This document shows, one piece after another, positions 1-64,000 of a stretch of 64,000 nt of DNA. The DNA is from Paenisporosarcina sp. FSL H8-0542 (GTDB lineage Bacteria; Bacillota; Bacilli; Bacillales_A; Planococcaceae). Both the position numbers and the translations under genes were made by a program. The first letter of the stretch is position 1; each line of letters starts with the position of its first letter. The stretch is taken from the NCBI RefSeq assembly GCF_038632915.1, contig NZ_CP152050.1:237501-301500 (forward strand), in the 5' to 3' direction. The notes under the pieces were generated by a model. The model did no database searches, was not told where the DNA came from, and was given only the letters and a program-made list of their open reading frames with translations.

Positions 1-2437
<2,437 letters not shown>

Positions 2438-2502
2438 ATGAATTTGAATGGTTTTCAATGACCCGTTTATCCAGTTTTGAGTGAACAAACACTCAAAAAA
2501 AA

Positions 2503-2619
<117 letters not shown>

Positions 2620-2639
2620 TTTTTTATTTATACTTTTAT

Positions 2640-2714
2640 TCCGAAGTAGCTCAGTGGTAGAGCAATCGGCTGTTAACCGATTGGTCGTAGGTTCGAGTCC
2701 TACCTTCGGAGCCA
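2640..2714 (+). tRNA. tRNA-Asn (GTT)
   Basis: Cloverleaf with acceptor TCCGAAG/CTTCGGA and anticodon loop CTGTTAA giving GTT. The T loop is TTCGAGT and CCA is encoded. First tRNA of the cluster after the 5S gene. Confidence 0.95.
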
Positions 2715-2727
2715 CTACTTTCTTCTT

Positions 2728-2800
2728 GCTTCCATAGCTCAGCAGGTAGAGTGCTTCCATGGTAAGGAAGAGGTCACCGGTTCGAGCCCGGTTGGAAGCT
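2728..2800 (+). tRNA. tRNA-Thr (GGT)
   Basis: Acceptor GCTTCCA pairs with TGGAAGC. The anticodon stem CTTCC/GGAAG encloses ATGGTAA, so the anticodon is GGT. The CCA end is not encoded (a T run follows). Confidence 0.92.
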
Positions 2801-2838
2801 TTTTTCCAAAAATACAGTACTCGTTTATCATACATATC

Positions 2839-2913
2839 GGCCCCTTGGTCAAGCGGTTAAGACACCGCCCTTTCACGGCGGTAACACGGGTTCGAATCCC
2901 GTAGGGGTCACCA
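2839..2913 (+). tRNA. tRNA-Glu (TTC)
   Basis: Acceptor GGCCCCT/AGGGGTC. The anticodon stem CCGCC/GGCGG encloses CTTTCAC, giving TTC. CCA is encoded. Confidence 0.95.
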
Positions 2914-3071
2914 TGAATTTCTTTTTACGTAACTTTAACCAGTTCGTAAAAAGGATCAAAAGCAAGTAGTTCTAGGAAACGAACGAATGAATGAGGGAAC
3001 GTACAAAAGTACGTGACTGAAATGAATGCGTGAGTTGACAACGAAATACGCCGCTTTTCATTCTTTTTACC

Positions 3072-3147
3072 GGAGGATTAGCTCAGCTGGGAGAGCATCT
3101 GCCTTACAAGCAGAGGGTCGGCGGTTCGAGCCCGTCATCCTCCACCA
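3072..3147 (+). tRNA. tRNA-Val (TAC)
   Basis: Acceptor GGAGGAT/ATCCTCC. The anticodon stem TCTGC/GCAGA encloses CTTACAA, giving TAC. CCA is encoded. A 158-bp spacer without any gene separates it from tRNA-Glu. Confidence 0.95.
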
Positions 3148-3169
3148 TTATTTTTATATGTTTACCCTT

Positions 3170-3253
3170 GGAGGGGTAGTGAAGTGGCTAAACACGACGG
3201 ACTGTAAATCCGTTCCTTCGGGTTCGGCGGTTCGAATCCGCCCCCCTCCACCA
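3170..3253 (+). tRNA. tRNA-Tyr (GTA)
   Basis: 84-nt class II tRNA with a long variable arm. Acceptor GGAGGGG/CCCCTCC, anticodon loop ACTGTAAAT giving GTA. CCA is encoded. Confidence 0.94.
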
Positions 3254-3271
3254 TTTTTTCGATTTTACTAA

Positions 3272-3346
3272 TGGGGTATAGCCAAGCGGTAAGGCAACGG
3301 ATTTTGATTCCGTCACGCCCTGGTTCGAATCCAGGTACCCCAGCCA
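3272..3346 (+). tRNA. tRNA-Gln (TTG)
   Basis: Acceptor TGGGGTA/TACCCCA. The anticodon stem ACGGA/TCCGT encloses TTTTGAT, giving TTG. CCA is encoded. Confidence 0.94.
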
Positions 3347-3358
3347 TAACACTTGTAC

Positions 3359-3431
3359 GAGCCATTAGCTCAGTTGGTAGAGCATCTGACTTTTAATCAG
3401 AGGGTCGTAGGTTCGAATCCTACATGGCTCA
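3359..3431 (+). tRNA. tRNA-Lys (TTT)
   Basis: Acceptor GAGCCAT/ATGGCTC. The anticodon stem TCTGA/TCAGA encloses CTTTTAA, giving TTT. CCA is not encoded. Confidence 0.94.
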
Positions 3432-3453
3432 TTTTTTTATTTAATCTTTTTTC

Positions 3454-3526
3454 GGGGCCTTAGCTCAGCTGGGAGAGCGCCTGCCTTGCACGCAGGAGGT
3501 CAGCGGTTCGATCCCGCTAGGCTCCA
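3454..3526 (+). tRNA. tRNA-Ala (TGC)
   Basis: Acceptor GGGGCCT/AGGCTCC. The anticodon stem CCTGC/GCAGG encloses CTTGCAC, giving TGC. CCA is not encoded. Last tRNA of the cluster. Confidence 0.94.
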
Positions 3527-3535
3527 TAATTGAAA

Positions 3536-3573
3536 AGGTGTTTGGAATATTTATATTCCAAACATCTTTTTTT
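3536..3573 (+). terminator. Intrinsic terminator of the rRNA-tRNA operon
   Basis: Long perfect stem (TGTTTGGAATAT / ATATTCCAAACA) followed by seven T, 10 bp after tRNA-Ala. It can also serve the convergent regulator gene that ends at 3592. Confidence 0.85.
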
Positions 3574-3591
3574 GTTTTTATGAAATCATGT

Positions 3592-4482
3592 TTATCCAAA
3601 ATAATGCGATGACAAGAGTTGAATGAACTCTTTCTCCAATTCCCCTTGTTTCTTTACGACAACATAGGTCGTGACTTTCGGTAATTCAAATAAATCAAAA
3701 TGGACATTCTTCAATCTGCCCTCCAGTAGTTCACGTCTGACAATAGAGTGAGGAAGGAATGAGATACCGAGCCCTTCCTGGATAAAACGTTTGGTGATAT
3801 GTGCTTGAGAGACTTTCATGGAACGCAAGCCGGTTACTTGTTTTCTTAACTTTATCAACACGTCATCCCAAAACACGGGGTGATGGTGGGTAAACAGTGT
3901 ATAAGTTTGTAAAAACTCCATTTCATCGTACGCAGGTCCACTTTCATCATCATAGATATCCACAGGAGCAATGAAAAGAAGAGGTTCTTCAAAAATTGGA
4001 ATCGATTCAATATGTTTATAAGTCGAATTTAATGCGGATATCCCCAAATGCACGTCTTCTTTATCCACAAGTTCTTCGATGAGGTGCGATTCTTCCACGC
4101 GAATCGTGATTTCTAAGTCTGGATGTTGCCGCATAAATGAACGCAGGATATGAGGTAATATGGTTTCTGCCAACAACGGAGAAATGGCAATGGTCCAATT
4201 CCTTCTAAACCCCTGTTTGTAAGCATGAATGGTTTGGATACTTTCTTCATATTGTTGAAGGAGTTTGTCTGCTTTATCCACAAATAATTTGCCAGCATCC
4301 GATAGCGTAACCCGGTTTTTGTTACGTTCAAATAAAGAAATTCCTAAAAATTCTTCCAACAATTTAATGTGCACGGAAACACTCGGTTGTGACATTAAAA
4401 GTTGCTCGGAAGTTTTACGGAAATTAAGCGTCTTGGCAGCTACACTGAATGTTTTTATCCATTGAATTTCAATAACAAACAC
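3592..4482 (-). CDS. citR: LysR-family regulator, CitR-like
   Basis: LysR-type transcription factor of about 296 residues, the usual family length. The N-terminal winged helix-turn-helix lies around residues 18-45 (motif SQPSVSVHIKLLEE), followed by a substrate-binding effector domain. It is divergent from citrate synthase with a 93-bp AT-rich gap, as in the citR-citA pair of Bacillus subtilis, so the inferred job is control of that gene. The open frame can begin at a GTG at 4482, but that GTG abuts its own Shine-Dalgarno (AGAGG). Alignment with family N-termini (Met-x-x-x-Trp) points instead to an ATT at 4473, six bases after AGAGGTG. The start is therefore uncertain. Confidence 0.85.
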   Translation of the reverse strand: MFVIEIQWIKTFSVAAKTLNFRKTSEQLLMSQPSVSVHIKLLEEFLGISLFERNKNRVTLSDAGKLFVDKADKLLQQYEESIQTIHAYKQGFRRNWTIAISPLLAETILPHILRSFMRQHPDLEITIRVEESHLIEELVDKEDVHLGISALNSTYKHIESIPIFEEPLLFIAPVDIYDDESGPAYDEMEFLQTYTLFTHHHPVFWDDVLIKLRKQVTGLRSMKVSQAHITKRFIQEGLGISFLPHSIVRRELLEGRLKNVHFDLFELPKVTTYVVVKKQGELEKEFIQLLSSHYFG

Positions 4483-4575
4483 CTCTATTTAAGAAAATTA
4501 ATTAAGTTAATTATAACTATTTAATTTTTATAATCAATTTGCCGACGTATACTTCTTTTATAGGAGGCGATCAGT

Positions 4576-5646
4576 ATGTTTCAAAAAGGTTTGAAAGACG
4601 TGGTGGCCGTTCACACGAAAATCGCATCGGTCGATGGAGACAAAGGTGAATTGCGCTACCGTGGAGAACTTGTGGATAAAATCATCCCAAATGCAACATT
4701 TGAACAGTTGTCCACATTTTTATGGACAGGAGAGAAGGAACCAGTTTCCTCATTACTGAAAGAAGGAAGAGTACTTCCTGAACATGTACTAAACCTAATG
4801 GGGAAATTGCCCATTGATTTACAAGTGATGGATGTATTGAAGGTAGCTGTTTCGGCTTACGGAACCCCGTCATTCCTGGGAAAATCAACATATGAACAAT
4901 CGGTTATTTTAACAGCTGCTCTTCCGGTAATCGTTGCTTTTTATTATCGAAGACAACAAGGATTGGAGCCTTTGTCTTCACTTGATAATCTCGGACATAC
5001 AGCCAACTTTTTATACTTGTTAACAGGGATATCCCCAACACCTGCACAAGTGGAAGCGCTTGAGACGTATTTGTTATTAACAATGGAGCATGGTTTGAAT
5101 GCATCGACGTTTGCTGCACGTGTCACCATCTCAACGGAGTCTGATATTCCATCTGCAATTGTATCTGCACTTGGGACGATGAAAGGTCCTTTACATGGAG
5201 GTGCTCCTTCAGGGGTGCTTGATTTATTAGATGAGATGCAGTCTCCCGAAGGTGTGCGTGCAGTCATAGAAGAAAAGCTAGCTAGAGGAGAACGCATAAT
5301 GGGGTTCGGTCACAGAATCTATAAAACGGAAGATCCACGTTCGATTGTGCTTCGTGAAAAATGTTTATCACTTCAAGGAGAAGATGCATGGCTTGATCTT
5401 GCTACTTTTGCTGAAAAAGAAATAATTCATCTGTTAAATGAACATAAACCTGGCCGCAAGCTGTATACCAATGTCGAGTTCTATGCAGCGGCCATCATGC
5501 GGGCCATTAATTTGGACCCGGCACTCTTTACACCTACCTTCAGTGTGGCTCGAATTGTCGGGTGGACTACCCATGCGATGGAACAAGCAGAAGATAACAC
5601 AATTTTCAGACCGCAGTCTGTATATATTGGAAAAACTTTTGTATGA
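4576..5646 (+). CDS. citA: Citrate synthase, minor CitA-type
   Basis: Condenses acetyl-CoA and oxaloacetate to citrate in the cytoplasm. At 356 residues it is the short bacterial form. Signature segments are visible: KGPLHGGAPSGVLDLL near residue 203 with an active-site His, GFGHRIYKTEDPRS near 245 with the second His, and NVEFYAAAIMRAI near 301. A clear Shine-Dalgarno (TAGGAGGCGA) precedes ATG 4576. It stands alone, divergent from a LysR regulator, unlike the main citZ gene that normally sits with icd and mdh. I therefore take it as the regulated second citrate synthase; a methylcitrate synthase activity cannot be excluded from sequence. Confidence 0.9.
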   Translation: MFQKGLKDVVAVHTKIASVDGDKGELRYRGELVDKIIPNATFEQLSTFLWTGEKEPVSSLLKEGRVLPEHVLNLMGKLPIDLQVMDVLKVAVSAYGTPSFLGKSTYEQSVILTAALPVIVAFYYRRQQGLEPLSSLDNLGHTANFLYLLTGISPTPAQVEALETYLLLTMEHGLNASTFAARVTISTESDIPSAIVSALGTMKGPLHGGAPSGVLDLLDEMQSPEGVRAVIEEKLARGERIMGFGHRIYKTEDPRSIVLREKCLSLQGEDAWLDLATFAEKEIIHLLNEHKPGRKLYTNVEFYAAAIMRAINLDPALFTPTFSVARIVGWTTHAMEQAEDNTIFRPQSVYIGKTFV

Positions 5647-5675
5647 TAGTGTAAAAGTTGTTGGGAGTGTGGAAT

Positions 5676-6260
5676 ATGAGCGTTTTATTAATGCATGATG
5701 ATGTGACGTTACGACCGATGCAAGAATCCGATATTGAAAGACTGTGGAAACTGACAACGTTCGAAACGTTTACTTTTATGCTTAATAAATTTCAACATAT
5801 GGAAGAGTTTGAAAAGTGGATGAGCTCCGGCTATGAAGATATGCAATTAACTGTTTCGACAATTGTTTTTGTTGCAGCGAACTCAAAAACGGATGAACTG
5901 TATGGTTCTACACGTATATATAACATTGACCATGCGAATAAAACATGTGAAATAGGCGGTACTTTTTATGGCAAACCATTTCAACGGACGCATATCAATA
6001 CGACAGCTAAGTGGCTGCTGCTCACATATGCCTTTGAAACGCTTGGCATGATTCGCGTTCAATTTAAAACAGATGAAGAAAATGTGGAGTCTCAAAAAGC
6101 GATTGAACGACTCGGAGCCCAAAAAGAAGGCATCTTACGAAATGAACGAATTCGCTCGACTGGAAAACCGCGCAATGCAGTTGTTTACTCAATCATTGAT
6201 AAAGAGTGGGCCAGCGTCAACAAAGGGTTGCAAGAAAAAATGAATAAATATTCAAAATGA
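5676..6260 (+). CDS. GNAT-family N-acetyltransferase (RimJ/RimL-like)
   Basis: 194 residues with the layout of the RimJ/RimL branch of GNAT enzymes, which acetylate protein N-termini or small molecules with acetyl-CoA. It has the opening strand DDVTLRPMQESDIERLW, a mid-protein segment around EIGGTFYGKPFQRTHINT, and the C-terminal ENVESQKAIERLGAQKEG segment typical of this branch. The start is the ATG at 5676 after GGGAGTG, not the earlier in-frame TTG. It follows citA by 29 bp and may be cotranscribed. The substrate is unknown. Confidence 0.85.
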   Translation: MSVLLMHDDVTLRPMQESDIERLWKLTTFETFTFMLNKFQHMEEFEKWMSSGYEDMQLTVSTIVFVAANSKTDELYGSTRIYNIDHANKTCEIGGTFYGKPFQRTHINTTAKWLLLTYAFETLGMIRVQFKTDEENVESQKAIERLGAQKEGILRNERIRSTGKPRNAVVYSIIDKEWASVNKGLQEKMNKYSK

Positions 6261-6327
6261 TGTGCAGTTGAGCCAAGTGTACCTCTTGATTTACAATAGA
6301 CCTAAGTAAATGGGGAGGTATAAAATA

Positions 6328-7233
6328 ATGAATAAATTAAATATATCTTTAATTGGGGTACCGATGGATTTGGGGCAAAATCGTCGTGGGGTTGATATGG
6401 GACCGAGTGCGATTCGTTACGCTGGCGTTGTTGAACGTTTAGAAGAGATTGGTCACACGGTAACAGACGAAGGCGATATCCAAATTGCAGCGGCAGAAAA
6501 AACTGCTCCAACGAATACAAATTTACGCAACTTAAAAGAAGTAACAGATGCAAGTACAACTTTAGCTAATAAAATCCATGATGTTATGGAAAATGGTCAA
6601 TTCCCGCTTATTCTAGGTGGAGATCATAGTATTGCCATTGGCACATTGGCTGGTTTAGGCGATCGTTATGAAAATCTAGGCGTTATCTGGTACGATGCGC
6701 ATGCAGATTTAAATACGGGAGATACGTCTCCATCTGGTAATATTCACGGAATGCCACTTGCAGTAAGTATTGGATTGGGCGATGAACAATTGGTGAATAT
6801 TCGTGGATTTGCACCAAAAATCAAGCCTGAAAATGTTGTCATTATCGGCGCACGTTCAATTGATCCTGGTGAGCGTGAGTTAATTAAAGAAAAAGGCATC
6901 AAAGTGTTCACGATGCATGATATCGATAAGCTTGGAATGACGGAAGTTATGGACAAAGCTATGTGGTATTTAAAAGATCGTGAAGTAGATGGTGTCCATT
7001 TATCACTTGATTTAGATGGAATTGATCCGATTTATACACCAGGTGTGGGAACTCCTGTACCGGGTGGAATCAGTTACCGCGAAAGTCATTTAGCGATGGA
7101 AATGCTGTATTCTGCAGACATAATCACATCAGCTGAATTCGTTGAAGTAAACCCGATTCTTGATGAGAAAAATAAAACAGCGGATGTAGCTGTAGCTTTG
7201 ATGGGCTCACTATTCGGCGAAAAATTATTATAA
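6328..7233 (+). CDS. rocF: Arginase
   Basis: Hydrolyses arginine to ornithine and urea, the first step of arginine catabolism, with a binuclear manganese centre. 301 residues, as in Bacillus RocF. Metal ligands are visible in [19 protein letters not shown] and SLDLDGIDP, and the loop [10 protein letters not shown] is the usual substrate loop. Start ATG 6328 follows the strong Shine-Dalgarno GGGGAGG; an earlier in-frame ATG at 6310 overlaps that site and is rejected. Flanked by its own terminator; no rocD/rocE genes adjoin it. Confidence 0.95.
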
Positions 7234-7243
7234 GTTAATATCG

Positions 7244-7288
7244 AACGGTTCAGCCTGGCATATGATGCTTAATGGTTGAACTGTTTTT
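7244..7288 (+). terminator. Intrinsic terminator of rocF
   Basis: Stem AACGGTTCA / TGAACTGTT with a loop of about 24 nt and a T run, 10 bp after the arginase stop. Confidence 0.75.
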
Positions 7289-7406
7289 GTATTTAATTTC
7301 ATGCCACTAATTGACATGAATGGCCGTCAACTTATAGGTAAGTTTTTAATTAATTGTAAGTATCTTGAAATATTTCTGATATAATATAAGGTATTGATAA
7401 AAAAGA

Positions 7407-7433
7407 TGAAACCTGTCTCAACTTTAATCCGTA
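7407..7433 (+). promoter_or_regulatory. SigW-type autoregulatory promoter
   Basis: TGAAAC at 7407-7412, 17-bp spacer, CGTA at 7430-7433. This matches the known SigW consensus (TGAAAC-N16/17-CGTA) and lies about 40 bp upstream of sigW, so the gene most likely activates itself. Confidence 0.85.
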
Positions 7434-7470
7434 TAAGTAAGACAGCCGCATGAGCGGAGGGGAAATCACC

Positions 7471-8034
7471 ATGGATGCTTTGGTCAACAAACGAATAAAA
7501 GAAGTATTAAAAGGCGATCAAAATGCATTCGCGGAGATTGTCGAGCTATACCAAGATAAATTATATCGTGTATGTTTTCGTATGCTTGGAAACAGGCATG
7601 AAGCGGAGGATATCGCACAGGAAGCATTTGTTCGTGCCTTTATTAACATCCATACGTTTGATACAAATCGAAAATTTTCAACTTGGTTATACCGAATTGG
7701 AACCAATTTGTGTATCGACCGTATAAGAAAGAAGAAACCGGATTATTACTTGGATGCAGAGGTTTCAGGTACAGAAGGTTTGAATATGTACTCGCAAATC
7801 GCTGCCTCAGAAGAATTGCCGGAAGATCAGGTAATGAAAATGGAAATGCAAGACCGTGTCCAATATGAAATCAGTCGCTTGCCGGATAAGTACCGCGCAG
7901 TGATTGTACTGAAATATATGGAGGATTTGCCGCTCCAGGAAATCAGTGACATTTTGGAAATGCCACTTGGAACTGTGAAAACCCGTATCCACAGAGGGCG
8001 CGAAGCGCTCAGAAAGCAATTGAGTAACATGTAG
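7471..8034 (+). CDS. sigW: ECF sigma factor SigW
   Basis: Extracytoplasmic-function sigma factor for the cell-envelope stress regulon. 187 residues. Sigma-2 region near residues 20-90 (EAEDIAQEAFVRAF), then a sigma-4 helix-turn-helix near 140-185 (LQEISDILEMPLGTVKTRIH). The ATG at 7471 follows GGAGGGG; a further upstream ATG at 7450 overlaps that ribosome site. It is followed after 12 bp by its anti-sigma gene and preceded by a matching ECF promoter. Downstream in the region lies cdaA, as in Bacillus subtilis. Confidence 0.95.
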   Translation: MDALVNKRIKEVLKGDQNAFAEIVELYQDKLYRVCFRMLGNRHEAEDIAQEAFVRAFINIHTFDTNRKFSTWLYRIGTNLCIDRIRKKKPDYYLDAEVSGTEGLNMYSQIAASEELPEDQVMKMEMQDRVQYEISRLPDKYRAVIVLKYMEDLPLQEISDILEMPLGTVKTRIHRGREALRKQLSNM

Positions 8035-8046
8035 GAGGGATTCACG

Positions 8047-8673
8047 ATGAACAAATGTCCAGAACATATCGTTCACTATATGCATGAATATTTGGATGGC
8101 GACATCAGTGGTGAACATGAGCAGGAGCTCAAATCCCATTTAGCCAGTTGTCCGTCTTGTCAACAGCACATGCATGAGTTAAGCAAAGTCGCTGCGTTCG
8201 TTCAGAGCGCTTCACATATTTCAGCACCGAATGGTTTTGTGGAAGGCGTGACGGCACGATTGCCAAAAGAAACATCAAAAGTTGGGATGAAACGCTGGTT
8301 CCACAGTCATCCACTACTGACTGCTGCAGCCTTGTTTATGATTCTGATGAGTGCTTCACTCTTCTCCAGTTATAACGATGACCAACATTTCTCGTTTACA
8401 AAACAACCAAATCTTGTGGTTGAAGGAGAAAAAGTAATCGTTCCTGCAGGAGAGATTGTCAAAGGGGACTTGGTTGTCAAAAACGGTGACCTTCAAATTG
8501 ATGGAGAAGTAGATGGGAATGTAACGGTAATCAATGGACAGTATATGGCATCAACAGCCAATGTGACAGGTGAAATAGAAGAAATCAATCAAGTGTTTGA
8601 TTGGCTTTGGTACAAAATTAAAGCAGGCGCAAAAGACGTCACGTCGCTTGTTGATGGAAAAGAAGATAAATAA
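8047..8673 (+). CDS. rsiW: Anti-sigma factor RsiW
   Basis: Membrane-spanning anti-sigma factor expected to hold SigW inactive until cleaved by regulated proteolysis. 208 residues. The N-terminal zinc anti-sigma domain has the His-x3-Cys-x2-Cys motif in KSHLASCPSCQQH (residues 28-40). One transmembrane segment (HPLLTAAALFMILMSASLF) lies near residues 88-106, followed by an extracytoplasmic domain with a repetitive IDGEVDGNVTVING stretch. Starts 12 bp after sigW with Shine-Dalgarno GGAGGG; transcription of the pair ends at the terminator at 8673. Confidence 0.93.
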   Translation: MNKCPEHIVHYMHEYLDGDISGEHEQELKSHLASCPSCQQHMHELSKVAAFVQSASHISAPNGFVEGVTARLPKETSKVGMKRWFHSHPLLTAAALFMILMSASLFSSYNDDQHFSFTKQPNLVVEGEKVIVPAGEIVKGDLVVKNGDLQIDGEVDGNVTVINGQYMASTANVTGEIEEINQVFDWLWYKIKAGAKDVTSLVDGKEDK

Positions 8674-8698
8674 GCCTACCCATTGAGGGTGGGCTTTT
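8673..8698 (+). terminator. Intrinsic terminator of sigW-rsiW
   Basis: Stem AGCCTACCC / GGGTGGGCT followed by TTTT, directly overlapping the rsiW stop codon. Confidence 0.85.
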
Positions 8699-8737
8699 GC
8701 TTTGTCTCTATTGAAAGGTAGGAGATAGGACGTGATT

Positions 8738-8821
8738 CCGGCTGCGAAATATGTGAACGCGAATAGAATTTGTGGAAAAGCGAATAGAAGTCCCCAAAAC
8801 ACGCATAGGCCAAAATCCATG
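8738..8821 (+). repeat. 21-bp periodic non-coding repeat (3 clear copies)
   Basis: GCGAATAG at 8759 and 8780 and a variant ACGCATAG at 8801 are exactly 21 bp apart, with A-rich ends to the units; a weaker unit may precede them. It lies between the rsiW terminator and cdaA. A similar 21-bp array with a GCGAAT core occurs near 56.8 kb. Function unknown. Confidence 0.6.
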
Positions 8822-8930
8822 CGCTATAAGTGTCAATCTTGCCTGAAGCGTTGCGCTATTAGGCAGAAGGCTGGATGTTTATGTTATACTGATTCCATAT
8901 GAATATGTGATGAAAAGTGGGGGATGCCAC

Positions 8931-9767
8931 ATGCCGTTTATTGACCAATTCACCGATTTGACGCCGGTAAACGTGCTCGTTAATATACTTGATGTGTTAC
9001 TCGTGTGGTTTGTCATTTATAAGATCTTCACTTTGATAAAAGGAACGAAAGCGGTCCAATTATTAAAAGGAATCTTTGTAATCATCATTGTCCGGGTGCT
9101 AACGCAAACAGTTGGATTGGATACACTTGGTTGGATGATGCAAAAAATCATTGACTGGGGCTTTCTTGCCATTATTATTATTTTCCAACCGGAGCTAAGA
9201 CGTGCACTCGAACAGATAGGTCGAGGTAAATTATTCGCCCGCACGAGCCTTCAAGAAGCAGAAGAGCAAAATCGATTAATTGAAGCCATGACGAAATCTG
9301 TAAGCTATATGGCAAAACGCCGAATTGGTGCGTTGATTTCGATTGAACGCGAGACAGGGTTAACGGAGTACATTGAAACGGGTATTAAAATGAACTCTGA
9401 AACTACATCGGAATTATTGATTAATATTTTCATACCGAATACGCCACTTCATGATGGAGCGGTTATTATGCAAAAAAATAAAATAGCGGCTGCTGCCTGT
9501 TATTTGCCGTTATCTGAAAGTCCATTCATTTCGAAAGAGCTTGGTACACGTCATCGTGCGGCACTGGGTATAAGCGAAGTGACGGATGCCATTACCATTA
9601 TTGTATCTGAGGAAACGGGAGCGGTTAGTTTAACGTCTAACGGAGACCTTCACAGAAATCTATCCATTGAAGAATTTGAAACACGCTTGCGTAAAGTGTG
9701 GTTTGGACCTGAACCTGAAATGGTTAGCACTTCTAAATGGACGTGGAGGGGGAAAAAGAATGGATAA
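8931..9767 (+). CDS. cdaA: Diadenylate cyclase CdaA
   Basis: Makes cyclic di-AMP from two ATP at the membrane. 278 residues: three transmembrane helices in residues 10-75, then the DAC catalytic domain with both signature motifs, HDGAVIM near residue 176 and GTRHRAALGISE near 208. Start ATG 8931 follows GTGGGGG; an upstream in-frame ATG at 8907 lacks a ribosome site. It overlaps cdaR by 8 bp and is followed by glmM, the conserved cdaA-cdaR-glmM operon that links c-di-AMP to cell-wall precursor synthesis. Confidence 0.95.
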   Translation: MPFIDQFTDLTPVNVLVNILDVLLVWFVIYKIFTLIKGTKAVQLLKGIFVIIIVRVLTQTVGLDTLGWMMQKIIDWGFLAIIIIFQPELRRALEQIGRGKLFARTSLQEAEEQNRLIEAMTKSVSYMAKRRIGALISIERETGLTEYIETGIKMNSETTSELLINIFIPNTPLHDGAVIMQKNKIAAAACYLPLSESPFISKELGTRHRAALGISEVTDAITIIVSEETGAVSLTSNGDLHRNLSIEEFETRLRKVWFGPEPEMVSTSKWTWRGKKNG

Positions 9768-11043
9768 AATGATGAATAGCCCTTGGTTTTTGAGAATCAC
9801 TGCGCTACTTCTTGCCATGCTTTTGTTCTTGACAATTAAATCCGATGAAGAAAGCTTGAATGCATCAACGAACGGGAACATGACGGATATTATTCGCGAT
9901 GTGCCGGTGGAAGTCTATTATGATGATGAGAACTTAGTGGTCACGGGAGTTCCAGAAACAGTTGATGTAACGATAGAAGGACCTACGTCGATTGTACAAT
10001 CAGCAAAACAGTTGCAAGATTTCACCGTCTTTGTGGATTTACGCAATTTGAATATGGGTCAGCATAATGTCATGCTCCAAGTGGAGAACGTGTCAGAAAA
10101 ACTTGAAGTCACCTTAGATCCTTCTTATATCGAAGTGAGTATTGAAGAGAAAATAACCCGGGAAATGCGGGTAGATGCTGAATTTAACGAACGATTGCTG
10201 GCTGAAGACTTTATCGTGACGGGCATGAAAACGAACCCTGAACGTGTATTGATAACGGGAGCGAAAAGTGTAGTTGAAAGCATCAGTTTTGTAAAAGCAA
10301 CTGTCGGGGGAGAGCCAGGACTCAATAAAACATTTACGCAAGAAGCGAGCGTAAAAGTATTGGATAAGGATTTATCCAAATTGAATGTGACCATTGAACC
10401 TGCTCAAGTGGACGTCACGGTTAACATTGAAGAATATAGCAAAGAGGTACCCATTGCTTTAAGGCAAATCGGGCCACCTAAAGAAGGCGTAATAATTAAT
10501 GATTTAACGCCATCATTTGAGTATGTACGTGTGTACGGAAACCGAGCGGTTGTCGATGCATTGGAGTCAATCAAGGTGGACGTAGATGTGAGTAAGCTTG
10601 AAGAATCAAAAGAACTCGCATTGAAATTACCGGTACCTAAAGGTGTGTCGAGACTTTCTGAATCTCAACTGGAAGTACTTGTTGATGTGACACCAGCACC
10701 TAAAGAAGAGTCGGTGGAAGAGTCCGGCCAAGTGCCAGCTGAAGAAGATAACGAAGTTAAAACAAAATCCCGTGAATTCGCGGATGTTAATGTAGAAGTC
10801 AAAGGGTTGAATGAAAAGGATCATTACGCATTCAGCCAACCTGAAAGTGGTCAAGTCCTCTTGACTGTACGAGGAGAAAGTCCATATATTGACACCTTGA
10901 GTGCGAAGGATTTTCAAGTATATGTAGATGCAAGCACAGCTGAAAACGGTGAAAATCTTTTGGTTGTCACCGTTGAAGGTCCTGAAAACGTGACTTGGAC
11001 GGTGTCTTCACCTTCTGTCACAGTGGATGTCGTGCGAGCTTAA
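9760..11043 (+). CDS. cdaR: CdaA regulatory protein CdaR (YbbR domains)
   Basis: Membrane-anchored regulator of the diadenylate cyclase. 427 residues: an N-terminal membrane anchor (residues 8-24, WFLRITALLLAMLLFLTI) then four YbbR-type extracellular domains, each with a pattern like VPVEVYYDDENLVVTGVPETV. The start is ATG 9760, placed within the end of cdaA after GGAGGGGG; the longer open frame upstream overlaps cdaA coding sequence and is not used. Translational coupling with cdaA is likely. Confidence 0.93.
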   Translation: MDKMMNSPWFLRITALLLAMLLFLTIKSDEESLNASTNGNMTDIIRDVPVEVYYDDENLVVTGVPETVDVTIEGPTSIVQSAKQLQDFTVFVDLRNLNMGQHNVMLQVENVSEKLEVTLDPSYIEVSIEEKITREMRVDAEFNERLLAEDFIVTGMKTNPERVLITGAKSVVESISFVKATVGGEPGLNKTFTQEASVKVLDKDLSKLNVTIEPAQVDVTVNIEEYSKEVPIALRQIGPPKEGVIINDLTPSFEYVRVYGNRAVVDALESIKVDVDVSKLEESKELALKLPVPKGVSRLSESQLEVLVDVTPAPKEESVEESGQVPAEEDNEVKTKSREFADVNVEVKGLNEKDHYAFSQPESGQVLLTVRGESPYIDTLSAKDFQVYVDASTAENGENLLVVTVEGPENVTWTVSSPSVTVDVVRA

Positions 11044-11071
11044 GTTTGGATTTGAAGGAGAGAATAGATAA

Positions 11072-12424
11072 ATGGGTAAATATTTTGGAACTGATGGGGT
11101 ACGAGGCGTTGCGAATAGCGAGCTTACACCAGAATTAGCATTTAAATTAGGTCGTATCGGTGGATACGTTTTAACAAAAGAAGCTACAAGTCGTCCGAAA
11201 GTTTTGATTGGACGTGATACACGTATCTCCGGTCATATGCTGGAAGGTGCACTGGTTGCTGGTCTTTTATCTGTAGGTGCAGAAGTTATGCGTTTAGGCG
11301 TCATCAGTACGCCAGGTGTTTCTTACTTAACGCGTGTGATGAGTGCTGAAGCGGGCGTCATGATTTCAGCTTCACATAACCCGGTTGCAGATAATGGAAT
11401 CAAATTCTTTGGTTCTGATGGCTTCAAACTTTCTGATGAACAAGAAGCGGAAATCGAAGCGCTTATTGATACAGAAGTGGATGAATTGCCACGCCCGGTT
11501 GGCGGCAATTTAGGATCTGTTACGGACTACTTTGAAGGTGGACAAAAATACATCAGTTACTTAAAGCAAACGTTGGATGAAGATTTTGTTGGCATCCATG
11601 TTGCTTTGGACTGCGCACATGGCTCTACTTCTTCTTTAGCAACTCATGTTTTTGCTGACCTGGATGCGGATCTTTCCACGATGGGTGCATCACCGAACGG
11701 TTTGAACATTAACGAAGGTGTCGGATCTACTCACCCTGAAGTATTGGCTAAGTTTGTCGTTGACAAAGGAGCTCATGTAGGGCTTGCGTTTGATGGAGAC
11801 GGCGATCGTCTGATTGCAGTGGATGAAAAAGGTCAAATCGTAGATGGCGATCAAATTATGTACATTTGTGCGAAGCACTTGCATAGTGAAGGCCGTTTGA
11901 AGCACGATACAGTTGTTTCTACAGTTATGAGTAACATGGGCTTCTATAAGGCGCTTGAATCTCATGGTATGAGTAGCGTGCAAACAGCGGTTGGTGATCG
12001 ATATGTTGTCGAGGAAATGAAAAACAATGGCTACAATTTAGGTGGAGAACAATCAGGACACATCGTGTTCCTGGATTATAATACAACAGGTGATGGTTTA
12101 CTAACGGGTCTTCAATTGGTGAACATCATGAAAATTACAGGCAAGAAGCTGTCTGAACTTGCAGCTGAAATGACGATTTTCCCACAAAAACTTGTGAATG
12201 TACGTGTCACGGACAAACATGGCGTAACGGATAATGCAAAAGTGGCGGCAGTCATTGCGGAAGTTGAGCAAGAAATGGCTGGCAATGGCCGCGTGTTGGT
12301 ACGTCCTTCCGGTACTGAACCATTGGTGCGTGTCATGGTTGAAGCGTCAACGCAAGAAGATTGCGAACGATATGTGGAACGCATTGCTGAAGTTGTGCGT
12401 ACTGAAATGGGACTAGCAGAATAA
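11072..12424 (+). CDS. glmM: Phosphoglucosamine mutase GlmM
   Basis: Converts glucosamine-6-phosphate to glucosamine-1-phosphate for UDP-GlcNAc and peptidoglycan synthesis. 450 residues, full length. The phosphoserine loop MISASHNP lies near residue 100, the metal-binding loop DGDGDR near 240, and the phosphate-binding RPSGTEP near 408. Good Shine-Dalgarno (GAAGGAGAG). Third gene of the cdaA operon. Its pathway partner glmS is not next door here but about 10 kb away. Confidence 0.97.
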
Positions 12425-12435
12425 TTTATTTGGAG

Positions 12436-12462
12436 GGCCAGCTTCTATGAAGTTGGTCTTCT
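12436..12462 (+). terminator. Probable terminator after glmM
   Basis: Stem GGCCAGCTTC / GAAGTTGGTC with a 3-nt loop, 11 bp after the glmM stop. The T tail is short and interrupted, so termination may be partial. Confidence 0.6.
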
Positions 12463-12582
12463 GTCGTTCTGTGTATATAAATTCCCGTTTAAAAACAAAT
12501 CGTAAGAATATTAATTATTTTTCTTCCCAGCTGCTAATTCTTTTCGTATAATACCAATACAATGGTGGAAAGTGGGTGGCCC

Positions 12583-13032
12583 ATGCGTTTAGATGCTACA
12601 GATAAACGTATTTTAGAATTATTGATTGCTAATGGACGCTTATCGTATGTAGATATAGGTAAAGAATTGAACTTATCACGCGTTGCTGTGCGCGAACGTG
12701 TACACCAGTTGCAAGAAGCGGGAGTCATTGAACGTTTCACGGTGGTAATCAACTCGGAGAAAGTTGGTAAAAGTGTATCTGGCTTCTTTGAAGTGGACTG
12801 TGAACCATCTTCGCTTGTGGAAGTGGCTGAAAAACTTGCTGATAACCCTAGTGTTGCGAGCTGTTATCAAATGACCGGACCTTCAACCCTGCATATGCAT
12901 GTCTTGGTGGATGATTTCTCCAATCTAGAAAAGTTCATCAACGAAGAATTGTACGCATTGGAAGGCATTACGCGTGTGGAAAGCCACATATTATTAAGAC
13001 GCTTCAAGAGCCGAAGCGGATTAAAACTATAA
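12583..13032 (+). CDS. Lrp/AsnC-family regulator (YwrC-like)
   Basis: 149-residue DNA-binding regulator of the leucine-responsive/AsnC family. The helix-turn-helix covers residues 5-50 (TDKRILELLIANGRLSYVDI, then LNLSRVAVRERVHQL), followed by the RAM-type ligand-binding domain. Start ATG 12583; the earlier in-frame ATG at 12562 sits over the ribosome-site region. In Bacillus subtilis a similar regulator (ywrC) neighbours a gamma-glutamyltransferase and chromate-transporter genes, and the same gene types occur downstream here, so a local regulatory role is plausible inference. Own terminator follows. Confidence 0.85.
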   Translation: MRLDATDKRILELLIANGRLSYVDIGKELNLSRVAVRERVHQLQEAGVIERFTVVINSEKVGKSVSGFFEVDCEPSSLVEVAEKLADNPSVASCYQMTGPSTLHMHVLVDDFSNLEKFINEELYALEGITRVESHILLRRFKSRSGLKL

Positions 13033-13040
13033 CAAAATAA

Positions 13041-13080
13041 AGACCCCTGACATTTCTTATGAAAAGTCAGGGGTCTTTTT
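13041..13080 (+). terminator. Intrinsic terminator of the Lrp-type gene
   Basis: Long stem AGACCCCTGAC / GTCAGGGGTCT followed by TTTTT. Confidence 0.92.
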
Positions 13081-13362
13081 GTATAGAAATTTCAACTTAC
13101 GAAATGATTGTAAACGTTTTCATCGTTTTAATAAGGCGATACTAACAATTTGATTGATTTTTTCTAAAACGAATTACGTTATGTAGGAGATAATCACTAT
13201 TTATTAACGAAAGGAATATAAAAAATGAAAAATTATAATTTATTTGAATATTCATGTAGATTTTTAATTCTCAATGCTCTATAATCACATTTAACAAATA
13301 ACAACCAATTGTTAATCAAATTAAAAAAATCAATTAACAATTGTAAGAAGGTGGGGGAATAA
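13081..13362 (+). promoter_or_regulatory. AT-rich control region with inverted repeat upstream of the peptide transporter
   Basis: No gene is visible. The main structure is an 11-bp perfect inverted repeat, CAATTGTTAAT at 13306-13316 and ATTAACAATTG at 13333-13343. It ends about 20 bp before the first transporter gene and just before its Shine-Dalgarno. It could be an operator or a leader hairpin; the regulator is unknown. Confidence 0.5.
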
Positions 13363-14304
13363 ATGATAGCTTTGATTGTCAGAAGAGGGATACAACTGGT
13401 TTTTTTATTACTAGGAATTTCCTTTCTTGTCTTTTCATCCATGTACATAGCTCCTGGCGACCCAGCCACGATGGTGGGCGGACCTACGGCGACTGAAACC
13501 GATTTGGAAGCCATCCGAGATAATCTTGGCTTAAATGATCCATTCCTTGTTCAATATGGAAGGTATTTAAAACATGCAGCTCAAGGGGATTTTGGTTATT
13601 CCTATCAGTCAAAGCAAGCTGTTTCAGAGGCTATATCAATCCGTTTTCCAAATACACTAAAACTTGCGATTGCCAGTATGATTGTTGCGGTAGTCATTGG
13701 GATATTTGCAGGGTTGATATCAGCACTCAAACATAATTCATGGCTGGATGTCACGTCAACCACGTTTGCGCTTGCTGGCATTTCCATTCCGAACTTTTGG
13801 TTAGGTACACTGTTAATTTTAGTGTTTGCAGTAAATCTGCAATGGCTTCCGGTAGGTGGACTTTCCGAACCTTTTTACACGGTTGGCGGCTTCAAACAAT
13901 TGATTTTACCGGCAATTACTCTTGGTACGGGCTCCGCAGCTATGATTGCACGAATGGCGAGGTCTTCCATGCTTGAAGTGATTAAAGCTGATTACGTTAG
14001 GACAGCAAGGGCGAAAGGTGTGAAAGAACGAAACGTCATTTGGATTCACACGCTGAAAAATGCCATGATTCCAGTCATTACAGTCATCGGACTTAACTTT
14101 GGATTTTTGCTAGGGGGAACAATCATTACTGAAAAAGTATTCGCCATCAATGGTGTAGGAAGGTTAATGATTGATTCAATCGCAATGAGAGATTTCCCTA
14201 TGGTTCAAGGATCTGTGCTGTTAGTGGCCACTCTGTTTGTGGTCGTAAATTTAATCGTAGATATTGTTTATACCTTTATCGATCCACGTATCAGCTACGA
14301 CTGA
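13363..14304 (+). CDS. Peptide ABC transporter permease, DppB/OppB-type
   Basis: 313-residue inner permease subunit of an oligopeptide/dipeptide importer. Six membrane helices can be traced, with the N-terminal AliFVRRGIQ-type start (MIALIVRRGIQLVFLLLG). The conserved EAA loop, where the ATPases dock, is at residues 207-230 (DYVRTARAKGVKERNVIWIH). Start ATG follows AAGGTGGGGG. First gene of a five-gene operon (permease, permease, binding lipoprotein, two ATPases). Confidence 0.93.
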   Translation: MIALIVRRGIQLVFLLLGISFLVFSSMYIAPGDPATMVGGPTATETDLEAIRDNLGLNDPFLVQYGRYLKHAAQGDFGYSYQSKQAVSEAISIRFPNTLKLAIASMIVAVVIGIFAGLISALKHNSWLDVTSTTFALAGISIPNFWLGTLLILVFAVNLQWLPVGGLSEPFYTVGGFKQLILPAITLGTGSAAMIARMARSSMLEVIKADYVRTARAKGVKERNVIWIHTLKNAMIPVITVIGLNFGFLLGGTIITEKVFAINGVGRLMIDSIAMRDFPMVQGSVLLVATLFVVVNLIVDIVYTFIDPRISYD

Positions 14305-14320
14305 TGAAAGGAGATACCAT

Positions 14321-15217
14321 ATGACGAATGCAATCCTGACGACGGAGAAACGTTTGCCGGTTGTTAAGAAAAAAGAAAAAGTTTATATGACTACTTTAAA
14401 AAGATTGTTCAAAAATAAGTTAGCAGTTGCAGGATTGGTCATCATCCTTTTACAAATCGGAATGGCAGTTTTTGCACCACTTATTGCGATCCATGATCCC
14501 ATCAAACAAAACTTGGTGGCAAGCGAATTGCCAATGTTTTCAGATGGCCATTGGTTAGGAACTGACAACTATGGACGGGATGTGTGGGCACGAATTGTCT
14601 ACGGTGCACGAATTTCCTTGCTTGTAGGAATTATGGCCGTATCACTCGGTCTGATTGGGGGGGGCACGCTTGGATTGCTCGGCGGGTACTATAAAAAATT
14701 AGATGGCGTCATCATGCGCATTGTTGATTTATTGTTCTCGTTCCCAGGGATATTGCTAGCGATGTTGATTATCGCAATTTTGGGCACGAATTTGGTCAAT
14801 GTCGCCATCGCAATCAGTATTTGGTCCATTCCAACATGTGCCCGTATTGTACGAGGCTCGGTTCTTTCCATTAAACAGAAAGAATACATCATGGCGATGA
14901 AGTCATTGGGCGCATCTGATTTTCGAATTATGATCCGTCACATTTTACCGAATGCATTCGCACCGATCATTGTATTCGCGACGATGCGAATGGCTACGGC
15001 GATATTATCCACAGCTGCACTCAGTTATTTAGGACTGGGCGCTCAGCCTCCCACACCTGAGTGGGGGGCCATGATTGCACAAGGTCAAGATTATATGTGG
15101 ACGTCGCCTCATTTAACGATCGTCCCAGGTGTTGCCATCATGTTGACGGTTTTTGCATTCAATGTTGTCGGTGATGGATTGCGGGATGCGTTAGATCCGA
15201 ATATGGATATTCAATAA
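14321..15217 (+). CDS. Peptide ABC transporter permease, DppC/OppC-type
   Basis: 298-residue second permease. An N-terminal cytoplasmic stretch leads into the first helix (residues 32-55), then the DppC-typical HWLGTDNYGRDVWARIVYG motif near residue 72. The EAA loop is KEYIMAMKSLGASDFRIMIR. The start is ATG 14321 after AAAGGAGATA, 16 bp behind the previous gene. A longer frame beginning inside the upstream permease is rejected. Confidence 0.93.
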   Translation: MTNAILTTEKRLPVVKKKEKVYMTTLKRLFKNKLAVAGLVIILLQIGMAVFAPLIAIHDPIKQNLVASELPMFSDGHWLGTDNYGRDVWARIVYGARISLLVGIMAVSLGLIGGGTLGLLGGYYKKLDGVIMRIVDLLFSFPGILLAMLIIAILGTNLVNVAIAISIWSIPTCARIVRGSVLSIKQKEYIMAMKSLGASDFRIMIRHILPNAFAPIIVFATMRMATAILSTAALSYLGLGAQPPTPEWGAMIAQGQDYMWTSPHLTIVPGVAIMLTVFAFNVVGDGLRDALDPNMDIQ

Positions 15218-15225
15218 AAAGCGAA

Positions 15226-15312
15226 ACGCGCCACTTTAGCTCGCCGCCGAAGAACCGATTCGAAAGCTTGTTTTCGCATGAGGGACTAAAGCTGAGGTGC
15301 GAACTGGCGTGT
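15226..15312 (+). other. Structured intergenic hairpin before the binding-protein gene
   Basis: The 135-bp gap holds a nested stem: ACGCGCCA (15226) pairs with TGGCGTGT (15305) and CTTTAG pairs with CTAAAG inside it. No T run follows. Such stems between permease and binding-protein genes can shield a processed mRNA and raise binding-protein output; this role is inference. Confidence 0.5.
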
Positions 15313-15352
15313 ATTGCCAGACATCAATAATAATGGAGCAGGGGGAAAAAGA

Positions 15353-16906
15353 ATGAAGAGAATAGTATGGTACTCAATCATGTTAATGGTAATGCTTGTA
15401 CTTGCAGCTTGCTCGGGGGAATCCGCATCAGCACCTAAAGATTCTGATGGGAAATCAAGTGGTGGAACTGCAAGTAATGAAACATTCACATATGCATCGA
15501 CTTCAGATGCTGTCGGGTTATCACCGATCTTAATGAACGACGCAGTATCCGCGAATATCACGGAGCATGTCTATGAGCAACTATTTACTCGTAACGGAGA
15601 TACACAGGAATTTGAACCTTTGCTTGCTGAATCATATGAAAACCCTGATGAAAACACATGGGTCATTAAATTAAAAGAAGGCATCAAATTCCACGATGGC
15701 ACACCTTTTAATGCTGAAGCAGTAAAATATACATTTGATAAACTTCGCGATCCAGCAACTGCTGCACCACGTGCATCATTATTGGAACCGGTTGATACGA
15801 TTACAGTATTAGACGAACACACGGTTGAAATTAAAACAAAATATCCGTATGGACCGTTCTTAGCGGCTTTATCACATACAAATGCAGCGATTGTCAGCCC
15901 GACTGCCGACAAGAAACAAGACTTAATGAAAGATCCAGTTGGAACGGGTCCATTCAAGTTTGTTAGTTGGACACCTGGAGATAAAGTTGAATTAGAAGCA
16001 AATGAAGAATATTGGGATGGGGCACCGGAATTAAAGAAAGTAATGCTAAAAGTCGTTCCGGAAATTTCAACTGCGATTTCCATGCTACAAACAGGGGAAG
16101 TTCAATTTATCGATAATTTACCAACAGAGCAAGTGAAGCGATTGGAATCAATGGATAACATCAATATTGAAAAGAAAGATGGTACGAGTGTTTATTACTT
16201 AACGTTCAACCATTCACTTGAGAGAAACCAAGATGCTGAGTTCCGTAAAGCAGTTGCATTAGCAGTAGACCGTGATGCATTTGTTTCGAAACTGAATGGT
16301 TTAGGTGTAAGAAGTGATAGTGTTATCGGGCCGCAAGTATTCGGCTTTGATGAATCTGCAGACAAAGCGGGAACAGCGTATGATGTTGAAGCGGCAAAAG
16401 CCTTAGTTAAGAAAAATGGATACGGGGACAAACCAATAAAATTATTAACTGCTAATCGCGACAATTTCATCTTAATGGCTGAAATCGTACAAGCTCAATT
16501 AACTGAAGCAGGATTCAAAGTAGAGATTGAATCGATGGAATGGGCAACATTCTTGGATACAGCTCGCGCGGGAGACTATGACCTTACTTTCTTGAGTTGG
16601 TCAAATGTAACGGGAGATGGTTCTGAATTATTATATCCGAACTTCCATAGTGATAACGTTGGTTCATCTAACCGTTCTCAATACAGCAATCCGGAATTTG
16701 ACGAACTGGTTGTTCAATCTCGTACAACGATTGACCAGGATGAGCGTTTGCAAATTCTAGATGAAGCCAATCATTTAATGATTGATGAAAATGTTGTCAT
16801 CCCAATGTATCACGGGATTGTTACGGCAGCGCTGGATAAAAATTATTCTGGTCTTGAAATTGATCCAAATGGTAAGTGGTCCTTGAAAAAAGTTTCAAGA
16901 AAGTAG
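15353..16906 (+). CDS. Peptide-binding lipoprotein of the ABC transporter
   Basis: 517-residue extracellular substrate-binding protein, family 5 (OppA/DppA-like). The signal peptide ends in the lipobox LAACS near residue 19, so it is lipid-anchored to the membrane. The family segment WVIKLKEGIKFHDGTPFNAE appears near residue 100. Start ATG 15353 follows AGGGGG; the open frame upstream has no ribosome site. Third gene of the transporter operon; the hairpin before it may raise its expression. The ligand cannot be told from sequence; nickel, heme or glutathione binding occur in the same family. Confidence 0.92.
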   Translation: MKRIVWYSIMLMVMLVLAACSGESASAPKDSDGKSSGGTASNETFTYASTSDAVGLSPILMNDAVSANITEHVYEQLFTRNGDTQEFEPLLAESYENPDENTWVIKLKEGIKFHDGTPFNAEAVKYTFDKLRDPATAAPRASLLEPVDTITVLDEHTVEIKTKYPYGPFLAALSHTNAAIVSPTADKKQDLMKDPVGTGPFKFVSWTPGDKVELEANEEYWDGAPELKKVMLKVVPEISTAISMLQTGEVQFIDNLPTEQVKRLESMDNINIEKKDGTSVYYLTFNHSLERNQDAEFRKAVALAVDRDAFVSKLNGLGVRSDSVIGPQVFGFDESADKAGTAYDVEAAKALVKKNGYGDKPIKLLTANRDNFILMAEIVQAQLTEAGFKVEIESMEWATFLDTARAGDYDLTFLSWSNVTGDGSELLYPNFHSDNVGSSNRSQYSNPEFDELVVQSRTTIDQDERLQILDEANHLMIDENVVIPMYHGIVTAALDKNYSGLEIDPNGKWSLKKVSRK

Positions 16907-16917
16907 GGGGAAATGAT

Positions 16918-17922
16918 ATGGAGACATTACTCGAAGTGAATCACTTGGTAACCGAATTTCGCACAGCGGACGGCAACGTCCAAGCTGTGCGGGATGTCTC
17001 CTTTTCCATTGCGAAAGGGGAGACGCTTTGTATCGTTGGTGAATCAGGCTGCGGGAAAAGTATTACGTCCCTATCTGTCATTGGACTGCTTCCGAGTAAT
17101 GGAAAGATCGCAGGCGGAGAAGTGAAGTACGAAGGAAAGCCGATTCATAATCTACCATACGAAGAAATGAGAAAAATGCGTGGCACGAAAATTTCAATGA
17201 TTTTCCAAGAACCGATGACCGCATTGAATCCAGTATTGACGGTGGGGTACCAATTGCGTGAACCACTCATTTTGCATCATAAAGTCAGCAAAAGTGAAGC
17301 GACGAAACAAGGCATAGAGTTATTGAAGCAAGTCAGCATTCCCTATCCGGAGAAACGTATGAATCAATACCCACATGAACTGAGTGGGGGGATGAGACAA
17401 CGAGTCATGATTGCCATTGCCCTCGCCTGCCATCCTGGCCTGCTCATTGCAGATGAACCAACTACTGCATTGGACGTCACCATTCAGGCTCAAATTTTGG
17501 ATTTAATTAATGACCTTAAAGAAAAATTGAATATGGGCGTTATGATGATTACCCATGATATGGGCGTTGTCGCTGAAGTTGCTGACCGTGTGATGGTCAT
17601 GTATGCAGGTAAAAAAGTGGAGGAAGGCACGGTCACTGAAATATTTGATCATCCAAAACATCCGTATACAATTGGCTTGCTGAATTCAGTTCCGAACATT
17701 GATGATCCTGATTTTGAGTTGGAACCGATTCCTGGGTCCCTTCCGAGTTTACAGGAACACATCCAAGGATGTCGTTTCCATCCGCGATGTAAATTTGCGA
17801 CTGATAAATGCCGGGAACTGACACCACCTGAATTTAAAACGGATGAAGGACATGTCGTCAGTTGTTGGTTGCACGAAGAAGTGGAGGAGGTTAAGCATGG
17901 TCACCTTGTCGCCCAAATCTGA
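16918..17922 (+). CDS. Peptide ABC transporter ATPase, OppD/DppD-type
   Basis: 334-residue ATPase. Walker A GESGCGKS near residue 41, ABC signature LSGGMRQR near 157, Walker B LLIADEPT near 177, and the C-terminal Cys cluster ([14 protein letters not shown]) that marks the OppD/OppF group. Start ATG 16918 after AGGGGG, 11 bp behind the binding-protein stop. It overlaps the next gene by 26 bp. Confidence 0.94.
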
Positions 17923-18898
17923 TCCGAAAATTCTCCTTGAGTTAAGAGGCGTGAAAAAGTATTTTCCTATTAAAGGCGGTATTTTGAAACGCGTTCAAGG
18001 CCACGTGAAAGCTGTAGAAGATGTGTCACTTCAATTGTTTGAAGGGGAAAGTCTGGGAGTGGTTGGCGAATCGGGCTGTGGAAAATCAACTCTGGGTAGA
18101 GCCATTTTAGGACTGGAAGAATTGACGGAAGGAAAAATCCATTTTCGTGACGAAGAAATACAAGATTTAAAACGTAAAGAAAAATTGAAATTCGTCAAAG
18201 AAATGCAGATGATTTTCCAAGATCCATATGCGTCCCTAAATCCACGCCAACGTATCGGTCATGCATTGGAAGAAGTATTTACAATGCATACAAACATGTC
18301 TGCAAAAGAAAAACGAGCGAGTGTATTGGATTTACTACAAGAAGTCGGATTGAAAGAAGAACATTTTGAACGGTATCCGCATGAATTCAGTGGCGGACAA
18401 CGGCAACGAATCGGCATTGCGCGTGCGATTGCCTTGAATCCTTCTTTTGTCATTTGTGATGAAGCGGTTTCGGCTTTGGATGTTTCAGTCCAGGCACAAG
18501 TGTTAAAATTATTGAAGTCGCTACAAGAAAAATACCAGCTGTCGTACTTATTTATTTCTCATGACCTGGGCGTTGTCCGTTATTTCTGTGATCGGGTCTT
18601 GGTTATGTATCTGGGCAACACGGTGGAGCTCGGCACGGTAAAAGATTTGTTTGCTAATCCATTGCACCCGTACACGCAGGCTCTGCTATCCGCTATTCCG
18701 AGGCCATCTGTTCAAAAAAATACTAAACGGATTCGTTTGCAGGGCGATTTGCCAAATCCGGCAAACCCTCCTAGTGGATGTCCATTTCACACACGTTGTC
18801 CGATTGCGCAGGAAGTATGCAAAGTCGACAAACCGGCTTGGCAAGAAGTAGAACCAGCTCATTTTGCTGCTTGTCATTTTTCAGGAACAAAAATTTAA
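17897..18898 (+). CDS. Peptide ABC transporter ATPase, OppF/DppF-type
   Basis: 333-residue partner ATPase. Walker [10 protein letters not shown], signature FSGGQRQRIG, Walker B FVICDEAVSALD, and C-terminal CPFHTRCP/C cluster. Start ATG 17897 follows GGAGGAGG within the end of the OppD-type gene, so translation of the two ATPases is probably coupled. Last gene of the transporter operon. The gamma-glutamyltransferase gene starts 33 bp later without a visible terminator, so the transcript may continue. Confidence 0.94.
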   Translation: MVTLSPKSDPKILLELRGVKKYFPIKGGILKRVQGHVKAVEDVSLQLFEGESLGVVGESGCGKSTLGRAILGLEELTEGKIHFRDEEIQDLKRKEKLKFVKEMQMIFQDPYASLNPRQRIGHALEEVFTMHTNMSAKEKRASVLDLLQEVGLKEEHFERYPHEFSGGQRQRIGIARAIALNPSFVICDEAVSALDVSVQAQVLKLLKSLQEKYQLSYLFISHDLGVVRYFCDRVLVMYLGNTVELGTVKDLFANPLHPYTQALLSAIPRPSVQKNTKRIRLQGDLPNPANPPSGCPFHTRCPIAQEVCKVDKPAWQEVEPAHFAACHFSGTKI

Positions 18899-18931
18899 AC
18901 ATTGAACTGACCGAACTTAAGGGGGAACATC

Positions 18932-20536
18932 ATGGATTACTTAAACCACCCATTTGCTGCGAAGCGACATACGGTATTCGCGAAAAAAGGCATGGTCGCC
19001 ACTTCACAGCCACTTGCAGCACAGGCTGGTCTTGAAATATTGCAGAAAGGCGGAAATGCAATTGATGCTGCCATTGCAACAGCTGCCGCATTAACTGTAG
19101 TAGAGCCCACTTCAAACGGTATCGGTGGCGATGCATTTGCCCTCGTATGGTCAAAGGACAAGTTGCATGGTCTGAATGCCTCCGGTCCTGCACCGCAATC
19201 GATTTCTGCTGAAGCCATCCGCGAGAAAGGGCATGAAAAAATGCCGGTCTTCGGTGTCATTCCTGTGACGGTTCCCGGGGTTCCAGCTGCGTGGGCTGAA
19301 CTGTCCGCGAAATTCGGGAAACTTCCATTAAAGGACGTGCTCGTTCCGGCGATTCGATACGCAGAAGAAGGCTATCCATTGTCACCGATTCTCGGCAAGT
19401 ATTGGAAAGCTGCCTATAAGAAGTACAAAGAAACGTTCACGGCCGAAGAATTTGCTGGGTGGTTCGAAACGTTTGCACCGGACGGTCGTGCGCCTGAAAT
19501 CGGGGAAGTCTGGTCTTCACCAGGCCATGCAAAAACGTTGCGTGCAATTGGTGAAACGAATGCGCGTGATTTCTACGAAGGTGAAATTGCCGACAAAATC
19601 GATGCCTTCTTCAAAAAGCATGATGGATATTTAACGAAAGAAGATTTATCTACATATAAACCACAATGGGTGGAGCCTGTTTCAGCCAACTACCGCGGTT
19701 ACGATGTGTGGGAAATTCCACCGAACGGGCAAGGAATGGTTGCGTTGATGGCGTTGAACGTATTCAAGCAAGTAGATTCACCTACTTGGCAGGATGCGGA
19801 CACGTTCCACCGACAAATCGAAGCGATGAAGCTGGCATTTACAGATGGCCAGGCATTCATTACAGAACCTGAATCAATGTCTGTAAGTGTCGAACATCTG
19901 CTGTCAGATGAATACGCTGCAAAACGTGCTGGTGTCATTGGAGGTACTGCTACGAACCCTGAACCGTATGAATTGCCAAAAGGCGGAACGGTTTATTTAG
20001 CCGCTGCAGATGACGAAGGAAACATGATTTCTTACATTCAAAGTAACTATATGGGCTTCGGCTCGGGTATCGTGATTCCAGGCACAGGCATTGGTTTACA
20101 AAACCGAGGGCATGATTTTTCACTGGATGAAACACATCCGAACGTGCTGAAGCCAGGCAAGCGAACGTACCATACGATTATTCCTGGCTTCCTGACGAAA
20201 GATGGTCAGGCTGTCGGCCCGTTTGGTGTGATGGGTGGATACATGCAACCCCAAGGTCATTTCCAAGTGGTCACAAATACAGTTGACTTCCTATTAAATC
20301 CGCAAGCAACGTTGGATATGCCACGCTGGCAGTGGATGAAAGGGAAGACTGTCCACGTAGAACCGGAGTTTCCGAACTACTTGGTTCAGAGTTTGGTTAG
20401 AAAAGGACATGACATTCACGTAACATCCGATGGCGGCAGTTTTGGACGTGGGCAAATCATCTGGCGAAACCCTGAAACGGGTGTGCTTCAAGGTGGCACA
20501 GAATCCCGAACAGACGGAGCCATCGCGGCTTGGTAG
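18932..20536 (+). CDS. Gamma-glutamyltransferase (YwrD-like)
   Basis: 534-residue member of the gamma-glutamyltranspeptidase Ntn-hydrolase family, which cleaves gamma-glutamyl bonds such as those of glutathione. N-terminal GMVATSQPLAAQAGLEILQK and GGNAIDAAIATAAALTVVEP are signatures. The autoprocessing site is expected before the catalytic Thr in GTVYLAAADDEGNMISYIQS near residue 353. No signal peptide is visible, so it resembles the intracellular YwrD group more than secreted Ggt. Its position directly after a peptide importer suggests processing of imported gamma-glutamyl peptides (inference). Confidence 0.9.
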   Translation: MDYLNHPFAAKRHTVFAKKGMVATSQPLAAQAGLEILQKGGNAIDAAIATAAALTVVEPTSNGIGGDAFALVWSKDKLHGLNASGPAPQSISAEAIREKGHEKMPVFGVIPVTVPGVPAAWAELSAKFGKLPLKDVLVPAIRYAEEGYPLSPILGKYWKAAYKKYKETFTAEEFAGWFETFAPDGRAPEIGEVWSSPGHAKTLRAIGETNARDFYEGEIADKIDAFFKKHDGYLTKEDLSTYKPQWVEPVSANYRGYDVWEIPPNGQGMVALMALNVFKQVDSPTWQDADTFHRQIEAMKLAFTDGQAFITEPESMSVSVEHLLSDEYAAKRAGVIGGTATNPEPYELPKGGTVYLAAADDEGNMISYIQSNYMGFGSGIVIPGTGIGLQNRGHDFSLDETHPNVLKPGKRTYHTIIPGFLTKDGQAVGPFGVMGGYMQPQGHFQVVTNTVDFLLNPQATLDMPRWQWMKGKTVHVEPEFPNYLVQSLVRKGHDIHVTSDGGSFGRGQIIWRNPETGVLQGGTESRTDGAIAAW

Positions 20537-21126
20537 AACGTGCTGGGGTGAAAAACGCTACGGGACGTCCACGTCGTGTTCTTTACCGCAATATCGCACT
20601 GGCTTTCTTTCGCACCGGAATGCTTGGATTTGGAGGGGGTCCTTCCTCTATTCCATTGGTCCATCAGGAAGTCGTGAAAAAATATGAATGGATGACGGAT
20701 GACGAGTTCGGCGACACTTTGGCTCTTGCCAACACGTTGCCAGGTCCCATTGCGACTAAAATCGCTGGATATATTGGCTACCGGATAGCGGGTGTCTGGG
20801 GATGCTTGATTGCCCTTGCGGTATCTGTCATACCAACAGTTGTATTGATGATTGTCTTTTTAGGATTATTGCAAACATATAAAGATATTCCCTGGGTTCA
20901 ACATATGTCAGCGTCCGTCGTACCGGTTGTTGCGGTCATGCTTGCCGTATTGACTTGGGATTTTGTTAAGAAATCAGGAGAAACTCTCGGTTGGATGCGC
21001 GCCATATTATTGATCGGGTTATCCGGCATTCTAATAGAAGGTTTGCAAATCCATCCGGCTATTGTCATTTTGGTTTGTATCCTTATCGTCTTTTCACCGC
21101 TCCTGAAAAGGAGGAAAAAAGCATGA
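20530..21126 (+). CDS. Chromate transporter, half-size (YwrB-like)
   Basis: About 198 residues, one half of the CHR family, which needs two homologous halves. It has the CHR signature FRTGMLGFGGGPSSIPLVHQ with later NTLPGPIATKIAGYIGYRIAG, and four to five membrane helices. The start is uncertain: a TTG at 20530 overlaps the preceding stop codon, while a GTG at 20548 is also possible, and no strong ribosome site is present. Its stop overlaps the start of the second half. Actual substrate may be chromate or a sulfate-like anion. Confidence 0.85.
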   Translation: MVERAGVKNATGRPRRVLYRNIALAFFRTGMLGFGGGPSSIPLVHQEVVKKYEWMTDDEFGDTLALANTLPGPIATKIAGYIGYRIAGVWGCLIALAVSVIPTVVLMIVFLGLLQTYKDIPWVQHMSASVVPVVAVMLAVLTWDFVKKSGETLGWMRAILLIGLSGILIEGLQIHPAIVILVCILIVFSPLLKRRKKA

Positions 21127-21653
21127 TTTATTGGCACTTGTTTTTAGCATTTTTCATTCCTGGTATCCTCGGTTATGGTGGAGGACCAGCTTCGATTCCA
21201 TTAGTAGAGCATGAAGTGGTAGGGAATTATGAATGGTTAACCACGCAGGAATTTAGTGAAGTGGTCGCGATTGGCAATTCCTTGCCTGGTCCAATTGCTA
21301 CGAAAATGGCGGGGTATATTGGGTACACGGAAGCGGGAGTACTCGGATCTATCGTCGCGATGTTCGCGAGCGTCGCACCGTCTTTACTCCTGATGATTGG
21401 TATGATGGCCCTCCTGCTTAAGTACAAAGACGAACCGGAAGTGAAAAACTTAACGAAGATTATTCGACCAGTCATCGCTGTGTTGCTAGGTTTCATGACC
21501 ATCCAGTTTGCGCAGGAATCAGTTGAAGGTGTTGGTCCCGGTTATACTTTGTTTTTGATGGCGGCAAGTTTCGTACTGTTGGAAAAAGTGAAGTTACACC
21601 CCGCTTTTGTCATTGCGTTGGCATTGGTATTTGGGGCTATAACGGGTTTGTAG
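21123..21653 (+). CDS. Chromate transporter, half-size (YwrA-like)
   Basis: 176 residues, second half of a two-gene CHR transporter. FIPGILGYGGGPASIPLVEH and NSLPGPIATKMAGYIGYTEA mirror the first half. Start ATG 21123 overlaps the previous TGA (ATGA) and follows AAAAGGAGG. The paired, overlapping halves indicate a heterodimer in the cell membrane, with opposite topology as known for the family. Confidence 0.88.
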   Translation: MIYWHLFLAFFIPGILGYGGGPASIPLVEHEVVGNYEWLTTQEFSEVVAIGNSLPGPIATKMAGYIGYTEAGVLGSIVAMFASVAPSLLLMIGMMALLLKYKDEPEVKNLTKIIRPVIAVLLGFMTIQFAQESVEGVGPGYTLFLMAASFVLLEKVKLHPAFVIALALVFGAITGL

Positions 21654-21689
21654 GAGTCGCAGAGATGCGGCTCTTTTCCATTTTCCCGA

Positions 21690-22150
21690 TACACGTCGCA
21701 TCTCTTTGTCAGCTGCGCTCACTCACATCCTCATGTACTTATGTACACTCCGGTGTTCACTCGCTTGCTTCCGCGACCTGCTCGTGTCTCGGAAAAATGG
21801 TGTGTTACACGTCGCATCTCTTTGTCAGCTGTGCTCATTCACATCCTCATGTACTTATGTACACTCCGGTGTTCGCTCGCTTGCTTCCGCGACCAGCTCG
21901 TGTCTCGGAAAAATGGTGTGTTACACTCGCATTTCTTTGTCAGCTGCGCTCACTCACATCCTCATGTACTTATGTACACTCTGGTGTTCGCTCGCTTGCT
22001 TCCTCGACCTGCTCGTGTCTCGGGAAAATGGTGTGTTACACGTCGCATTTCTTTGTCAGCTGCGCTCACTCACATCCTCATGCACTTTTAGTGCACTCCG
22101 GTGTTCATTTACTTGCTTCCTCGAACTGCTCGTGTCCCGGAAAAATGGGG
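21690..22150 (+). repeat. Four tandem copies of a 116-bp non-coding repeat
   Basis: The landmark TCGCAT(C/T)TCTTTGTCAGCT begins at about 21696, 21812, 21927 and 22043, a period of 115-116 bp. Each unit contains the short palindrome GTACTTATGTAC and ends in CTCGTGTC(T/C)CGGAAAAATGG. The first copy can also pair with the preceding AGAGATGCG (21660s). The sequence is richer in GC than its surroundings. All three frames are open by virtue of the repeat, but codon content is not protein-like, so I treat it as non-coding. Confidence 0.85.
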
Positions 22151-22328
22151 AGAATTGTTATTTAAGAATGATTGAAAGGCCATCTTATAACAAGATACTT
22201 GGTGAAAAATGGTCATTGAGAATATATAAAATGTTTAATTAAACTAGGAAAAACGGATGGTAAATTTTAAAAGGCTGTTTTCTTAGACTTTCATGTTTCT
22301 TTGGAATATATTGAGGGTATGTACTGTA

Positions 22329-22357
22329 TTGACGTATGTATGTGAATTCAGTATGAT
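22329..22357 (+). promoter_or_regulatory. SigA-type promoter of glmS
   Basis: TTGACG at 22329-22334, 17-bp spacer, TATGAT at 22352-22357. Upstream of the glmS ribozyme by about 100 bp. Confidence 0.8.
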
Positions 22358-22462
22358 AGGTGTGCTGACGTGAATTGTAAGTCATTGACAACTGACTACT
22401 TTAACGTTACCGTGCAAAAGGAGTGAATTTACGCACGTCAAAAAAATCGGAAAACAATGATA

Positions 22463-22655
22463 GCGCCTGAGCTGAAGAAATCGGACGGAAATGGATCTTC
22501 AGCAGACGAGGAGGAGGAGTATCGAAGATTCGGCGGATACCTCCCGGCCGCGATGCCCGGTCGTAATTCTGATTCTTAAACCGCAGAAGTGATTTTGCGA
22601 TTAAAGGAAGAAGAGGGCACACGAACAGCGTCTGCACGCTTAGCAGAACGCTTAT
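22463..22655 (+). ncRNA. glmS ribozyme (GlcN6P-responsive self-cleaving riboswitch)
   Basis: Known class of ribozyme that cleaves the glmS leader when glucosamine-6-phosphate is abundant. The cleavage context is A|GCGCC at 22462/22463. The P1 arms are GCTGAAGA/TCTTCAGC, the conserved core is GACGAGGAGGAGGAGTATCG followed by CGGCGGATACCTCCCGG, and 3' P3/P4 pairings extend to about 22655. It ends 35 bp before glmS. Confidence 0.93.
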
Positions 22656-22690
22656 TTTATTATGATTAAATTATTGGAGGATTTTAAATT

Positions 22691-24493
22691 ATGTGCGGAA
22701 TTGTAGGATACATCGGAGAGTTAGATTCAAAAGAAATTTTATTAAAAGGGTTGGAAAAATTGGAATACCGCGGTTACGATTCAGCTGGTATTGCCGTTCG
22801 CAATGAAGATGGTGTAACTGTATTCAAAGAAAAAGGACGCATTGCAGACTTACGTCAAGCAGTAGAAAATGATGTGCATGCAAAAACTGGTATCGGCCAC
22901 ACGCGTTGGGCGACTCACGGAGTTCCTAACCAATTGAATGCCCATCCACACCAAAGTGAATCAGGTCGCTATACGCTGGTTCATAACGGAGTTATCGAGA
23001 ACTATCATTTGCTTCAAAAAGAATATTTACCTGGCATGGAAATGAAGTCCGACACGGATACAGAAGTCATTGTTCAGTTAATTGAGAAATTCTCTAAAGA
23101 CGGCATGACTACTGGTGAAGCATTCCGCCATACACTTGGCTTGTTGCACGGATCATACGCAATCGCGCTATTGGATTCAGAAGAAGCACAAACAATTTAT
23201 GTTGCGAAAAACAAGAGCCCATTATTAGTTGGTCTTGGTGACGACTTCAACGTTGTAGCGTCTGACGCAATGGCGATGTTACAAGTAACAGACCAATATG
23301 TAGAGCTTCATGATCAAGAAATGGTTATTGTGAAAAAAGAGTCTGTTGAAATTCAAAAATTAGATGGCTCGGTAGTAGAGCGTCAAGCTTATACAGCTGA
23401 ACTGGATATGAGCGATATCGAAAAAGGCACATACCCACATTACATGCTGAAAGAAATTGACGAGCAACCGGCTGTTATGCGTAAAATCATCCAAGCTTAC
23501 CAGAACGAACAAGGCGAGCTTGAAATTGATGAAGCAATCTTGACTGCTTTAAATGAAGCGGATCGTATGTATATTATTGCAGCAGGAACTAGCTATCATG
23601 CTGGTTTAGTAGGAAAAGAATACTTCGAGAAAATTGCGGGTATTCCAGTAGAAGTTCACATTTCAAGTGAATTCGGCTATAACATGCCGTTGCTATCTGA
23701 AAAACCATTGTTCATGTTCATCACTCAATCTGGTGAAACTGCGGATAGCCGTCAAGTATTGGTGAAAATCAAAGAATTGGGCCACCCAACGTTAACAGTA
23801 ACAAACGTACAAGGTTCTACACTTTCACGTGAAGCAGATCACACATTGTTATTGCATGCAGGTCCTGAAATCGCTGTAGCGTCAACGAAGGCTTACACAG
23901 CACAAATCGCTGTACTTGCTCTTACTGCAGCAGTAGCGGCTAAAAAAGCGGGACGTACAGTAGATTTCGATTTCGTTAAAGAACTTGGTATCGTAGCTAA
24001 TGCCGTTCAAGCGATGGTTGATTCAAAAGAAGAAATGGAGCAAATCGCTCGTGACTTCCTATCAACTACTCGTAACGCATTCTTCATCGGCCGAAACTTG
24101 GACTTCTGTGTCAGCATGGAAGGCGCATTAAAACTAAAAGAGATTTCATACATCCAAGCTGAAGGCTTTGCAGGTGGCGAATTGAAACACGGAACGATCG
24201 CTCTAATTGAAGATGGTACTCCGATATTCGCATTGGCGACACAAAAAGCAGTAAGCTTGAACATCCGTGGAAACGTTAAAGAAGTCGTAGCACGTGGCGC
24301 AAACCCATGTATCATTGCGATGGAAGGCATGGAAGAAGAAGGCGACACATTGGTACTGCCAAAAGTGCACCCATTGTTGACTCCACTTGTTTCGGTAATT
24401 CCTTTACAACTGATCAGCTACTACGCAGCACTTCACCGTGACTGTGACGTGGATAAACCTCGTAACTTGGCGAAGTCTGTTACGGTTGAATAG
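22691..24493 (+). CDS. glmS: Glutamine-fructose-6-phosphate aminotransferase GlmS
   Basis: Makes glucosamine-6-phosphate from fructose-6-phosphate and glutamine, the entry step to peptidoglycan amino sugars. 600 residues, full length. The N-terminal nucleophile Cys is in [10 protein letters not shown], the glutaminase domain occupies residues 1-240, and two SIS isomerase domains follow. The C-terminus [13 protein letters not shown] is the highly conserved end used as target by Tn7-type elements. Shine-Dalgarno GGAGG. Transcription is controlled post-initiation by the upstream ribozyme. Its own terminator now lies 29.6 kb away because a transposon has entered 24 bp past the stop codon. Confidence 0.98.
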
Positions 24494-24512
24494 ACACTAG
24501 AAAGTGAAAAGC

Positions 24513-24517
24513 CGAAC
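24513..24517. repeat. Target-site duplication, left copy (CGAAC)
   Basis: CGAAC directly precedes the TGT terminus at 24518, and an identical CGAAC directly follows the ACA terminus at 54066. A 5-bp duplication is the Tn7-family norm. Confidence 0.9.
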
Positions 24518-24600
24518 TGTAGCTTTGTAAAAAAGATTGTTCATTTATAACAAAGTTTGATTATTTATAATAAAGATTGATCGTTTATAATAAATTTTGA
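24518..24600 (+). repeat. Left-end TnsB-type binding sites
   Basis: Terminal unit CTTTGTAAAAAAGATTG (24523), then three units in exact 20-bp register: TTTATAACAAAGTTTGAT (24544), TTTATAATAAAGATTGA (24564), TTTATAATAAATTTTGA (24584). Repeated sites of about 20 bp at the ends are where TnsB-family transposases bind. Confidence 0.85.
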
Positions 24601-24612
24601 TAAAAAATAATA

Positions 24613-25102
24613 TCTTCGTGTACCTATATCCGAAGGAGTTTCCACCAACATTAATGTTGGTAACTAAATTAGTTTAAAGTATAAAGAATTGTTTTGTTGG
24701 AAAATAATTAAAAGAATGTTGTTTTACTTTTCCGGGTAAAACAACATTGTTATGGTGAATAGTTTATCTTTGAAATACCAATTAACAAAAAGCTTTGGGA
24801 AAGGGTGTTATAAATTAAATAAACATTAGTGAAATACTAATGTTTATTTAATTTACCCTTTTTTAAGCTTTAAGTTGATTGGTATTTTTTGTTTTGTATA
24901 TTCGGAATAATCAGGATTCGAGGTGTGGAATATAAGGAGATATGAGGATAAAACAAGTACAAAAAAATCAAATAAATAAGGGATTGAAGTCGTGATTGGT
25001 TGTAGGAAACTTTAAAGAAGGAGCTAAAATAATTCTGATAAAGAGAATGATTTAGATTTTAGAAAAAATATCATTAATTAATTTTAGGGATAGAGGTGAG
25101 GT
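24613..25102. repeat. Left-end interior with three palindromes, including a 113-bp inverted repeat; no gene
   Basis: Between the TnsB sites and tnsA there is no gene. Visible dyads are CTTCG...CGAAG (24614-24635), CCAACATTAATGTTGG (24646-24661) and GTTGTTTTAC...GTAAAACAAC (24719-24746). The largest is an imperfect inverted repeat at 24774-24886, from AATACCAAT to ATTGGTATT with the core AAACATTAGT/ACTAATGTTT. The long repeat could be a small non-autonomous element or a strong transcription barrier. Confidence 0.65.
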
Positions 25103-25942
25103 ATGTCAAAACGTAAACGTTCAACGTCCACTGAAAAAAAGATGAAAAACGGTCGCGGACAAGGATCAGGTACGGATTATAAGCCTTGGATAGTTATACA
25201 AGATCTAGCCTCACTTGGACGCTCAACGCGTTTAAAAGGTTATAAGATACCGAGACAATTCGAGTTCCTCTCAGATTTGGAAAGAAACTACTTTTACTTA
25301 TTGGAATATTCAGATGGAGTAGTTGATATTCGCGAACAGTATCCTTTACTTCCTCTTGGAGAAACACTTAGTATCGCAGATGAATTAGGCTTAAAGCATC
25401 CTACTAATCCTATAACCAATGAGCTTATTGAAATAACTACGGATTTTCTTATAACGACCATAAACGATGGACAGCATAAACATGTAGCTCGCACTTTAAA
25501 ATATAAGAATGACTTAATGAATGAACGTATACTCGAAAAGTTTGAAATTGAACGTGTTTATTGGGAAAGACAAAGTGTTGACTGGGGAATTGTAACAGAA
25601 TTAGAGGTGCCTAAAACAATGGCTCATAATATAGCTTTTGTACATAGGTATGCGGACTTATCGATGTTGGAGGGCTTTGAGGAATGTAGCACATACGATA
25701 TTGAAGATATGAGTATTTATTTTCTTCAAGTGCTATTAGCTGAGGAAAAGACTGTTAAGCAAATTGCAAAAGAGGTGGAAAAATATTTTGGAATGGTAGT
25801 TGGATGCGGTCTATCCATTTTTAAATATCTTGTAATGACTAAAGTAATTGAAATTGACTTAAGTGAAAAGCTAGATGTGACTAAAATTCTAAGCATTAAA
25901 GCAGTTCGGACAGATTTTTCTGAGAAGGTGAAAGCAATATGA
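25103..25942 (+). CDS. tnsA: TnsA transposase endonuclease
   Basis: Cuts the 5' ends of the transposon so that Tn7-type elements move by cut-and-paste. 279 residues, the family's usual size. The catalytic N-terminal restriction-like domain shows FLSDLERNYFYLLEY with its Glu, then EITTDFLI with the Asp and RTLKYKNDL with the Lys. A C-terminal winged domain follows (residues 170-279). Start ATG 25103 after GAGGTGAGG. Its stop overlaps tnsB (ATGA). A truncated paralogue lies at 53511. Confidence 0.93.
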   Translation: MSKRKRSTSTEKKMKNGRGQGSGTDYKPWIVIQDLASLGRSTRLKGYKIPRQFEFLSDLERNYFYLLEYSDGVVDIREQYPLLPLGETLSIADELGLKHPTNPITNELIEITTDFLITTINDGQHKHVARTLKYKNDLMNERILEKFEIERVYWERQSVDWGIVTELEVPKTMAHNIAFVHRYADLSMLEGFEECSTYDIEDMSIYFLQVLLAEEKTVKQIAKEVEKYFGMVVGCGLSIFKYLVMTKVIEIDLSEKLDVTKILSIKAVRTDFSEKVKAI

Positions 25943-28098
25943 TTTTTAACAATCAAGTATATCAGTACACCGATAAAGAAGAAAAAAATCGTATCCGCGT
26001 AATTGAGATAGACAGTGATGTTGCATATTATGTAGAACTTCATAGTGATACGTCAATGCCAAAAAGAGTTGCTACTATGGATTTAGAATCAGAAATAGAA
26101 GGTGGAATCTTATTACCCATATCAGATCCATTTGCAAAAAGTTACACAGAAGGAGGTTTAACAGAAAAGCAAATTCAAAAACGGAATGTAGATTGGGAAA
26201 TTTTATCTGAAGGCTGGGATAAATTCAAAGCAGATTTGTTAAATAAAAGGACTAGAGAAAAAGCTTTTGATAAGCTAGAGTTTCAATTTAACACTAGCAA
26301 ATTAAAGATTAAACGCGTCTTCACTCGCTTCTGGCAACGTGGATTAAATAAAAATGCTTTATTACCTGACTATATGTATTCCGGTGGAAAGGGGAAAGAA
26401 AAGAGGCTAACAACGGCATCTAAAGTAGGTCGACCGAGAAAATATACATCGTTACAAAACGGTATTAATATAACTGAAGATATAAAAAAACAGTTTAACC
26501 ATGTCATTAAGAAGTACTATCGAAATAAAGAACAACTATCCCTTACGGATACCTATAACTATTTATTAAGGGATTTTTATTCGGATAGTTATTATGAGGG
26601 TAGTATCTTAAAGTACAAGGTTTGGGATGCTTCAAAAATACCTACTTATTATCAGTTTTACTATTGGTTTAAAAAATTTGAAGACCCTAAACTTGATATC
26701 CAGTTAAGGCATAGTTCGAAAGAGTTTGAATTAAACGACCGTCCAATTTTATGTAACTCAACACTCGAAACCGATGGTCCCGGAACACGCTTTCAAATTG
26801 ATGCAACGATTGCAGATGTGTATTTAGTTAGTTCATTTGACCGTTCTTTAATTATTGGACGTCCCATCGTTTATGGGGTGATTGATGTATATTCCCGCAT
26901 GATTACAGGGATATATGTTGGGCTAGAAGGACCGTCTTGGCTTGGAGCAATGATGGCGTTAGATAACATGGTAATGAATAAAGTTGAGTTTTGTACTCGT
27001 TACGATATACCAATCGAAGAATCACAATGGCCGGCTCATCATCTACCAGAGATTATTATAGCTGATCGTGGTGAATTTGAAGGGTATTCGGTGGAGAATC
27101 TTATAAATAACTTAAATATTAAAATTGAAAATACAACTCCTTATCGTGGTGATCTAAAAGGGGTTATAGAACGATATTTCCGTACAATGAATGGCAAGAT
27201 AAAACGTAAGGCTCCCGGAGCAATACAAAAAGAATATCGTGAACGAGGAGACCGTGATTATCGTCTAGATGCAAGTTTAAACTTAACTGAGTTCACAAAA
27301 ATTATTATTCACCTGGTGTTACACCATAACAAGAAAATTGTTGAAAAGTATCCATTAGAAAAAGAAATGATGGTGGATAGATTAACAGCTACACCTAGCA
27401 ATTTGTGGTATTGGGGTATTGAAAATAAAAAAGGTAGACTTCAAACTGTCACTGACCAGAATGTATTTAGGTTGAATTTATTACCTAAGGGAAATGCCAA
27501 AATCACTCGAGCAGGCATAAGATTCAAGGGTCTTTCTTATGGTTCTGAAAAAGCTTTGAATGAACAATGGTACCTAAAATACAGGGGAAAAAGTATCGAA
27601 ATCGTCTATGATCCAAGGAATATGAATCAATTATATATTCCCCACGCAGATGGATACAATTTTGATACATGCTATTTATTAGATACGAATGATCAATTTA
27701 AGGGCACTTATTTGGAAGAAATTGAATTTTTTCAAGAATTACGTGAAGAGTTAAAAAAAGTGGAAAGCATTAAGCAGATTGAAGACACAATTAATGTAGA
27801 TGCAAAAATTGAATCTATTATTAATGAAGCAGTAGCTGAAAAGAAAAGTACTGTACCCACTAACGTAAGTAGATCAGAAAAAATTAAAGATATTCGTGTT
27901 AATCGACAGGCAGAAAAAATTATGAACAGAAATCTTGAGAATTTTAATTTTGTAGATAAAAAAAATGAGCAACCGGCTCAAATAGTCGAATTCACATCAA
28001 TACCCGCGAATAGTGAAGCGTTACCAAAGAAGTCGAGCTCACGTCTAATGGAAAAAATTAAGAAGAAGCGAGATGAGGAATTTGGGAAAGGTAACTAA
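25939..28098 (+). CDS. tnsB: TnsB DDE transposase
   Basis: DDE-superfamily transposase that cuts and joins the 3' ends. 719 residues. The DDE triad is visible: Asp in RFQIDATIADVYLVS near residue 291, Asp in EIIIADRGEFEG near 377, and Glu in KGVIERYFRTMNGK near 413. N-terminal helix-turn-helix DNA-binding domains precede it. The charged C-terminal tail (residues 640-719) is expected to contact TnsC. Starts inside the tnsA stop; its end overlaps tnsC by 26 bp, forming one translationally coupled operon. Confidence 0.95.
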   Translation: MIFNNQVYQYTDKEEKNRIRVIEIDSDVAYYVELHSDTSMPKRVATMDLESEIEGGILLPISDPFAKSYTEGGLTEKQIQKRNVDWEILSEGWDKFKADLLNKRTREKAFDKLEFQFNTSKLKIKRVFTRFWQRGLNKNALLPDYMYSGGKGKEKRLTTASKVGRPRKYTSLQNGINITEDIKKQFNHVIKKYYRNKEQLSLTDTYNYLLRDFYSDSYYEGSILKYKVWDASKIPTYYQFYYWFKKFEDPKLDIQLRHSSKEFELNDRPILCNSTLETDGPGTRFQIDATIADVYLVSSFDRSLIIGRPIVYGVIDVYSRMITGIYVGLEGPSWLGAMMALDNMVMNKVEFCTRYDIPIEESQWPAHHLPEIIIADRGEFEGYSVENLINNLNIKIENTTPYRGDLKGVIERYFRTMNGKIKRKAPGAIQKEYRERGDRDYRLDASLNLTEFTKIIIHLVLHHNKKIVEKYPLEKEMMVDRLTATPSNLWYWGIENKKGRLQTVTDQNVFRLNLLPKGNAKITRAGIRFKGLSYGSEKALNEQWYLKYRGKSIEIVYDPRNMNQLYIPHADGYNFDTCYLLDTNDQFKGTYLEEIEFFQELREELKKVESIKQIEDTINVDAKIESIINEAVAEKKSTVPTNVSRSEKIKDIRVNRQAEKIMNRNLENFNFVDKKNEQPAQIVEFTSIPANSEALPKKSSSRLMEKIKKKRDEEFGKGN

Positions 28099-29764
28099 CT
28101 TTGTCCTTAAAGGGGATATTGAGGAAGCAAATTATAAAAAACAAGCTTTATCAGAGTATAACAATAATCCCTTCATCGAAGCTCTTCCACCGCTTTTCGA
28201 TGAAGACGATGTGCTCGAACGATTTATGTTAACGCCACGTATTACGTTGCAAGATAAACAGAGTGAAAGGAATATTCGCTATCATGTATTAAAGCGAGTA
28301 AAGAATTTCATTCAGCCTTTAGAGATTCATTTTGAAGTAGAGCGTCGACTATCAACTTTAATTAGAAGAGGTTACTTAGCAAGAAATCCTTTAGATAAAA
28401 GCTTCTTAGAACGCATTAGAGTGTTACATCGATTGCGTGAGGATGAAGAAGAAGCTTATAAGTATATTGATGAAAGATTAAATTATATTCGTTCTACCGC
28501 AGATAGCTTATCGATTATTGGTATCTCAGGTATCGGTAAAACAACAGCAATTGAAAGATTGTTACTTATGTATCCTCAAGTAATTAAGCATGAAACGTAT
28601 GAAGAACAACCTTTAAATCGTACGCAAATTGTGTGGCTTAAAATAGATTGTCCATATGATGGTAGTCTTTCAACATTGTGCAAAAGCTTTTTTAAGGCGA
28701 TTGACGACTTACTGGGAACACGTTATTTAGAGAAATATGGCTATTTGAGTCGTGTTACGTCAACTATGCTTCTTCACATGACATCATTAGCAAGTATGTA
28801 TGGGATTGGTGTGTTAGTGATAGATGAAATTCAGCACCTTTTGCATTCAAAAAATGACCAAGAAGAAATGTTAAACTTTATTGTTACACTATCAAATACG
28901 GTAGGGATTCCAACGGTGTTAATTGGTACATCAAAAGCACAAAAATTGTTTAAGGGTAACTTCCGTCAAGCCCGTCGTGCAGCGAGTGAAGGTTCCATTA
29001 TTTGGGATCGGATGGCTGAGGATAGTGAAGAATGGGAGTTTTTCTTGGAAACATTGTGGAAGCTAGAATGTTTGAAAACACATTCAGAAATCACGGATGA
29101 GGTAAAAAAGACATTTTATGATGAATGCCAAGGAATTACTTCTGTTGCTGTATGCCTATTTATTTTAGCACAGGAACGGGCTATGTTTGATGAAGATAAT
29201 GTTAGTGAAATTATTGATTCAAAAGTGCTTAAAAAGACATCTAAATTAGATATGCAAATTATCCAACCAATGATGAAAGCAATTCGTACCAATAATTTAA
29301 AGGACATGATGAAATACGAGGATATCATGATTAATTTAGATGAACTGATGATCAATCATAAGCGTGATACAGAACTCGAAGGGAAAATTCGCAAAGGATT
29401 TACTGAACGCAAAAATACACTAGATTATAAACGAAAAGACCTAATTGAAAATCTTGCTGTGGAAATCTCGGCATTAGGAATTTTCGATAGTATGAATGTA
29501 AATGATATTAAAAATCTCGTAACAAAAATTGTTGAGAATAACCCGATTGATGTAGATTTTAATTTACTAAAAACTGATGCAATTCAACAGGCTATTAAAC
29601 TAAACCAGCATAAGAAAACAAAGAAAGAACCTAGAGTGAAAAAGTTGCAATTATTACCATTATTAGCACTAAGAACAAAAGCATTAGAAAAAAAGAATCA
29701 CCCATATGAAGCCTTGCAAAGTAGTGGATATATTAAAAATCCATTACATGAGTTCTATAGATAA
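28073..29764 (+). CDS. tnsC: TnsC AAA+ ATPase
   Basis: ATP-dependent regulator that connects target selectors with TnsAB. 563 residues. Walker A GISGIGKTTAIE near residue 148, Walker B VLVIDEIQHL near 250, and the sensor segment TVLIGTSKAQ near 285. The C-terminal 150 residues are basic and repetitive. The start ATG 28073 lies inside tnsB with a weak ribosome site (AAGAAGCGAG), so translation by coupling is likely; a TTG 27 bp downstream is out of frame. Confidence 0.94.
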   Translation: MRNLGKVTNFVLKGDIEEANYKKQALSEYNNNPFIEALPPLFDEDDVLERFMLTPRITLQDKQSERNIRYHVLKRVKNFIQPLEIHFEVERRLSTLIRRGYLARNPLDKSFLERIRVLHRLREDEEEAYKYIDERLNYIRSTADSLSIIGISGIGKTTAIERLLLMYPQVIKHETYEEQPLNRTQIVWLKIDCPYDGSLSTLCKSFFKAIDDLLGTRYLEKYGYLSRVTSTMLLHMTSLASMYGIGVLVIDEIQHLLHSKNDQEEMLNFIVTLSNTVGIPTVLIGTSKAQKLFKGNFRQARRAASEGSIIWDRMAEDSEEWEFFLETLWKLECLKTHSEITDEVKKTFYDECQGITSVAVCLFILAQERAMFDEDNVSEIIDSKVLKKTSKLDMQIIQPMMKAIRTNNLKDMMKYEDIMINLDELMINHKRDTELEGKIRKGFTERKNTLDYKRKDLIENLAVEISALGIFDSMNVNDIKNLVTKIVENNPIDVDFNLLKTDAIQQAIKLNQHKKTKKEPRVKKLQLLPLLALRTKALEKKNHPYEALQSSGYIKNPLHEFYR

Positions 29765-29860
29765 TAAACTAAATTAATAAAATTTTTTTGTGAACTGATT
29801 AAACCCCTAGTTAAATCGACATTATAAAAACAATGCAAATTTAACTAGGAGGTAATTAAG

Positions 29861-31690
29861 ATACTACCATTTTTCACAAACCCATATCCGGATGAACTGA
29901 TTTATTCTGCGATTGCACGTTATCACTTTTATAGTGGGAATATTGATTTCAAAGATACCTTAGAAGAAGTGTTTCTAAGTCGATCAGTGATTCCGAGCGT
30001 GGAAATAGGAAGTCAATTTACTGCGTTAGCCCAGCAACTTGGTTCTAATTATTCTGTTGAAAGTCTAATAGCAGAACATACGATTTATCCATACTACGCA
30101 TTGTTTCTTTCAAAGCAGCGACAGCAAGAAATCATGAAAGATATTAAAGGTAATGGTCAAGGACTATATACAAGACTAGGACTAGTTGCGGGGAGTATCT
30201 GTAAAAAGGATGGACTCTATTATTGTAATATATGTGCGACGAAAGATGTTGATCAATATGGAGAGCCGTATATTCATCGAGAGCATCAACTTCAAGGTAT
30301 CGATTACTGTAGCCACCATGAAATTAAGTTAAGAAAGTATCCTGTTGATTTCAATATGAAAAGCAGAATAGAATTTATTCGTTTTGAAATAAAGAACATG
30401 GTTCTGTTGCCGTTACATGAAGTCGATGAATCTGCAAAGATTCAAATAACATTAGCAAAAATGGCATATCAGCTTTTACAATTACCACTTAATGGATTAT
30501 CTCGAGAAGATATGGCTTTAAAATATAGAGCAGTTCTACGAGAACGAAATTTAGTCACTGCATCGAATCGTGTACGACAGAGCAATTTACATGAAATCTT
30601 TCAAGTGAAACTACCTAAAGGGTTTTTAGTGGAGTTTGAATCAGAGATTGATGAAAAGGATGAATACAATTGGTTGAAGGTGCTTACTCGTAATGTAAAG
30701 CGTCATGTACATCCGTTCCGTCACTTAATTATTCTATACTTTTTAGAAGTTGATATACAAAGTTTTATAAAGACAGATAAAGATTTAGGTGCATTTGGTA
30801 AAGGTCCATGGCCGTGTTTAAATAAGGCAGCATTACATCACAATCAGCTTACTGTTGTGAGAGTCGAAGTAACAAGAGACTTCAAAACGAAAAATCCTAT
30901 TGGAACATTCGCCTGCTCCTGTGGTTTTGTTTATGCAAGAAAAGGTCCAGATAGAACAGAAGAAGATCAATTTCTTATAGGTCGTGTGAAAGTATTTGGA
31001 CATGTGTGGCAAAAGAAGCTGCAAGAATTATCAAAGCAAGGCTTAAGTATTCGATCAATTGCGAGAGAACTTGATGTTGATTCTAAGACTGTGAAAAAGT
31101 ATTTAGAGGAATTTAATGAAATATCAGTTAAAGAAAAATCCAATAATTTAGCCTTGTGTGATCTATACCGAATAGAGATAGTGGAAGGTATAAAGAAACA
31201 TGAGGATTTAAATCGAACACAAATACGCGGGCAGTTCCCAAAGCAGTATATCTATTTATATAGAAACGATAAGAGGTGGCTATTTGAACATCTACCGGTA
31301 AAGAAAAAGCAAAATGAAACAAGGAGAATAGTTGATTGGGAAAAGCGTGATAAAGAATATCACAACAAAATTGATCAACTATATCAGGAATTAGTTCAAT
31401 CCAAGAAGCCAATCCGGATTACAAAAACAATCATCGGAAAAAGACTGGGTATACTCGCCGATTTAGAACGTAATTTAGACAAACTACCCCGTACAGATAA
31501 ATTACTTCAGAGCGTTGTTGAATCTGTACAAGGCTTTCGAATTCGTCGTTGTTACAAGATAATTGATAAGATGTTTGAACAAAATGAATCAGTATTACTT
31601 TGGCAAGTACAAAGAGCTGGGGGATTGAGATATTCGTCTTTTATTGAAATAAAAGGAGAGTTAGAAAGATATATTCAGAAAAAATGTTAG
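29861..31690 (+). CDS. tniQ: TniQ/TnsD-family target selector 1, apparent AUA start
   Basis: 609 residues if started at ATA 29861. TniQ-family proteins choose the insertion site; TnsD members recognise glmS. The conserved N-terminus (FFTNPYPDELIYSAIARYHF) lies upstream of the first ATG (29969). In-frame sequence before the ATA is just five codons from a TAG at 29846, with no ATG, GTG or TTG. AGGAGG (29847-29852) sits 8 nt before the ATA. A zinc site is visible in YYCNICATKDVDQYGEPYIH followed by HREHQ and YCSHH. A helix-turn-helix follows around RSIARELDVDSKTVKKYLEE. AUU at 29855 is a less well spaced alternative. Confidence 0.88.
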   Translation: MLPFFTNPYPDELIYSAIARYHFYSGNIDFKDTLEEVFLSRSVIPSVEIGSQFTALAQQLGSNYSVESLIAEHTIYPYYALFLSKQRQQEIMKDIKGNGQGLYTRLGLVAGSICKKDGLYYCNICATKDVDQYGEPYIHREHQLQGIDYCSHHEIKLRKYPVDFNMKSRIEFIRFEIKNMVLLPLHEVDESAKIQITLAKMAYQLLQLPLNGLSREDMALKYRAVLRERNLVTASNRVRQSNLHEIFQVKLPKGFLVEFESEIDEKDEYNWLKVLTRNVKRHVHPFRHLIILYFLEVDIQSFIKTDKDLGAFGKGPWPCLNKAALHHNQLTVVRVEVTRDFKTKNPIGTFACSCGFVYARKGPDRTEEDQFLIGRVKVFGHVWQKKLQELSKQGLSIRSIARELDVDSKTVKKYLEEFNEISVKEKSNNLALCDLYRIEIVEGIKKHEDLNRTQIRGQFPKQYIYLYRNDKRWLFEHLPVKKKQNETRRIVDWEKRDKEYHNKIDQLYQELVQSKKPIRITKTIIGKRLGILADLERNLDKLPRTDKLLQSVVESVQGFRIRRCYKIIDKMFEQNESVLLWQVQRAGGLRYSSFIEIKGELERYIQKKC

Positions 31691-31760
31691 AAAAATATCT
31701 GTTATAGAGGAATGAATGGAAATGATTTATACCAAATAAAGTTATTTGGGGGAGATTGAG

Positions 31761-33608
31761 ATTCTTACATTTTTCACTGATCCATATAAAGATGAATTGG
31801 TTTATTCATCAATAGCTCGTTATCATTTCTATAGTGGTAACATTAATTTAAAGGATACCTTAGAAGAATTATTTAGAAGTCGAAATGTTGGTGCGAGTGT
31901 TTTGTTTGGTAGTAGGTTTACCATATTAGCTGAACAAATAGGGAGAAATTATTCTGTCGAGAGCTTGCTTAATAATCATACAATTTACCCGTATTATGCA
32001 CCATTTATTTCGGTTCAGCGTCAACAAGAAGCAATATCTAAAGTTAATGGTAAAGGTAATGGGCTATATTGGAGCCTTGGAATGGCTTCAGGTGGAATTT
32101 GCAGAAAAGACGGTCTCTATTATTGCTCATTGTGTGCAAATGAAGATATCGAAAAATATGGGGAGCCTTATATTCATCGTGAACATCAATTGCAAGGAAT
32201 AGAATATTGCGGACACCATGAAACTCAAGTGAAGAAATATGCTAATGATCTAAGAACGGCTAGTACATTTGAATATATTCGGTTTAATAAAAAAATAATG
32301 GATTTATCAATTCCACAAAGAGTTGAACATAATGAATTTTCTATGGTTGAAATCAAATTAGCAAAGATGGCATATCAATTGTTACAAGTTCCTATTGATA
32401 AATTTTCTAGAGAACACATTGTACTTAAATATCGAGCTCTATTGAGAGAAAGAAATTTAATAACACTTGAAAATTATGTAAGAAAAGTGAAATTACACAG
32501 AGCTTTTTCTATTAAATTTCCAAAAGGTTTTTTAGAGAAATACGAATCGTCAATTATAAATGAAAGTAGTAATTGGCTAAATATGATAACATCCATTAAA
32601 AGTAGTAATGTTCATCCTTTCCGACATCTATTACTGATATTTTTTCTAGAATTAGACATTGATTCATTTTTAGACATTGAACCAGATCAAGGACCATATG
32701 GATTAGGTCCATGGCCGTGCCTTAATAAAGCTGCGAACCACTTCGAGCGAAATGTAGTGAATAAACTAGTTATTAAAAGTGATAGAACTGGCCAACCTGT
32801 TGGTGAATTTTCTTGTTCATGTGGATTGATTTACGTTCGAAAAGGACCTGATAAAACAGCTAACGATAAATGTCGAATAAGTTATATTAAAGTTTATGGC
32901 GAGAGTTGGCTTGCCGAGATTCATAAGTTACACAATAATGGTCTAAGTATAAATGCTGTAGCAAAACAACTAGGAGTTTCTAGAGATATTATTAGTAGAC
33001 AACTAAGAGGTATCGGTAAATCAAAAGATAAAAATAAATCAGTGAGTAAAGAGGAGTTAATAAAGAAATATCGTAAAAAATTCCTTGAAGATATGAAACA
33101 ATTCCCAAACTCCTACAGGACAGAGTTGGGAAGGAAATTTAATAAGATTTATAGTTTTTTATTCAAAAATGATAGAGAATGGCTTATTGGACACATTCCC
33201 AAAAAACAAAAGGTAATATCTTGTAAAAGGTTTGATTGGAAAGCCAGGGATGAGGATTATTACGAGAGAATAAAAGTTCTTCACAAAGACTTACTAGAAC
33301 TAGATAAACCAGTAAGAATTACACGTACATTTATTGGCAAGAGATTGGAAATTCTAAATAGCTTAGTGAGATCGGATACGGAAATAAAACTACCACGTAC
33401 AAATCAATTATTAAATGAAATAACCGAGTCTGTTCAAGATTTTCAGTATAGGAGATGTATAAAAATTTTAGATAAGTTGTTAGAAGAAGATGAACCGTTT
33501 GGAATTTGGAAAGTACAAAAAAAGGGTGGAGTACATCCACGTCATTTTATCGAAATAAAAACTAAATTAGAAGAATACTTAGAAAGGAAGAAGGGGGGAA
33601 ATAATTAA
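31761..33608 (+). CDS. tniQ: TniQ/TnsD-family target selector 2, apparent AUU start
   Basis: 615-residue paralogue of the previous gene, alike along the whole length. N-terminus LTFFTDPYKDELVYSSIARY, zinc motif YYCSLCANEDIEKYGEPYIH with HREHQ, helix-turn-helix NAVAKQLGVSRDIISRQLRG. The homologous start codon is ATT 31761, six bases after GGGGGAG; the only standard alternative, TTG 31746, overlaps that ribosome site. Divergence between the copies suggests separate target preferences, one of which should be the glmS end. The assignment of targets cannot be made from sequence. Confidence 0.87.
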   Translation: MLTFFTDPYKDELVYSSIARYHFYSGNINLKDTLEELFRSRNVGASVLFGSRFTILAEQIGRNYSVESLLNNHTIYPYYAPFISVQRQQEAISKVNGKGNGLYWSLGMASGGICRKDGLYYCSLCANEDIEKYGEPYIHREHQLQGIEYCGHHETQVKKYANDLRTASTFEYIRFNKKIMDLSIPQRVEHNEFSMVEIKLAKMAYQLLQVPIDKFSREHIVLKYRALLRERNLITLENYVRKVKLHRAFSIKFPKGFLEKYESSIINESSNWLNMITSIKSSNVHPFRHLLLIFFLELDIDSFLDIEPDQGPYGLGPWPCLNKAANHFERNVVNKLVIKSDRTGQPVGEFSCSCGLIYVRKGPDKTANDKCRISYIKVYGESWLAEIHKLHNNGLSINAVAKQLGVSRDIISRQLRGIGKSKDKNKSVSKEELIKKYRKKFLEDMKQFPNSYRTELGRKFNKIYSFLFKNDREWLIGHIPKKQKVISCKRFDWKARDEDYYERIKVLHKDLLELDKPVRITRTFIGKRLEILNSLVRSDTEIKLPRTNQLLNEITESVQDFQYRRCIKILDKLLEEDEPFGIWKVQKKGGVHPRHFIEIKTKLEEYLERKKGGNN

Positions 33609-33912
33609 TGATTTACCGCCTTTTTTCAATACGTCTTTATTACTTTTCGACGCTTACGTTTCCTATTCACATGGAAGGATAATTAACAGTAGTATGAGGA
33701 ATTGCTAAGCATGCAAGGTACATTAAAGATTGTTATTAAAGAGCATATATAAGTAAAAATTAGTTAACAGAAAAACCTTGTTCTATGGAATTCGCGTACT
33801 ATAAAACTCAAATTGAATTGTATTTTTTAAACGTATTTACAATTTTTTAAAAAGGTTACAAAGTACATATATAGTAGGAATGAAAATTATGATTGAGCTC
33901 CAACATTCTTAA

Positions 33913-34059
33913 TGGCTAGTGGAACAATTTAGATCTATTGTGGTCCATTTGACTGATGATTTTAAATCGGCTATTACAGGTGAAATGCGTCCATTCATCC
34001 TAAATTCCGTTCATGATGATTCAATTTTGCAGCTAATTGTTCCTGTTCGTACATATTAA
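33913..34059 (+). pseudogene. C-terminal remnant of an unknown protein
   Basis: 48 codons of plausible coding sequence ending ILQLIVPVRTY, preceded in frame by a stop. The family is not recognised. The terminator right behind it supports a former gene end. Confidence 0.4.
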
Positions 34060-34066
34060 ATTCCAA

Positions 34067-34106
34067 AAGACGATTTATCCCTGGACAGGGTCAAATCGTC
34101 TTTTTC
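34067..34106 (+). terminator. Intrinsic terminator after the gene remnant
   Basis: Stem AAGACGATTT / AAATCGTCTT enclosing a second short dyad, followed by TTTTC. Confidence 0.7.
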
Positions 34107-34348
34107 AATTTGCAATAAGAATCCCATTAGTTATGACAATAAATGGAATGTTTTAAACCCTTTCTAAAATTAAAGTGTCAATAATTAGGTTTTGAACTGT
34201 TATTATAAGAGGGAGTACGCTCTCGCCTTCTACTGGTAGAATAGAGGGGAGTAGGGTGCCAAAGAAGATATGTGCAAATACGACTTTCAGTTATCTACAT
34301 ACAAACCAGAGGCTTCAATAATTACAAGAAAAGTGAGGAATAGAACAA

Positions 34349-35941
34349 ATGAGTGGATTGAACACGATACTATTTAGTGCTGCAGATAACTTACGCAGCA
34401 AAATGGATGCATCAGAATATAAGAACTATTTATTAGGCTTGATTTTTTATAAATATTTGTCGGATCGATTACTCGTAAAAGTAGTTGAGATTGCAGATGA
34501 GTCGCTAGAAGAATACGACACGGTAGAAAAACAATCGCAACTATATGAAACATTACTAGGGGATGCAGAAATCAAAAGTGATTTAATTGAAACCTTGGTC
34601 GATACACTGGGCTATGATATTGAACCAGCGTATCTATTTAACGTATTAACAAATCAAGCCAAACAAACCACATTCCAGTTAAACGATCTCAATAAGGCAT
34701 TTATCGAATTGTCGACAAAATACGATCAGTTCAACGGCCTATTTGATGATGTGGATTTACATTCAAAAAAACTGGGGTCAGATGCTCAGCAACGAAACAT
34801 TACCATCACTGAAGTGATAAAGAAATTGAATCCGATTAACCTATTGGGGCATGGGGGCGATGTGATTGGGGACGCGTATGAGTTCTTAATCAGCCAATTT
34901 GCATCAGAAGCTGGCAAGAAGGCAGGAGAATTCTATACACCTCATGAAGTATCAGTCATGATGGCGCGTATTACTTCCATGGGACAAGAGGATAAAAAGC
35001 TATTTAGCGTATACGATCCGACCATGGGATCTGGGTCGTTGATGTTGAATGTCCGAAACTACATCCGTCACCCGGAAAGTGTGAAATACCACGGACAGGA
35101 ACTCAACACCACGACTTTTAATCTCGCTAAAATGAACTTAATCTTGCACGGCGTAGATAAAGAAGATATGCGTTTAAGCAATGGCGATACCTTGAACAAA
35201 GATTGGCCGACAGATGAGCCATATACGTTTGATTCAGTATTGATGAACCCACCCTATTCAGCGAAATGGTCTTCAGACGATACCTTCTTAGATGATTCAC
35301 GCTTTAACCGTTTCGGAAAGTTGGCGCCAAAATCAAAAGCTGATTTTGCGTTTCTCTTGCATGGTCTTTATCACCTGAAAGATTCCGGAACAATGGCTAT
35401 CGTGTTGCCACATGGGGTACTGTTCCGTGGAGCTGCCGAAGGCGTAATTCGGAAGAAGTTGTTGGAAGACGGCAGCATTGATGCGGTAATCGGCATGCCA
35501 AGCAATTTGTTCTTTGGAACATCAATTCCGACGACGGTCATTATCTTGAAGAAAAATCGCGAGTCACGTGACGTCCTTTTTATTGACGCAAGCAATGACT
35601 TTATTAAAGGTAAAAACCAAAACAAACTCTCAAAAGAGAATATCGATAAGGTTGTTGAAACGTATAGATATCGAGAGGACGTCGATAAGTATGCACATAT
35701 GGCTAGTTTTGAAGAGATTAAAGAGAACGACTTCAATTTAAATATCTCAAGATATGTAGATACCTTTGAAGAAAAAGAGACAGTGGATATGGCTACAATT
35801 GGTGTAAGTATTCGAGAGGTCCGAAAAGAAAAAGCTGAACTTGAATCGAGTTTATACAAAATGATTTCTTCTCTTCAATACAGTGAAGAAGACACAGAAT
35901 GGATGCAAGGGGCGTTAGAGGTGTTTAAGCATGAAGATTGA
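34349..35941 (+). CDS. hsdM: Type I restriction-modification DNA methyltransferase HsdM
   Basis: N6-adenine methyltransferase subunit of a type I restriction system. 530 residues. An N-terminal helical HsdM domain (residues 5-150) is followed by the methylase domain with motif I DPTMGSGSLML near residue 227 and catalytic NPPYSAKW near 308. Shine-Dalgarno GTGAGGA before ATG. It overlaps hsdS by 11 bp. Base use is closer to the core genome than to the tns genes, which fits a separately acquired cargo module. Confidence 0.96.
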   Translation: MSGLNTILFSAADNLRSKMDASEYKNYLLGLIFYKYLSDRLLVKVVEIADESLEEYDTVEKQSQLYETLLGDAEIKSDLIETLVDTLGYDIEPAYLFNVLTNQAKQTTFQLNDLNKAFIELSTKYDQFNGLFDDVDLHSKKLGSDAQQRNITITEVIKKLNPINLLGHGGDVIGDAYEFLISQFASEAGKKAGEFYTPHEVSVMMARITSMGQEDKKLFSVYDPTMGSGSLMLNVRNYIRHPESVKYHGQELNTTTFNLAKMNLILHGVDKEDMRLSNGDTLNKDWPTDEPYTFDSVLMNPPYSAKWSSDDTFLDDSRFNRFGKLAPKSKADFAFLLHGLYHLKDSGTMAIVLPHGVLFRGAAEGVIRKKLLEDGSIDAVIGMPSNLFFGTSIPTTVIILKKNRESRDVLFIDASNDFIKGKNQNKLSKENIDKVVETYRYREDVDKYAHMASFEEIKENDFNLNISRYVDTFEEKETVDMATIGVSIREVRKEKAELESSLYKMISSLQYSEEDTEWMQGALEVFKHED

Positions 35942-37100
35942 TAAAAGCTCAGAAGTTCGTTTTTCAGAATTTAAAGGAAATTGGCTAGAGTATAAATTAG
36001 GAGAATTATATACGGAGCGGAAAGAAAAAGGACAAGACTCTTTACCAATGCTCTCCGTTTCGATTCATAATGGTATTTCAGATGGGGAATTAGATATTGC
36101 CAGCTTAGGAAAGTCGGTTGTGAGGAGTGAAGACAAATCTTTATACAAGCGCGTATATCCTGGCGACCTTGTCCTCAACATGATGCGTGCGTGGCAAGGG
36201 GCATATGGAGTTGTGACATCAGCAGGAATGGTAAGTCCAGCATACATTACTGCTACTCCAGGTAATCAAATTTATCCGCCATTTATGGATTACTGTTTGC
36301 ATCGTGATGAGATGGTTTCTCAGATTAATAATCTTTCTTACGGTGTTACAGACTTTAGAAAAAGATTATATTGGAAGTCGTTTATTAAAATTTCATGTCT
36401 AATTCCTTCAATACCTGAACAAAAAGCAATAACATCTTTTTTAATAAAAGTTGACAAATTAATTTTGAATTACCAGCAAGAACTCACGACACTCAAAAAA
36501 ACCAAACGGGGATTCTTGCAAAAGATGTTTCCAAAAGAAGGGGAGGCTGTTCCGGAAGTTCGTTTTGCTGGATTTAGCGGGGAATGGAATCAAAGATCTT
36601 TAAGAGAACTTATTGAAAGAGAAAAAAAAGGTAAAGCAAAATTAGATTCTCTCGGTCCGGGAGAAGTTGAATATCTAGATGCAGCCCGTTTAAACGGTGG
36701 TGATCCAATACTATGCGGTGCGGTTAAAGATGTCTATGAAGACGATATTTTAATACTTTGGGACGGTTCTAAAGCGGGTTCTGTATATCATGGCTTTGAG
36801 GGCGTATTAGGTTCTACATTAAAAGCATATACCATATTAGAAGATGCAGACCCATCGTTTGTTTATCAATATTTAGTCTTTTCTCAAGAAAATATATTTG
36901 ATAGATATAGAACTCCAAATATACCGCATGTTATCAAAGATTTTACAGACGCGTTTAATATACCTGTGCCACTTTACGAAGAGCAAATCCAAATAGGTAA
37001 TTTCTTTAAACAACTTGATGAGTTAATTGCTCTTCAAGAAAAGGAATTAGACGCCTTAAAAAAAACCAAAAAAGCTTTCCTACAAAAAATGTTCGTCTAA
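35931..37100 (+). CDS. hsdS: Type I restriction specificity subunit HsdS
   Basis: 389-residue DNA-recognition subunit with two target-recognition halves, each starting VRFxxFxGxW-like (residues 9-18 and 206-217). The halves are separated by near-identical coiled spacer sequences (LKKTKRGFLQKMFPKE and LKKTKKAFLQKMFV at the C-terminus). Those repeats are where HsdS halves recombine to change specificity. Intact, so a bipartite recognition site is expected; the sequence of that site cannot be predicted. Confidence 0.94.
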   Translation: MKIDKSSEVRFSEFKGNWLEYKLGELYTERKEKGQDSLPMLSVSIHNGISDGELDIASLGKSVVRSEDKSLYKRVYPGDLVLNMMRAWQGAYGVVTSAGMVSPAYITATPGNQIYPPFMDYCLHRDEMVSQINNLSYGVTDFRKRLYWKSFIKISCLIPSIPEQKAITSFLIKVDKLILNYQQELTTLKKTKRGFLQKMFPKEGEAVPEVRFAGFSGEWNQRSLRELIEREKKGKAKLDSLGPGEVEYLDAARLNGGDPILCGAVKDVYEDDILILWDGSKAGSVYHGFEGVLGSTLKAYTILEDADPSFVYQYLVFSQENIFDRYRTPNIPHVIKDFTDAFNIPVPLYEEQIQIGNFFKQLDELIALQEKELDALKKTKKAFLQKMFV

Positions 37101-37123
37101 ACGAATAGAAAGGAGGACGACTC

Positions 37124-40100
37124 ATGACCAAGATTCTGCATAATGATGAAGTTGAAGTGGAACGTCGCTTGATAAAAGTCTTGGGAGAAGGGCATAACCA
37201 GTGGAATTATCGACCTGACTTAAAATCTGAAGAAGATCTATGGAAGAATTTACGAACAAAGATTACGCAGAATAACTTGTCGGAAATCGGCGAATATCCG
37301 CTGACGGATAAAGAATTTGATACGATCAAAACCGAATTACTGCTGAAAACCAAGACACCTTTTGATGCAGCACGATGGCTCAAAGGAGAGAATGGAATTG
37401 CCCGAATCACAATAGAGCGTGAGGACAGCACGCTTCCTTCAGTCTCGCTGGTATTGTATTCCAATCAAGACATTGGAGGAGGCATCTCTACCTATGAAGT
37501 GGTCCATCAGATTGCGAAGCAAAAAGTGGATGCGGACGGTCGTGATCGTCGCTTTGATGTCACGTTGCTCATTAACGGATTGCCGATTGTACAAATTGAA
37601 TTGAAACAAGCCACCTCTAAAGACGGAGTTTTCCAAGCGTATCATCAGATCAAGAAATATGCAGAAGAGGGCATGTTCCGAAATAACATCTTCGCGACGC
37701 TACAGTTGTTTGTCATTTCCAATGAACAAACCACGCGTTATTTTGCGAATGCAATGCCAAAGGATATGCACAAGAAATTGGTCTTCAGCTGGCGCACGAC
37801 TGATAATCGAAAAGTAGACAACCTCTATGAGTTCGTGAAGCAAGTTCTCAACATTCCGGATGCACACCGATTGATTGCGAACTATACCATTGTCAGTGAA
37901 GATCAAGACAACAAAGCCCTGATGGTTCTTCATTCGTATCAAATTCATGCGATTGAAGCCTTGTTCACCTCTGCGATGAAACACAAATCAGGCTACGTTT
38001 GGCATGCTACGGGTTCCGGAAAAACTTTAACGAGTTTTGTATCTACCAAGCTACTTGCTCGAAAGCCGGGGGTGGATCGTACGGTCATGCTGATTGACCG
38101 CAAAGACTTGGACAACCAAACGACAAATGAATTTACTAAATTTGCTTCCGAATTCAATACAGGGATTTCCTCTGGTAATGCGAAGTCGAACAGTTTAATT
38201 ATTGGTACAGGAAGTTCCAAAGAGTTAAGTGACACGCTGCTATCAAGTGCGAATTCCAATACCGTGATCATCACTACACGGCAAAAATTAGAAGCAGCAC
38301 TACGGTATGCGGAGAAACAAGAAGAACAAAAAGGTTCGCAGCGTTTCCAAAAGCTCATGAGTCAGCACATTGTCTTTGTTGTGGACGAATGCCACCGAGC
38401 ATTAAGTGCAGAGGGAATGGAAGCCATCAAGCAGTTCTTCCCGAATTCCACCTGGTTCGGCTTTACAGGCACACCAATATTTGAAGAAAATAAAAAGCAA
38501 GCGAAGGGGCGTCTGGCTCGTACTACACATGATCAATACGGAGAAGTCTTACACACCTATACCATCAAGAATGCATTGGACGATGGGGCTGTTTTAGGGT
38601 TTCAGGTAGAGCATGAAGATACGATCGAACATACATCACTGAAAAATTACATTTTTAATCAAATGCGTCCTAAAGAGAAATTTGCGGAACTCAGTGATAA
38701 TGAACTGAATGATAAGATCGATGAAATGGATGGTTTGGAAAAAGAGGACTATATTGAATCTTCCTTTTTTGAAAGCGATGATCATATTCAAAAAGTTCTT
38801 CATAAAATATTCCGTCCAGACAATGCCTATACGAAATTCGATTTTCAAAATGGTCGACCTCAAAAGTCAGCCATTTTCACCACAAGCTCAATTGAGATGG
38901 CGAAGCGCTATTACCAGGCCGTCAAGAAGATGACGGCAGATCCCGAATGGTTAACGAATGAGTTTACCGGACACCTGATTCGGAAAGGGCGAACCATAGA
39001 AGACGCTGACTTTCCGCGAATTGCGATTACCTATTCCATGCAGGAGAATGTTGTCGATACCAAAAATATTCAGGATGAAATGAAAGAAGTCATCAAGGAT
39101 TATAACGAGTATTACGATACGTCGTGGTCGATTGAGGACATCGATCGATACAACGGCGATATCAACAATCGCTTGGCTCGGAAACGTGCGGAATTTAAAA
39201 CGTTTGGAAAACAAGTGGACTTAGTCATTGTCGTGGATCGACTGTTGACAGGATTTGATGCTCCGACGATTCAAACCCTATTTGTCGACCGAAACCTAAG
39301 CTATGCTAACCTGATTCAAGCCTTTTCTCGGACCAATCGTACCTATCCTGGGAAGACAAAAGGATTGATTGTGACGTTCCGAAAACCTGTGACCATGGCG
39401 CACAATGTCAAAGCTGCTACTAAGTTATACTCGGAGGCACAGGAAGAAAATAACCTGGTGTACCCAAGTTATACCGAATCGAAGAAACGCTTTAAGAAAG
39501 CGCATAAGGTGCTCACCACACGAGTAGCCAATCAGGCAGCCATTGATGAGCATTCACCGATTAAAGAACGTATCGAGTTTATTAAAGCGTTCCAAGAATT
39601 GAACAAAGCCTATGAAGCCTTAGTAACCTATGACGATTACAACGACGATATGGAGAAATCAGTTGCGCTCCAAGAACAGGTGAAAGTCTTAGAGGAATAC
39701 ATTGGTGCATACAACACGGTGAAAGGTTCTTTAATCGACGACACGCCACCTGTTGAACCAACGGACGATGAAACGGATTTTTCAGGAATTGAGTTTTATG
39801 GGGAAAATGCCAGTACGATGTATGATATTGATTCTACCTATATCAACTTGCTGCTGGAAACCTACGCAGCCAATAACCAAGATATCCGCGAAGAAATTGA
39901 AAAAGCCTTACAAAAGCTGAACAAATCAATTGTCGTAAAAGAGGTGTACCGTTCGATTTTGAATGGCATCGATACTGGGGAAGTTGATGAAGAGGAAGAT
40001 ATATTTGTCGTTAAACGACGCTTCTTCACGGACTCTTTTGACCGGGCGATTCATGCATTCGCAAACATGTGGTTTGTTTCCGAAAACGAATTGCACTTAT

Positions 40101-40291
40101 CCGCCATTCAATATGTAGTCGGGACGCATCCTATCCCAAATATCAGAGGGATTTTAGATAGTAAAAGGTTTGATGAATATAAAGTGACCAATCCGGGTGC
40201 AAGTCCATTGAAATACGGTCCTGAGATGAAACGTCAATGGACCAAGCTACTTGATGAGGTCATTGTGCCGTTAGGGGACGAGTTGCGATAA
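37124..40291 (+). CDS. hsdR: Type I restriction endonuclease subunit HsdR
   Basis: 1055-residue motor and nuclease subunit. The N-terminal PD-(D/E)xK nuclease shows RFDVTLLINGLPIVQIELKQ near residue 145. The superfamily 2 helicase follows: Walker A HATGSGKTLTSF near 293, VVDECHRA near 419, and motif VI QAFSRTNRTYPGK near 740. A C-terminal helical region interacts with the methylase core. Shine-Dalgarno AAAGGAGG. The hsdM-hsdS-hsdR set is complete, so the system is probably active as transposon cargo. Confidence 0.96.
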   Translation: MTKILHNDEVEVERRLIKVLGEGHNQWNYRPDLKSEEDLWKNLRTKITQNNLSEIGEYPLTDKEFDTIKTELLLKTKTPFDAARWLKGENGIARITIEREDSTLPSVSLVLYSNQDIGGGISTYEVVHQIAKQKVDADGRDRRFDVTLLINGLPIVQIELKQATSKDGVFQAYHQIKKYAEEGMFRNNIFATLQLFVISNEQTTRYFANAMPKDMHKKLVFSWRTTDNRKVDNLYEFVKQVLNIPDAHRLIANYTIVSEDQDNKALMVLHSYQIHAIEALFTSAMKHKSGYVWHATGSGKTLTSFVSTKLLARKPGVDRTVMLIDRKDLDNQTTNEFTKFASEFNTGISSGNAKSNSLIIGTGSSKELSDTLLSSANSNTVIITTRQKLEAALRYAEKQEEQKGSQRFQKLMSQHIVFVVDECHRALSAEGMEAIKQFFPNSTWFGFTGTPIFEENKKQAKGRLARTTHDQYGEVLHTYTIKNALDDGAVLGFQVEHEDTIEHTSLKNYIFNQMRPKEKFAELSDNELNDKIDEMDGLEKEDYIESSFFESDDHIQKVLHKIFRPDNAYTKFDFQNGRPQKSAIFTTSSIEMAKRYYQAVKKMTADPEWLTNEFTGHLIRKGRTIEDADFPRIAITYSMQENVVDTKNIQDEMKEVIKDYNEYYDTSWSIEDIDRYNGDINNRLARKRAEFKTFGKQVDLVIVVDRLLTGFDAPTIQTLFVDRNLSYANLIQAFSRTNRTYPGKTKGLIVTFRKPVTMAHNVKAATKLYSEAQEENNLVYPSYTESKKRFKKAHKVLTTRVANQAAIDEHSPIKERIEFIKAFQELNKAYEALVTYDDYNDDMEKSVALQEQVKVLEEYIGAYNTVKGSLIDDTPPVEPTDDETDFSGIEFYGENASTMYDIDSTYINLLLETYAANNQDIREEIEKALQKLNKSIVVKEVYRSILNGIDTGEVDEEEDIFVVKRRFFTDSFDRAIHAFANMWFVSENELHLSAIQYVVGTHPIPNIRGILDSKRFDEYKVTNPGASPLKYGPEMKRQWTKLLDEVIVPLGDELR

Positions 40292-40391
40292 GGTAGTAAT
40301 AGCACACCCTATTAGTGCTGAAAGAGAACAAGGGTAATTACTTTTTTGTATTTCAAATGTAAATTTTATAAAAGAATGTAAAAGGAGTGAA

Positions 40392-40445
40392 CTGAACCCC
40401 AAATCGTAGGCACTAAAAAAGTGGCTTCACTTGGGGTTTAGTTTC
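40392..40445 (+). terminator. Terminator after hsdR
   Basis: Stem TGAACCCCAA / TTGGGGTTTA with an inner short dyad (GCACT/AGTGG) and a T-rich tail. Usable from both sides. Confidence 0.7.
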
Positions 40446-40511
40446 TTTGTGTAAGTGTTTTTTGATTACGACAATTTTCATTAAACTTTTAAAACATACG
40501 TGGCAGGTATC

Positions 40512-40711
40512 TTAATCATCAGAATCCCAATGTACGCTACCACCAGCTGCATCAGCAAACACTCGTATTGCATGATCAACTCGTGACTGGTATTCATCAT
40601 CAGTTCTTTATAGGAAGCCTCAAACTCATCTTCGTCCATTACTTCAATATTATCAATCAAAATATCTACAATTGTTTCCTGTTTTGGATCACTATATTTT
40701 CTATTAAACAT
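40512..40711 (-). pseudogene. Frameshifted small hypothetical gene
   Basis: One frame gives MFNRKYSDPKQETIVDILID and continues acidic to near residue 38. Protein-like sequence then moves to another frame (TDDEYQSRVDHAIRVFADA, ending GGSVHWDSDD and a stop at 40512). The shift is near 40605. Together they make a product of about 65 residues. Function unknown. The -frame continuation past the shift is hydrophobic and looks like noise. Confidence 0.55.
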
Positions 40712-40763
40712 AATCGACTCATTTCATCTATGTTGATATTCATGTAACAAATTCGTGTGTTGT

Positions 40764-40919
40764 TTAAGTTTCCAAAACATTTGTACTTGAAATACTTTTT
40801 TTATATCCACATTCTGTACATGACCAAATATATTTATGATCGTCAAAATTATCTTGACTGTTTAAATATGCATTACAACGATCGCAATACCAGTCAATAT
40901 CTTGAAACCTTTTAACCAT
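40764..40919 (-). CDS. Small zinc-ribbon protein (51 residues)
   Basis: MVKRFQDIDWYCDRCNAYLN begins a short protein with two CxxC pairs (WYCDRCNAYLN and WSCTECGYKK) forming a zinc ribbon. Very similar short zinc-ribbon proteins are common in Bacilli without known function. The start is ATG 40919 with Shine-Dalgarno GGAGGGAGG; the longer frame is not needed. A 30-residue frame (40912-41004, ending RLPKEWREVTNNG) overlaps its start and may be the tail of a lost upstream gene. It lies 78 bp after the TIR gene on the same strand. Confidence 0.7.
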   Translation of the reverse strand: MVKRFQDIDWYCDRCNAYLNSQDNFDDHKYIWSCTECGYKKSISSTNVLET

Positions 40920-40996
40920 TGTTCGTAACCTCCCTCCATTCTTTAGGTAGGCGAAATAAATGGCTGTAAAAATGCTCACGGATATGGGCTTCATCA

Positions 40997-41593
40997 CTAT
41001 GCATTAGAGGAAAGTTTAATTTTCATTTCATTGACTATTTGTTCCAAATTGTGTATTGAAGAATTCAAGGCCTTTATATCAGGTAGGGTAAGATTATCTC
41101 GGCTAATCTCTTCAAGAGTAATGTTGTGCCATATAGGTAAAATTAATGAATTTTGTTCTATAGCTACTCGTTGGAAAATCGCATTTAATTCATAAGTTCC
41201 AGCCCAATGTTTCCTGAAGAAATCTGATGATAAAACTACGATACAAAAGCGAGAATTGATCAATCCTCTATCTAAACTCTGGCGTATACTTTCTCCCCAT
41301 CCAATTTGGTCTGCATCGTACCATGTTTTAATCCCAGCACTTTTTAAAGCTTTTGTAAGAGGTTCTACGAAAGCCTGTTTGTCTTCTGAAGCATGTGAAA
41401 TAAAAACATCATATTCTTTACTAGGGATAAAACTAGAGGTATGTTCTTGATTAGTTTCTTCATTTCTCAAACGTTGTATTATTTTTTCAACTTCCTGTTT
41501 TAATTTATTGTTAGTTGCTAAAATCTCTTCCCCAAACAGTTCTGCTCTCTTTATATCCTTATAATGCTTATACTCTACTAATTCTTGTAGCAA
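40997..41593 (-). CDS. TIR-domain protein, probably 5'-truncated
   Basis: A basic, coiled N-terminal part (residues 1-55) followed by a TIR domain at residues 60-198. TIR motifs are KEYDVFISHASEDKQAFVEP, WYDADQIGWGESIRQSLDRG and FCIVVLSSDFF. HWAGTYELNAIF carries the Glu expected at the NADase active site. Bacterial TIR domains often deplete NAD in phage defence. No good start exists: TTG 41593 has no ribosome site, and the frame runs on upstream to a stop near 41659 with only coding-like sequence (KIRQILKQESDLKVAQLLQE). I infer loss of the 5' end, next to two copies of a hairpin repeat. Confidence 0.72.
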   Translation of the reverse strand: MLQELVEYKHYKDIKRAELFGEEILATNNKLKQEVEKIIQRLRNEETNQEHTSSFIPSKEYDVFISHASEDKQAFVEPLTKALKSAGIKTWYDADQIGWGESIRQSLDRGLINSRFCIVVLSSDFFRKHWAGTYELNAIFQRVAIEQNSLILPIWHNITLEEISRDNLTLPDIKALNSSIHNLEQIVNEMKIKLSSNA

Positions 41594-41680
41594 TTGAGCG
41601 ACTTTTAAATCTGACTCTTGTTTTAGGATTTGTCGTATTTTATTGGCTTTAGAGCAATACTCTTAGTTAAGTAGGACTAG

Positions 41681-41774
41681 TCTTCTTCAACTAATGGGTG
41701 CTTTAGTTTAAGATCAGGGAGGTGCGAGGACAGCTCTTTTTTCTTGTTCAACTAACGGGGCAGGTTAGCTTAAG
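41681..41774 (+). repeat. Two copies of a small hairpin repeat
   Basis: Copies at 41681-41711 (TTCAACTAATGGGTGCTTTAG) and 41746-41774 (TTCAACTAACGGGGCAGGTTAG) share an arm TTCAACTAA, a GGG-rich loop and a partly matching 3' arm. Further copies are at 42538 and 44848. The surrounding 41594-41932 stretch has no intact gene. Confidence 0.7.
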
Positions 41775-41932
41775 AAGGCTTTTTTAATATTCTTGTCGAA
41801 TTACTAAAAGAATAAATGGCTAAAAGGGAAAAGGACATGCAACACAAAGGACAGTTAATATATGTTTTGAAAAGGCATCTAATGATATAAATGGGACGAG
41901 CAAAAATTAAAGTGGTTAGGAGTGTGAAAATA

Positions 41933-42487
41933 ATGGAAAATTGCGAACGTATTTATAGCCGAACAAATCGATTAATATTAAGGCAATTTTCAAAACGAGA
42001 TATTGAGTCTCTTTATTTGTATCGTTCTACTCCTGAAGTGGCTAAATTTCAGTCGTGGGAGAATTATCAATATGACGAGGCTGAATTATTCGTAAAAAAG
42101 CAATTGCAGGGTATGCCGAACCAACCAGGCACTTGGTTTCAGTTTGCCGTAGCATTAGCTGAGACGAATCAATTGATTGGAGATTGTGCTCTTCACACTC
42201 TTTTAGATGAGCCTCGAATTGTAGAAATTGGTTTTACTCTCGCTAAGGAACACCAGAGAAATGGCTACGCTAGCGAAGCAGTAAGAGCTTTAATAAATTA
42301 TGTATTTAATACTCTAGGAAAACACAAGGTAATCGCATTTACGGATGTTAGAAACGACAAATCTATCCGTTTACTTGAATATGTTGGTTTTAGACGCGAA
42401 GGACATTTGCTCCAGAACTATATGTCTAAAGGACAGTGGGTTGACGAATATCAATATTCGCTATTACGTTCGGAATGGTCCCTTTGA
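41933..42487 (+). CDS. GNAT-family N-acetyltransferase (RimJ/RimL-like)
   Basis: 184 residues from ATG 41933 (after GGAGTG). It opens SRTNRLILRQFSKRDIESLY, typical of RimJ/RimL-type enzymes. The acetyl-CoA segment is LAKEHQRNGYASEAVRALIN near residue 102, with NDKSIRLLEYVGFRREGHL near the end. Complete and probably functional cargo. Many relatives are annotated as ribosomal or aminoglycoside acetyltransferases, but nothing here decides the substrate. Confidence 0.82.
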   Translation: MENCERIYSRTNRLILRQFSKRDIESLYLYRSTPEVAKFQSWENYQYDEAELFVKKQLQGMPNQPGTWFQFAVALAETNQLIGDCALHTLLDEPRIVEIGFTLAKEHQRNGYASEAVRALINYVFNTLGKHKVIAFTDVRNDKSIRLLEYVGFRREGHLLQNYMSKGQWVDEYQYSLLRSEWSL

Positions 42488-42537
42488 ATAGGGTAATGTC
42501 TTATTTTGCAAAACTAACTAAGCAATTAAGAGCAGCG

Positions 42538-42564
42538 TCTTATTGAACTAACGGGTGCTTTAGT
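42538..42564 (+). repeat. Hairpin repeat copy
   Basis: TTGAACTAACGGGTGCTTTAG, same family as at 41681 and 44848, located 50 bp after the acetyltransferase gene. Confidence 0.7.
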
Positions 42565-42572
42565 AAAAAAAT

Positions 42573-42624
42573 CACATCCAAATATAATGAACTTGGAGAC
42601 ATTTCCTAGCTCATTATATTTGCT
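42573..42624 (-). terminator. Hairpin between convergent genes, probable terminator
   Basis: Stem AAATATAATGA / TCATTATATTT, positioned after the convergent OLD-family gene. Confidence 0.55.
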
Positions 42625-42683
42625 TTAATTCAACCTTTAACTTTAACAAAGCCAATTTTTAAAACGGGTATAAAATTGATATT

Positions 42684-44363
42684 TTATATAACTGTTACTT
42701 GGAAATAAGATTCAATGTGATTTTGAGTATGATTTATTTTATCCTCGCCAAACAAGTCATCTAAAAACTCTATACAAGGGAGCTCAGAATCCAAATTAAT
42801 TGACTGTGAAAATTCATAGGCACTTAAGGGTTTACCTTTAGTTTTATTTTCCTTATAATTGTGGGCTACTTCGAAGTTTAAAAAATGTGTGTATCTTCTT
42901 GAAATACCAGGGAATTTTTTATTGGATTCTTCGATTTGGTCCCAAATTGCTTGATTAAATGTCCACATTGAATTCGTTTTAATTTCTTTCTTTTTAGTCT
43001 CATATGTTTTAGAATCGACATCATGAACAACTACATGTTTAATCCCAAAATGTGTAAGTATTCTTTGGTAAAATACTATATTAGCTTTTGAACCTGTATT
43101 CAAAACAAATATATCTTTATTACTCATATAGAATCTAGATATTAAATCTCGATAAATCACTGCTTCCGTATCTCCTTCGACTAATATTACTTCATCAGCA
43201 AAGAAACATTCGCAGATATGGGGGTTAAATCGATTTATCATTTGTAAAAAATTTTTATCCTCTCCCGTATAAAGGTCAAATTTTACCTGATAAGTCTTAG
43301 TATTTTTATTATTCTTTTCTAATCTAACTAATGAAGAATGGGGCTTTGAAGTATCAATCATTAACGGAGAATGTGTAGCACAAATTACCTGAAAAGGACT
43401 GTCTTTAGCTAGTTTATAAAGTTGATCTCTAAGTGAAAATACTGCTTCAGGGTGTAAGTATAGTTCCGGTTCTTCAAAAAGAATTAAGTATTCTTTTCTT
43501 TTTTTCTCTAAATCTGCCTCTAATGTAGATAGAAAGCTAAAAAAAGCTTGTCTCATAACTCCATGACCATTATTTTTCAAGTCATAAATATCTTCTAATA
43601 ATTCTCTATCTGTAACACTCAATCCATGTGTGGCTTTTAAGGTTTTAGTTATATCTATTCCAGATTCCGGTAAAGAATAAATTTTTAATTCTAAGTCTGG
43701 GAAAACTTCAGAGAAAAATTTATTCATATTAGTATTAATAATTGATATATCGCTTGATTTAGATATATCATCTTTCAACTCTTTTAAGCCTGTAATTATA
43801 GCACCGTATTTATCTGCATATTCAGTCTCTAATTTTTTTATATGTTTTTTTGTAATAATTTCATTAATCTTTTTTTCAAGTTCTTCGGTTGAAGTTACAG
43901 CATTAATAGGAATCGCTGTGGGAGAATATCTTTTTAGTAAGGTGTCAAATCCCCCAAACCCGCCATCTTCAAATAAACGAGTAGCAGGGTTATAAGTCTG
44001 TTTTTTACCTTCTTTGTCTATAATGGACCATATTTTCTTAATTTTAATAAGTCCACTTTCATCTACCCATTTTTTAATCCAATCTGGATCTTCTTTATTT
44101 AATAGTACGTCTTTTTCATCGTTTTCTTCGGTTCTAAAAATCCCTGTAATTTCTATAGGAGTTGAACAATCTTTATTAAAAAAATCATTAATAGAAGCTT
44201 TTACTCCAGGATTAATAAAAAAATTATATGCATGTAAAAAAGTAGATTTACCATAATTATTTTTTCCAATCAAAAAAATAATATCTGATCCTTCAAAGTC
44301 AATAATATTGTCCTCTCCGTTTAATCCTCTAAAACCATTAACAATCAAATTTTTCAGCTTCAC
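42684..44363 (-). CDS. OLD-family ATPase with TOPRIM nuclease domain
   Basis: About 559 residues from GTG 44363, which follows AAAGGTGG at proper spacing; an in-frame ATG-like start 30 bp upstream has no ribosome site. The N-terminal ABC-type ATPase has Walker A IGKNNYGKSTFLH, and signature and Walker B near YLILFEEPELYLHPE. A C-terminal TOPRIM domain follows with DEVILVEGDTEAVIYRDLI and VVHDVDSKTYE. Overcoming-lysogenization-defect nucleases act in phage defence, alone or with a helicase (Gabija). No UvrD-like helicase adjoins it, so a stand-alone class is likely. Confidence 0.85.
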   Translation of the reverse strand: MKLKNLIVNGFRGLNGEDNIIDFEGSDIIFLIGKNNYGKSTFLHAYNFFINPGVKASINDFFNKDCSTPIEITGIFRTEENDEKDVLLNKEDPDWIKKWVDESGLIKIKKIWSIIDKEGKKQTYNPATRLFEDGGFGGFDTLLKRYSPTAIPINAVTSTEELEKKINEIITKKHIKKLETEYADKYGAIITGLKELKDDISKSSDISIINTNMNKFFSEVFPDLELKIYSLPESGIDITKTLKATHGLSVTDRELLEDIYDLKNNGHGVMRQAFFSFLSTLEADLEKKRKEYLILFEEPELYLHPEAVFSLRDQLYKLAKDSPFQVICATHSPLMIDTSKPHSSLVRLEKNNKNTKTYQVKFDLYTGEDKNFLQMINRFNPHICECFFADEVILVEGDTEAVIYRDLISRFYMSNKDIFVLNTGSKANIVFYQRILTHFGIKHVVVHDVDSKTYETKKKEIKTNSMWTFNQAIWDQIEESNKKFPGISRRYTHFLNFEVAHNYKENKTKGKPLSAYEFSQSINLDSELPCIEFLDDLFGEDKINHTQNHIESYFQVTVI

Positions 44364-44603
44364 AATATAACCACCTTTTTTAAATATTCCCAATTTAATT
44401 ATAAAGTGTTTATTTTAATATTGATATCTAAAATTTCTGATAAGTTTCGGAATTTCTGAAGCATCTTACAGAGGAACGTGTGTATAATAGAAGGCAATGT
44501 TCGTTTGTAAGATCTATGTGAAATAATCCAGAATCATTAGTTCTTGCTAAATATTAAAAAATTTCCATTGCTCCAATTGTAGGAGTTAGAGAAACTAGTC
44601 TGA

Positions 44604-44825
44604 TTATCACCAACTACTACTGACCCTAGGGACGACTATCCAATTTATGAAATATTTCTTTCCGAAGATACTGAAATAGTGGGTAATCGAGATAGGAATA
44701 ATGATTTTAGACCTGGTGATGAAGTGGGAGTTTGGATTGAAGATAATAGCAAAGCTATTAAAATTGCTCGAAAAATCATTATTGATTTTTATGGGAATCA
44801 TCCATCCTCTACTGGAATGCAATAG
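44604..44825 (+). pseudogene. C-terminal remnant, possibly DUF3221-like
   Basis: Open from a stop at 44601 to a stop at 44823 and encoding EIVGNRDRNNDFRPGDEVGV then VWIEDNSKAIKIARKI. The GDEVGVWIE pattern recalls small Bacillus lipoproteins of the DUF3221 type; this is a weak resemblance. No start codon, so a gene remnant. Confidence 0.4.
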
Positions 44826-44847
44826 TTGAACATAGTAAAGCATTTTT

Positions 44848-44881
44848 CTTATTCAACTAACGGGTGCTTTAGTTCAATATG
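44848..44881 (+). repeat. Hairpin repeat copy
   Basis: TTCAACTAACGGGTGCTTTAG followed by TTCAA: the best-paired copy (TTCAACTAA / TTTAGTT-AA) of the family seen at 41681, 41746 and 42538. It follows a gene remnant. Confidence 0.72.
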
Positions 44882-44888
44882 AAAAAGA

Positions 44889-44925
44889 AAAAAGCTAACG
44901 TCTGAGAAAAGACGTTAGCTTTCTA
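44889..44925 (+). terminator. Intrinsic terminator
   Basis: Perfect stem AAAGCTAACGTCT / AGACGTTAGCTTT with a short loop. Confidence 0.85.
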
Positions 44926-45023
44926 TATTTACTAGTATGTATACCTTTTAGTTGGAAATATTATTATAATTAGTCAATCTTTTATATGGAAACCTATGGT
45001 ATTATCGGGACAGGTAGCATAAG

Positions 45024-45487
45024 TTGATTAGTTTTGAGATTGAGAAAGATAAAAATATTTATTTCCACAGAGGGACATTGTTTGAGATTGAAAAGAAGCA
45101 CTATGTTGTGATCCTAAAAATGCTTGAAGAGCTAAATCATACTGTCGATTTAGATGAAGAACTCTACGAATCAGTGAGAAAAGCTTTGAAAGATGGTAAG
45201 AAGGAAAGGGAGGCTCGTTTGGAAAGAAGAAGCTCTGTTTACCCAGATACATATGAGGTAAGAACAAAGGCTTTTAAACGGAATGCCGATGTTATTGCCG
45301 AGGTATTGATTCGAGCGGTTGGTTTCTGCGAGAAATGTGGCAAGAAAGCACCGTTTATAAGAGCATCCGATGGAACCCTTATTTAGAAGTCCATCATATA
45401 AAGAGATTAGCAGACAACGGGGAGGATTCGGTTGAGAACGCAATCGCTGTCTGTCCCAATTGTCATCGAGAACTGCATTTTGGTTGA
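45024..45487 (+). pseudogene. Frameshifted HNH endonuclease gene
   Basis: The first frame runs to CEKCGKKAPFIRASDGT near 45375, then a one-base loss shifts it into a premature stop. In the other frame the nuclease resumes as YLEVHHIKRLADNGEDSVEN and AVCPNCHRELHFG. Together these form a complete CxxC-HH-N-CxxCH HNH motif of the McrA-like kind. The start (TTG 45024) lacks a convincing ribosome site, so the 5' end may also be missing. Confidence 0.75.
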
Positions 45488-45841
45488 TAATCAGAATATA
45501 AAGTGGAAATTAGTTAAAAAAGTTAATTAGGATTGGTGAACAAAGATTTTTTTTGCTCTTTTCGGCTCGTTCCCACGTCAGGAAAAGAACAGGAACTTAC
45601 GGCCTGTAGGCTTGGCCGTACAGTCCGTGGTTATCTGACTTTTTAGAGGGAAGCGACACGCTAGAGCTTCTTGCAACGTGTTTTCTGCATTGCTAGGAGA
45701 TCTCGTGCTGCAGCCCCAATCCAATTTTCATCATTTTGTTTAAAGCAAGGAGTATCGATAGTTGTTGTAAAATATTAATGACTTTTACGATAACAGTGAA
45801 GACACCCAACCTCATATAGGAAGGGTGTCTTTTAATTTAGG
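45488..45841. other. Non-coding stretch with a GC-richer 170-bp patch
   Basis: No gene seen. From about 45550 to 45720 the sequence is visibly richer in GC than the cargo around it and holds the dyad TACGGCC...GGCCGTA (45598-45620). At 45806-45836 there is a bidirectional terminator, stem AGACACCC / GGGTGTCT. Confidence 0.5.
45806..45836 (-). terminator. Terminator downstream of the frameshifted secreted-protein gene
   Basis: Stem AAGACACCC / GGGTGTCTT; A run on the left and T run on the right, usable in both directions. Confidence 0.65.
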
Positions 45842-46620
45842 TTAAAATCGCACATCTAACCTATTCATTGAGTTAGCAATCTTAAGCAGATCATCCACTG
45901 TAACCGGTTGTTTAGGAGTGGGAGTTATGGCGATTGAATACATCAAGTCTTTATGCTGAAAAATAAGTTGATCTTGATGAGAAGATAATGGCTTATAAAG
46001 TGCTTCCGATCCGTTATTCAATATGTAAAACTGATCCTTATCTTCTTTAATTGACCCTAATTCACCATTCCCTGGTGCAACGGTTATCTCCATCAGTCCA
46101 TGTGAATACGCGTTTTTATACGTTAATTTAAGTAAATCATTTTTCACATGGCCGCTGATATGAGTAACGCTAAAAGGAAACTCTCTTGGATAAAGTACAT
46201 GTGTATGGTTTCTGGTTTCATACTCTTGTCTGGCTTTTAACTCGTCCATGAACGGGTTGGAACCGTCAAAGACAACCCGAATATCTGTTATTTCTTCTTC
46301 ATTGCTTGTAATTTCCCAAATGAATGCGATTCTTTCTGGCTGGGCCTTTCCATCATAGAAGTAGCCACGAAGACTCTGACATTTTCATTCGGCGAAGGCA
46401 GACCCATGACATGCCTGATGGGGGTGCTTTCTCTTATCCCAGGGATTATTACATCTGAAGACACAAATGTCCTCATCTGTTTTTCATCCTTTTTCACAAG
46501 TGGACGAATGAAATTATCCACGACATCATAGCCATTAGGTTTTCCCATAACGGGTTGAATTGATAAAAGAAGTAAAAAAGCAACCAATACAATCGTTATC
46601 TGTTTCATTTTCATCACCAT
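45842..46620 (-). pseudogene. Frameshifted gene for a secreted protein with DUF4367-like end
   Basis: Two adjoining frames form one gene. The N-terminal part has a signal peptide (KQITIVLVAFLLLLSIQPVMG) and runs to NENVRVF near 46372. After a one-base loss the protein continues in another frame (RGYFYDGKAQPERIAFIWEI, then DIRVVFDGSNPFMDEL). The end IAITPTPKQPVTVDDLLKIA resembles DUF4367-type regulatory domains. Total about 258 residues. Function unknown. Confidence 0.7.
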
Positions 46621-46761
46621 TAATAGCTTATCCTTGGCAATGGATTTTATCCTGATACAGCGTATGCAGTCAGTATACGGAAGAGGGATTTAACTAATGA
46701 TTGGAGAATATTGTAAGGGGACGGAAGAACGAAAAATATGGATGGAAGCGAGGGGTAACGT

Positions 46762-47055
46762 ATGAAGATGATAAAAACAGTGGAATCAGCGAAAAAAGCC
46801 ATAAAGGAACTGGAGGAATTTGTTTTCTTGGTAGAAAACTACGAAGTGACCACATTGGAACAAAGAATCCTGAAGGAATATGCCTATACAGGGAGCATCC
46901 CCAAGGTCGTCGCAAACATTAACGGGGAACTCAGAATGGAAATGATTGATCACACAGCCGTATCCAACCTACTGCAAAGCAAATCGCAGGATTTATTACA
47001 TAGAATACTGAAAGACAACTACTTACTGAAAACCCGTCCTTCCCGAAGAAAATAA
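46762..47055 (+). CDS. Small hypothetical protein, possible helix-turn-helix
   Basis: 97 residues from ATG 46762 after GGGGTAACG; the ribosome site is weak. Helical, with EQRILKEYAYTGSIPKVVAN resembling the start of a helix-turn-helix, and a basic C-terminus (LKTRPSRRK). I do not recognise the family. Intact, unlike its neighbours. Confidence 0.55.
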   Translation: MKMIKTVESAKKAIKELEEFVFLVENYEVTTLEQRILKEYAYTGSIPKVVANINGELRMEMIDHTAVSNLLQSKSQDLLHRILKDNYLLKTRPSRRK

Positions 47056-47144
47056 GCTGCAAATTGTTATGAATACGGTAGTTTTTAAATAATGCTAATT
47101 TAATTTATGGATTGATTAGTAAAATCAGAAAAGAGGAATCATTA

Positions 47145-47449
47145 TTGAGGATTTTAGTCGTTCAAATGCTGGTTCTTGTTTCACTGATACTTTCATCTTG
47201 TAAGGAACCACATACATCGACAACGTCTTTTATGAAATCACAGAAAAAGGTCACACGGACTCTTTATATTGGGTAAATGCCTATGATCCAAATAATTATA
47301 CTGAAGAAGTAGCTTTTAAAATTGTTGTTGAAGAAGAGATGGTTTGGAATCTTATAGAGGAGAATAGAGAATATTTAACTACCTATTCTAAAGATGGGGA
47401 TCAGGACTGGATTATACAAGAAATAGAACATAAAGCAATTCCCGACTAG
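47145..47449 (+). pseudogene. Frameshifted small lipoprotein gene
   Basis: TTG 47145 after AGAGGAA begins a lipoprotein signal (RILVVQMLVLVSLILSSCK). Near 47217 the frame shifts; the mature part continues as DNVFYEITEKGHTDSLYWVN and ends EIEHKAIPD with a stop at 47447. The product would be about 100 residues. Family unknown. Confidence 0.65.
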
Positions 47450-47600
47450 CAGTGAGAAGACAGCCTACTCGCAAGCAGCACATGTTGAAAAATGTTGAAG
47501 TCCGTATGCTTGGTAATCATCATCCTGTTCGGCTTTGTAGTACAGGGTTATATTAAATTCTCCTCAAAGTTAAAACTTTAATTATAGATAAAATTAAAAA

Positions 47601-47645
47601 AATTGCTGTACTTACTCTGATTTAAAGAGTTGGTACAGCAATTAT
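47601..47645 (-). terminator. Bidirectional terminator
   Basis: Stem AATTGCTGTAC / GTACAGCAATT, immediately after the convergent 318-residue gene. Confidence 0.8.
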
Positions 47646-48602
47646 TTATTTTGGCTTAAAAGATGGCTCACTCATAGCTAATTTCAATTTACTATTATGA
47701 ATTTCATTAAGATCAGTTAATTCATATTCATACCCTTGAATGAACTCATCAACGTTAAGTAAATGGTTTATATCATCACTAAGAAGGTAACTCTCTTCAT
47801 CCAATTTAGAAAGTAATAAATTGAGTTTCTCCTCAATTTCTAAATTTTCTTCTTTCACATTTTTTAGTTCTTTTCTCAGCATTTCCTTATAGCTTAGATG
47901 ATCCTTAATTGCATTTTGTATTACTGTAGGTAAACCACCTAAAGCGAAAGGGAGAACCTTCCAATACCACGCTATATGCGGGGTAATTTGATTTTCAATT
48001 TGCTTAAAGATATTTTGTAGCAAAAAACTTCTCAACTTTAAGAGTCTTAATTTAGCAATCTCATACTCGTCATGCCACATGTAAGTACGAATGATCCCTA
48101 ACTCCGCTTGAATAATTAGGTTTAAATAGGAAATTGATTTTTCTTTGAATTTCTTATCCTTCTTCTCAAGGTTATTCAATATGTGTTGAAAGATCTTGCT
48201 TCCCTCTTCTAAAAGTTGTCTTGCTTCAAACATCTGGTTTTTAGCTATTTCTTTATCTTTCATTTTTTCTGCTTCCATCGCTAACGAAAACCCACTATTA
48301 ATTTTCGAGAAGTTTTGAGCATCGATTTTTAAATTAATCTCACTAAGGCGTTGATGAATTCTTTCAAAATTGTCATGCATGTATAAAAAGTCTGCCAGAG
48401 TTAAGGAGGCTTTTCCAAGAGAAGTAACCTGGGCTATAATCGAACGACTTTCTACGCCAAATTTTGTTCCTTCTTTAAGCCACATTACAACTCTTTGAGT
48501 ATCTTTTTGGACTACAACACCGCCTTTTCTAATAAAAGCTCCACTATTTAATCCTTCGAAAACATAGAGTGGGATATCAAAAGCTACGTTTATTGTTTTC
48601 AT
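47646..48602 (-). CDS. Hypothetical helical protein of the cargo region
   Basis: 318 residues, not recognised. The N-terminus (NVAFDIPLYVFEGLNSGAFI, then VVVQKDTQRVVMWLKEG) is beta-like, the middle is strongly helical and lysine/glutamate-rich, and a hydrophobic stretch at residues 213-232 (VLPFALGGLPTVIQNAI) could bind membrane. The C-terminus is coiled coil. Start ATG with Shine-Dalgarno AAGGAGCC. An N-terminal sensor plus helical body with a membrane-active stretch would fit an effector, but this is guesswork. Confidence 0.65.
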   Translation of the reverse strand: MKTINVAFDIPLYVFEGLNSGAFIRKGGVVVQKDTQRVVMWLKEGTKFGVESRSIIAQVTSLGKASLTLADFLYMHDNFERIHQRLSEINLKIDAQNFSKINSGFSLAMEAEKMKDKEIAKNQMFEARQLLEEGSKIFQHILNNLEKKDKKFKEKSISYLNLIIQAELGIIRTYMWHDEYEIAKLRLLKLRSFLLQNIFKQIENQITPHIAWYWKVLPFALGGLPTVIQNAIKDHLSYKEMLRKELKNVKEENLEIEEKLNLLLSKLDEESYLLSDDINHLLNVDEFIQGYEYELTDLNEIHNSKLKLAMSEPSFKPK

Positions 48603-49013
48603 TTTCCTGGCTCCTTATTTTTATTTGGCAAAAATGAGTTAAAAGTACACATTCTGAATGGTCGATTTATTTATATAATTATATTTGAGTTTATTGTACT
48701 ATCCCAATATCTCCTTCGTATACCTTAAAAAGTAATATGCGTATGGATGGCGTAAGGATGAGTACAACTAGAAACAAAAGAACAATTTATTCAATATAAA
48801 TTCTTTGTACAGAAGAATATATAATAAACAGTAGGGAAGAAACAATATCTTGAAATTATAATAATGTATTGCTGGGTTCATGAAATAGAGGGGGATGAAG
48901 CATACTGGTCAGAATATATTGTTAAGGTTTTGGGACAGAATTGATTACGCTTTATATCGTCTCAAAGAATGATAGTGATTATAATTATCAAAGGATTTAA
49001 GGGAGAAGGAATT
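48603..49013. other. Non-coding spacer between divergent genes
   Basis: AT-rich, promoter-sized. A 26-codon frame (48864-48944, YCWVHEIEGDEAYWSEYIVK) looks protein-like and may be a gene scrap. Nothing else recognised. Confidence 0.4.
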
Positions 49014-50516
49014 TTGAAAAACACCAGAGGATTTATCGCAAAAGAACGCCCAGAATTAATAGAAGAGTGGCATCTAATAGAAAACAAAGATAACACTCCA
49101 TACAATGTAAGGTGTGGCTCTGATAAAATAATTAGATGGCGTTGTAAAGTGTGCGGGTACATATGGGATAGTCAAGCTAAAAATAGAGCGATTAAAAATA
49201 CGGGCTGCCCAAAATGCAATGAACGCTATAATGTTGGATTCCCTGAACTTGCTATATTTTTTTACTTAAAAAAAATTTTCAAAGACGCAGAATTGAACTT
49301 TCCTATTAAAGCGATAGGTAAATACAAATGCGTAGATGTTTATATACCTACTCTTAATCTCATAGTTGAGTATGACGGAGGCCATACCCATAGGCATAAG
49401 TTAGAAATCGATAAAGATAAAAGCAAACTCATAATTGAAAGAGGATTTGATCTAATACGAATCAGAGACAATGGTTTATCACCGCTAAATATTGATGGAG
49501 TACAAGAGTATTTATACGAGAGAACTTCCAACAAAACAATCGGTGTAATGATTATGCATCTGTTAGAGATAATTGATAATAGTTATGACGGTTTTAATAT
49601 AGAAATCAATAAACTAAAAACAAAGATCAACCTAGACCTTGATAATATTCCAATTCTTGCTCAAATTCCACCGATAATTGAAAAAGATAATCTCTTAAGG
49701 AATTGTCCGGAAATCGAAACAATATGGGATTATAACAAAAATCATCCGCTAAGGCCTGAACACTTTAAACAATATTCTAACCATAAGGCTTGGTTTATCT
49801 GTGAGAAAGAGCATTCAACATTAGCTCAAATTGGTAGTAAAGCACAAGGTCATGGTTGTATAGTTTGTACGGGTCAAGTTGCAACAGAAGAGTATAACTT
49901 GAAATTATTATTTCCTGACATTTCAAGAGAGTGGAACATGGAGTTAAATGAGAATACAACACCTGATGCTTACTTGCCCTATTCTAATCAAGTAGTCTAT
50001 TGGACTTGTCCCAAATGTAATTCAAATTACGACAAGATGATAAATGAACGAACAGGTAATGGAGAGGGTTGTCCCTATTGTGCAGGTAAAAGGATAAATG
50101 AAACAAATTGTCTTTTTACTACACATCCTTCTCTGGCAAACGAATGGGATTACAATAAAAATGGAGAACTAACTCCAAAGAATGTGACAAAAGGATCGCA
50201 TAATAAAGTTTGGTGGGTTTGTGAAAGGAATCATAGTTATCTTGCTTATGTATATAGCCGCGTAGACGGACGAGGATGTCCCACTTGCTATGAGCTTTAC
50301 GGCCGCTATAAGCCTAAAAAAGCAAAAATGGATAAATCATTGGTAGTAAATAAACCTGAAGTAGCTAAACAATGGCATCCAACAAAAAATGAAACTATTA
50401 GCCCAGATGAAGTAGGTGCTTACGCAAGAAAAGAATATTGGTGGCTATGTGATAATGGACATGAATTCTTAAAAAGCCCTAATAGCAGACAGAGTAGTAA
50501 GTGTCCCTATTGTTAA
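49014..50516 (+). CDS. Multi-zinc-finger protein with embedded Vsr-like nuclease
   Basis: 500 residues from TTG 49014, preceded by GGGAGAAGG; an in-frame ATG 45 bp upstream lacks a ribosome site. There are five treble-clef zinc modules, each with two Cys/His pairs. The first ends CPKCNERYN near residue 80; four more follow the nuclease (for example WDYNKNHPLRPEHF then CEKEHS...CIVC). Between modules one and two lies a restriction-like segment, residues 85-175: VDVYIPTLNLIVEYDGGHTH with acidic residues, then KSKLIIERGFDLIRIRDNG, as in Vsr/DUF559-type nucleases. Likely a DNA-binding nuclease of the defence or mobile-element kind. Confidence 0.78.
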   Translation: MKNTRGFIAKERPELIEEWHLIENKDNTPYNVRCGSDKIIRWRCKVCGYIWDSQAKNRAIKNTGCPKCNERYNVGFPELAIFFYLKKIFKDAELNFPIKAIGKYKCVDVYIPTLNLIVEYDGGHTHRHKLEIDKDKSKLIIERGFDLIRIRDNGLSPLNIDGVQEYLYERTSNKTIGVMIMHLLEIIDNSYDGFNIEINKLKTKINLDLDNIPILAQIPPIIEKDNLLRNCPEIETIWDYNKNHPLRPEHFKQYSNHKAWFICEKEHSTLAQIGSKAQGHGCIVCTGQVATEEYNLKLLFPDISREWNMELNENTTPDAYLPYSNQVVYWTCPKCNSNYDKMINERTGNGEGCPYCAGKRINETNCLFTTHPSLANEWDYNKNGELTPKNVTKGSHNKVWWVCERNHSYLAYVYSRVDGRGCPTCYELYGRYKPKKAKMDKSLVVNKPEVAKQWHPTKNETISPDEVGAYARKEYWWLCDNGHEFLKSPNSRQSSKCPYC

Positions 50517-50663
50517 AACTAAATATGTTAAGGCCCTCTTTGTTGAATACTTTAACTAATAGGATAGTTGAACAAGGAATAACATAAAAAATAGAAATGA
50601 TTCTCATAAAAGTATGCTGATATCGTTTAAAGTTGAACTATTAATCAACAAAGGAGAACGTTT

Positions 50664-51442
50664 ATGTTATTAAGTGAGTACATGCCTCAAGAGAAAAAAA
50701 TAGTAGGTCTATTGAAATTTACGAGCTATCCAGAATCCCTAAAAGAGGGGATTATCTACATGAATAACTTTAAATATTTTAGAAGGTAGAAGAACAAAAT
50801 CAACATAGAGGGAAAGGGGATTCTTTAGAGGCCACACTTTTATTAAATGATATAGAATGGAAGTTGACACCTCATGGTAGTGAAGAACCTCTAATAGTTG
50901 CTCAATCTTCTAAAGTTACGCTTGAAAACCCTGAATACTTAGAAAAGCATCTATTCTGTATGACTGCGATTACTACAGATGTTTTAGAGATTGTTGATAT
51001 AGATGAGGAAAGAGAGTCAGTAAAGGTGAAATTAAAGCTTCCAGACAAGTTTTTGAATGAAGTGAGTAACGAGTTTGGAAGTCATGCTGTTTTAATAAAT
51101 GCAGGACCCTTTCTAGAAAAAATGGAACAAGTTTCTTATGAGCATGGTCTTCACTTAATAAAAGGACTTGTTGATTATGAAGATTTTAATATCAATTATT
51201 CATCAAGAATACATTCATTTAACGAGGGGAATCCAAGCTTGTTTCTTAAAAAAGAGAAGTATTTCGAATATCAAAATGAGTTTAGACTGGTAGTGTTAAA
51301 CGGCGAAGCTGAAGAAGATGGACATTTTGAGTTAGAAATAGATGGCTTAAATGAGCTGTTAACGGTGGTAAGTATAGATACATTTTTGAACAGTGAGATG
51401 GAATTCAACCTTAAGCTACAAAAGGATAATAAAGAAGATTAG
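50664..51442 (+). pseudogene. Frameshifted hypothetical gene with YQNEFRLV motif
   Basis: ATG 50664 after AAAGGAGAA starts a frame (LSEYMPQEKKIVGLLKFTSY) that breaks at about 50786 where one A is missing. In the other frame it continues EEQNQHRGKGDSLEATLLL to the stop at 51442. The conserved-looking motif KKEKYFEYQNEFRLVVLNGE near the end is shared by an uncharacterised family found in phages and defence loci. Full product about 258 residues. Function unknown. Confidence 0.65.
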
Positions 51443-52221
51443 TAAAAGAAGAGTTATGGAGTTTTTATTTCTGGAGAGAAAATATTGTTTTTTTATGCTG
51501 AAGAGGATTGATAACACTTTTTAACATAGAAATATATACAGCAGCTTATTCAAATAAAGGACACGAGTCTCTTTTCTTCTATAACTAAAGGATACATTTT
51601 TTAAATAAAGCAGATAAAAATGGCTTAGTTCCTTGACGAACTGAGCTTTATTTATTACTGAGAAAGATACCTGAAAGGCAGCAATAGCCTTTGTTCATTA
51701 TCCTCCATATCGAAATACCTTTGGTTCATGCGTTAGAGGTAAAATCAGTTGATACAAAAGGTTTATTTTTTTTACAAAAAGAAGGGTTCCATGGGTTCCA
51801 GTTTTTTAAACAAATACGAACGTTACTAATGCACCAGTTGGCCACCATGAAAGAGGGCGGTTCTTCTGATTACCGAGGGACAACATATTATTAATGTGAT
51901 ACATATTAAGCTTTTCAGAATAATAGTCAAAGCCACTGGTGATCTAAAGAAGTTCAACTCAATTCCAATCTCTGCATGATTTCATTTCAATGAGCATCAA
52001 GCTAAAACAATCCTAAAATACATTATGAATAGAAGAAAGAATTAAAAGAGACTCTACGAAAATGGACAAGAAATTAATATTGTACTCTTGTATAAGATTA
52101 ATCATTAAAATTAATTGATAATTTAGGGATTGATAATTTTGGTATTTATATATATAATTAGTACGTTAGTCACTGAGGAGTGCGGGGTGCGGGTTTTGAG
52201 CCGGCCTGACAGGAGTATCCT
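51443..52221. other. 780-bp gene-poor stretch
   Basis: No intact gene. A stem GGCTTAGTTC/GAACTGAGC with T-rich tail at 51622-51655 is a probable terminator. A 67-codon frame at 51691-51894 has no recognisable features. Sequence looks like decayed cargo. Confidence 0.5.
51622..51655 (+). terminator. Probable intrinsic terminator
   Basis: Stem GCTTAGTTC / GAACTGAGC, loop CTTGAC, followed by TTTATTTATT. Confidence 0.6.
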
Positions 52222-52353
52222 ATGAAAAGTTACCTACTCAAAGTAATAGTAGCAATACTATTACTGGCTCAGGTTTCTCCACCTGAGACGAAAGCCCAAG
52301 ACGTGCAAGTGGTCGCGGTGCTGGCGAGAGAGGAGGACATTGAGCCCCCTTAA
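52222..52353 (+). CDS. Small exported peptide (43 residues)
   Basis: ATG 52222 follows ACAGGAGTATCCT. The product begins MKSYLLKVIVAILLLAQVS, a good signal or membrane segment, then PPETKAQ and an acidic tail ending EEDIEPP. Length and layout resemble precursor peptides for secreted signals (Phr-like) or a small membrane peptide. No receptor gene is adjacent. A stem (CCCCT/AGGGG) with T run at the stop codon could be its terminator. Confidence 0.5.
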   Translation: MKSYLLKVIVAILLLAQVSPPETKAQDVQVVAVLAREEDIEPP

Positions 52354-52416
52354 AAGGGCTTTTTGTATTTTATGTTCAGTTAGAGTTATTTTACCCATGC
52401 TGCTTTATGACTAAAT

Positions 52417-52563
52417 CAGTATATAACTTTATTTCAATAAGTCATTAATCGTTTAATACAAATGTTGGGAAATCAGTATACATTTTTATTATAAAGAAAT
52501 TTAAAAATAATGATAAAAATCAAGGTTTAAACGACTTTTAGTATACAACTTTATTTCGATTGG
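52417..52563. repeat. Three TnsB-site-like repeats in right-end orientation
   Basis: GTATATAACTTTATTTCAA (52420), GTATACATTTTTATTATAAA (52474) and GTATACAACTTTATTTCGA (52541) resemble the inverted TnsB units of the right end. They stop exactly where the second left end starts, so they may be the decayed right end of the upstream element. Confidence 0.5.
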
Positions 52564-52621
52564 TGTAACTTTGTAATAAAGTTTGTTAAAAAACCTCTTC
52601 GGGTATTATATCCGTAAGAGG
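52564..52621 (+). repeat. Second transposon left end (internal)
   Basis: TGTAACTTTGTAATAAAGTT closely matches the main left end and, even better, the inverted right end (TTTGTAATAAAGTTTG shared). Inside it the dyad CCTCTT...AAGAGG around GGTATTATATCC (52594-52621) parallels the dyad at 24614-24635 of the main element. No CGAAC precedes it. Confidence 0.75.
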
Positions 52622-52661
52622 TTATTTTTAATTTTCAGACAAATTTTAAGGTGGAATAGAT

Positions 52662-53492
52662 ATGGTACCAAAATATAATCCCAATAATCCGAGCTTGCTA
52701 GAATCAATTGTATGTTTTACTGATATTTTAGGATTTTCAAATTTAATAATGCAGGCACCTAATCAACAACATGGAAACCGGTTACTCAAAAATCTCCATA
52801 CGATTCTTAAAAGTCAATATGCACAGATGAAAGTCATGAACCCCTATGGTCAATTTAAAACGTTTACAGATAACGTCATATTAGCATATCCAAGATTTGA
52901 AGATGGTGAGGGACAATCCGGCAGTCTATTTATGTCTTTTATTGACTATCAATTAAATATGACGTTGAATGGCTATTTTTTACGTGGTGGAGTGGCAATT
53001 GGAGATTACTATGGCGATGATGATTTTGCATATGGTCCAGCTTTAATTGAAGCACATAAGCTAGAGTGTAAAAAAGCAGATTATCCTCGAATCATATTAA
53101 GCGAAGAAATGATTAAAATCGTATCCGAGCATGTGGATTTTTATGGACCATTAACTTTTGCTCCACAGTATTCACATCTAATTAAAGATATTGACGATAC
53201 ATGCTTTATCAATTATTTACATGGTCTTCAAGAAGAATATGAAATTACCAATGACTTTAATTTATATATTAGCAAGTTAAACCAGCATAAAGATATTATA
53301 GTGGCACAATTAAACAAATTTAGAGCTGATCAAAAACTTTTATCTAAATATGAGTGGGTAGCACAATATCATAATTATTATTGTGATGAGTATTTTAACT
53401 CTGTAGGAATTCAACAACATAGTTTAAAAATTCAGGGTATCCCTTCACGTAAGTTTGAAAGAATTGTTGTTAATGATTTAATAAATATTTGA
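52662..53492 (+). CDS. Class III nucleotide-cyclase-like protein
   Basis: 276 residues from ATG 52662 after AAGGTGG. The class III cyclase fold is suggested by IVCFTDILGFSNLI (residues 16-29) with the first metal Asp and FKTFTDNVILAYP (residues 65-77) with the second. LRGGVAIGDYYGDDDFAYGP (residues 108-127) matches the RGGxxxG...G-A-LxEAHxLE pattern of short stand-alone cyclases, including the pyrimidine cyclases of Pycsar. The C-terminal 100 residues are helical and unknown. It lies between the second left end and a truncated tnsA, 18 bp before it, so it was the first gene of a tns operon. No cyclic-nucleotide effector adjoins it. Nucleotide specificity is unknown. Confidence 0.7.
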   Translation: MVPKYNPNNPSLLESIVCFTDILGFSNLIMQAPNQQHGNRLLKNLHTILKSQYAQMKVMNPYGQFKTFTDNVILAYPRFEDGEGQSGSLFMSFIDYQLNMTLNGYFLRGGVAIGDYYGDDDFAYGPALIEAHKLECKKADYPRIILSEEMIKIVSEHVDFYGPLTFAPQYSHLIKDIDDTCFINYLHGLQEEYEITNDFNLYISKLNQHKDIIVAQLNKFRADQKLLSKYEWVAQYHNYYCDEYFNSVGIQQHSLKIQGIPSRKFERIVVNDLINI

Positions 53493-53510
53493 CTTAAAGG
53501 GGTGAAAAAA

Positions 53511-53765
53511 ATGTCCAAACGCAAGCGATCACCATCTATTGAGAGGAAGCTAAAAGAAGGTAGTGGCCAAGGGATTGGTATTGGGTATAAGCCATGGTTA
53601 GTAATTCAAGATGTATCGTCTTTAGGTCGATCACCACGATTGAAGGGCATTAAAGTTCCTCGTCAATATGAATTCCTTTCTGACCTTGAACGAAATTACT
53701 TTTATATGTTGGAGTATTTCGATTTGGTGATTGATATACGCGAGCAGTTTCCTTTGAAGCTTTAA
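53511..53765 (+). pseudogene. Truncated tnsA of a second Tn7-like element
   Basis: 84 codons from ATG 53511 (Shine-Dalgarno AAAGGGG) align directly with the start of the intact TnsA: SKRKRSPSIERKLKEGSGQG, then PRQYEFLSDLERNYFYMLEY up to DIREQFPL. Similarity stops before the catalytic Asp and Lys, and a stop follows. The same frame after the stop encodes KEIVYKKDLDINDAMTIGLF and ends at 53870, probably the tail of another deleted gene. The deletion junction is near 53757. Confidence 0.85.
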
Positions 53766-53921
53766 GGAAATATTTTAATAAAAGAAATTGTTTATAAAAA
53801 AGACTTAGATATTAATGATGCTATGACGATAGGTTTATTTAACGAAAGAGTGAATACTTTCTTTAAGTAAATTGGATTTCGAATTATCGGCAGTCTTGTT
53901 TTGACTAGTACTACTAAAAAT

Positions 53922-54066
53922 AATCAAACTTTTTTATAAAAAGGAAATTGCAATTTAAAAAGAAGAATCCATTTTGATCAATCTTTTTTCAATATGGATT
54001 CTTTTTCTTTGCCACCAAATGCGGGTTTACAAGATGATTTTTATCAAACTTTATTACAAAGCAACA
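53922..54066 (-). repeat. Right-end TnsB-type binding sites
   Basis: Three inverted units: ATCAAACTTTTTTATAAA (53923), GATCAATCTTTTTTCAATA (53976) and the terminal TATCAAACTTTATTACAAAG (54042) ending GCAACA at 54066. Confidence 0.85.
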
Positions 54067-54071
54067 CGAAC
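54067..54071. repeat. Target-site duplication, right copy (CGAAC)
   Basis: Identical to 24513-24517 and directly after the ACA terminus. Confidence 0.9.
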
Positions 54072-54103
54072 AAGAGTAAGTTCACAATAAATCTACGCAA
54101 GTA

Positions 54104-54139
54104 GACCCGGTCCATTTTTTATTGGATCGGGTCTTTTTT
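54104..54139 (+). terminator. Native glmS terminator, displaced by the transposon
   Basis: Stem GACCCGGTCC / GGATCGGGTC followed by six T. In the ancestral site this would lie about 60 bp after glmS. It is the first structure on the chromosomal side of the element. Confidence 0.85.
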
Positions 54140-54161
54140 GTGTTGTTAGATTCAGTGGGAA

Positions 54162-54180
54162 TTTTTAATAAAGTTTGATT
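54162..54180 (+). repeat. Isolated TnsB-site-like sequence outside the element
   Basis: TTTTTAATAAAGTTTGATT matches the left-end units but lies about 100 bp beyond the right end. Possibly a trace of another former insertion. Confidence 0.5.
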
Positions 54181-54298
54181 ACTACATGAAGGAGTTAGGG
54201 GTAAAAATACTAGGAGCATTATTGGTGTTACTAGTAATTTGATTCAACTAGAACACCCCTTACCAAATGGAGGAGGGTGGTGTAAAGGATGAAACTAC

Positions 54299-55390
54299 TT
54301 AATCTAATGTATCTAATTTCCCTTTTATATAATTCGCCCGTGCTTCAATAAAATTCAATATATACTCCGGTTCTTTATCAAATAAAAGGATATCATCTTT
54401 CTTATAGGGATCTTCAAGAAAATATGGTCTTATCAATTCATGCAGACCTTGTATTTTCGGTTTCAAATAGTCTACATTAAATTGGTTGTTTATAATGACT
54501 TCTAGCAAGTTTTTGTATTGACCGCGGAATGTTTTTACATCGAGAATTCTTGCAGTTAGCGTATTAAATCCTTCGATTCGTAAATAATCCTCCTCCATTA
54601 CTTCCCCGTTTACATCTCTTCCCCATGTTGCATCGTAATCCCACGGGAGGACTTCGAATAGTCTCGTTTCACTATTTTGGTATAGTGCGTAGTTATGAAC
54701 AAAACCATCAAAATTTTGGGTGAAAACAACGCCAGCCAACCATCGAAGATACTGATCAACATTTAGGTATTTCACAATTTCTTTTTCAAAATCATCTCTT
54801 GAAATGGTATTAATATTAATAATAAATTCTTGTAAATGAAATTCATCTTGTTCTGTACCACATTTTTTTTCATAGCCAAATTTAAGTGATTTTTTTACAT
54901 CTTTATCAAGATCACTCATTAACGAAAAGTTAGCATCTCCGTCAATCGCATAGAATATAGGTCCTTTCGGTAGTTGTCGATTCGCAAGGAAATATTCATC
55001 CACTGATTCTAATTCCAAATATAGCCCCTCATTTTTCCCATTCAATTTTATATTTACAAATCGAGACTTTGGAGATAGGCATCCTATATCATTGAAAAAA
55101 TCGAGCGATAATTTATTTCTCATTAGAGACGGATCTTTATATTCTGCGTTGATATGAATTTCTTTGGCATTTCTATACGTATTTGGTTTATAAAACGAAA
55201 TGTGATATGACTTCTTTTGAAACTCCCGGATATGCGAGCCACGATACGCAATATCGATATCATGTTTCTTTTTGTTTATCGTTAGCTTCGCGGAAACCGG
55301 ATCATCCGTCCAAATTTCTTTTCGAAGTTCCCTTAAATCGATAGGATTAATAAAAAGCTGATATACAGGTATTTCCACGACATTATCCAC
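54299..55390 (-). CDS. cotH: CotH-family spore coat protein kinase
   Basis: 363 residues from GTG 55390 after AAAGGAAG; a longer frame from ATG 55432 has no ribosome site. CotH is an atypical protein kinase that phosphorylates coat proteins such as CotB and CotG. Family segments are [20 protein letters not shown] (residues 48-67), [34 protein letters not shown] with the acidic pair, and the metal-binding [14 protein letters not shown] near residue 259. It is divergent from a CotG-like repeat gene, the arrangement known in Bacilli. A CATATAGTA on this strand (55524-55532) fits a SigK -10 element. Confidence 0.92.
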
Positions 55391-55620
55391 GCGAATTCTT
55401 CCTTTCATTTTTATAATATTCGTATGAAACAAGAATAAAAGATGCCAAGAAAAGAAACGAAATTTTATTTATTTTAAAATAGTATGCGTTTGTCTCTACC
55501 ATAATTAGTACAATTTCGTAACTTACTATATGAGAAAGAAATGTGTATCAGCACGAGTTTGAATTAAAGTAAAATTGATTTTTTTCTTTCTCTAATATAA
55601 AGATGAAGGGAGGTTTGAAA

Positions 55621-56013
55621 ATGTCACGTTTTAATGTTGACGGCATTAAAAATGCAGTCGAACTATCTAACTCTAGAGGGTTAAGCAACTTCATGTTCCA
55701 GGATACTTTTAGTAGTGAACGACGCTCGAACAAAAGACGCCGCACAAGCAGAAATCGTTGCACTTGTCGAAACGGACGGTGCACGAACAGAAATCGTCGT
55801 ACTTCGCGTAACAGACGATGCACGAGCAGAAATCGTCGCACTTCGCGTAACAGACGGTGCACGAACAGAAATCGTCGCACTTCGCGTAACAGACGATGCA
55901 CGAGCAGAAATCGCCGCACTTCGCGTAACAGACGGTGCACGAGCAGAAATCGTCGCACTTCGTTCAACAGACGATGCTGTAGAAGAGGCTTTTTCGGTAA
56001 CTGGTTCTTTTAA
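55621..56013 (+). CDS. CotG-like modular spore coat protein
   Basis: 130 residues from ATG 55621 after GGGAGG. A short N-terminal part (SRFNVDGIKNAVELSNSRGL) is followed by 13-residue repeats of the type NRRTSRNRRCTSR, very rich in Arg, Ser and Thr, and the hydrophobic tail GFFGNWFF. CotG of Bacillus subtilis likewise consists of 13-residue basic Ser-rich repeats, is encoded divergently next to cotH and is phosphorylated by CotH. I infer the same role here. The repeat unit at DNA level is 39 bp, so other frames are open too; one (GTG 55715) encodes ARAEIVALRVTDD repeats and cannot be fully dismissed. Confidence 0.72.
   Translation: MSRFNVDGIKNAVELSNSRGLSNFMFQDTFSSERRSNKRRRTSRNRCTCRNGRCTNRNRRTSRNRRCTSRNRRTSRNRRCTNRNRRTSRNRRCTSRNRRTSRNRRCTSRNRRTSFNRRCCRRGFFGNWFF
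55752..55974 (+). repeat. 39-bp tandem repeat array (5-6 copies)
   Basis: Unit CGTAACAGACG(A/G)TGCACGA followed by (G/A)CAGAAATCGTCGCACTTCG, in alternating GAT/GGT and GAGC/GAAC variants. Thirteen codons per unit. It lies wholly within the CotG-like gene. Confidence 0.9.
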
Positions 56014-56717
56014 AAAATCTTCGTGGTGATTTTTCGCTATCTGAAGAGTATCTACTTTCAGTTCTTTAAAGAACTATTTAGTGCGTCAGTATTATAAAGT
56101 TAACTAGTTCTTAATAATGGTTAACTTTTTAATACACAATGGAGCTACCAATTTCCAACTCCTTGCATTATAGGCTATGTAGAATTAATGATGAGGCTTA
56201 GACTAAGACCCATGTTTGGGGTCTTTGCATGGAACGATTTTGGATTGTTTCGCAAATCTCCAATTGGCATTTGGCCAAAAGAAAAGAAATAATCAAGTGC
56301 GTATTTGATGATGAGAAAGAAAAAGCATGGAATGGATTGGACAGATCATGATTACAAAAGGCATCCGGATTAAGACCATCCGGATGCCTTTTGTCTTCTA
56401 CCTGAGACAACCTATTAGGAATGACTTTTAGTTATTCGTTTCTCTGTCCATGAAGAAGAATTTTATGAGCAAATATTGGAAAAGAAAAAGCCATTTAATG
56501 ATTGGACTAAAAACTATTTCCCGGGTAATACAAATTTAAATGAAATCGTGGGAATAGATATGTGAATAAAGTGAAGTGCGGAATGCACCTTGCTTATACA
56601 AAGGTTTTATTTAATAAGTTGAAATACACACGACGAATCCTTGATTCCAGCGATTAACCCACAGTAACGTGCCATTTGCGATGCAAATGGCACCATTTCA
56701 GCGAGTTTGAATTGTGC
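56014..56717. other. Gene-poor stretch with gene scraps and a terminator
   Basis: No intact gene. A terminator-like stem GCATCCGGAT / ATCCGGATGC with T-rich tail lies at 56360-56395. A frame at 56427-56565 (HEEEFYEQILEKKKPFNDWT, then FPGNTNLNEIVGIDM) looks like the end of a lost gene. Confidence 0.5.
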
Positions 56718-56846
56718 GGATTTCGTGAATTTTAGATATGAGTACTCGATTTCTAGATAACCCAGACACATTTCAAGATATCCCTTTCAGAAATGAAGAT
56801 ATCACAAGATGAATCCTCGATAAACACCCGCGAATCCTTGATATCC
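56718..56846 (+). repeat. 21-bp periodic repeat array (6 degenerate copies)
   Basis: The tetramer GATA recurs at 56735, 56756, 56777, 56798, 56819 and 56840, exactly every 21 bp, within units like CCCGCGAATCCTTGATATCC. The last unit runs into the SRPBCC gene remnant. A related array lies at 8738-8821. Confidence 0.75.
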
Positions 56847-57205
56847 CCAGCTGTGAGTTTGAGCCTAACGGTGTATGGCATTATTGCATGAGGTGCATCG
56901 ATGAGGGCCAAGGTGACTTTTTTGGCCACGAATCATGGGGGAAAGCTGTATTCCAAGAGATTAATGCACCTAAAAAAATCGTCTATATGGACATGTTTGC
57001 AGACGAAGAAGGTAATACTGTAGATAGTTTGCCAGAGATGCAGATAACAATGGAATTCGTTGAACACGAAGGAAAGACGAAACTTATATCACGTTCTCAA
57101 TTTGCTTCCATCGAAGCACTTCAGCAAGTAATGGAAATGGGAGTTGTTGAAGGAGTAGCCTCTCAATACGAGTGCCTCGAGGACCTCCTGAACGAGATTC
57201 GGTAA
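56813..57205 (+). pseudogene. 5'-truncated SRPBCC/AHSA1-type gene
   Basis: The frame opens after a TGA at 56810 and has no true start; the first ATG (56888) is internal. The sequence CEFEPNGVWHYCMRC, then ESWGKAVFQEINAPKKIVYM and EMQITMEFVEHEGKTKLISR, is the C-terminal two thirds of an AHSA1-type START-fold protein of the kind that binds hydrophobic ligands. The missing N-terminus coincides with the 21-bp repeat array. Confidence 0.75.
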
Positions 57206-57529
57206 GTAAGTTCTCGGTTTTTTCAAAAACAAATACTTTCCTAAAAGGCGTAATTCATCTATGAGAATTGTGCCTTTTTTAACGTTTTGTATTTTGCAGG
57301 AAACCCCAATTAATCCGCTGAACCTCCTCTAAGTTTTCATGATTTGAAAAGCAAAAGTCCTTTCCTTCCACCATTAGCCTCCCCATAGAATCTCCTAGGA
57401 GTAGTAAAATGAAAGACATATATCCTCATGTGAAAAACCCATCAAGAAATAGTTTTGCTGTCTAGTGAAACTGATTTGTGTAAAAATAGAATTAAATAGA
57501 AATTCTTTACAAGATGAAAGGAGCCGCTT
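57206..57529 (+). promoter_or_regulatory. Spacer with terminator and fliW promoter region
   Basis: A terminator stem AAAGGC-AATTC / GAATT-GCCTTT followed by TTTTTT lies at 57244-57282. The rest is AT-rich and should contain the fliW promoter; no clear consensus picked out. Confidence 0.5.
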
Positions 57530-57979
57530 ATGAAGATTCAAACTACACGTTTTGGAGAAATAGAGGTAGAAGATAGCAGTGTCATCACGTTCAATAAAGG
57601 AATTCCAGGATTTGAGGAATATATGAAGTATGTATTATTGCCAGCAGATGAAAATGAAGAATCCCCATTCTTTTTCCTGCAATCAATAGATGAAGAAGAA
57701 GTAAACTTCTTTTTGGTAGATCCTTTCTCTTTTTTCAAGGAATATAACATCAACTTGGAAGAACAAATGGTAGATAGGCTTGAGTTGAAAGATCCCACAG
57801 ATGCAATCGTCTTAACAACCGTTACGGCGACGGGCGAAATAAAAGATGCAACGACTAACCTAAAAGCCCCGCTTGTCATCAATAATAATAGACATCTGGG
57901 AATGCAAATTGTATTGGATAATAAAGACTATCTAATCAAGCAGCCTTTATTTCAAAGTGCTGAATCAAGGCAGGTGTAG
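57530..57979 (+). CDS. fliW: Flagellar assembly factor FliW
   Basis: 149-residue protein that binds newly made flagellin and antagonises CsrA, giving feedback control of hag translation. Family start KIQTTRFGEIEVEDSSVITF, then FNKGIPGFEEYMKYVLLP and the FFLVDPFSFF segment. Shine-Dalgarno AAAGGAG. The stop is 3 bp before csrA, the usual fliW-csrA pair. Confidence 0.95.
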   Translation: MKIQTTRFGEIEVEDSSVITFNKGIPGFEEYMKYVLLPADENEESPFFFLQSIDEEEVNFFLVDPFSFFKEYNINLEEQMVDRLELKDPTDAIVLTTVTATGEIKDATTNLKAPLVINNNRHLGMQIVLDNKDYLIKQPLFQSAESRQV

Positions 57980-57982
57980 CAG

Positions 57983-58204
57983 ATGTTAGTGCTTGGAAGA
58001 AAAAAAGGCGAATCCATTATTATTGATGACGACATTGAAATCTTCGTTACTGCTATTGAAGGAGAAATGGTTAAACTCGGTATTAGAGCACCAAAGCGTA
58101 TCACCATCCACCGAAAGGAAGTCTATCTAGAGATTCAGGAAGAGAATCGAAGAGCGACTTCTAACGTCATTAACTTGAGCGATTTTTTGAATATGAAGAA
58201 GTAA
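57983..58204 (+). CDS. csrA: Carbon storage regulator CsrA
   Basis: 73-residue RNA-binding dimer. [20 protein letters not shown] then [20 protein letters not shown] are the family hallmarks, with the RNA-binding Arg in the latter. It represses flagellin translation by binding ANGGA sites in the hag leader; two such sites are present just downstream. Starts 3 bp after fliW and ends at a terminator. Confidence 0.97.
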
Positions 58205-58214
58205 ATTTAGGGAA

Positions 58215-58248
58215 AGCCTGCAGAATTATAGCAGGCTTTTTATTTTTT
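58215..58248 (+). terminator. Intrinsic terminator of fliW-csrA
   Basis: Stem AGCCTGC / GCAGGCT followed by TTTTTATTTTTT. Confidence 0.85.
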
Positions 58249-58279
58249 AAAAAATAATAGAAATATTTTCAAAAAACGC

Positions 58280-58306
58280 TAAACATTTATCAAAAGCCTC
58301 CGATAT
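58280..58306 (+). promoter_or_regulatory. SigD-type flagellar promoter of hag
   Basis: TAAA at 58280-58283, a 15-bp spacer, then TCCGATAT at 58299-58306, near-perfect for the SigD consensus (TAAA-N15-GCCGATAA). Confidence 0.9.
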
Positions 58307-58321
58307 AAATTATGTAAGCTA

Positions 58322-58371
58322 GTCCAAACGGATTTGGACACTTGCAAAAAACAAAAAACATTACACGGAGG
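58322..58371 (+). promoter_or_regulatory. CsrA-binding leader of hag
   Basis: Hairpin GTCCAAACGGATTTGGAC (58322-58339) presents ACGGA (58328-58332) at its loop. A second ACGGA at 58365-58369 overlaps the Shine-Dalgarno GGAGG (58367-58371). Two spaced ANGGA sites, one hiding the ribosome site, is the known arrangement for CsrA repression of flagellin. Confidence 0.85.
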
Positions 58372-58381
58372 TAATACAAAA

Positions 58382-59155
58382 ATGAGAATTAATCACAACA
58401 TCGCAGCACTTAACACACACCGTCAATTGGGCAGCGCAAGCAACGCACAAATGAAAAACATGGAGAAACTATCTTCAGGTTTACGTATTAACCGCGCAGG
58501 TGATGATGCAGCTGGACTTTCAGTTTCAGAGAAAATGCGTTCACAAATTCGTGGTCTAGATATGGCTGCACGAAACTCTCAAGATGGTATCTCATATCTT
58601 CAAACTGCAGAGGGAGCTCTAAATGAAGTTTCTTCTATGGCTACTCGTTTGAAAGAACTTGCTGTTCAAAAAGCGAACGGAACTTATAACACAACGGATA
58701 CAGCTAATATCGATTTAGAAATGACTTCTTTAACTGATGAAATCAATAACATTATCGACACAACAAAATTTAATGGTAAGACAGTTTTCAATACAGCAAT
58801 TGATATTACAGTAACTGAAGACGCTTCAGCCAAATTAACTATTGCTGCTGCTACTTTAACAGCAACAGCTGCGTTAACTTCAACTAGTACAGTTGCAAAT
58901 ATTGATGCTGCAATCGATGAAATTAACTTACAACGTGCAACTTACGGTTCACAACAAAACCGTTTAGAGCATACAATCAATAACTTGAATACTACTCAAG
59001 AGAACTTAACTGCTGCAGAATCTCGTATCCGTGACGTTGACATGGCGAAAGAAATGATGGAGCAAACTAAAAACTCAATCCTTTCTCAAGCATCACAAGC
59101 TATGTTAGCTCAAGCTAACCAACAGCCTCAAGGCGTTCTACAACTTCTTCGTTAA
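58382..59155 (+). CDS. hag: Flagellin
   Basis: 257-residue flagellar filament protein. The N-terminal D0/D1 region RINHNIAALNTHRQLGSASN and the segment GLRINRAGDDAAGLSVSEKM are signature flagellin. The C-terminal helix SQASQAMLAQANQQPQGVLQ closes it. The central variable region is very short (residues 135-180, Thr/Ala-rich), so the filament has a minimal surface domain. Start ATG 58382 after ACGGAGG. Controlled by the SigD promoter and CsrA sites described separately. Confidence 0.97.
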   Translation: MRINHNIAALNTHRQLGSASNAQMKNMEKLSSGLRINRAGDDAAGLSVSEKMRSQIRGLDMAARNSQDGISYLQTAEGALNEVSSMATRLKELAVQKANGTYNTTDTANIDLEMTSLTDEINNIIDTTKFNGKTVFNTAIDITVTEDASAKLTIAAATLTATAALTSTSTVANIDAAIDEINLQRATYGSQQNRLEHTINNLNTTQENLTAAESRIRDVDMAKEMMEQTKNSILSQASQAMLAQANQQPQGVLQLLR

Positions 59156-59173
59156 TTTTTATTTTTTAAAAAT

Positions 59174-59204
59174 GAGATCCTTGTTTACGAGGGTCTCTTT
59201 TTTT
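59174..59204 (+). terminator. Intrinsic terminator of hag
   Basis: Stem GAGATCC(T) / (A)GGGTCTC followed by seven T. Confidence 0.85.
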
Positions 59205-59312
59205 AAAGACTCCATATAGGTCTTTTTGTGTATATAAGGGTTATTTGTGCCTGTTATTTTGATGTTTAAAATAGGGTAGTAAGATTTAAATATATTATAA
59301 AAAACCAAGTGA

Positions 59313-59396
59313 AAAAGGCAAACCATTGGGAAACCATGGGACGCAAAGCCAAGGGCCTGAAACATGTAGATTTACATGAAGGTAGCCGGTTGCCGC
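59313..59396 (+). ncRNA. Cyclic di-GMP-I (GEMM) riboswitch aptamer
   Basis: Conserved core in order: GGCAAACCATTGGGAAACCA with a GAAA tetraloop, GGGACGCAAAGCCAAGGGCC, and GGTAGCCGGTTGCCGC. These match the known class I c-di-GMP aptamer (GNRA loop docking into a tetraloop receptor). It lies directly upstream of the giant surface-protein gene. Confidence 0.93.
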
Positions 59397-59443
59397 AAGG
59401 AATCATAGACCGATTCTATGAACCTTGTTGAAGGTTCTTTTTC
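59396..59443 (+). promoter_or_regulatory. Riboswitch expression platform: terminator versus antiterminator
   Basis: Terminator stem GAACCTT (59420-59426) / AAGGTTC (59431-59437) with a T tail. A competing hairpin pairs CAAGG (59396) with CCTTG (59423) and CATAG (59404) with CTATG (59416), taking up the terminator's 5' arm. CAAGG lies at the edge of the aptamer, so ligand binding could free or block it. Whether c-di-GMP turns the gene on or off cannot be read with certainty. Confidence 0.75.
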
Positions 59444-59474
59444 TTTGGAACTCAAGAAGCGGAGAGGTTATGGA

Positions 59475-62400
59475 ATGAGTAAACGAACAATTAAATTGAC
59501 GTCCTATTTGGCGCTATTGCTGCTTTTGATTCAAATGATTAACCCATTTGCAGCTGCATTTGCTGCAACGAACAGTAATATGTTGCCGCCAAGTAATCTG
59601 GCTGCCCAACAAGTGACACCAGATGACGTGAAACTTACGTGGAGTTCTGTATTCGGTGCTACCGGATACAATGTATATGAAATTCAAGAGGGGCAGCTGA
59701 ACCTGCTTGGTAATAGCAGCTCTCCAAGTTTCAATCTAAATAATCTGTCTGAAGGGACTACTCGATATGTTGTTTCTACGATGAGTCCAGAAGGGGAATC
59801 AGGCCCGAGTGCACCTGTATCGGTAGAAATTCTTTACCCGGAAATGATTGCCCCTTCAACATTGACGCAAACAATCAAGAACGGAAATGATATCGCCTTG
59901 AGCTGGGGGTCATCTGCATATGCAGAAACTTATAATCTTTACCAGCTTTCAGTTGACGGACAGAAAACACTAGTAACAACTACTCAGAACAAAACGACAT
60001 TCACTGTTAATAACGCTCCTGAGGGGAACTTCATATATGCAGTTACAGCAGTAAATGCATTGTATGGGGAATCTCCGCTTTCAGAATCAGTTCAAGTGGA
60101 AGTTGTTTATCCTACGATAAAAGCTCCTGCCAATTTTACGTATTCTGTGACAAATGGGAGCGACATTACATTCAAGTGGAATGCAGCTGCAAATGCAGCA
60201 AATTATAAACTATATCAAATCGTGGATGGACAGCCAGTTTTGAAAAATACGGTGGTTGGTACGTCTGTGAAATTAACGAATGTGCAAGCAGGAAACTATG
60301 AATATGAGATCCGTTCAAACAGTGACCGCTTTGGTGAGTCTGGGGATAGCAGCAAGGTTTCTGTAACTGTAGGTACTGTTTCAATGACGGCACCTGGCAA
60401 TTTTACATATAAGCTTGAAAACACAAATGATGTTGTGTTGGCTTGGGATACAGTCCCGTACGCTAACAGTTACAAAGTCTATCAAATCATTGATGGAGAA
60501 AAAGTATTGAAAAGTATGGTAACCGGAACTGGAATCAAGTATTCGAAGATGCCTTCCGGAAACTACATTTATGAAGTGTACTCTTACAGTACTCGTTATG
60601 GCGAATCTGCTGAGGGAAGTAGAGCCGAATTGACAGTTGATGAAGTTCTGATTCAAGCACCTGCCAGCTTGGAGTATAAAATACAGAATGGCAATGATGT
60701 TGTCTTAAACTGGATTGCTGCGGACAATGCGACAAGCTATAAAGTCTATCAAATTGTAGAGGATCAAAAAGTATTGAAGAGTACAGTGACTGGAACCTCG
60801 GCAACCCTAGCTAATAGAACAGCTGGTAGTTATAAATTTGAGGTGTATTCACTGAGCGACCGTTTTGGGGAATCGAAAGAAGGTAGCAGTGTTTCATTTG
60901 AATTGATACATCCAACAATGAATGCTCCTGCTAACTTGAAAGAAACCATAAAAACGGATACGTCCTTTACGTTGTCTTGGGACACTACCGAGTACGCAAC
61001 GGACTATAGAATCTACCAAATTATAGCGGGACAAAAAACATTAAAGAAAACAGTAACGGCTTCCAATAACACATTTACGAACATGCCGTCAGGTGACTAT
61101 GTATACGAGATACATTCATACTCTTCTAAATTTGGTGAGTCCAATGAAGGATCGAAAGTGTCCTTTACACTGAAAGGCCAGACGATGCTTGCTCCGCAGG
61201 ATTTATCGCACACCATTACTAACGGTAATGACATCAAATTGAACTGGACAGATGTAGAAAAGGCGACAAGCTATAAAGTCTATCAAATTATTAATGGGGA
61301 AAAAGTATTTAAGAGCAACCCAACGAGTGAATCCATTGCTTTTTCGAACTCGCCTGCCGGAGATTACACATTTGTGGTTCACTCCTATTCAACTACTCAT
61401 GGAGAGTCGGAATATGGAACGGAAATCTCGTTTAAATTGATTTATCCAACGATGCATGCGCCTGAAAATACTGCATATCAAATTAAAAATGGAAATGATG
61501 TTGTATTATCGTGGGGTGCCGCTTCATATGCAACGGGCTACAAAGTATATGAACTGGTAGATGGTCAGAAAGTATTGAAGTCTTCGCCAACAGCATTAAC
61601 CACCATACTTTCTAAAGTGCCTACTGGCGAGCATATGTATGTAATCCATTCTGTCAGTTCACGTTTTGGAGAATCGACAGAAGGTACTTTGCAAAAGGTG
61701 ACTGTGGATGAGCATACGATGGAAGCTCCGCAAAATGTGACATCAAGCATTGCAAACGGCAACGATTTAACATTGAGATGGGAAGCTTCAATATTTGCAA
61801 CTTCCTATAAAGTTTATCAAGAAAAGAATGGTCAGCTAGAGTTAGTCAAAACAACAACAGGACCATCAACGACATTTGCTAATATGCCTAAGGGAGATTA
61901 CAAGTATATAGTTCATTCCTATAGTGATCGTTTTAATGAATCTCCAGTAGGCAGTGAAATAGTTGGTACAATGGTATATCCAACCATGCAGGCTCCTGGA
62001 AATCTTAAACAAAGCATCGTAAACGGAAATGATATTAAACTAACATGGGATGCAGCGGCTTATGCAACCGGCTATAAAGTGTATCAAAACGTCAATGGCG
62101 AATTGATTTTGACAAAAACTGTACCTAGCACGACTGTTACATTTTTCGATATGCCAGAAGGGGATTACGAATATGAGGTTCGCTCATACAGTGATCGTTT
62201 CGCTGAATCACCAGTCGGTAGCACAGTAGATATTAATGTGATTTGGCCAGTCGTAGAACCACCTGTACTTACTAGTAAATTTACTAATGTCAACAATGTG
62301 GAGTTAACATGGAAAACCGTTACTTGGGCTAATGAATATCGTGTTTACCAAACTGTAGGGGGCAGCCAAACGCTTGTTTATAAAGGAACTGCTTTGAAAG

Positions 62401-64000
62401 CTAATGTGTACAATTTGGTCGAAAACACGCATTCCTTTGAAGTAAGAGCCTACAGCACACGATTTGGAGAATCCCAACCATCCAACGCCATTACACAAAA
62501 GATTGTATATCCAGAAATGCAGCCACCAACGGCCACAGTGACAGTTTTGAGTAATTCTAGTGCTAGAATAGTCTGGGATTTCGTCACTTACGCTAACGGA
62601 TATAATATTTATGAAATCGTTGATGGCAAGGCAGTCTTGGTGGCAGGAAAAGTGAATAACTTATCTTACACAATTAACAATCTGTCATATGCTAACCATG
62701 AGTTTTATGTCACTTCTCAAAGTAATTCGTTCGGGGAATCAAAACCATCAAATACGGTTTTGGCCAAATTGATTGTGGATACAGAGGCACCGGTTACTAT
62801 ATCTGACGCACCTACAGTTTGGACAAATAAGCGTCCTGTCATCACACTGTCAGCATCCGATAATGAAACCGGAGTGGCAACTACGTATTATTCAGTGGAT
62901 GAAAGTGATTTCATTGCTGGAACTAACATTTCAATTGAAGAGGAAGGCATCCACAAAGTTTCCTTCTATTCAGTTGATAAAGTAGGCAACAAGGAAGCGA
63001 TTAAAACCATTAACATCAAGTTTGACAAGACTGCACCTGTGACAAAAGAAAGCGTTACTCCAGCTTGGTCTAACCTGCCTATTACAATAACTCTGGCATC
63101 AGCTGATGTGCATAGCGGTGTTGCAGCTACCTACTATTCGATTAACGGATCAGAATATATGGTAGGCACAGAACTTACATTAGATAAAGAAGGAATCAAC
63201 GAAGTATCCTTCTATTCGATCGACAAAGCAGGCAATAAAGAAAATCCGCAGACAGTAGAAATTAGTCTAGACCAGACAGCTCCTGTCACGTTGTCCAATG
63301 TTGGAGAACAATGGTTCAATGATCAATTTATCGTTGAATTAACTGCAACTGACGATTTCAGTGATGTACAGGCATCCTATTATTCAATCAATGGTTCAGA
63401 GTACCAGCAAGGTACAAGCTTCGAATTAAGTAAAGAAGGCATAAATGAAATATCCTTCTACAGTATAGACAATGCAGGAAACAAAGAAGAAGTGAAAACA
63501 GCTGAAGTCAAAATCGACAAATCAGCACCAGCAACAATTTCTAATTCAACTGACGAATGGCACCAAGAGTTCACTGTGGAGTTCACTTCAAAAGATGAAC
63601 TTAGCGGTGCAGACTCAACGTACTATTCAGTAAATGGTTCTGAATTTGCAGAAGGAAATAGCCTTCTTGTAAATGAAGAGGGAATCAACGTAATCACGTT
63701 CTATAGCGTTGATAACGCCGGTAATAAAGAAGAAGTAAAAACAGCTGAAGTCAAAATCGACAAGTCAGCACCAGTAACTTCTTCCAATGCAACAACTGAA
63801 TGGCAACAAGAGTTTACTCTAGAATTTACTGCTAAAGATGACCTAAGCGGTGAAGCAACAACATTCTATTCAGTAAATGGTTCTGATTTCACAAAAGGCA
63901 ATAATGTTGCTGTAAAAGAAGAAGGAATCAACGTAATTACGTTTTATAGCGTCGATAACGCTGGTAATAAAGAAGAAGTGAAAACAGCTGAAGTCAAAAT
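59475..64000 (+). CDS. Giant secreted surface protein with FN3-like and Ig-like repeats (3' end outside window)
   Basis: Open for over 1508 codons to the window edge. Start ATG 59475 after GGAGAGG; a signal peptide covers residues 1-33 (KLTSYLALLLLLIQMINPFA). Twelve FN3-like modules of 85-95 residues follow, each with a pattern like NGNDVVLSW...YKVYQIVDGQKVLK...FGES. From about residue 1100 come five modules starting D-x-x-APVT with YYSVNGSEF...EGIN-VSFYSVDNAGNKEE, like bacterial Ig/OmpL47-type domains; the last two are nearly identical in DNA, suggesting recent duplication. No cell-wall anchor is visible yet. Its c-di-GMP riboswitch suggests an adhesin or matrix protein. Confidence 0.88.
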   Translation, partial: MSKRTIKLTSYLALLLLLIQMINPFAAAFAATNSNMLPPSNLAAQQVTPDDVKLTWSSVFGATGYNVYEIQEGQLNLLGNSSSPSFNLNNLSEGTTRYVVSTMSPEGESGPSAPVSVEILYPEMIAPSTLTQTIKNGNDIALSWGSSAYAETYNLYQLSVDGQKTLVTTTQNKTTFTVNNAPEGNFIYAVTAVNALYGESPLSESVQVEVVYPTIKAPANFTYSVTNGSDITFKWNAAANAANYKLYQIVDGQPVLKNTVVGTSVKLTNVQAGNYEYEIRSNSDRFGESGDSSKVSVTVGTVSMTAPGNFTYKLENTNDVVLAWDTVPYANSYKVYQIIDGEKVLKSMVTGTGIKYSKMPSGNYIYEVYSYSTRYGESAEGSRAELTVDEVLIQAPASLEYKIQNGNDVVLNWIAADNATSYKVYQIVEDQKVLKSTVTGTSATLANRTAGSYKFEVYSLSDRFGESKEGSSVSFELIHPTMNAPANLKETIKTDTSFTLSWDTTEYATDYRIYQIIAGQKTLKKTVTASNNTFTNMPSGDYVYEIHSYSSKFGESNEGSKVSFTLKGQTMLAPQDLSHTITNGNDIKLNWTDVEKATSYKVYQIINGEKVFKSNPTSESIAFSNSPAGDYTFVVHSYSTTHGESEYGTEISFKLIYPTMHAPENTAYQIKNGNDVVLSWGAASYATGYKVYELVDGQKVLKSSPTALTTILSKVPTGEHMYVIHSVSSRFGESTEGTLQKVTVDEHTMEAPQNVTSSIANGNDLTLRWEASIFATSYKVYQEKNGQLELVKTTTGPSTTFANMPKGDYKYIVHSYSDRFNESPVGSEIVGTMVYPTMQAPGNLKQSIVNGNDIKLTWDAAAYATGYKVYQNVNGELILTKTVPSTTVTFFDMPEGDYEYEVRSYSDRFAESPVGSTVDINVIWPVVEPPVLTSKFTNVNNVELTWKTVTWANEYRVYQTVGGSQTLVYKGTALKANVYNLVENTHSFEVRAYSTRFGESQPSNAITQKIVYPEMQPPTATVTVLSNSSARIVWDFVTYANGYNIYEIVDGKAVLVAGKVNNLSYTINNLSYANHEFYVTSQSNSFGESKPSNTVLAKLIVDTEAPVTISDAPTVWTNKRPVITLSASDNETGVATTYYSVDESDFIAGTNISIEEEGIHKVSFYSVDKVGNKEAIKTINIKFDKTAPVTKESVTPAWSNLPITITLASADVHSGVAATYYSINGSEYMVGTELTLDKEGINEVSFYSIDKAGNKENPQTVEISLDQTAPVTLSNVGEQWFNDQFIVELTATDDFSDVQASYYSINGSEYQQGTSFELSKEGINEISFYSIDNAGNKEEVKTAEVKIDKSAPATISNSTDEWHQEFTVEFTSKDELSGADSTYYSVNGSEFAEGNSLLVNEEGINVITFYSVDNAGNKEEVKTAEVKIDKSAPVTSSNATTEWQQEFTLEFTAKDDLSGEATTFYSVNGSDFTKGNNVAVKEEGINVITFYSVDNAGNKEEVKTAEVK

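Follow-up and report, generated by a model that had tools for sequence, protein, structure and literature searches.

Initiation of translation at an AUU codon in a mobile element was reportedly described in IS911, where this codon is said to start OrfB, by Polard et al. in 1991, a paper cited in PMC5896891 and PMC3219604. Known cases in Bacillota include host genes of Staphylococcus aureus, in which the infC and ccpN genes start at AUA and cvfC1 at AUU; in the available text of that study, the conserved AUU/AUA starts give about 10% of the AUG output in poor medium, and ccpN reaches up to 30% in rich medium (PMC13009471). A different way of restraining a mobile element is described for IS200, whose tnpA leader folds into a 5' stem-loop masking the ribosome-binding site, with the result that transposase stays low (PMC12594629). 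Rare starts and hairpins over the Shine-Dalgarno (SD) sequence are thus each already described elsewhere. What appears new in the locus presented here is a covarying hairpin predicted over the SD of tniQ1, a gene that probably starts at AUA.

The window, a stretch of 64,000 nucleotides from Paenisporosarcina sp. FSL H8-0542, carries on its plus strand, as do all features below, a complete Tn7-like element (24518-54066) with ends TGTAGCTTTGT and ACAAAGCAACA. Its TGT...ACA termini match each other, include tandem end repeats on both sides and are flanked by a 5-bp target duplication, CGAAC, at 24513-24517 and 54067-54071. The left end lies 24 bp after the stop codon of the gene adjoining the attachment site (22691-24493), which we take to be glmS, judging by its protein sequence. 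The gene order TnsA, TnsB, TnsC, TniQ/TnsD is that of a dual-TnsD element, with tnsA (25103-25942), tnsB (25939-28098) and tnsC (28073-29764) all starting at ATG, followed by two genes of the TnsD family, tniQ1 (29861-31690, 609 codons, start ATA) and tniQ2 (31761-33608, 615 codons, start ATT). The Pfam set comprises TnsA N/C, Mu-transpos_C and TniB/AAA, then TniQ and TnsD twice; PF15978 is matched at 2.8e-98 by tniQ1, which also carries PF06527 (TniQ) from residue 3, and at 2e-81 by tniQ2. Both are intact target-selector genes. The arrangement resembles that of Tn7 and of the dual tniQ-tnsD elements, which combine TnsABC with two TnsD-type selectors beside glmS; as for AUH starts (AUH standing for AUA, AUU or AUC), the term 'start codon' occurs 0 times in the main text of that paper as available (PMC10293859).

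In tniQ1, an in-frame TAG (29846-29848) lies upstream of ATA 29861, 96 nt separating this ATA from the tnsC stop. The earlier note had claimed that no ATG, GTG or TTG stands between this stop and the conserved N-terminus and that AGGAGG (29847-29852) lies 8 nt ahead of the ATA; both statements are correct, coordinates included. Such a spacing is ordinary in this genome, in which an exact AGGAGG precedes 45 ATGs by 4-10 nt with a mode of 7-8. The first standard in-frame start of tniQ1 is GTG 29969, 36 codons downstream of the ATA, which gives some footing to the idea that the genes are decaying and begin internally, yielding truncated proteins. Against the corresponding gene of G138, a genome of another genus, dN/dS is 0.02 for codons 2-36 and 0.195 for the whole gene, so the stretch ahead of GTG 29969 is very probably translated. 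Since the TniQ domain moreover begins at residue 3 and the element is complete, decay is very improbable. ATG 29833 opens a very short reading frame, which was also considered and set aside because G138 does not keep it.

The tniQ2 gene has a GGGGGAG motif (31748-31754) whose GGGGG ends 8 nt before ATT 31761 and for which a duplex of 9 pairs with the anti-SD is predicted. The 6-nt distance given earlier between GGGGGAG and ATT holds, but an in-frame TTG (31746-31748) had been overlooked, 5 codons upstream of the ATT and without an intervening stop. This open path to tniQ2 is what favours a start at the TTG, leaving tniQ1 as the only unusual gene. Such a start would lack any SD upstream, one extra G in G138 shifts the TTG out of the tniQ2 frame with no other standard start to replace it, and tniQ2 of CP031730 is likewise devoid of a standard start. 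The TTG is therefore discarded as a quite unlikely start. Compared with G138, dN/dS is 0.04 for codons 2-36 and 0.28 for the whole gene; for codons 2-12 alone the value is 0.22, but it comes from a single synonymous and a single nonsynonymous change, too small a number to weigh.

Starts of this type are rare both in the genome and among homologues, which speaks against a chance arrangement. In 461.5 kb of the same genome, an SD-placed AUH codon at least 15 codons before the first standard start is found in 2 of 273 long ORFs, namely tniQ1 and one unrelated ORF; tniQ2 escapes this filter for two reasons, the presence of its TTG and a GGGGG-type SD whose score falls short of the threshold. The infC gene of the same genome shows an SD-ATT arrangement matching the AUH starts. 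Among 74 distinct TniQ/TnsD N-termini, four are without a standard start, all in the element group of the window: tniQ1 of the window and of G138 (both ATA), tniQ2 of G138 (ATT) and tniQ2 of CP031730 (ATC). The window tniQ2 stays outside these four because its TTG is in reach, though the equivalent TTG is out of frame in G138. The deposited coding sequence of CP031730 tniQ2 itself begins at ATC, its table being silent on any 'incomplete' flag. Further members were sought in viral contigs and phages, which gave none, and by a scan of genome contigs, which gave only 3 distant loci; the order-level search covered the same 261 genomes as an earlier one, and those within the families of G334 and G270 extended to no more than 5 and 11 genomes, respectively.

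The AUH codons are confined to one element group, where they occupy the aligned position in 6 of 23 ingroup rows, the remaining 17 having ATG (16) or TTG (1). Each of the six follows the SD core by 8-9 nt, with GGGGG taken as the core where AGGAGG is missing. The four rows of the tniQ2 clade have ATT, ATT, ATA and ATC, the ATA belonging to G126, which also has an in-frame ATG 13 codons upstream. This clade has a support of 100/100, as does a separate clade joining tniQ1 of the window and of G138. AUH was thus most simply gained twice on this tree, which has open basal forks and a long branch for G237, the ATG row adjoining the tniQ2 clade. That no member of this clade has G at the third base falls short of significance by our own estimate, the changes being few.

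The AUA/AUU initiation proposed in the earlier note is well borne out by codons kept in another genus, by an SD spacing near the genome mode and by ATG at the aligned position in most close homologues. That same ATG had been named beforehand as the observation that would speak against AUH starts; it argues the opposite way, as it marks the position as that of a start codon, with AUH derived within the group. For tniQ1, a normally spaced SD, a codon kept in relatives and the lack of a standard start in reach coincide. The starts at AUA 29861 and AUU 31761 are, on these grounds, well supported. They resemble those of S. aureus infC, ccpN and cvfC1 in being conserved AUH codons after a strong SD in Bacillota; they differ in belonging to transposon genes instead of host genes, and initiation and output were measured in S. 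aureus, whereas the starts here are deduced from sequence comparison (PMC13009471). The likeness to IS911 is limited to AUU initiation in a mobile element: a frameshifting gene pair sets that insertion sequence apart from the Tn7 target selectors here, and homology is not claimed. Extended SD pairing was also considered as a special mark of these starts: with kinship ignored, 9-11 pairs in the six AUH leaders against 6-13 in 23 others give one-sided p values of 0.007 for pairs and 0.07 for energy. It was dropped, at least 9 pairs being found in 73 of 130 ordinary ATG starts of the same genome.

A further possibility is that the real start is the ATT or ATC conserved two codons upstream, the aligned codon being an internal Ile. 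Such a codon exists in all six AUH leaders (ATT AAG ATA, ATT GAG ATT, ATC GGT ATC), and ATT also in that of G126 tniQ1. It would, however, sit 0-4 nt from the SD, a distance below 4 nt never being seen between AGGAGG and the 45 ATGs; its bases lie inside the predicted SD/anti-SD duplex, which can account for their conservation, and the start would remain non-standard. This makes it unlikely. The strongest competitor accepts the AUH starts as genuine and denies them a regulatory role: ATG would have been lost by drift and the weakness tolerated since little TnsD/TniQ is needed. The few third-base changes, too few to separate selected from tolerated weakness, and the restriction to one element group (the 6 rows above) are in its favour, and so is G126 tniQ1, whose ATG at the start position indicates that even a closely related element can do without AUH. 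One loss followed by reversals may also be envisaged, given the open basal forks and the long G237 branch. By the simplest count, however, ATG was lost twice and never regained, though one base change suffices, and the AUH elements adjoin glmS in different genera. Drift is thus conceivable, if not the favoured account.

Besides its start codon, tniQ1 shows a separate candidate sign of translational control that the earlier note had missed, a conserved RNA hairpin predicted over its SD (29793-29863, the extent of the match to the R1 covariance model), with core arms at 29806-29816 and 29839-29849. The window leader folds with a z of -4.89. The covarying hairpin is found in ten elements, its inner stem and loop being conserved; in its alignment of 23 pairs, 87.3% of cells are paired against 33-45% in slid controls, and six pairs show double changes, a number reached by 8 of 500 shuffles. 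A DNA palindrome serving as a protein operator is less favoured than RNA, since 12 cells retain the pair through a G-U change on one side. The R1 model scores the window leader at 74.8 bits, this leader being among its training sequences. Its matches in 8 of 261 and 2 of 398 genomes are all own training sequences, and the one held-out match, a copy on CP031730, is close to the training row G049; the model is specific, and little independent support is gained from it. An origin as a known RNA was rejected, as an Rfam search of 24480-34000 (E up to 1) gave no match in the leader and a sole match elsewhere, at 19 bits versus a gathering score of 60. So was an origin as a copy of the end repeats: TCGACATTATAA, with at most 2 mismatches allowed, occurs in the window no more often than expected by chance, and the 20-nt hairpin arm has one match only. 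Hairpin and AUH start are not coupled, eight of the ten hairpin leaders having ATG. Predicted SD accessibility is low also in several leaders without the hairpin. For tniQ2, a leader hairpin is unsupported by fold z values of -1.84 (window), 0.67 (G138), 0.00 (CP031730) and 0.88 (G126).

A stem that covers the SD and covaries likens the tniQ1 leader to that of IS200 tnpA, from which it differs in lying between tnsC and tniQ1, the IS200 stem-loop belonging to the 5' UTR of a transposase gene that stands by itself. Repression is demonstrated for the IS200 stem-loop, the tniQ1 hairpin being drawn from comparison of sequences (PMC12594629).

Overall, we give a probability of about 0.7 to the reading in which genuine AUA/AUU starts hold the two selectors scarce, with an SD hairpin added on tniQ1. 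The initiator tRNA would read AUA 29861 and AUU 31761 after a well-placed SD. Because IF3 disfavours AUH codons, as known from other genes, output of both TniQ proteins would reach only a small part of that from AUG and would respond to IF3. The conserved hairpin, whose structure is supported by covariation, may act as a second brake on tniQ1. As the core tnsABC genes keep ATG, the brake would fall on target choice, the step licensing insertion. We infer selection for weak starts and IF3 control, and the sequences fit the 'deliberate low or IF3-sensitive expression' proposed earlier. It is more doubtful that the hairpin is an RNA switch in which a specific factor, TniQ/TnsD or a host protein, sets the opening of the SD and, together with the IF3-tuned AUH codon, links transposition to the translation state.

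Tn7-like elements serve as insertion tools and, to our knowledge, little is known of the limits placed on target-selector proteins in native ones. A gene finder limited to ATG, GTG and TTG makes tniQ1 36 residues short, and the conserved TniQ N-terminus is lost. The tniQ1 hairpin offers a putative regulatory element open to direct testing. AUH on both selectors, most simply acquired twice, beside the ATG kept on tnsABC would suggest that the element is throttled through the dosage of its selectors. If the switch reading were true, target selection, and hence transposition, would be coupled to the cell's translation state.

The two TnsD-family target-selector genes of the Tn7-like element, tniQ1 (29861-31690, forward strand) and tniQ2 (31761-33608, forward strand), both encode proteins with TniQ (PF06527) and TnsD (PF15978) domains, and their most reasonable starts, strongly supported by sequence, are AUA and AUU, as the earlier note had claimed. 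The frame of tniQ1 is open from TAG 29846, followed by GAG GTA ATT AAG ATA, with AGGAGG (29847-29852) lying 8 nt before ATA 29861. Its first in-frame ATG, GTG or TTG is GTG 29969, 36 codons after this ATA. In tniQ2, the codon aligned to the tniQ1 start is ATT 31761, and the PF06527 match begins at residue 3 of the tniQ1 protein and residue 4 of the tniQ2 protein. The coordinates proposed for both start regions were correct on re-check of the window sequence, but an in-frame TTG at 31746 ahead of tniQ2 had been overlooked; it was rejected as a start, being out of frame in the relative G138. Spacing also speaks against initiation at the ATT that lies two codons ahead of each proposed start, as exact AGGAGG stands 4-10 nt, never 0-3 nt, before 45 ATGs of the same genome.

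Between the window and G138, dN/dS over codons 2-36 is 0.02 for tniQ1 and 0.04 for tniQ2, compared with whole-gene values of 0.195 and 0.278 (whole-gene dS 0.59 and 0.75), and thus the stretch of tniQ1 ahead of GTG 29969 is very probably translated. For codons 2-12, the ratios are 0.04 and 0.22, with very few changes behind both.

Such starts (AUA, AUU or AUC, hereafter AUH) are rare in the 461.5 kb of this genome that was surveyed. Of the 273 ORFs kept, all 200 codons or longer, 205 begin at a standard codon behind a good Shine-Dalgarno (SD) sequence (spacing mode 7-8 nt). Only two, tniQ1 and an ORF at genome position 343271, have an SD-placed AUH that precedes the first standard start by 15 codons or more. 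The latter, outside the window, has an SD-placed ATT followed by 23 codons without a standard start and is a candidate further AUU-start gene. Bacillus infC is known to start at AUU. The infC of the window's genome agrees with this, TGGAGGTGGATTACT preceding ATT AGC AAA; its AUU start is likely, not proven, because in-frame ATGs also occur further upstream and four codons downstream. In 6/6 AUH leaders the duplex with the anti-SD ends no more than about 3 nt short of the AUH codon, a feature that is common across the genome and not diagnostic.

Matches to tniQ1 were found in 56 of 261 genomes (family search) and 55 of 398 (class search). The nearest element, in G138, belongs to a different genus of the same family, likewise adjoins glmS and is 78% (tniQ1) and 66% (tniQ2) identical to the window. 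Comparison of start regions showed both rare codons kept there, the leaders reading TAG GGG GTA ATT AAG ATA (tniQ1) and TAA GTT CTT TGG GGG GAG ATT TGG ATT (tniQ2). The G126 element, also adjoining glmS, carries ATG on tniQ1 and ATA on tniQ2, and 13 codons ahead of its tniQ2 there is an ATG in frame. Plasmid CP031730.1 bears a copy in partial decay, with a tnsB match limited to residues 305-717 and tniQ1 in three pieces; the tniQ2 frame of this copy is open throughout with ATC at the start, where the deposited CDS also begins, its complete or incomplete status not being given in the PLSDB table. This plasmid is labelled Stenotrophomonas rhizophila, yet the element's relatives here all come from Bacilli, which may reflect a mistaken label or sample, or else an unusual transfer. 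A second tniQ of the tniQ2 clade was found in only four elements (the window, loci L065 and L066, and CP031730.1), always adjoining a hairpin-bearing tniQ1; in several glmS-adjacent relatives a single tniQ of this type was seen.

Of the 74 distinct TniQ/TnsD N-termini compared, taken from retrieved loci whose match began no later than query residue 5 and with duplicates collapsed, four lack any standard start from the upstream stop to aligned codon 4: tniQ1 of the window, both genes of G138 and tniQ2 of CP031730. The tniQ2 genes of the window and G126 have one upstream candidate each, and in L021, a distant sequence, the aligned codon is ATA, with ATG two codons earlier. In a tree of 26 rows (23 ingroup), which left out broken or split copies (G164, G062, G199, G334, CP031730 tniQ1 and the second copy of G270), the four tniQ2 genes form one clade (100/100; ATT, ATT, ATA, ATC) and the window and G138 tniQ1 a separate one (100/100; ATA, ATA), while the other 17 ingroup rows carry ATG (16) or TTG (1). 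Because the tniQ2 clade joins the ATG rows G237 (100/98) and G146 (84/86) before any other, AUH was most simply gained twice. A single gain with reversals, or exchange between tandem tniQ copies, may also account for the pattern, as the basal forks of the tree are open and G237 sits on a long branch. If AUH was indeed gained twice, repeated gain and non-reversal would suggest, without proving, selection for weak starts; the argument turns on them because the third-base pattern (G never in the four tniQ2 genes) is not significant by estimate.

The tniQ1 leader also carries a covarying RNA hairpin (29793-29863), whose 3' arm enters the SD and whose conservation is strongly supported by comparison of leaders. 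Fold z-scores are -4.89 in the window, -4.80 in G138, -4.17 in G126, -4.58 in G334, -3.03 in G041 and -2.60 in CP031730. On an alignment of nine leaders, a 23-pair structure, written after folds of the same sequences had been viewed, has 87.3% of cells paired (33-45% with slid partners). Double-sided changes affect six pairs (reached in 8/500 shuffles) and the covariation score is 0.184 (0/500 as high), under a shuffle control that leaves relatedness in; RNAalifold alone gives 15 pairs, three with double changes. The covariance model finds one site in the window's genome, sites in 8 of 261 family genomes, every one at a tniQ start, and, in the class sample, G334. Each of these hits belongs to the training set; the sole held-out member, CP031730 tniQ1, scores 83.1 bits and is included in the total of ten elements. 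Rfam gave no match for the hairpin. Elements lacking it have tniQ either within about 15 nt of tnsC (G015, G012, G400, G270, NC_009130), an arrangement that may couple its translation to that of tnsC, or at a distance of roughly 0.9 kb and upwards (G043, G051, G026, G161, G019, G164, G062); G237, at about 50 nt, fits neither sort. Since 8/10 hairpin leaders carry ATG, hairpin and AUH are separate layers, meeting in the tniQ1 of the window and G138.

The element spans 24518-54066, next to a gene ending at 24493 that we take to be glmS. Its ends (TGTAGCTTTGT and ACAAAGCAACA) match and both carry repeats, and CGAAC flanks it on each side as a 5-bp duplication; it is thus a complete Tn7-like insertion, and the case for tniQ1 and tniQ2 as intact genes of it is strong. 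Its tnsA, tnsB and tnsC start at ATG. The cargo (34349-44393), a type I restriction-modification set (HsdM, HsdS, HsdR), a TIR protein and an OLD-like TOPRIM ATPase, looks like defence genes. Further end-like repeats inside the right end (TGTAACTTTGTAATAAAGTTTGTT, 52564-52587) and just outside it (TTTTTAATAAAGTTTGAT, 54162-54179) are perhaps remains of another related element.

AUU initiation, as proposed for tniQ2, was reportedly described by Polard et al. in 1991 for the mobile element IS911. No description of AUH starts or a leader hairpin on TnsD/TniQ was found in titles and abstract openings of the PMC papers that the searches returned; each ingredient is known elsewhere, and their combination on Tn7 target selectors looks new. 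Conserved AUU/AUA starts of Staphylococcus aureus carry extended SDs and, in poor medium, drive a reporter to about 10% of its level with AUG, with ccpN reaching up to 30% in rich medium (PMC13009471), the best external support for a low-output reading. In IS200, a stem-loop covering the SD limits the transposase (PMC12594629); its counterpart here is the tniQ1 hairpin, which would similarly repress tniQ1. The AUA and AUU starts would keep tniQ1 and tniQ2 output low and may render their initiation sensitive to initiation factor 3, and through selector dosage the element would control its transposition.
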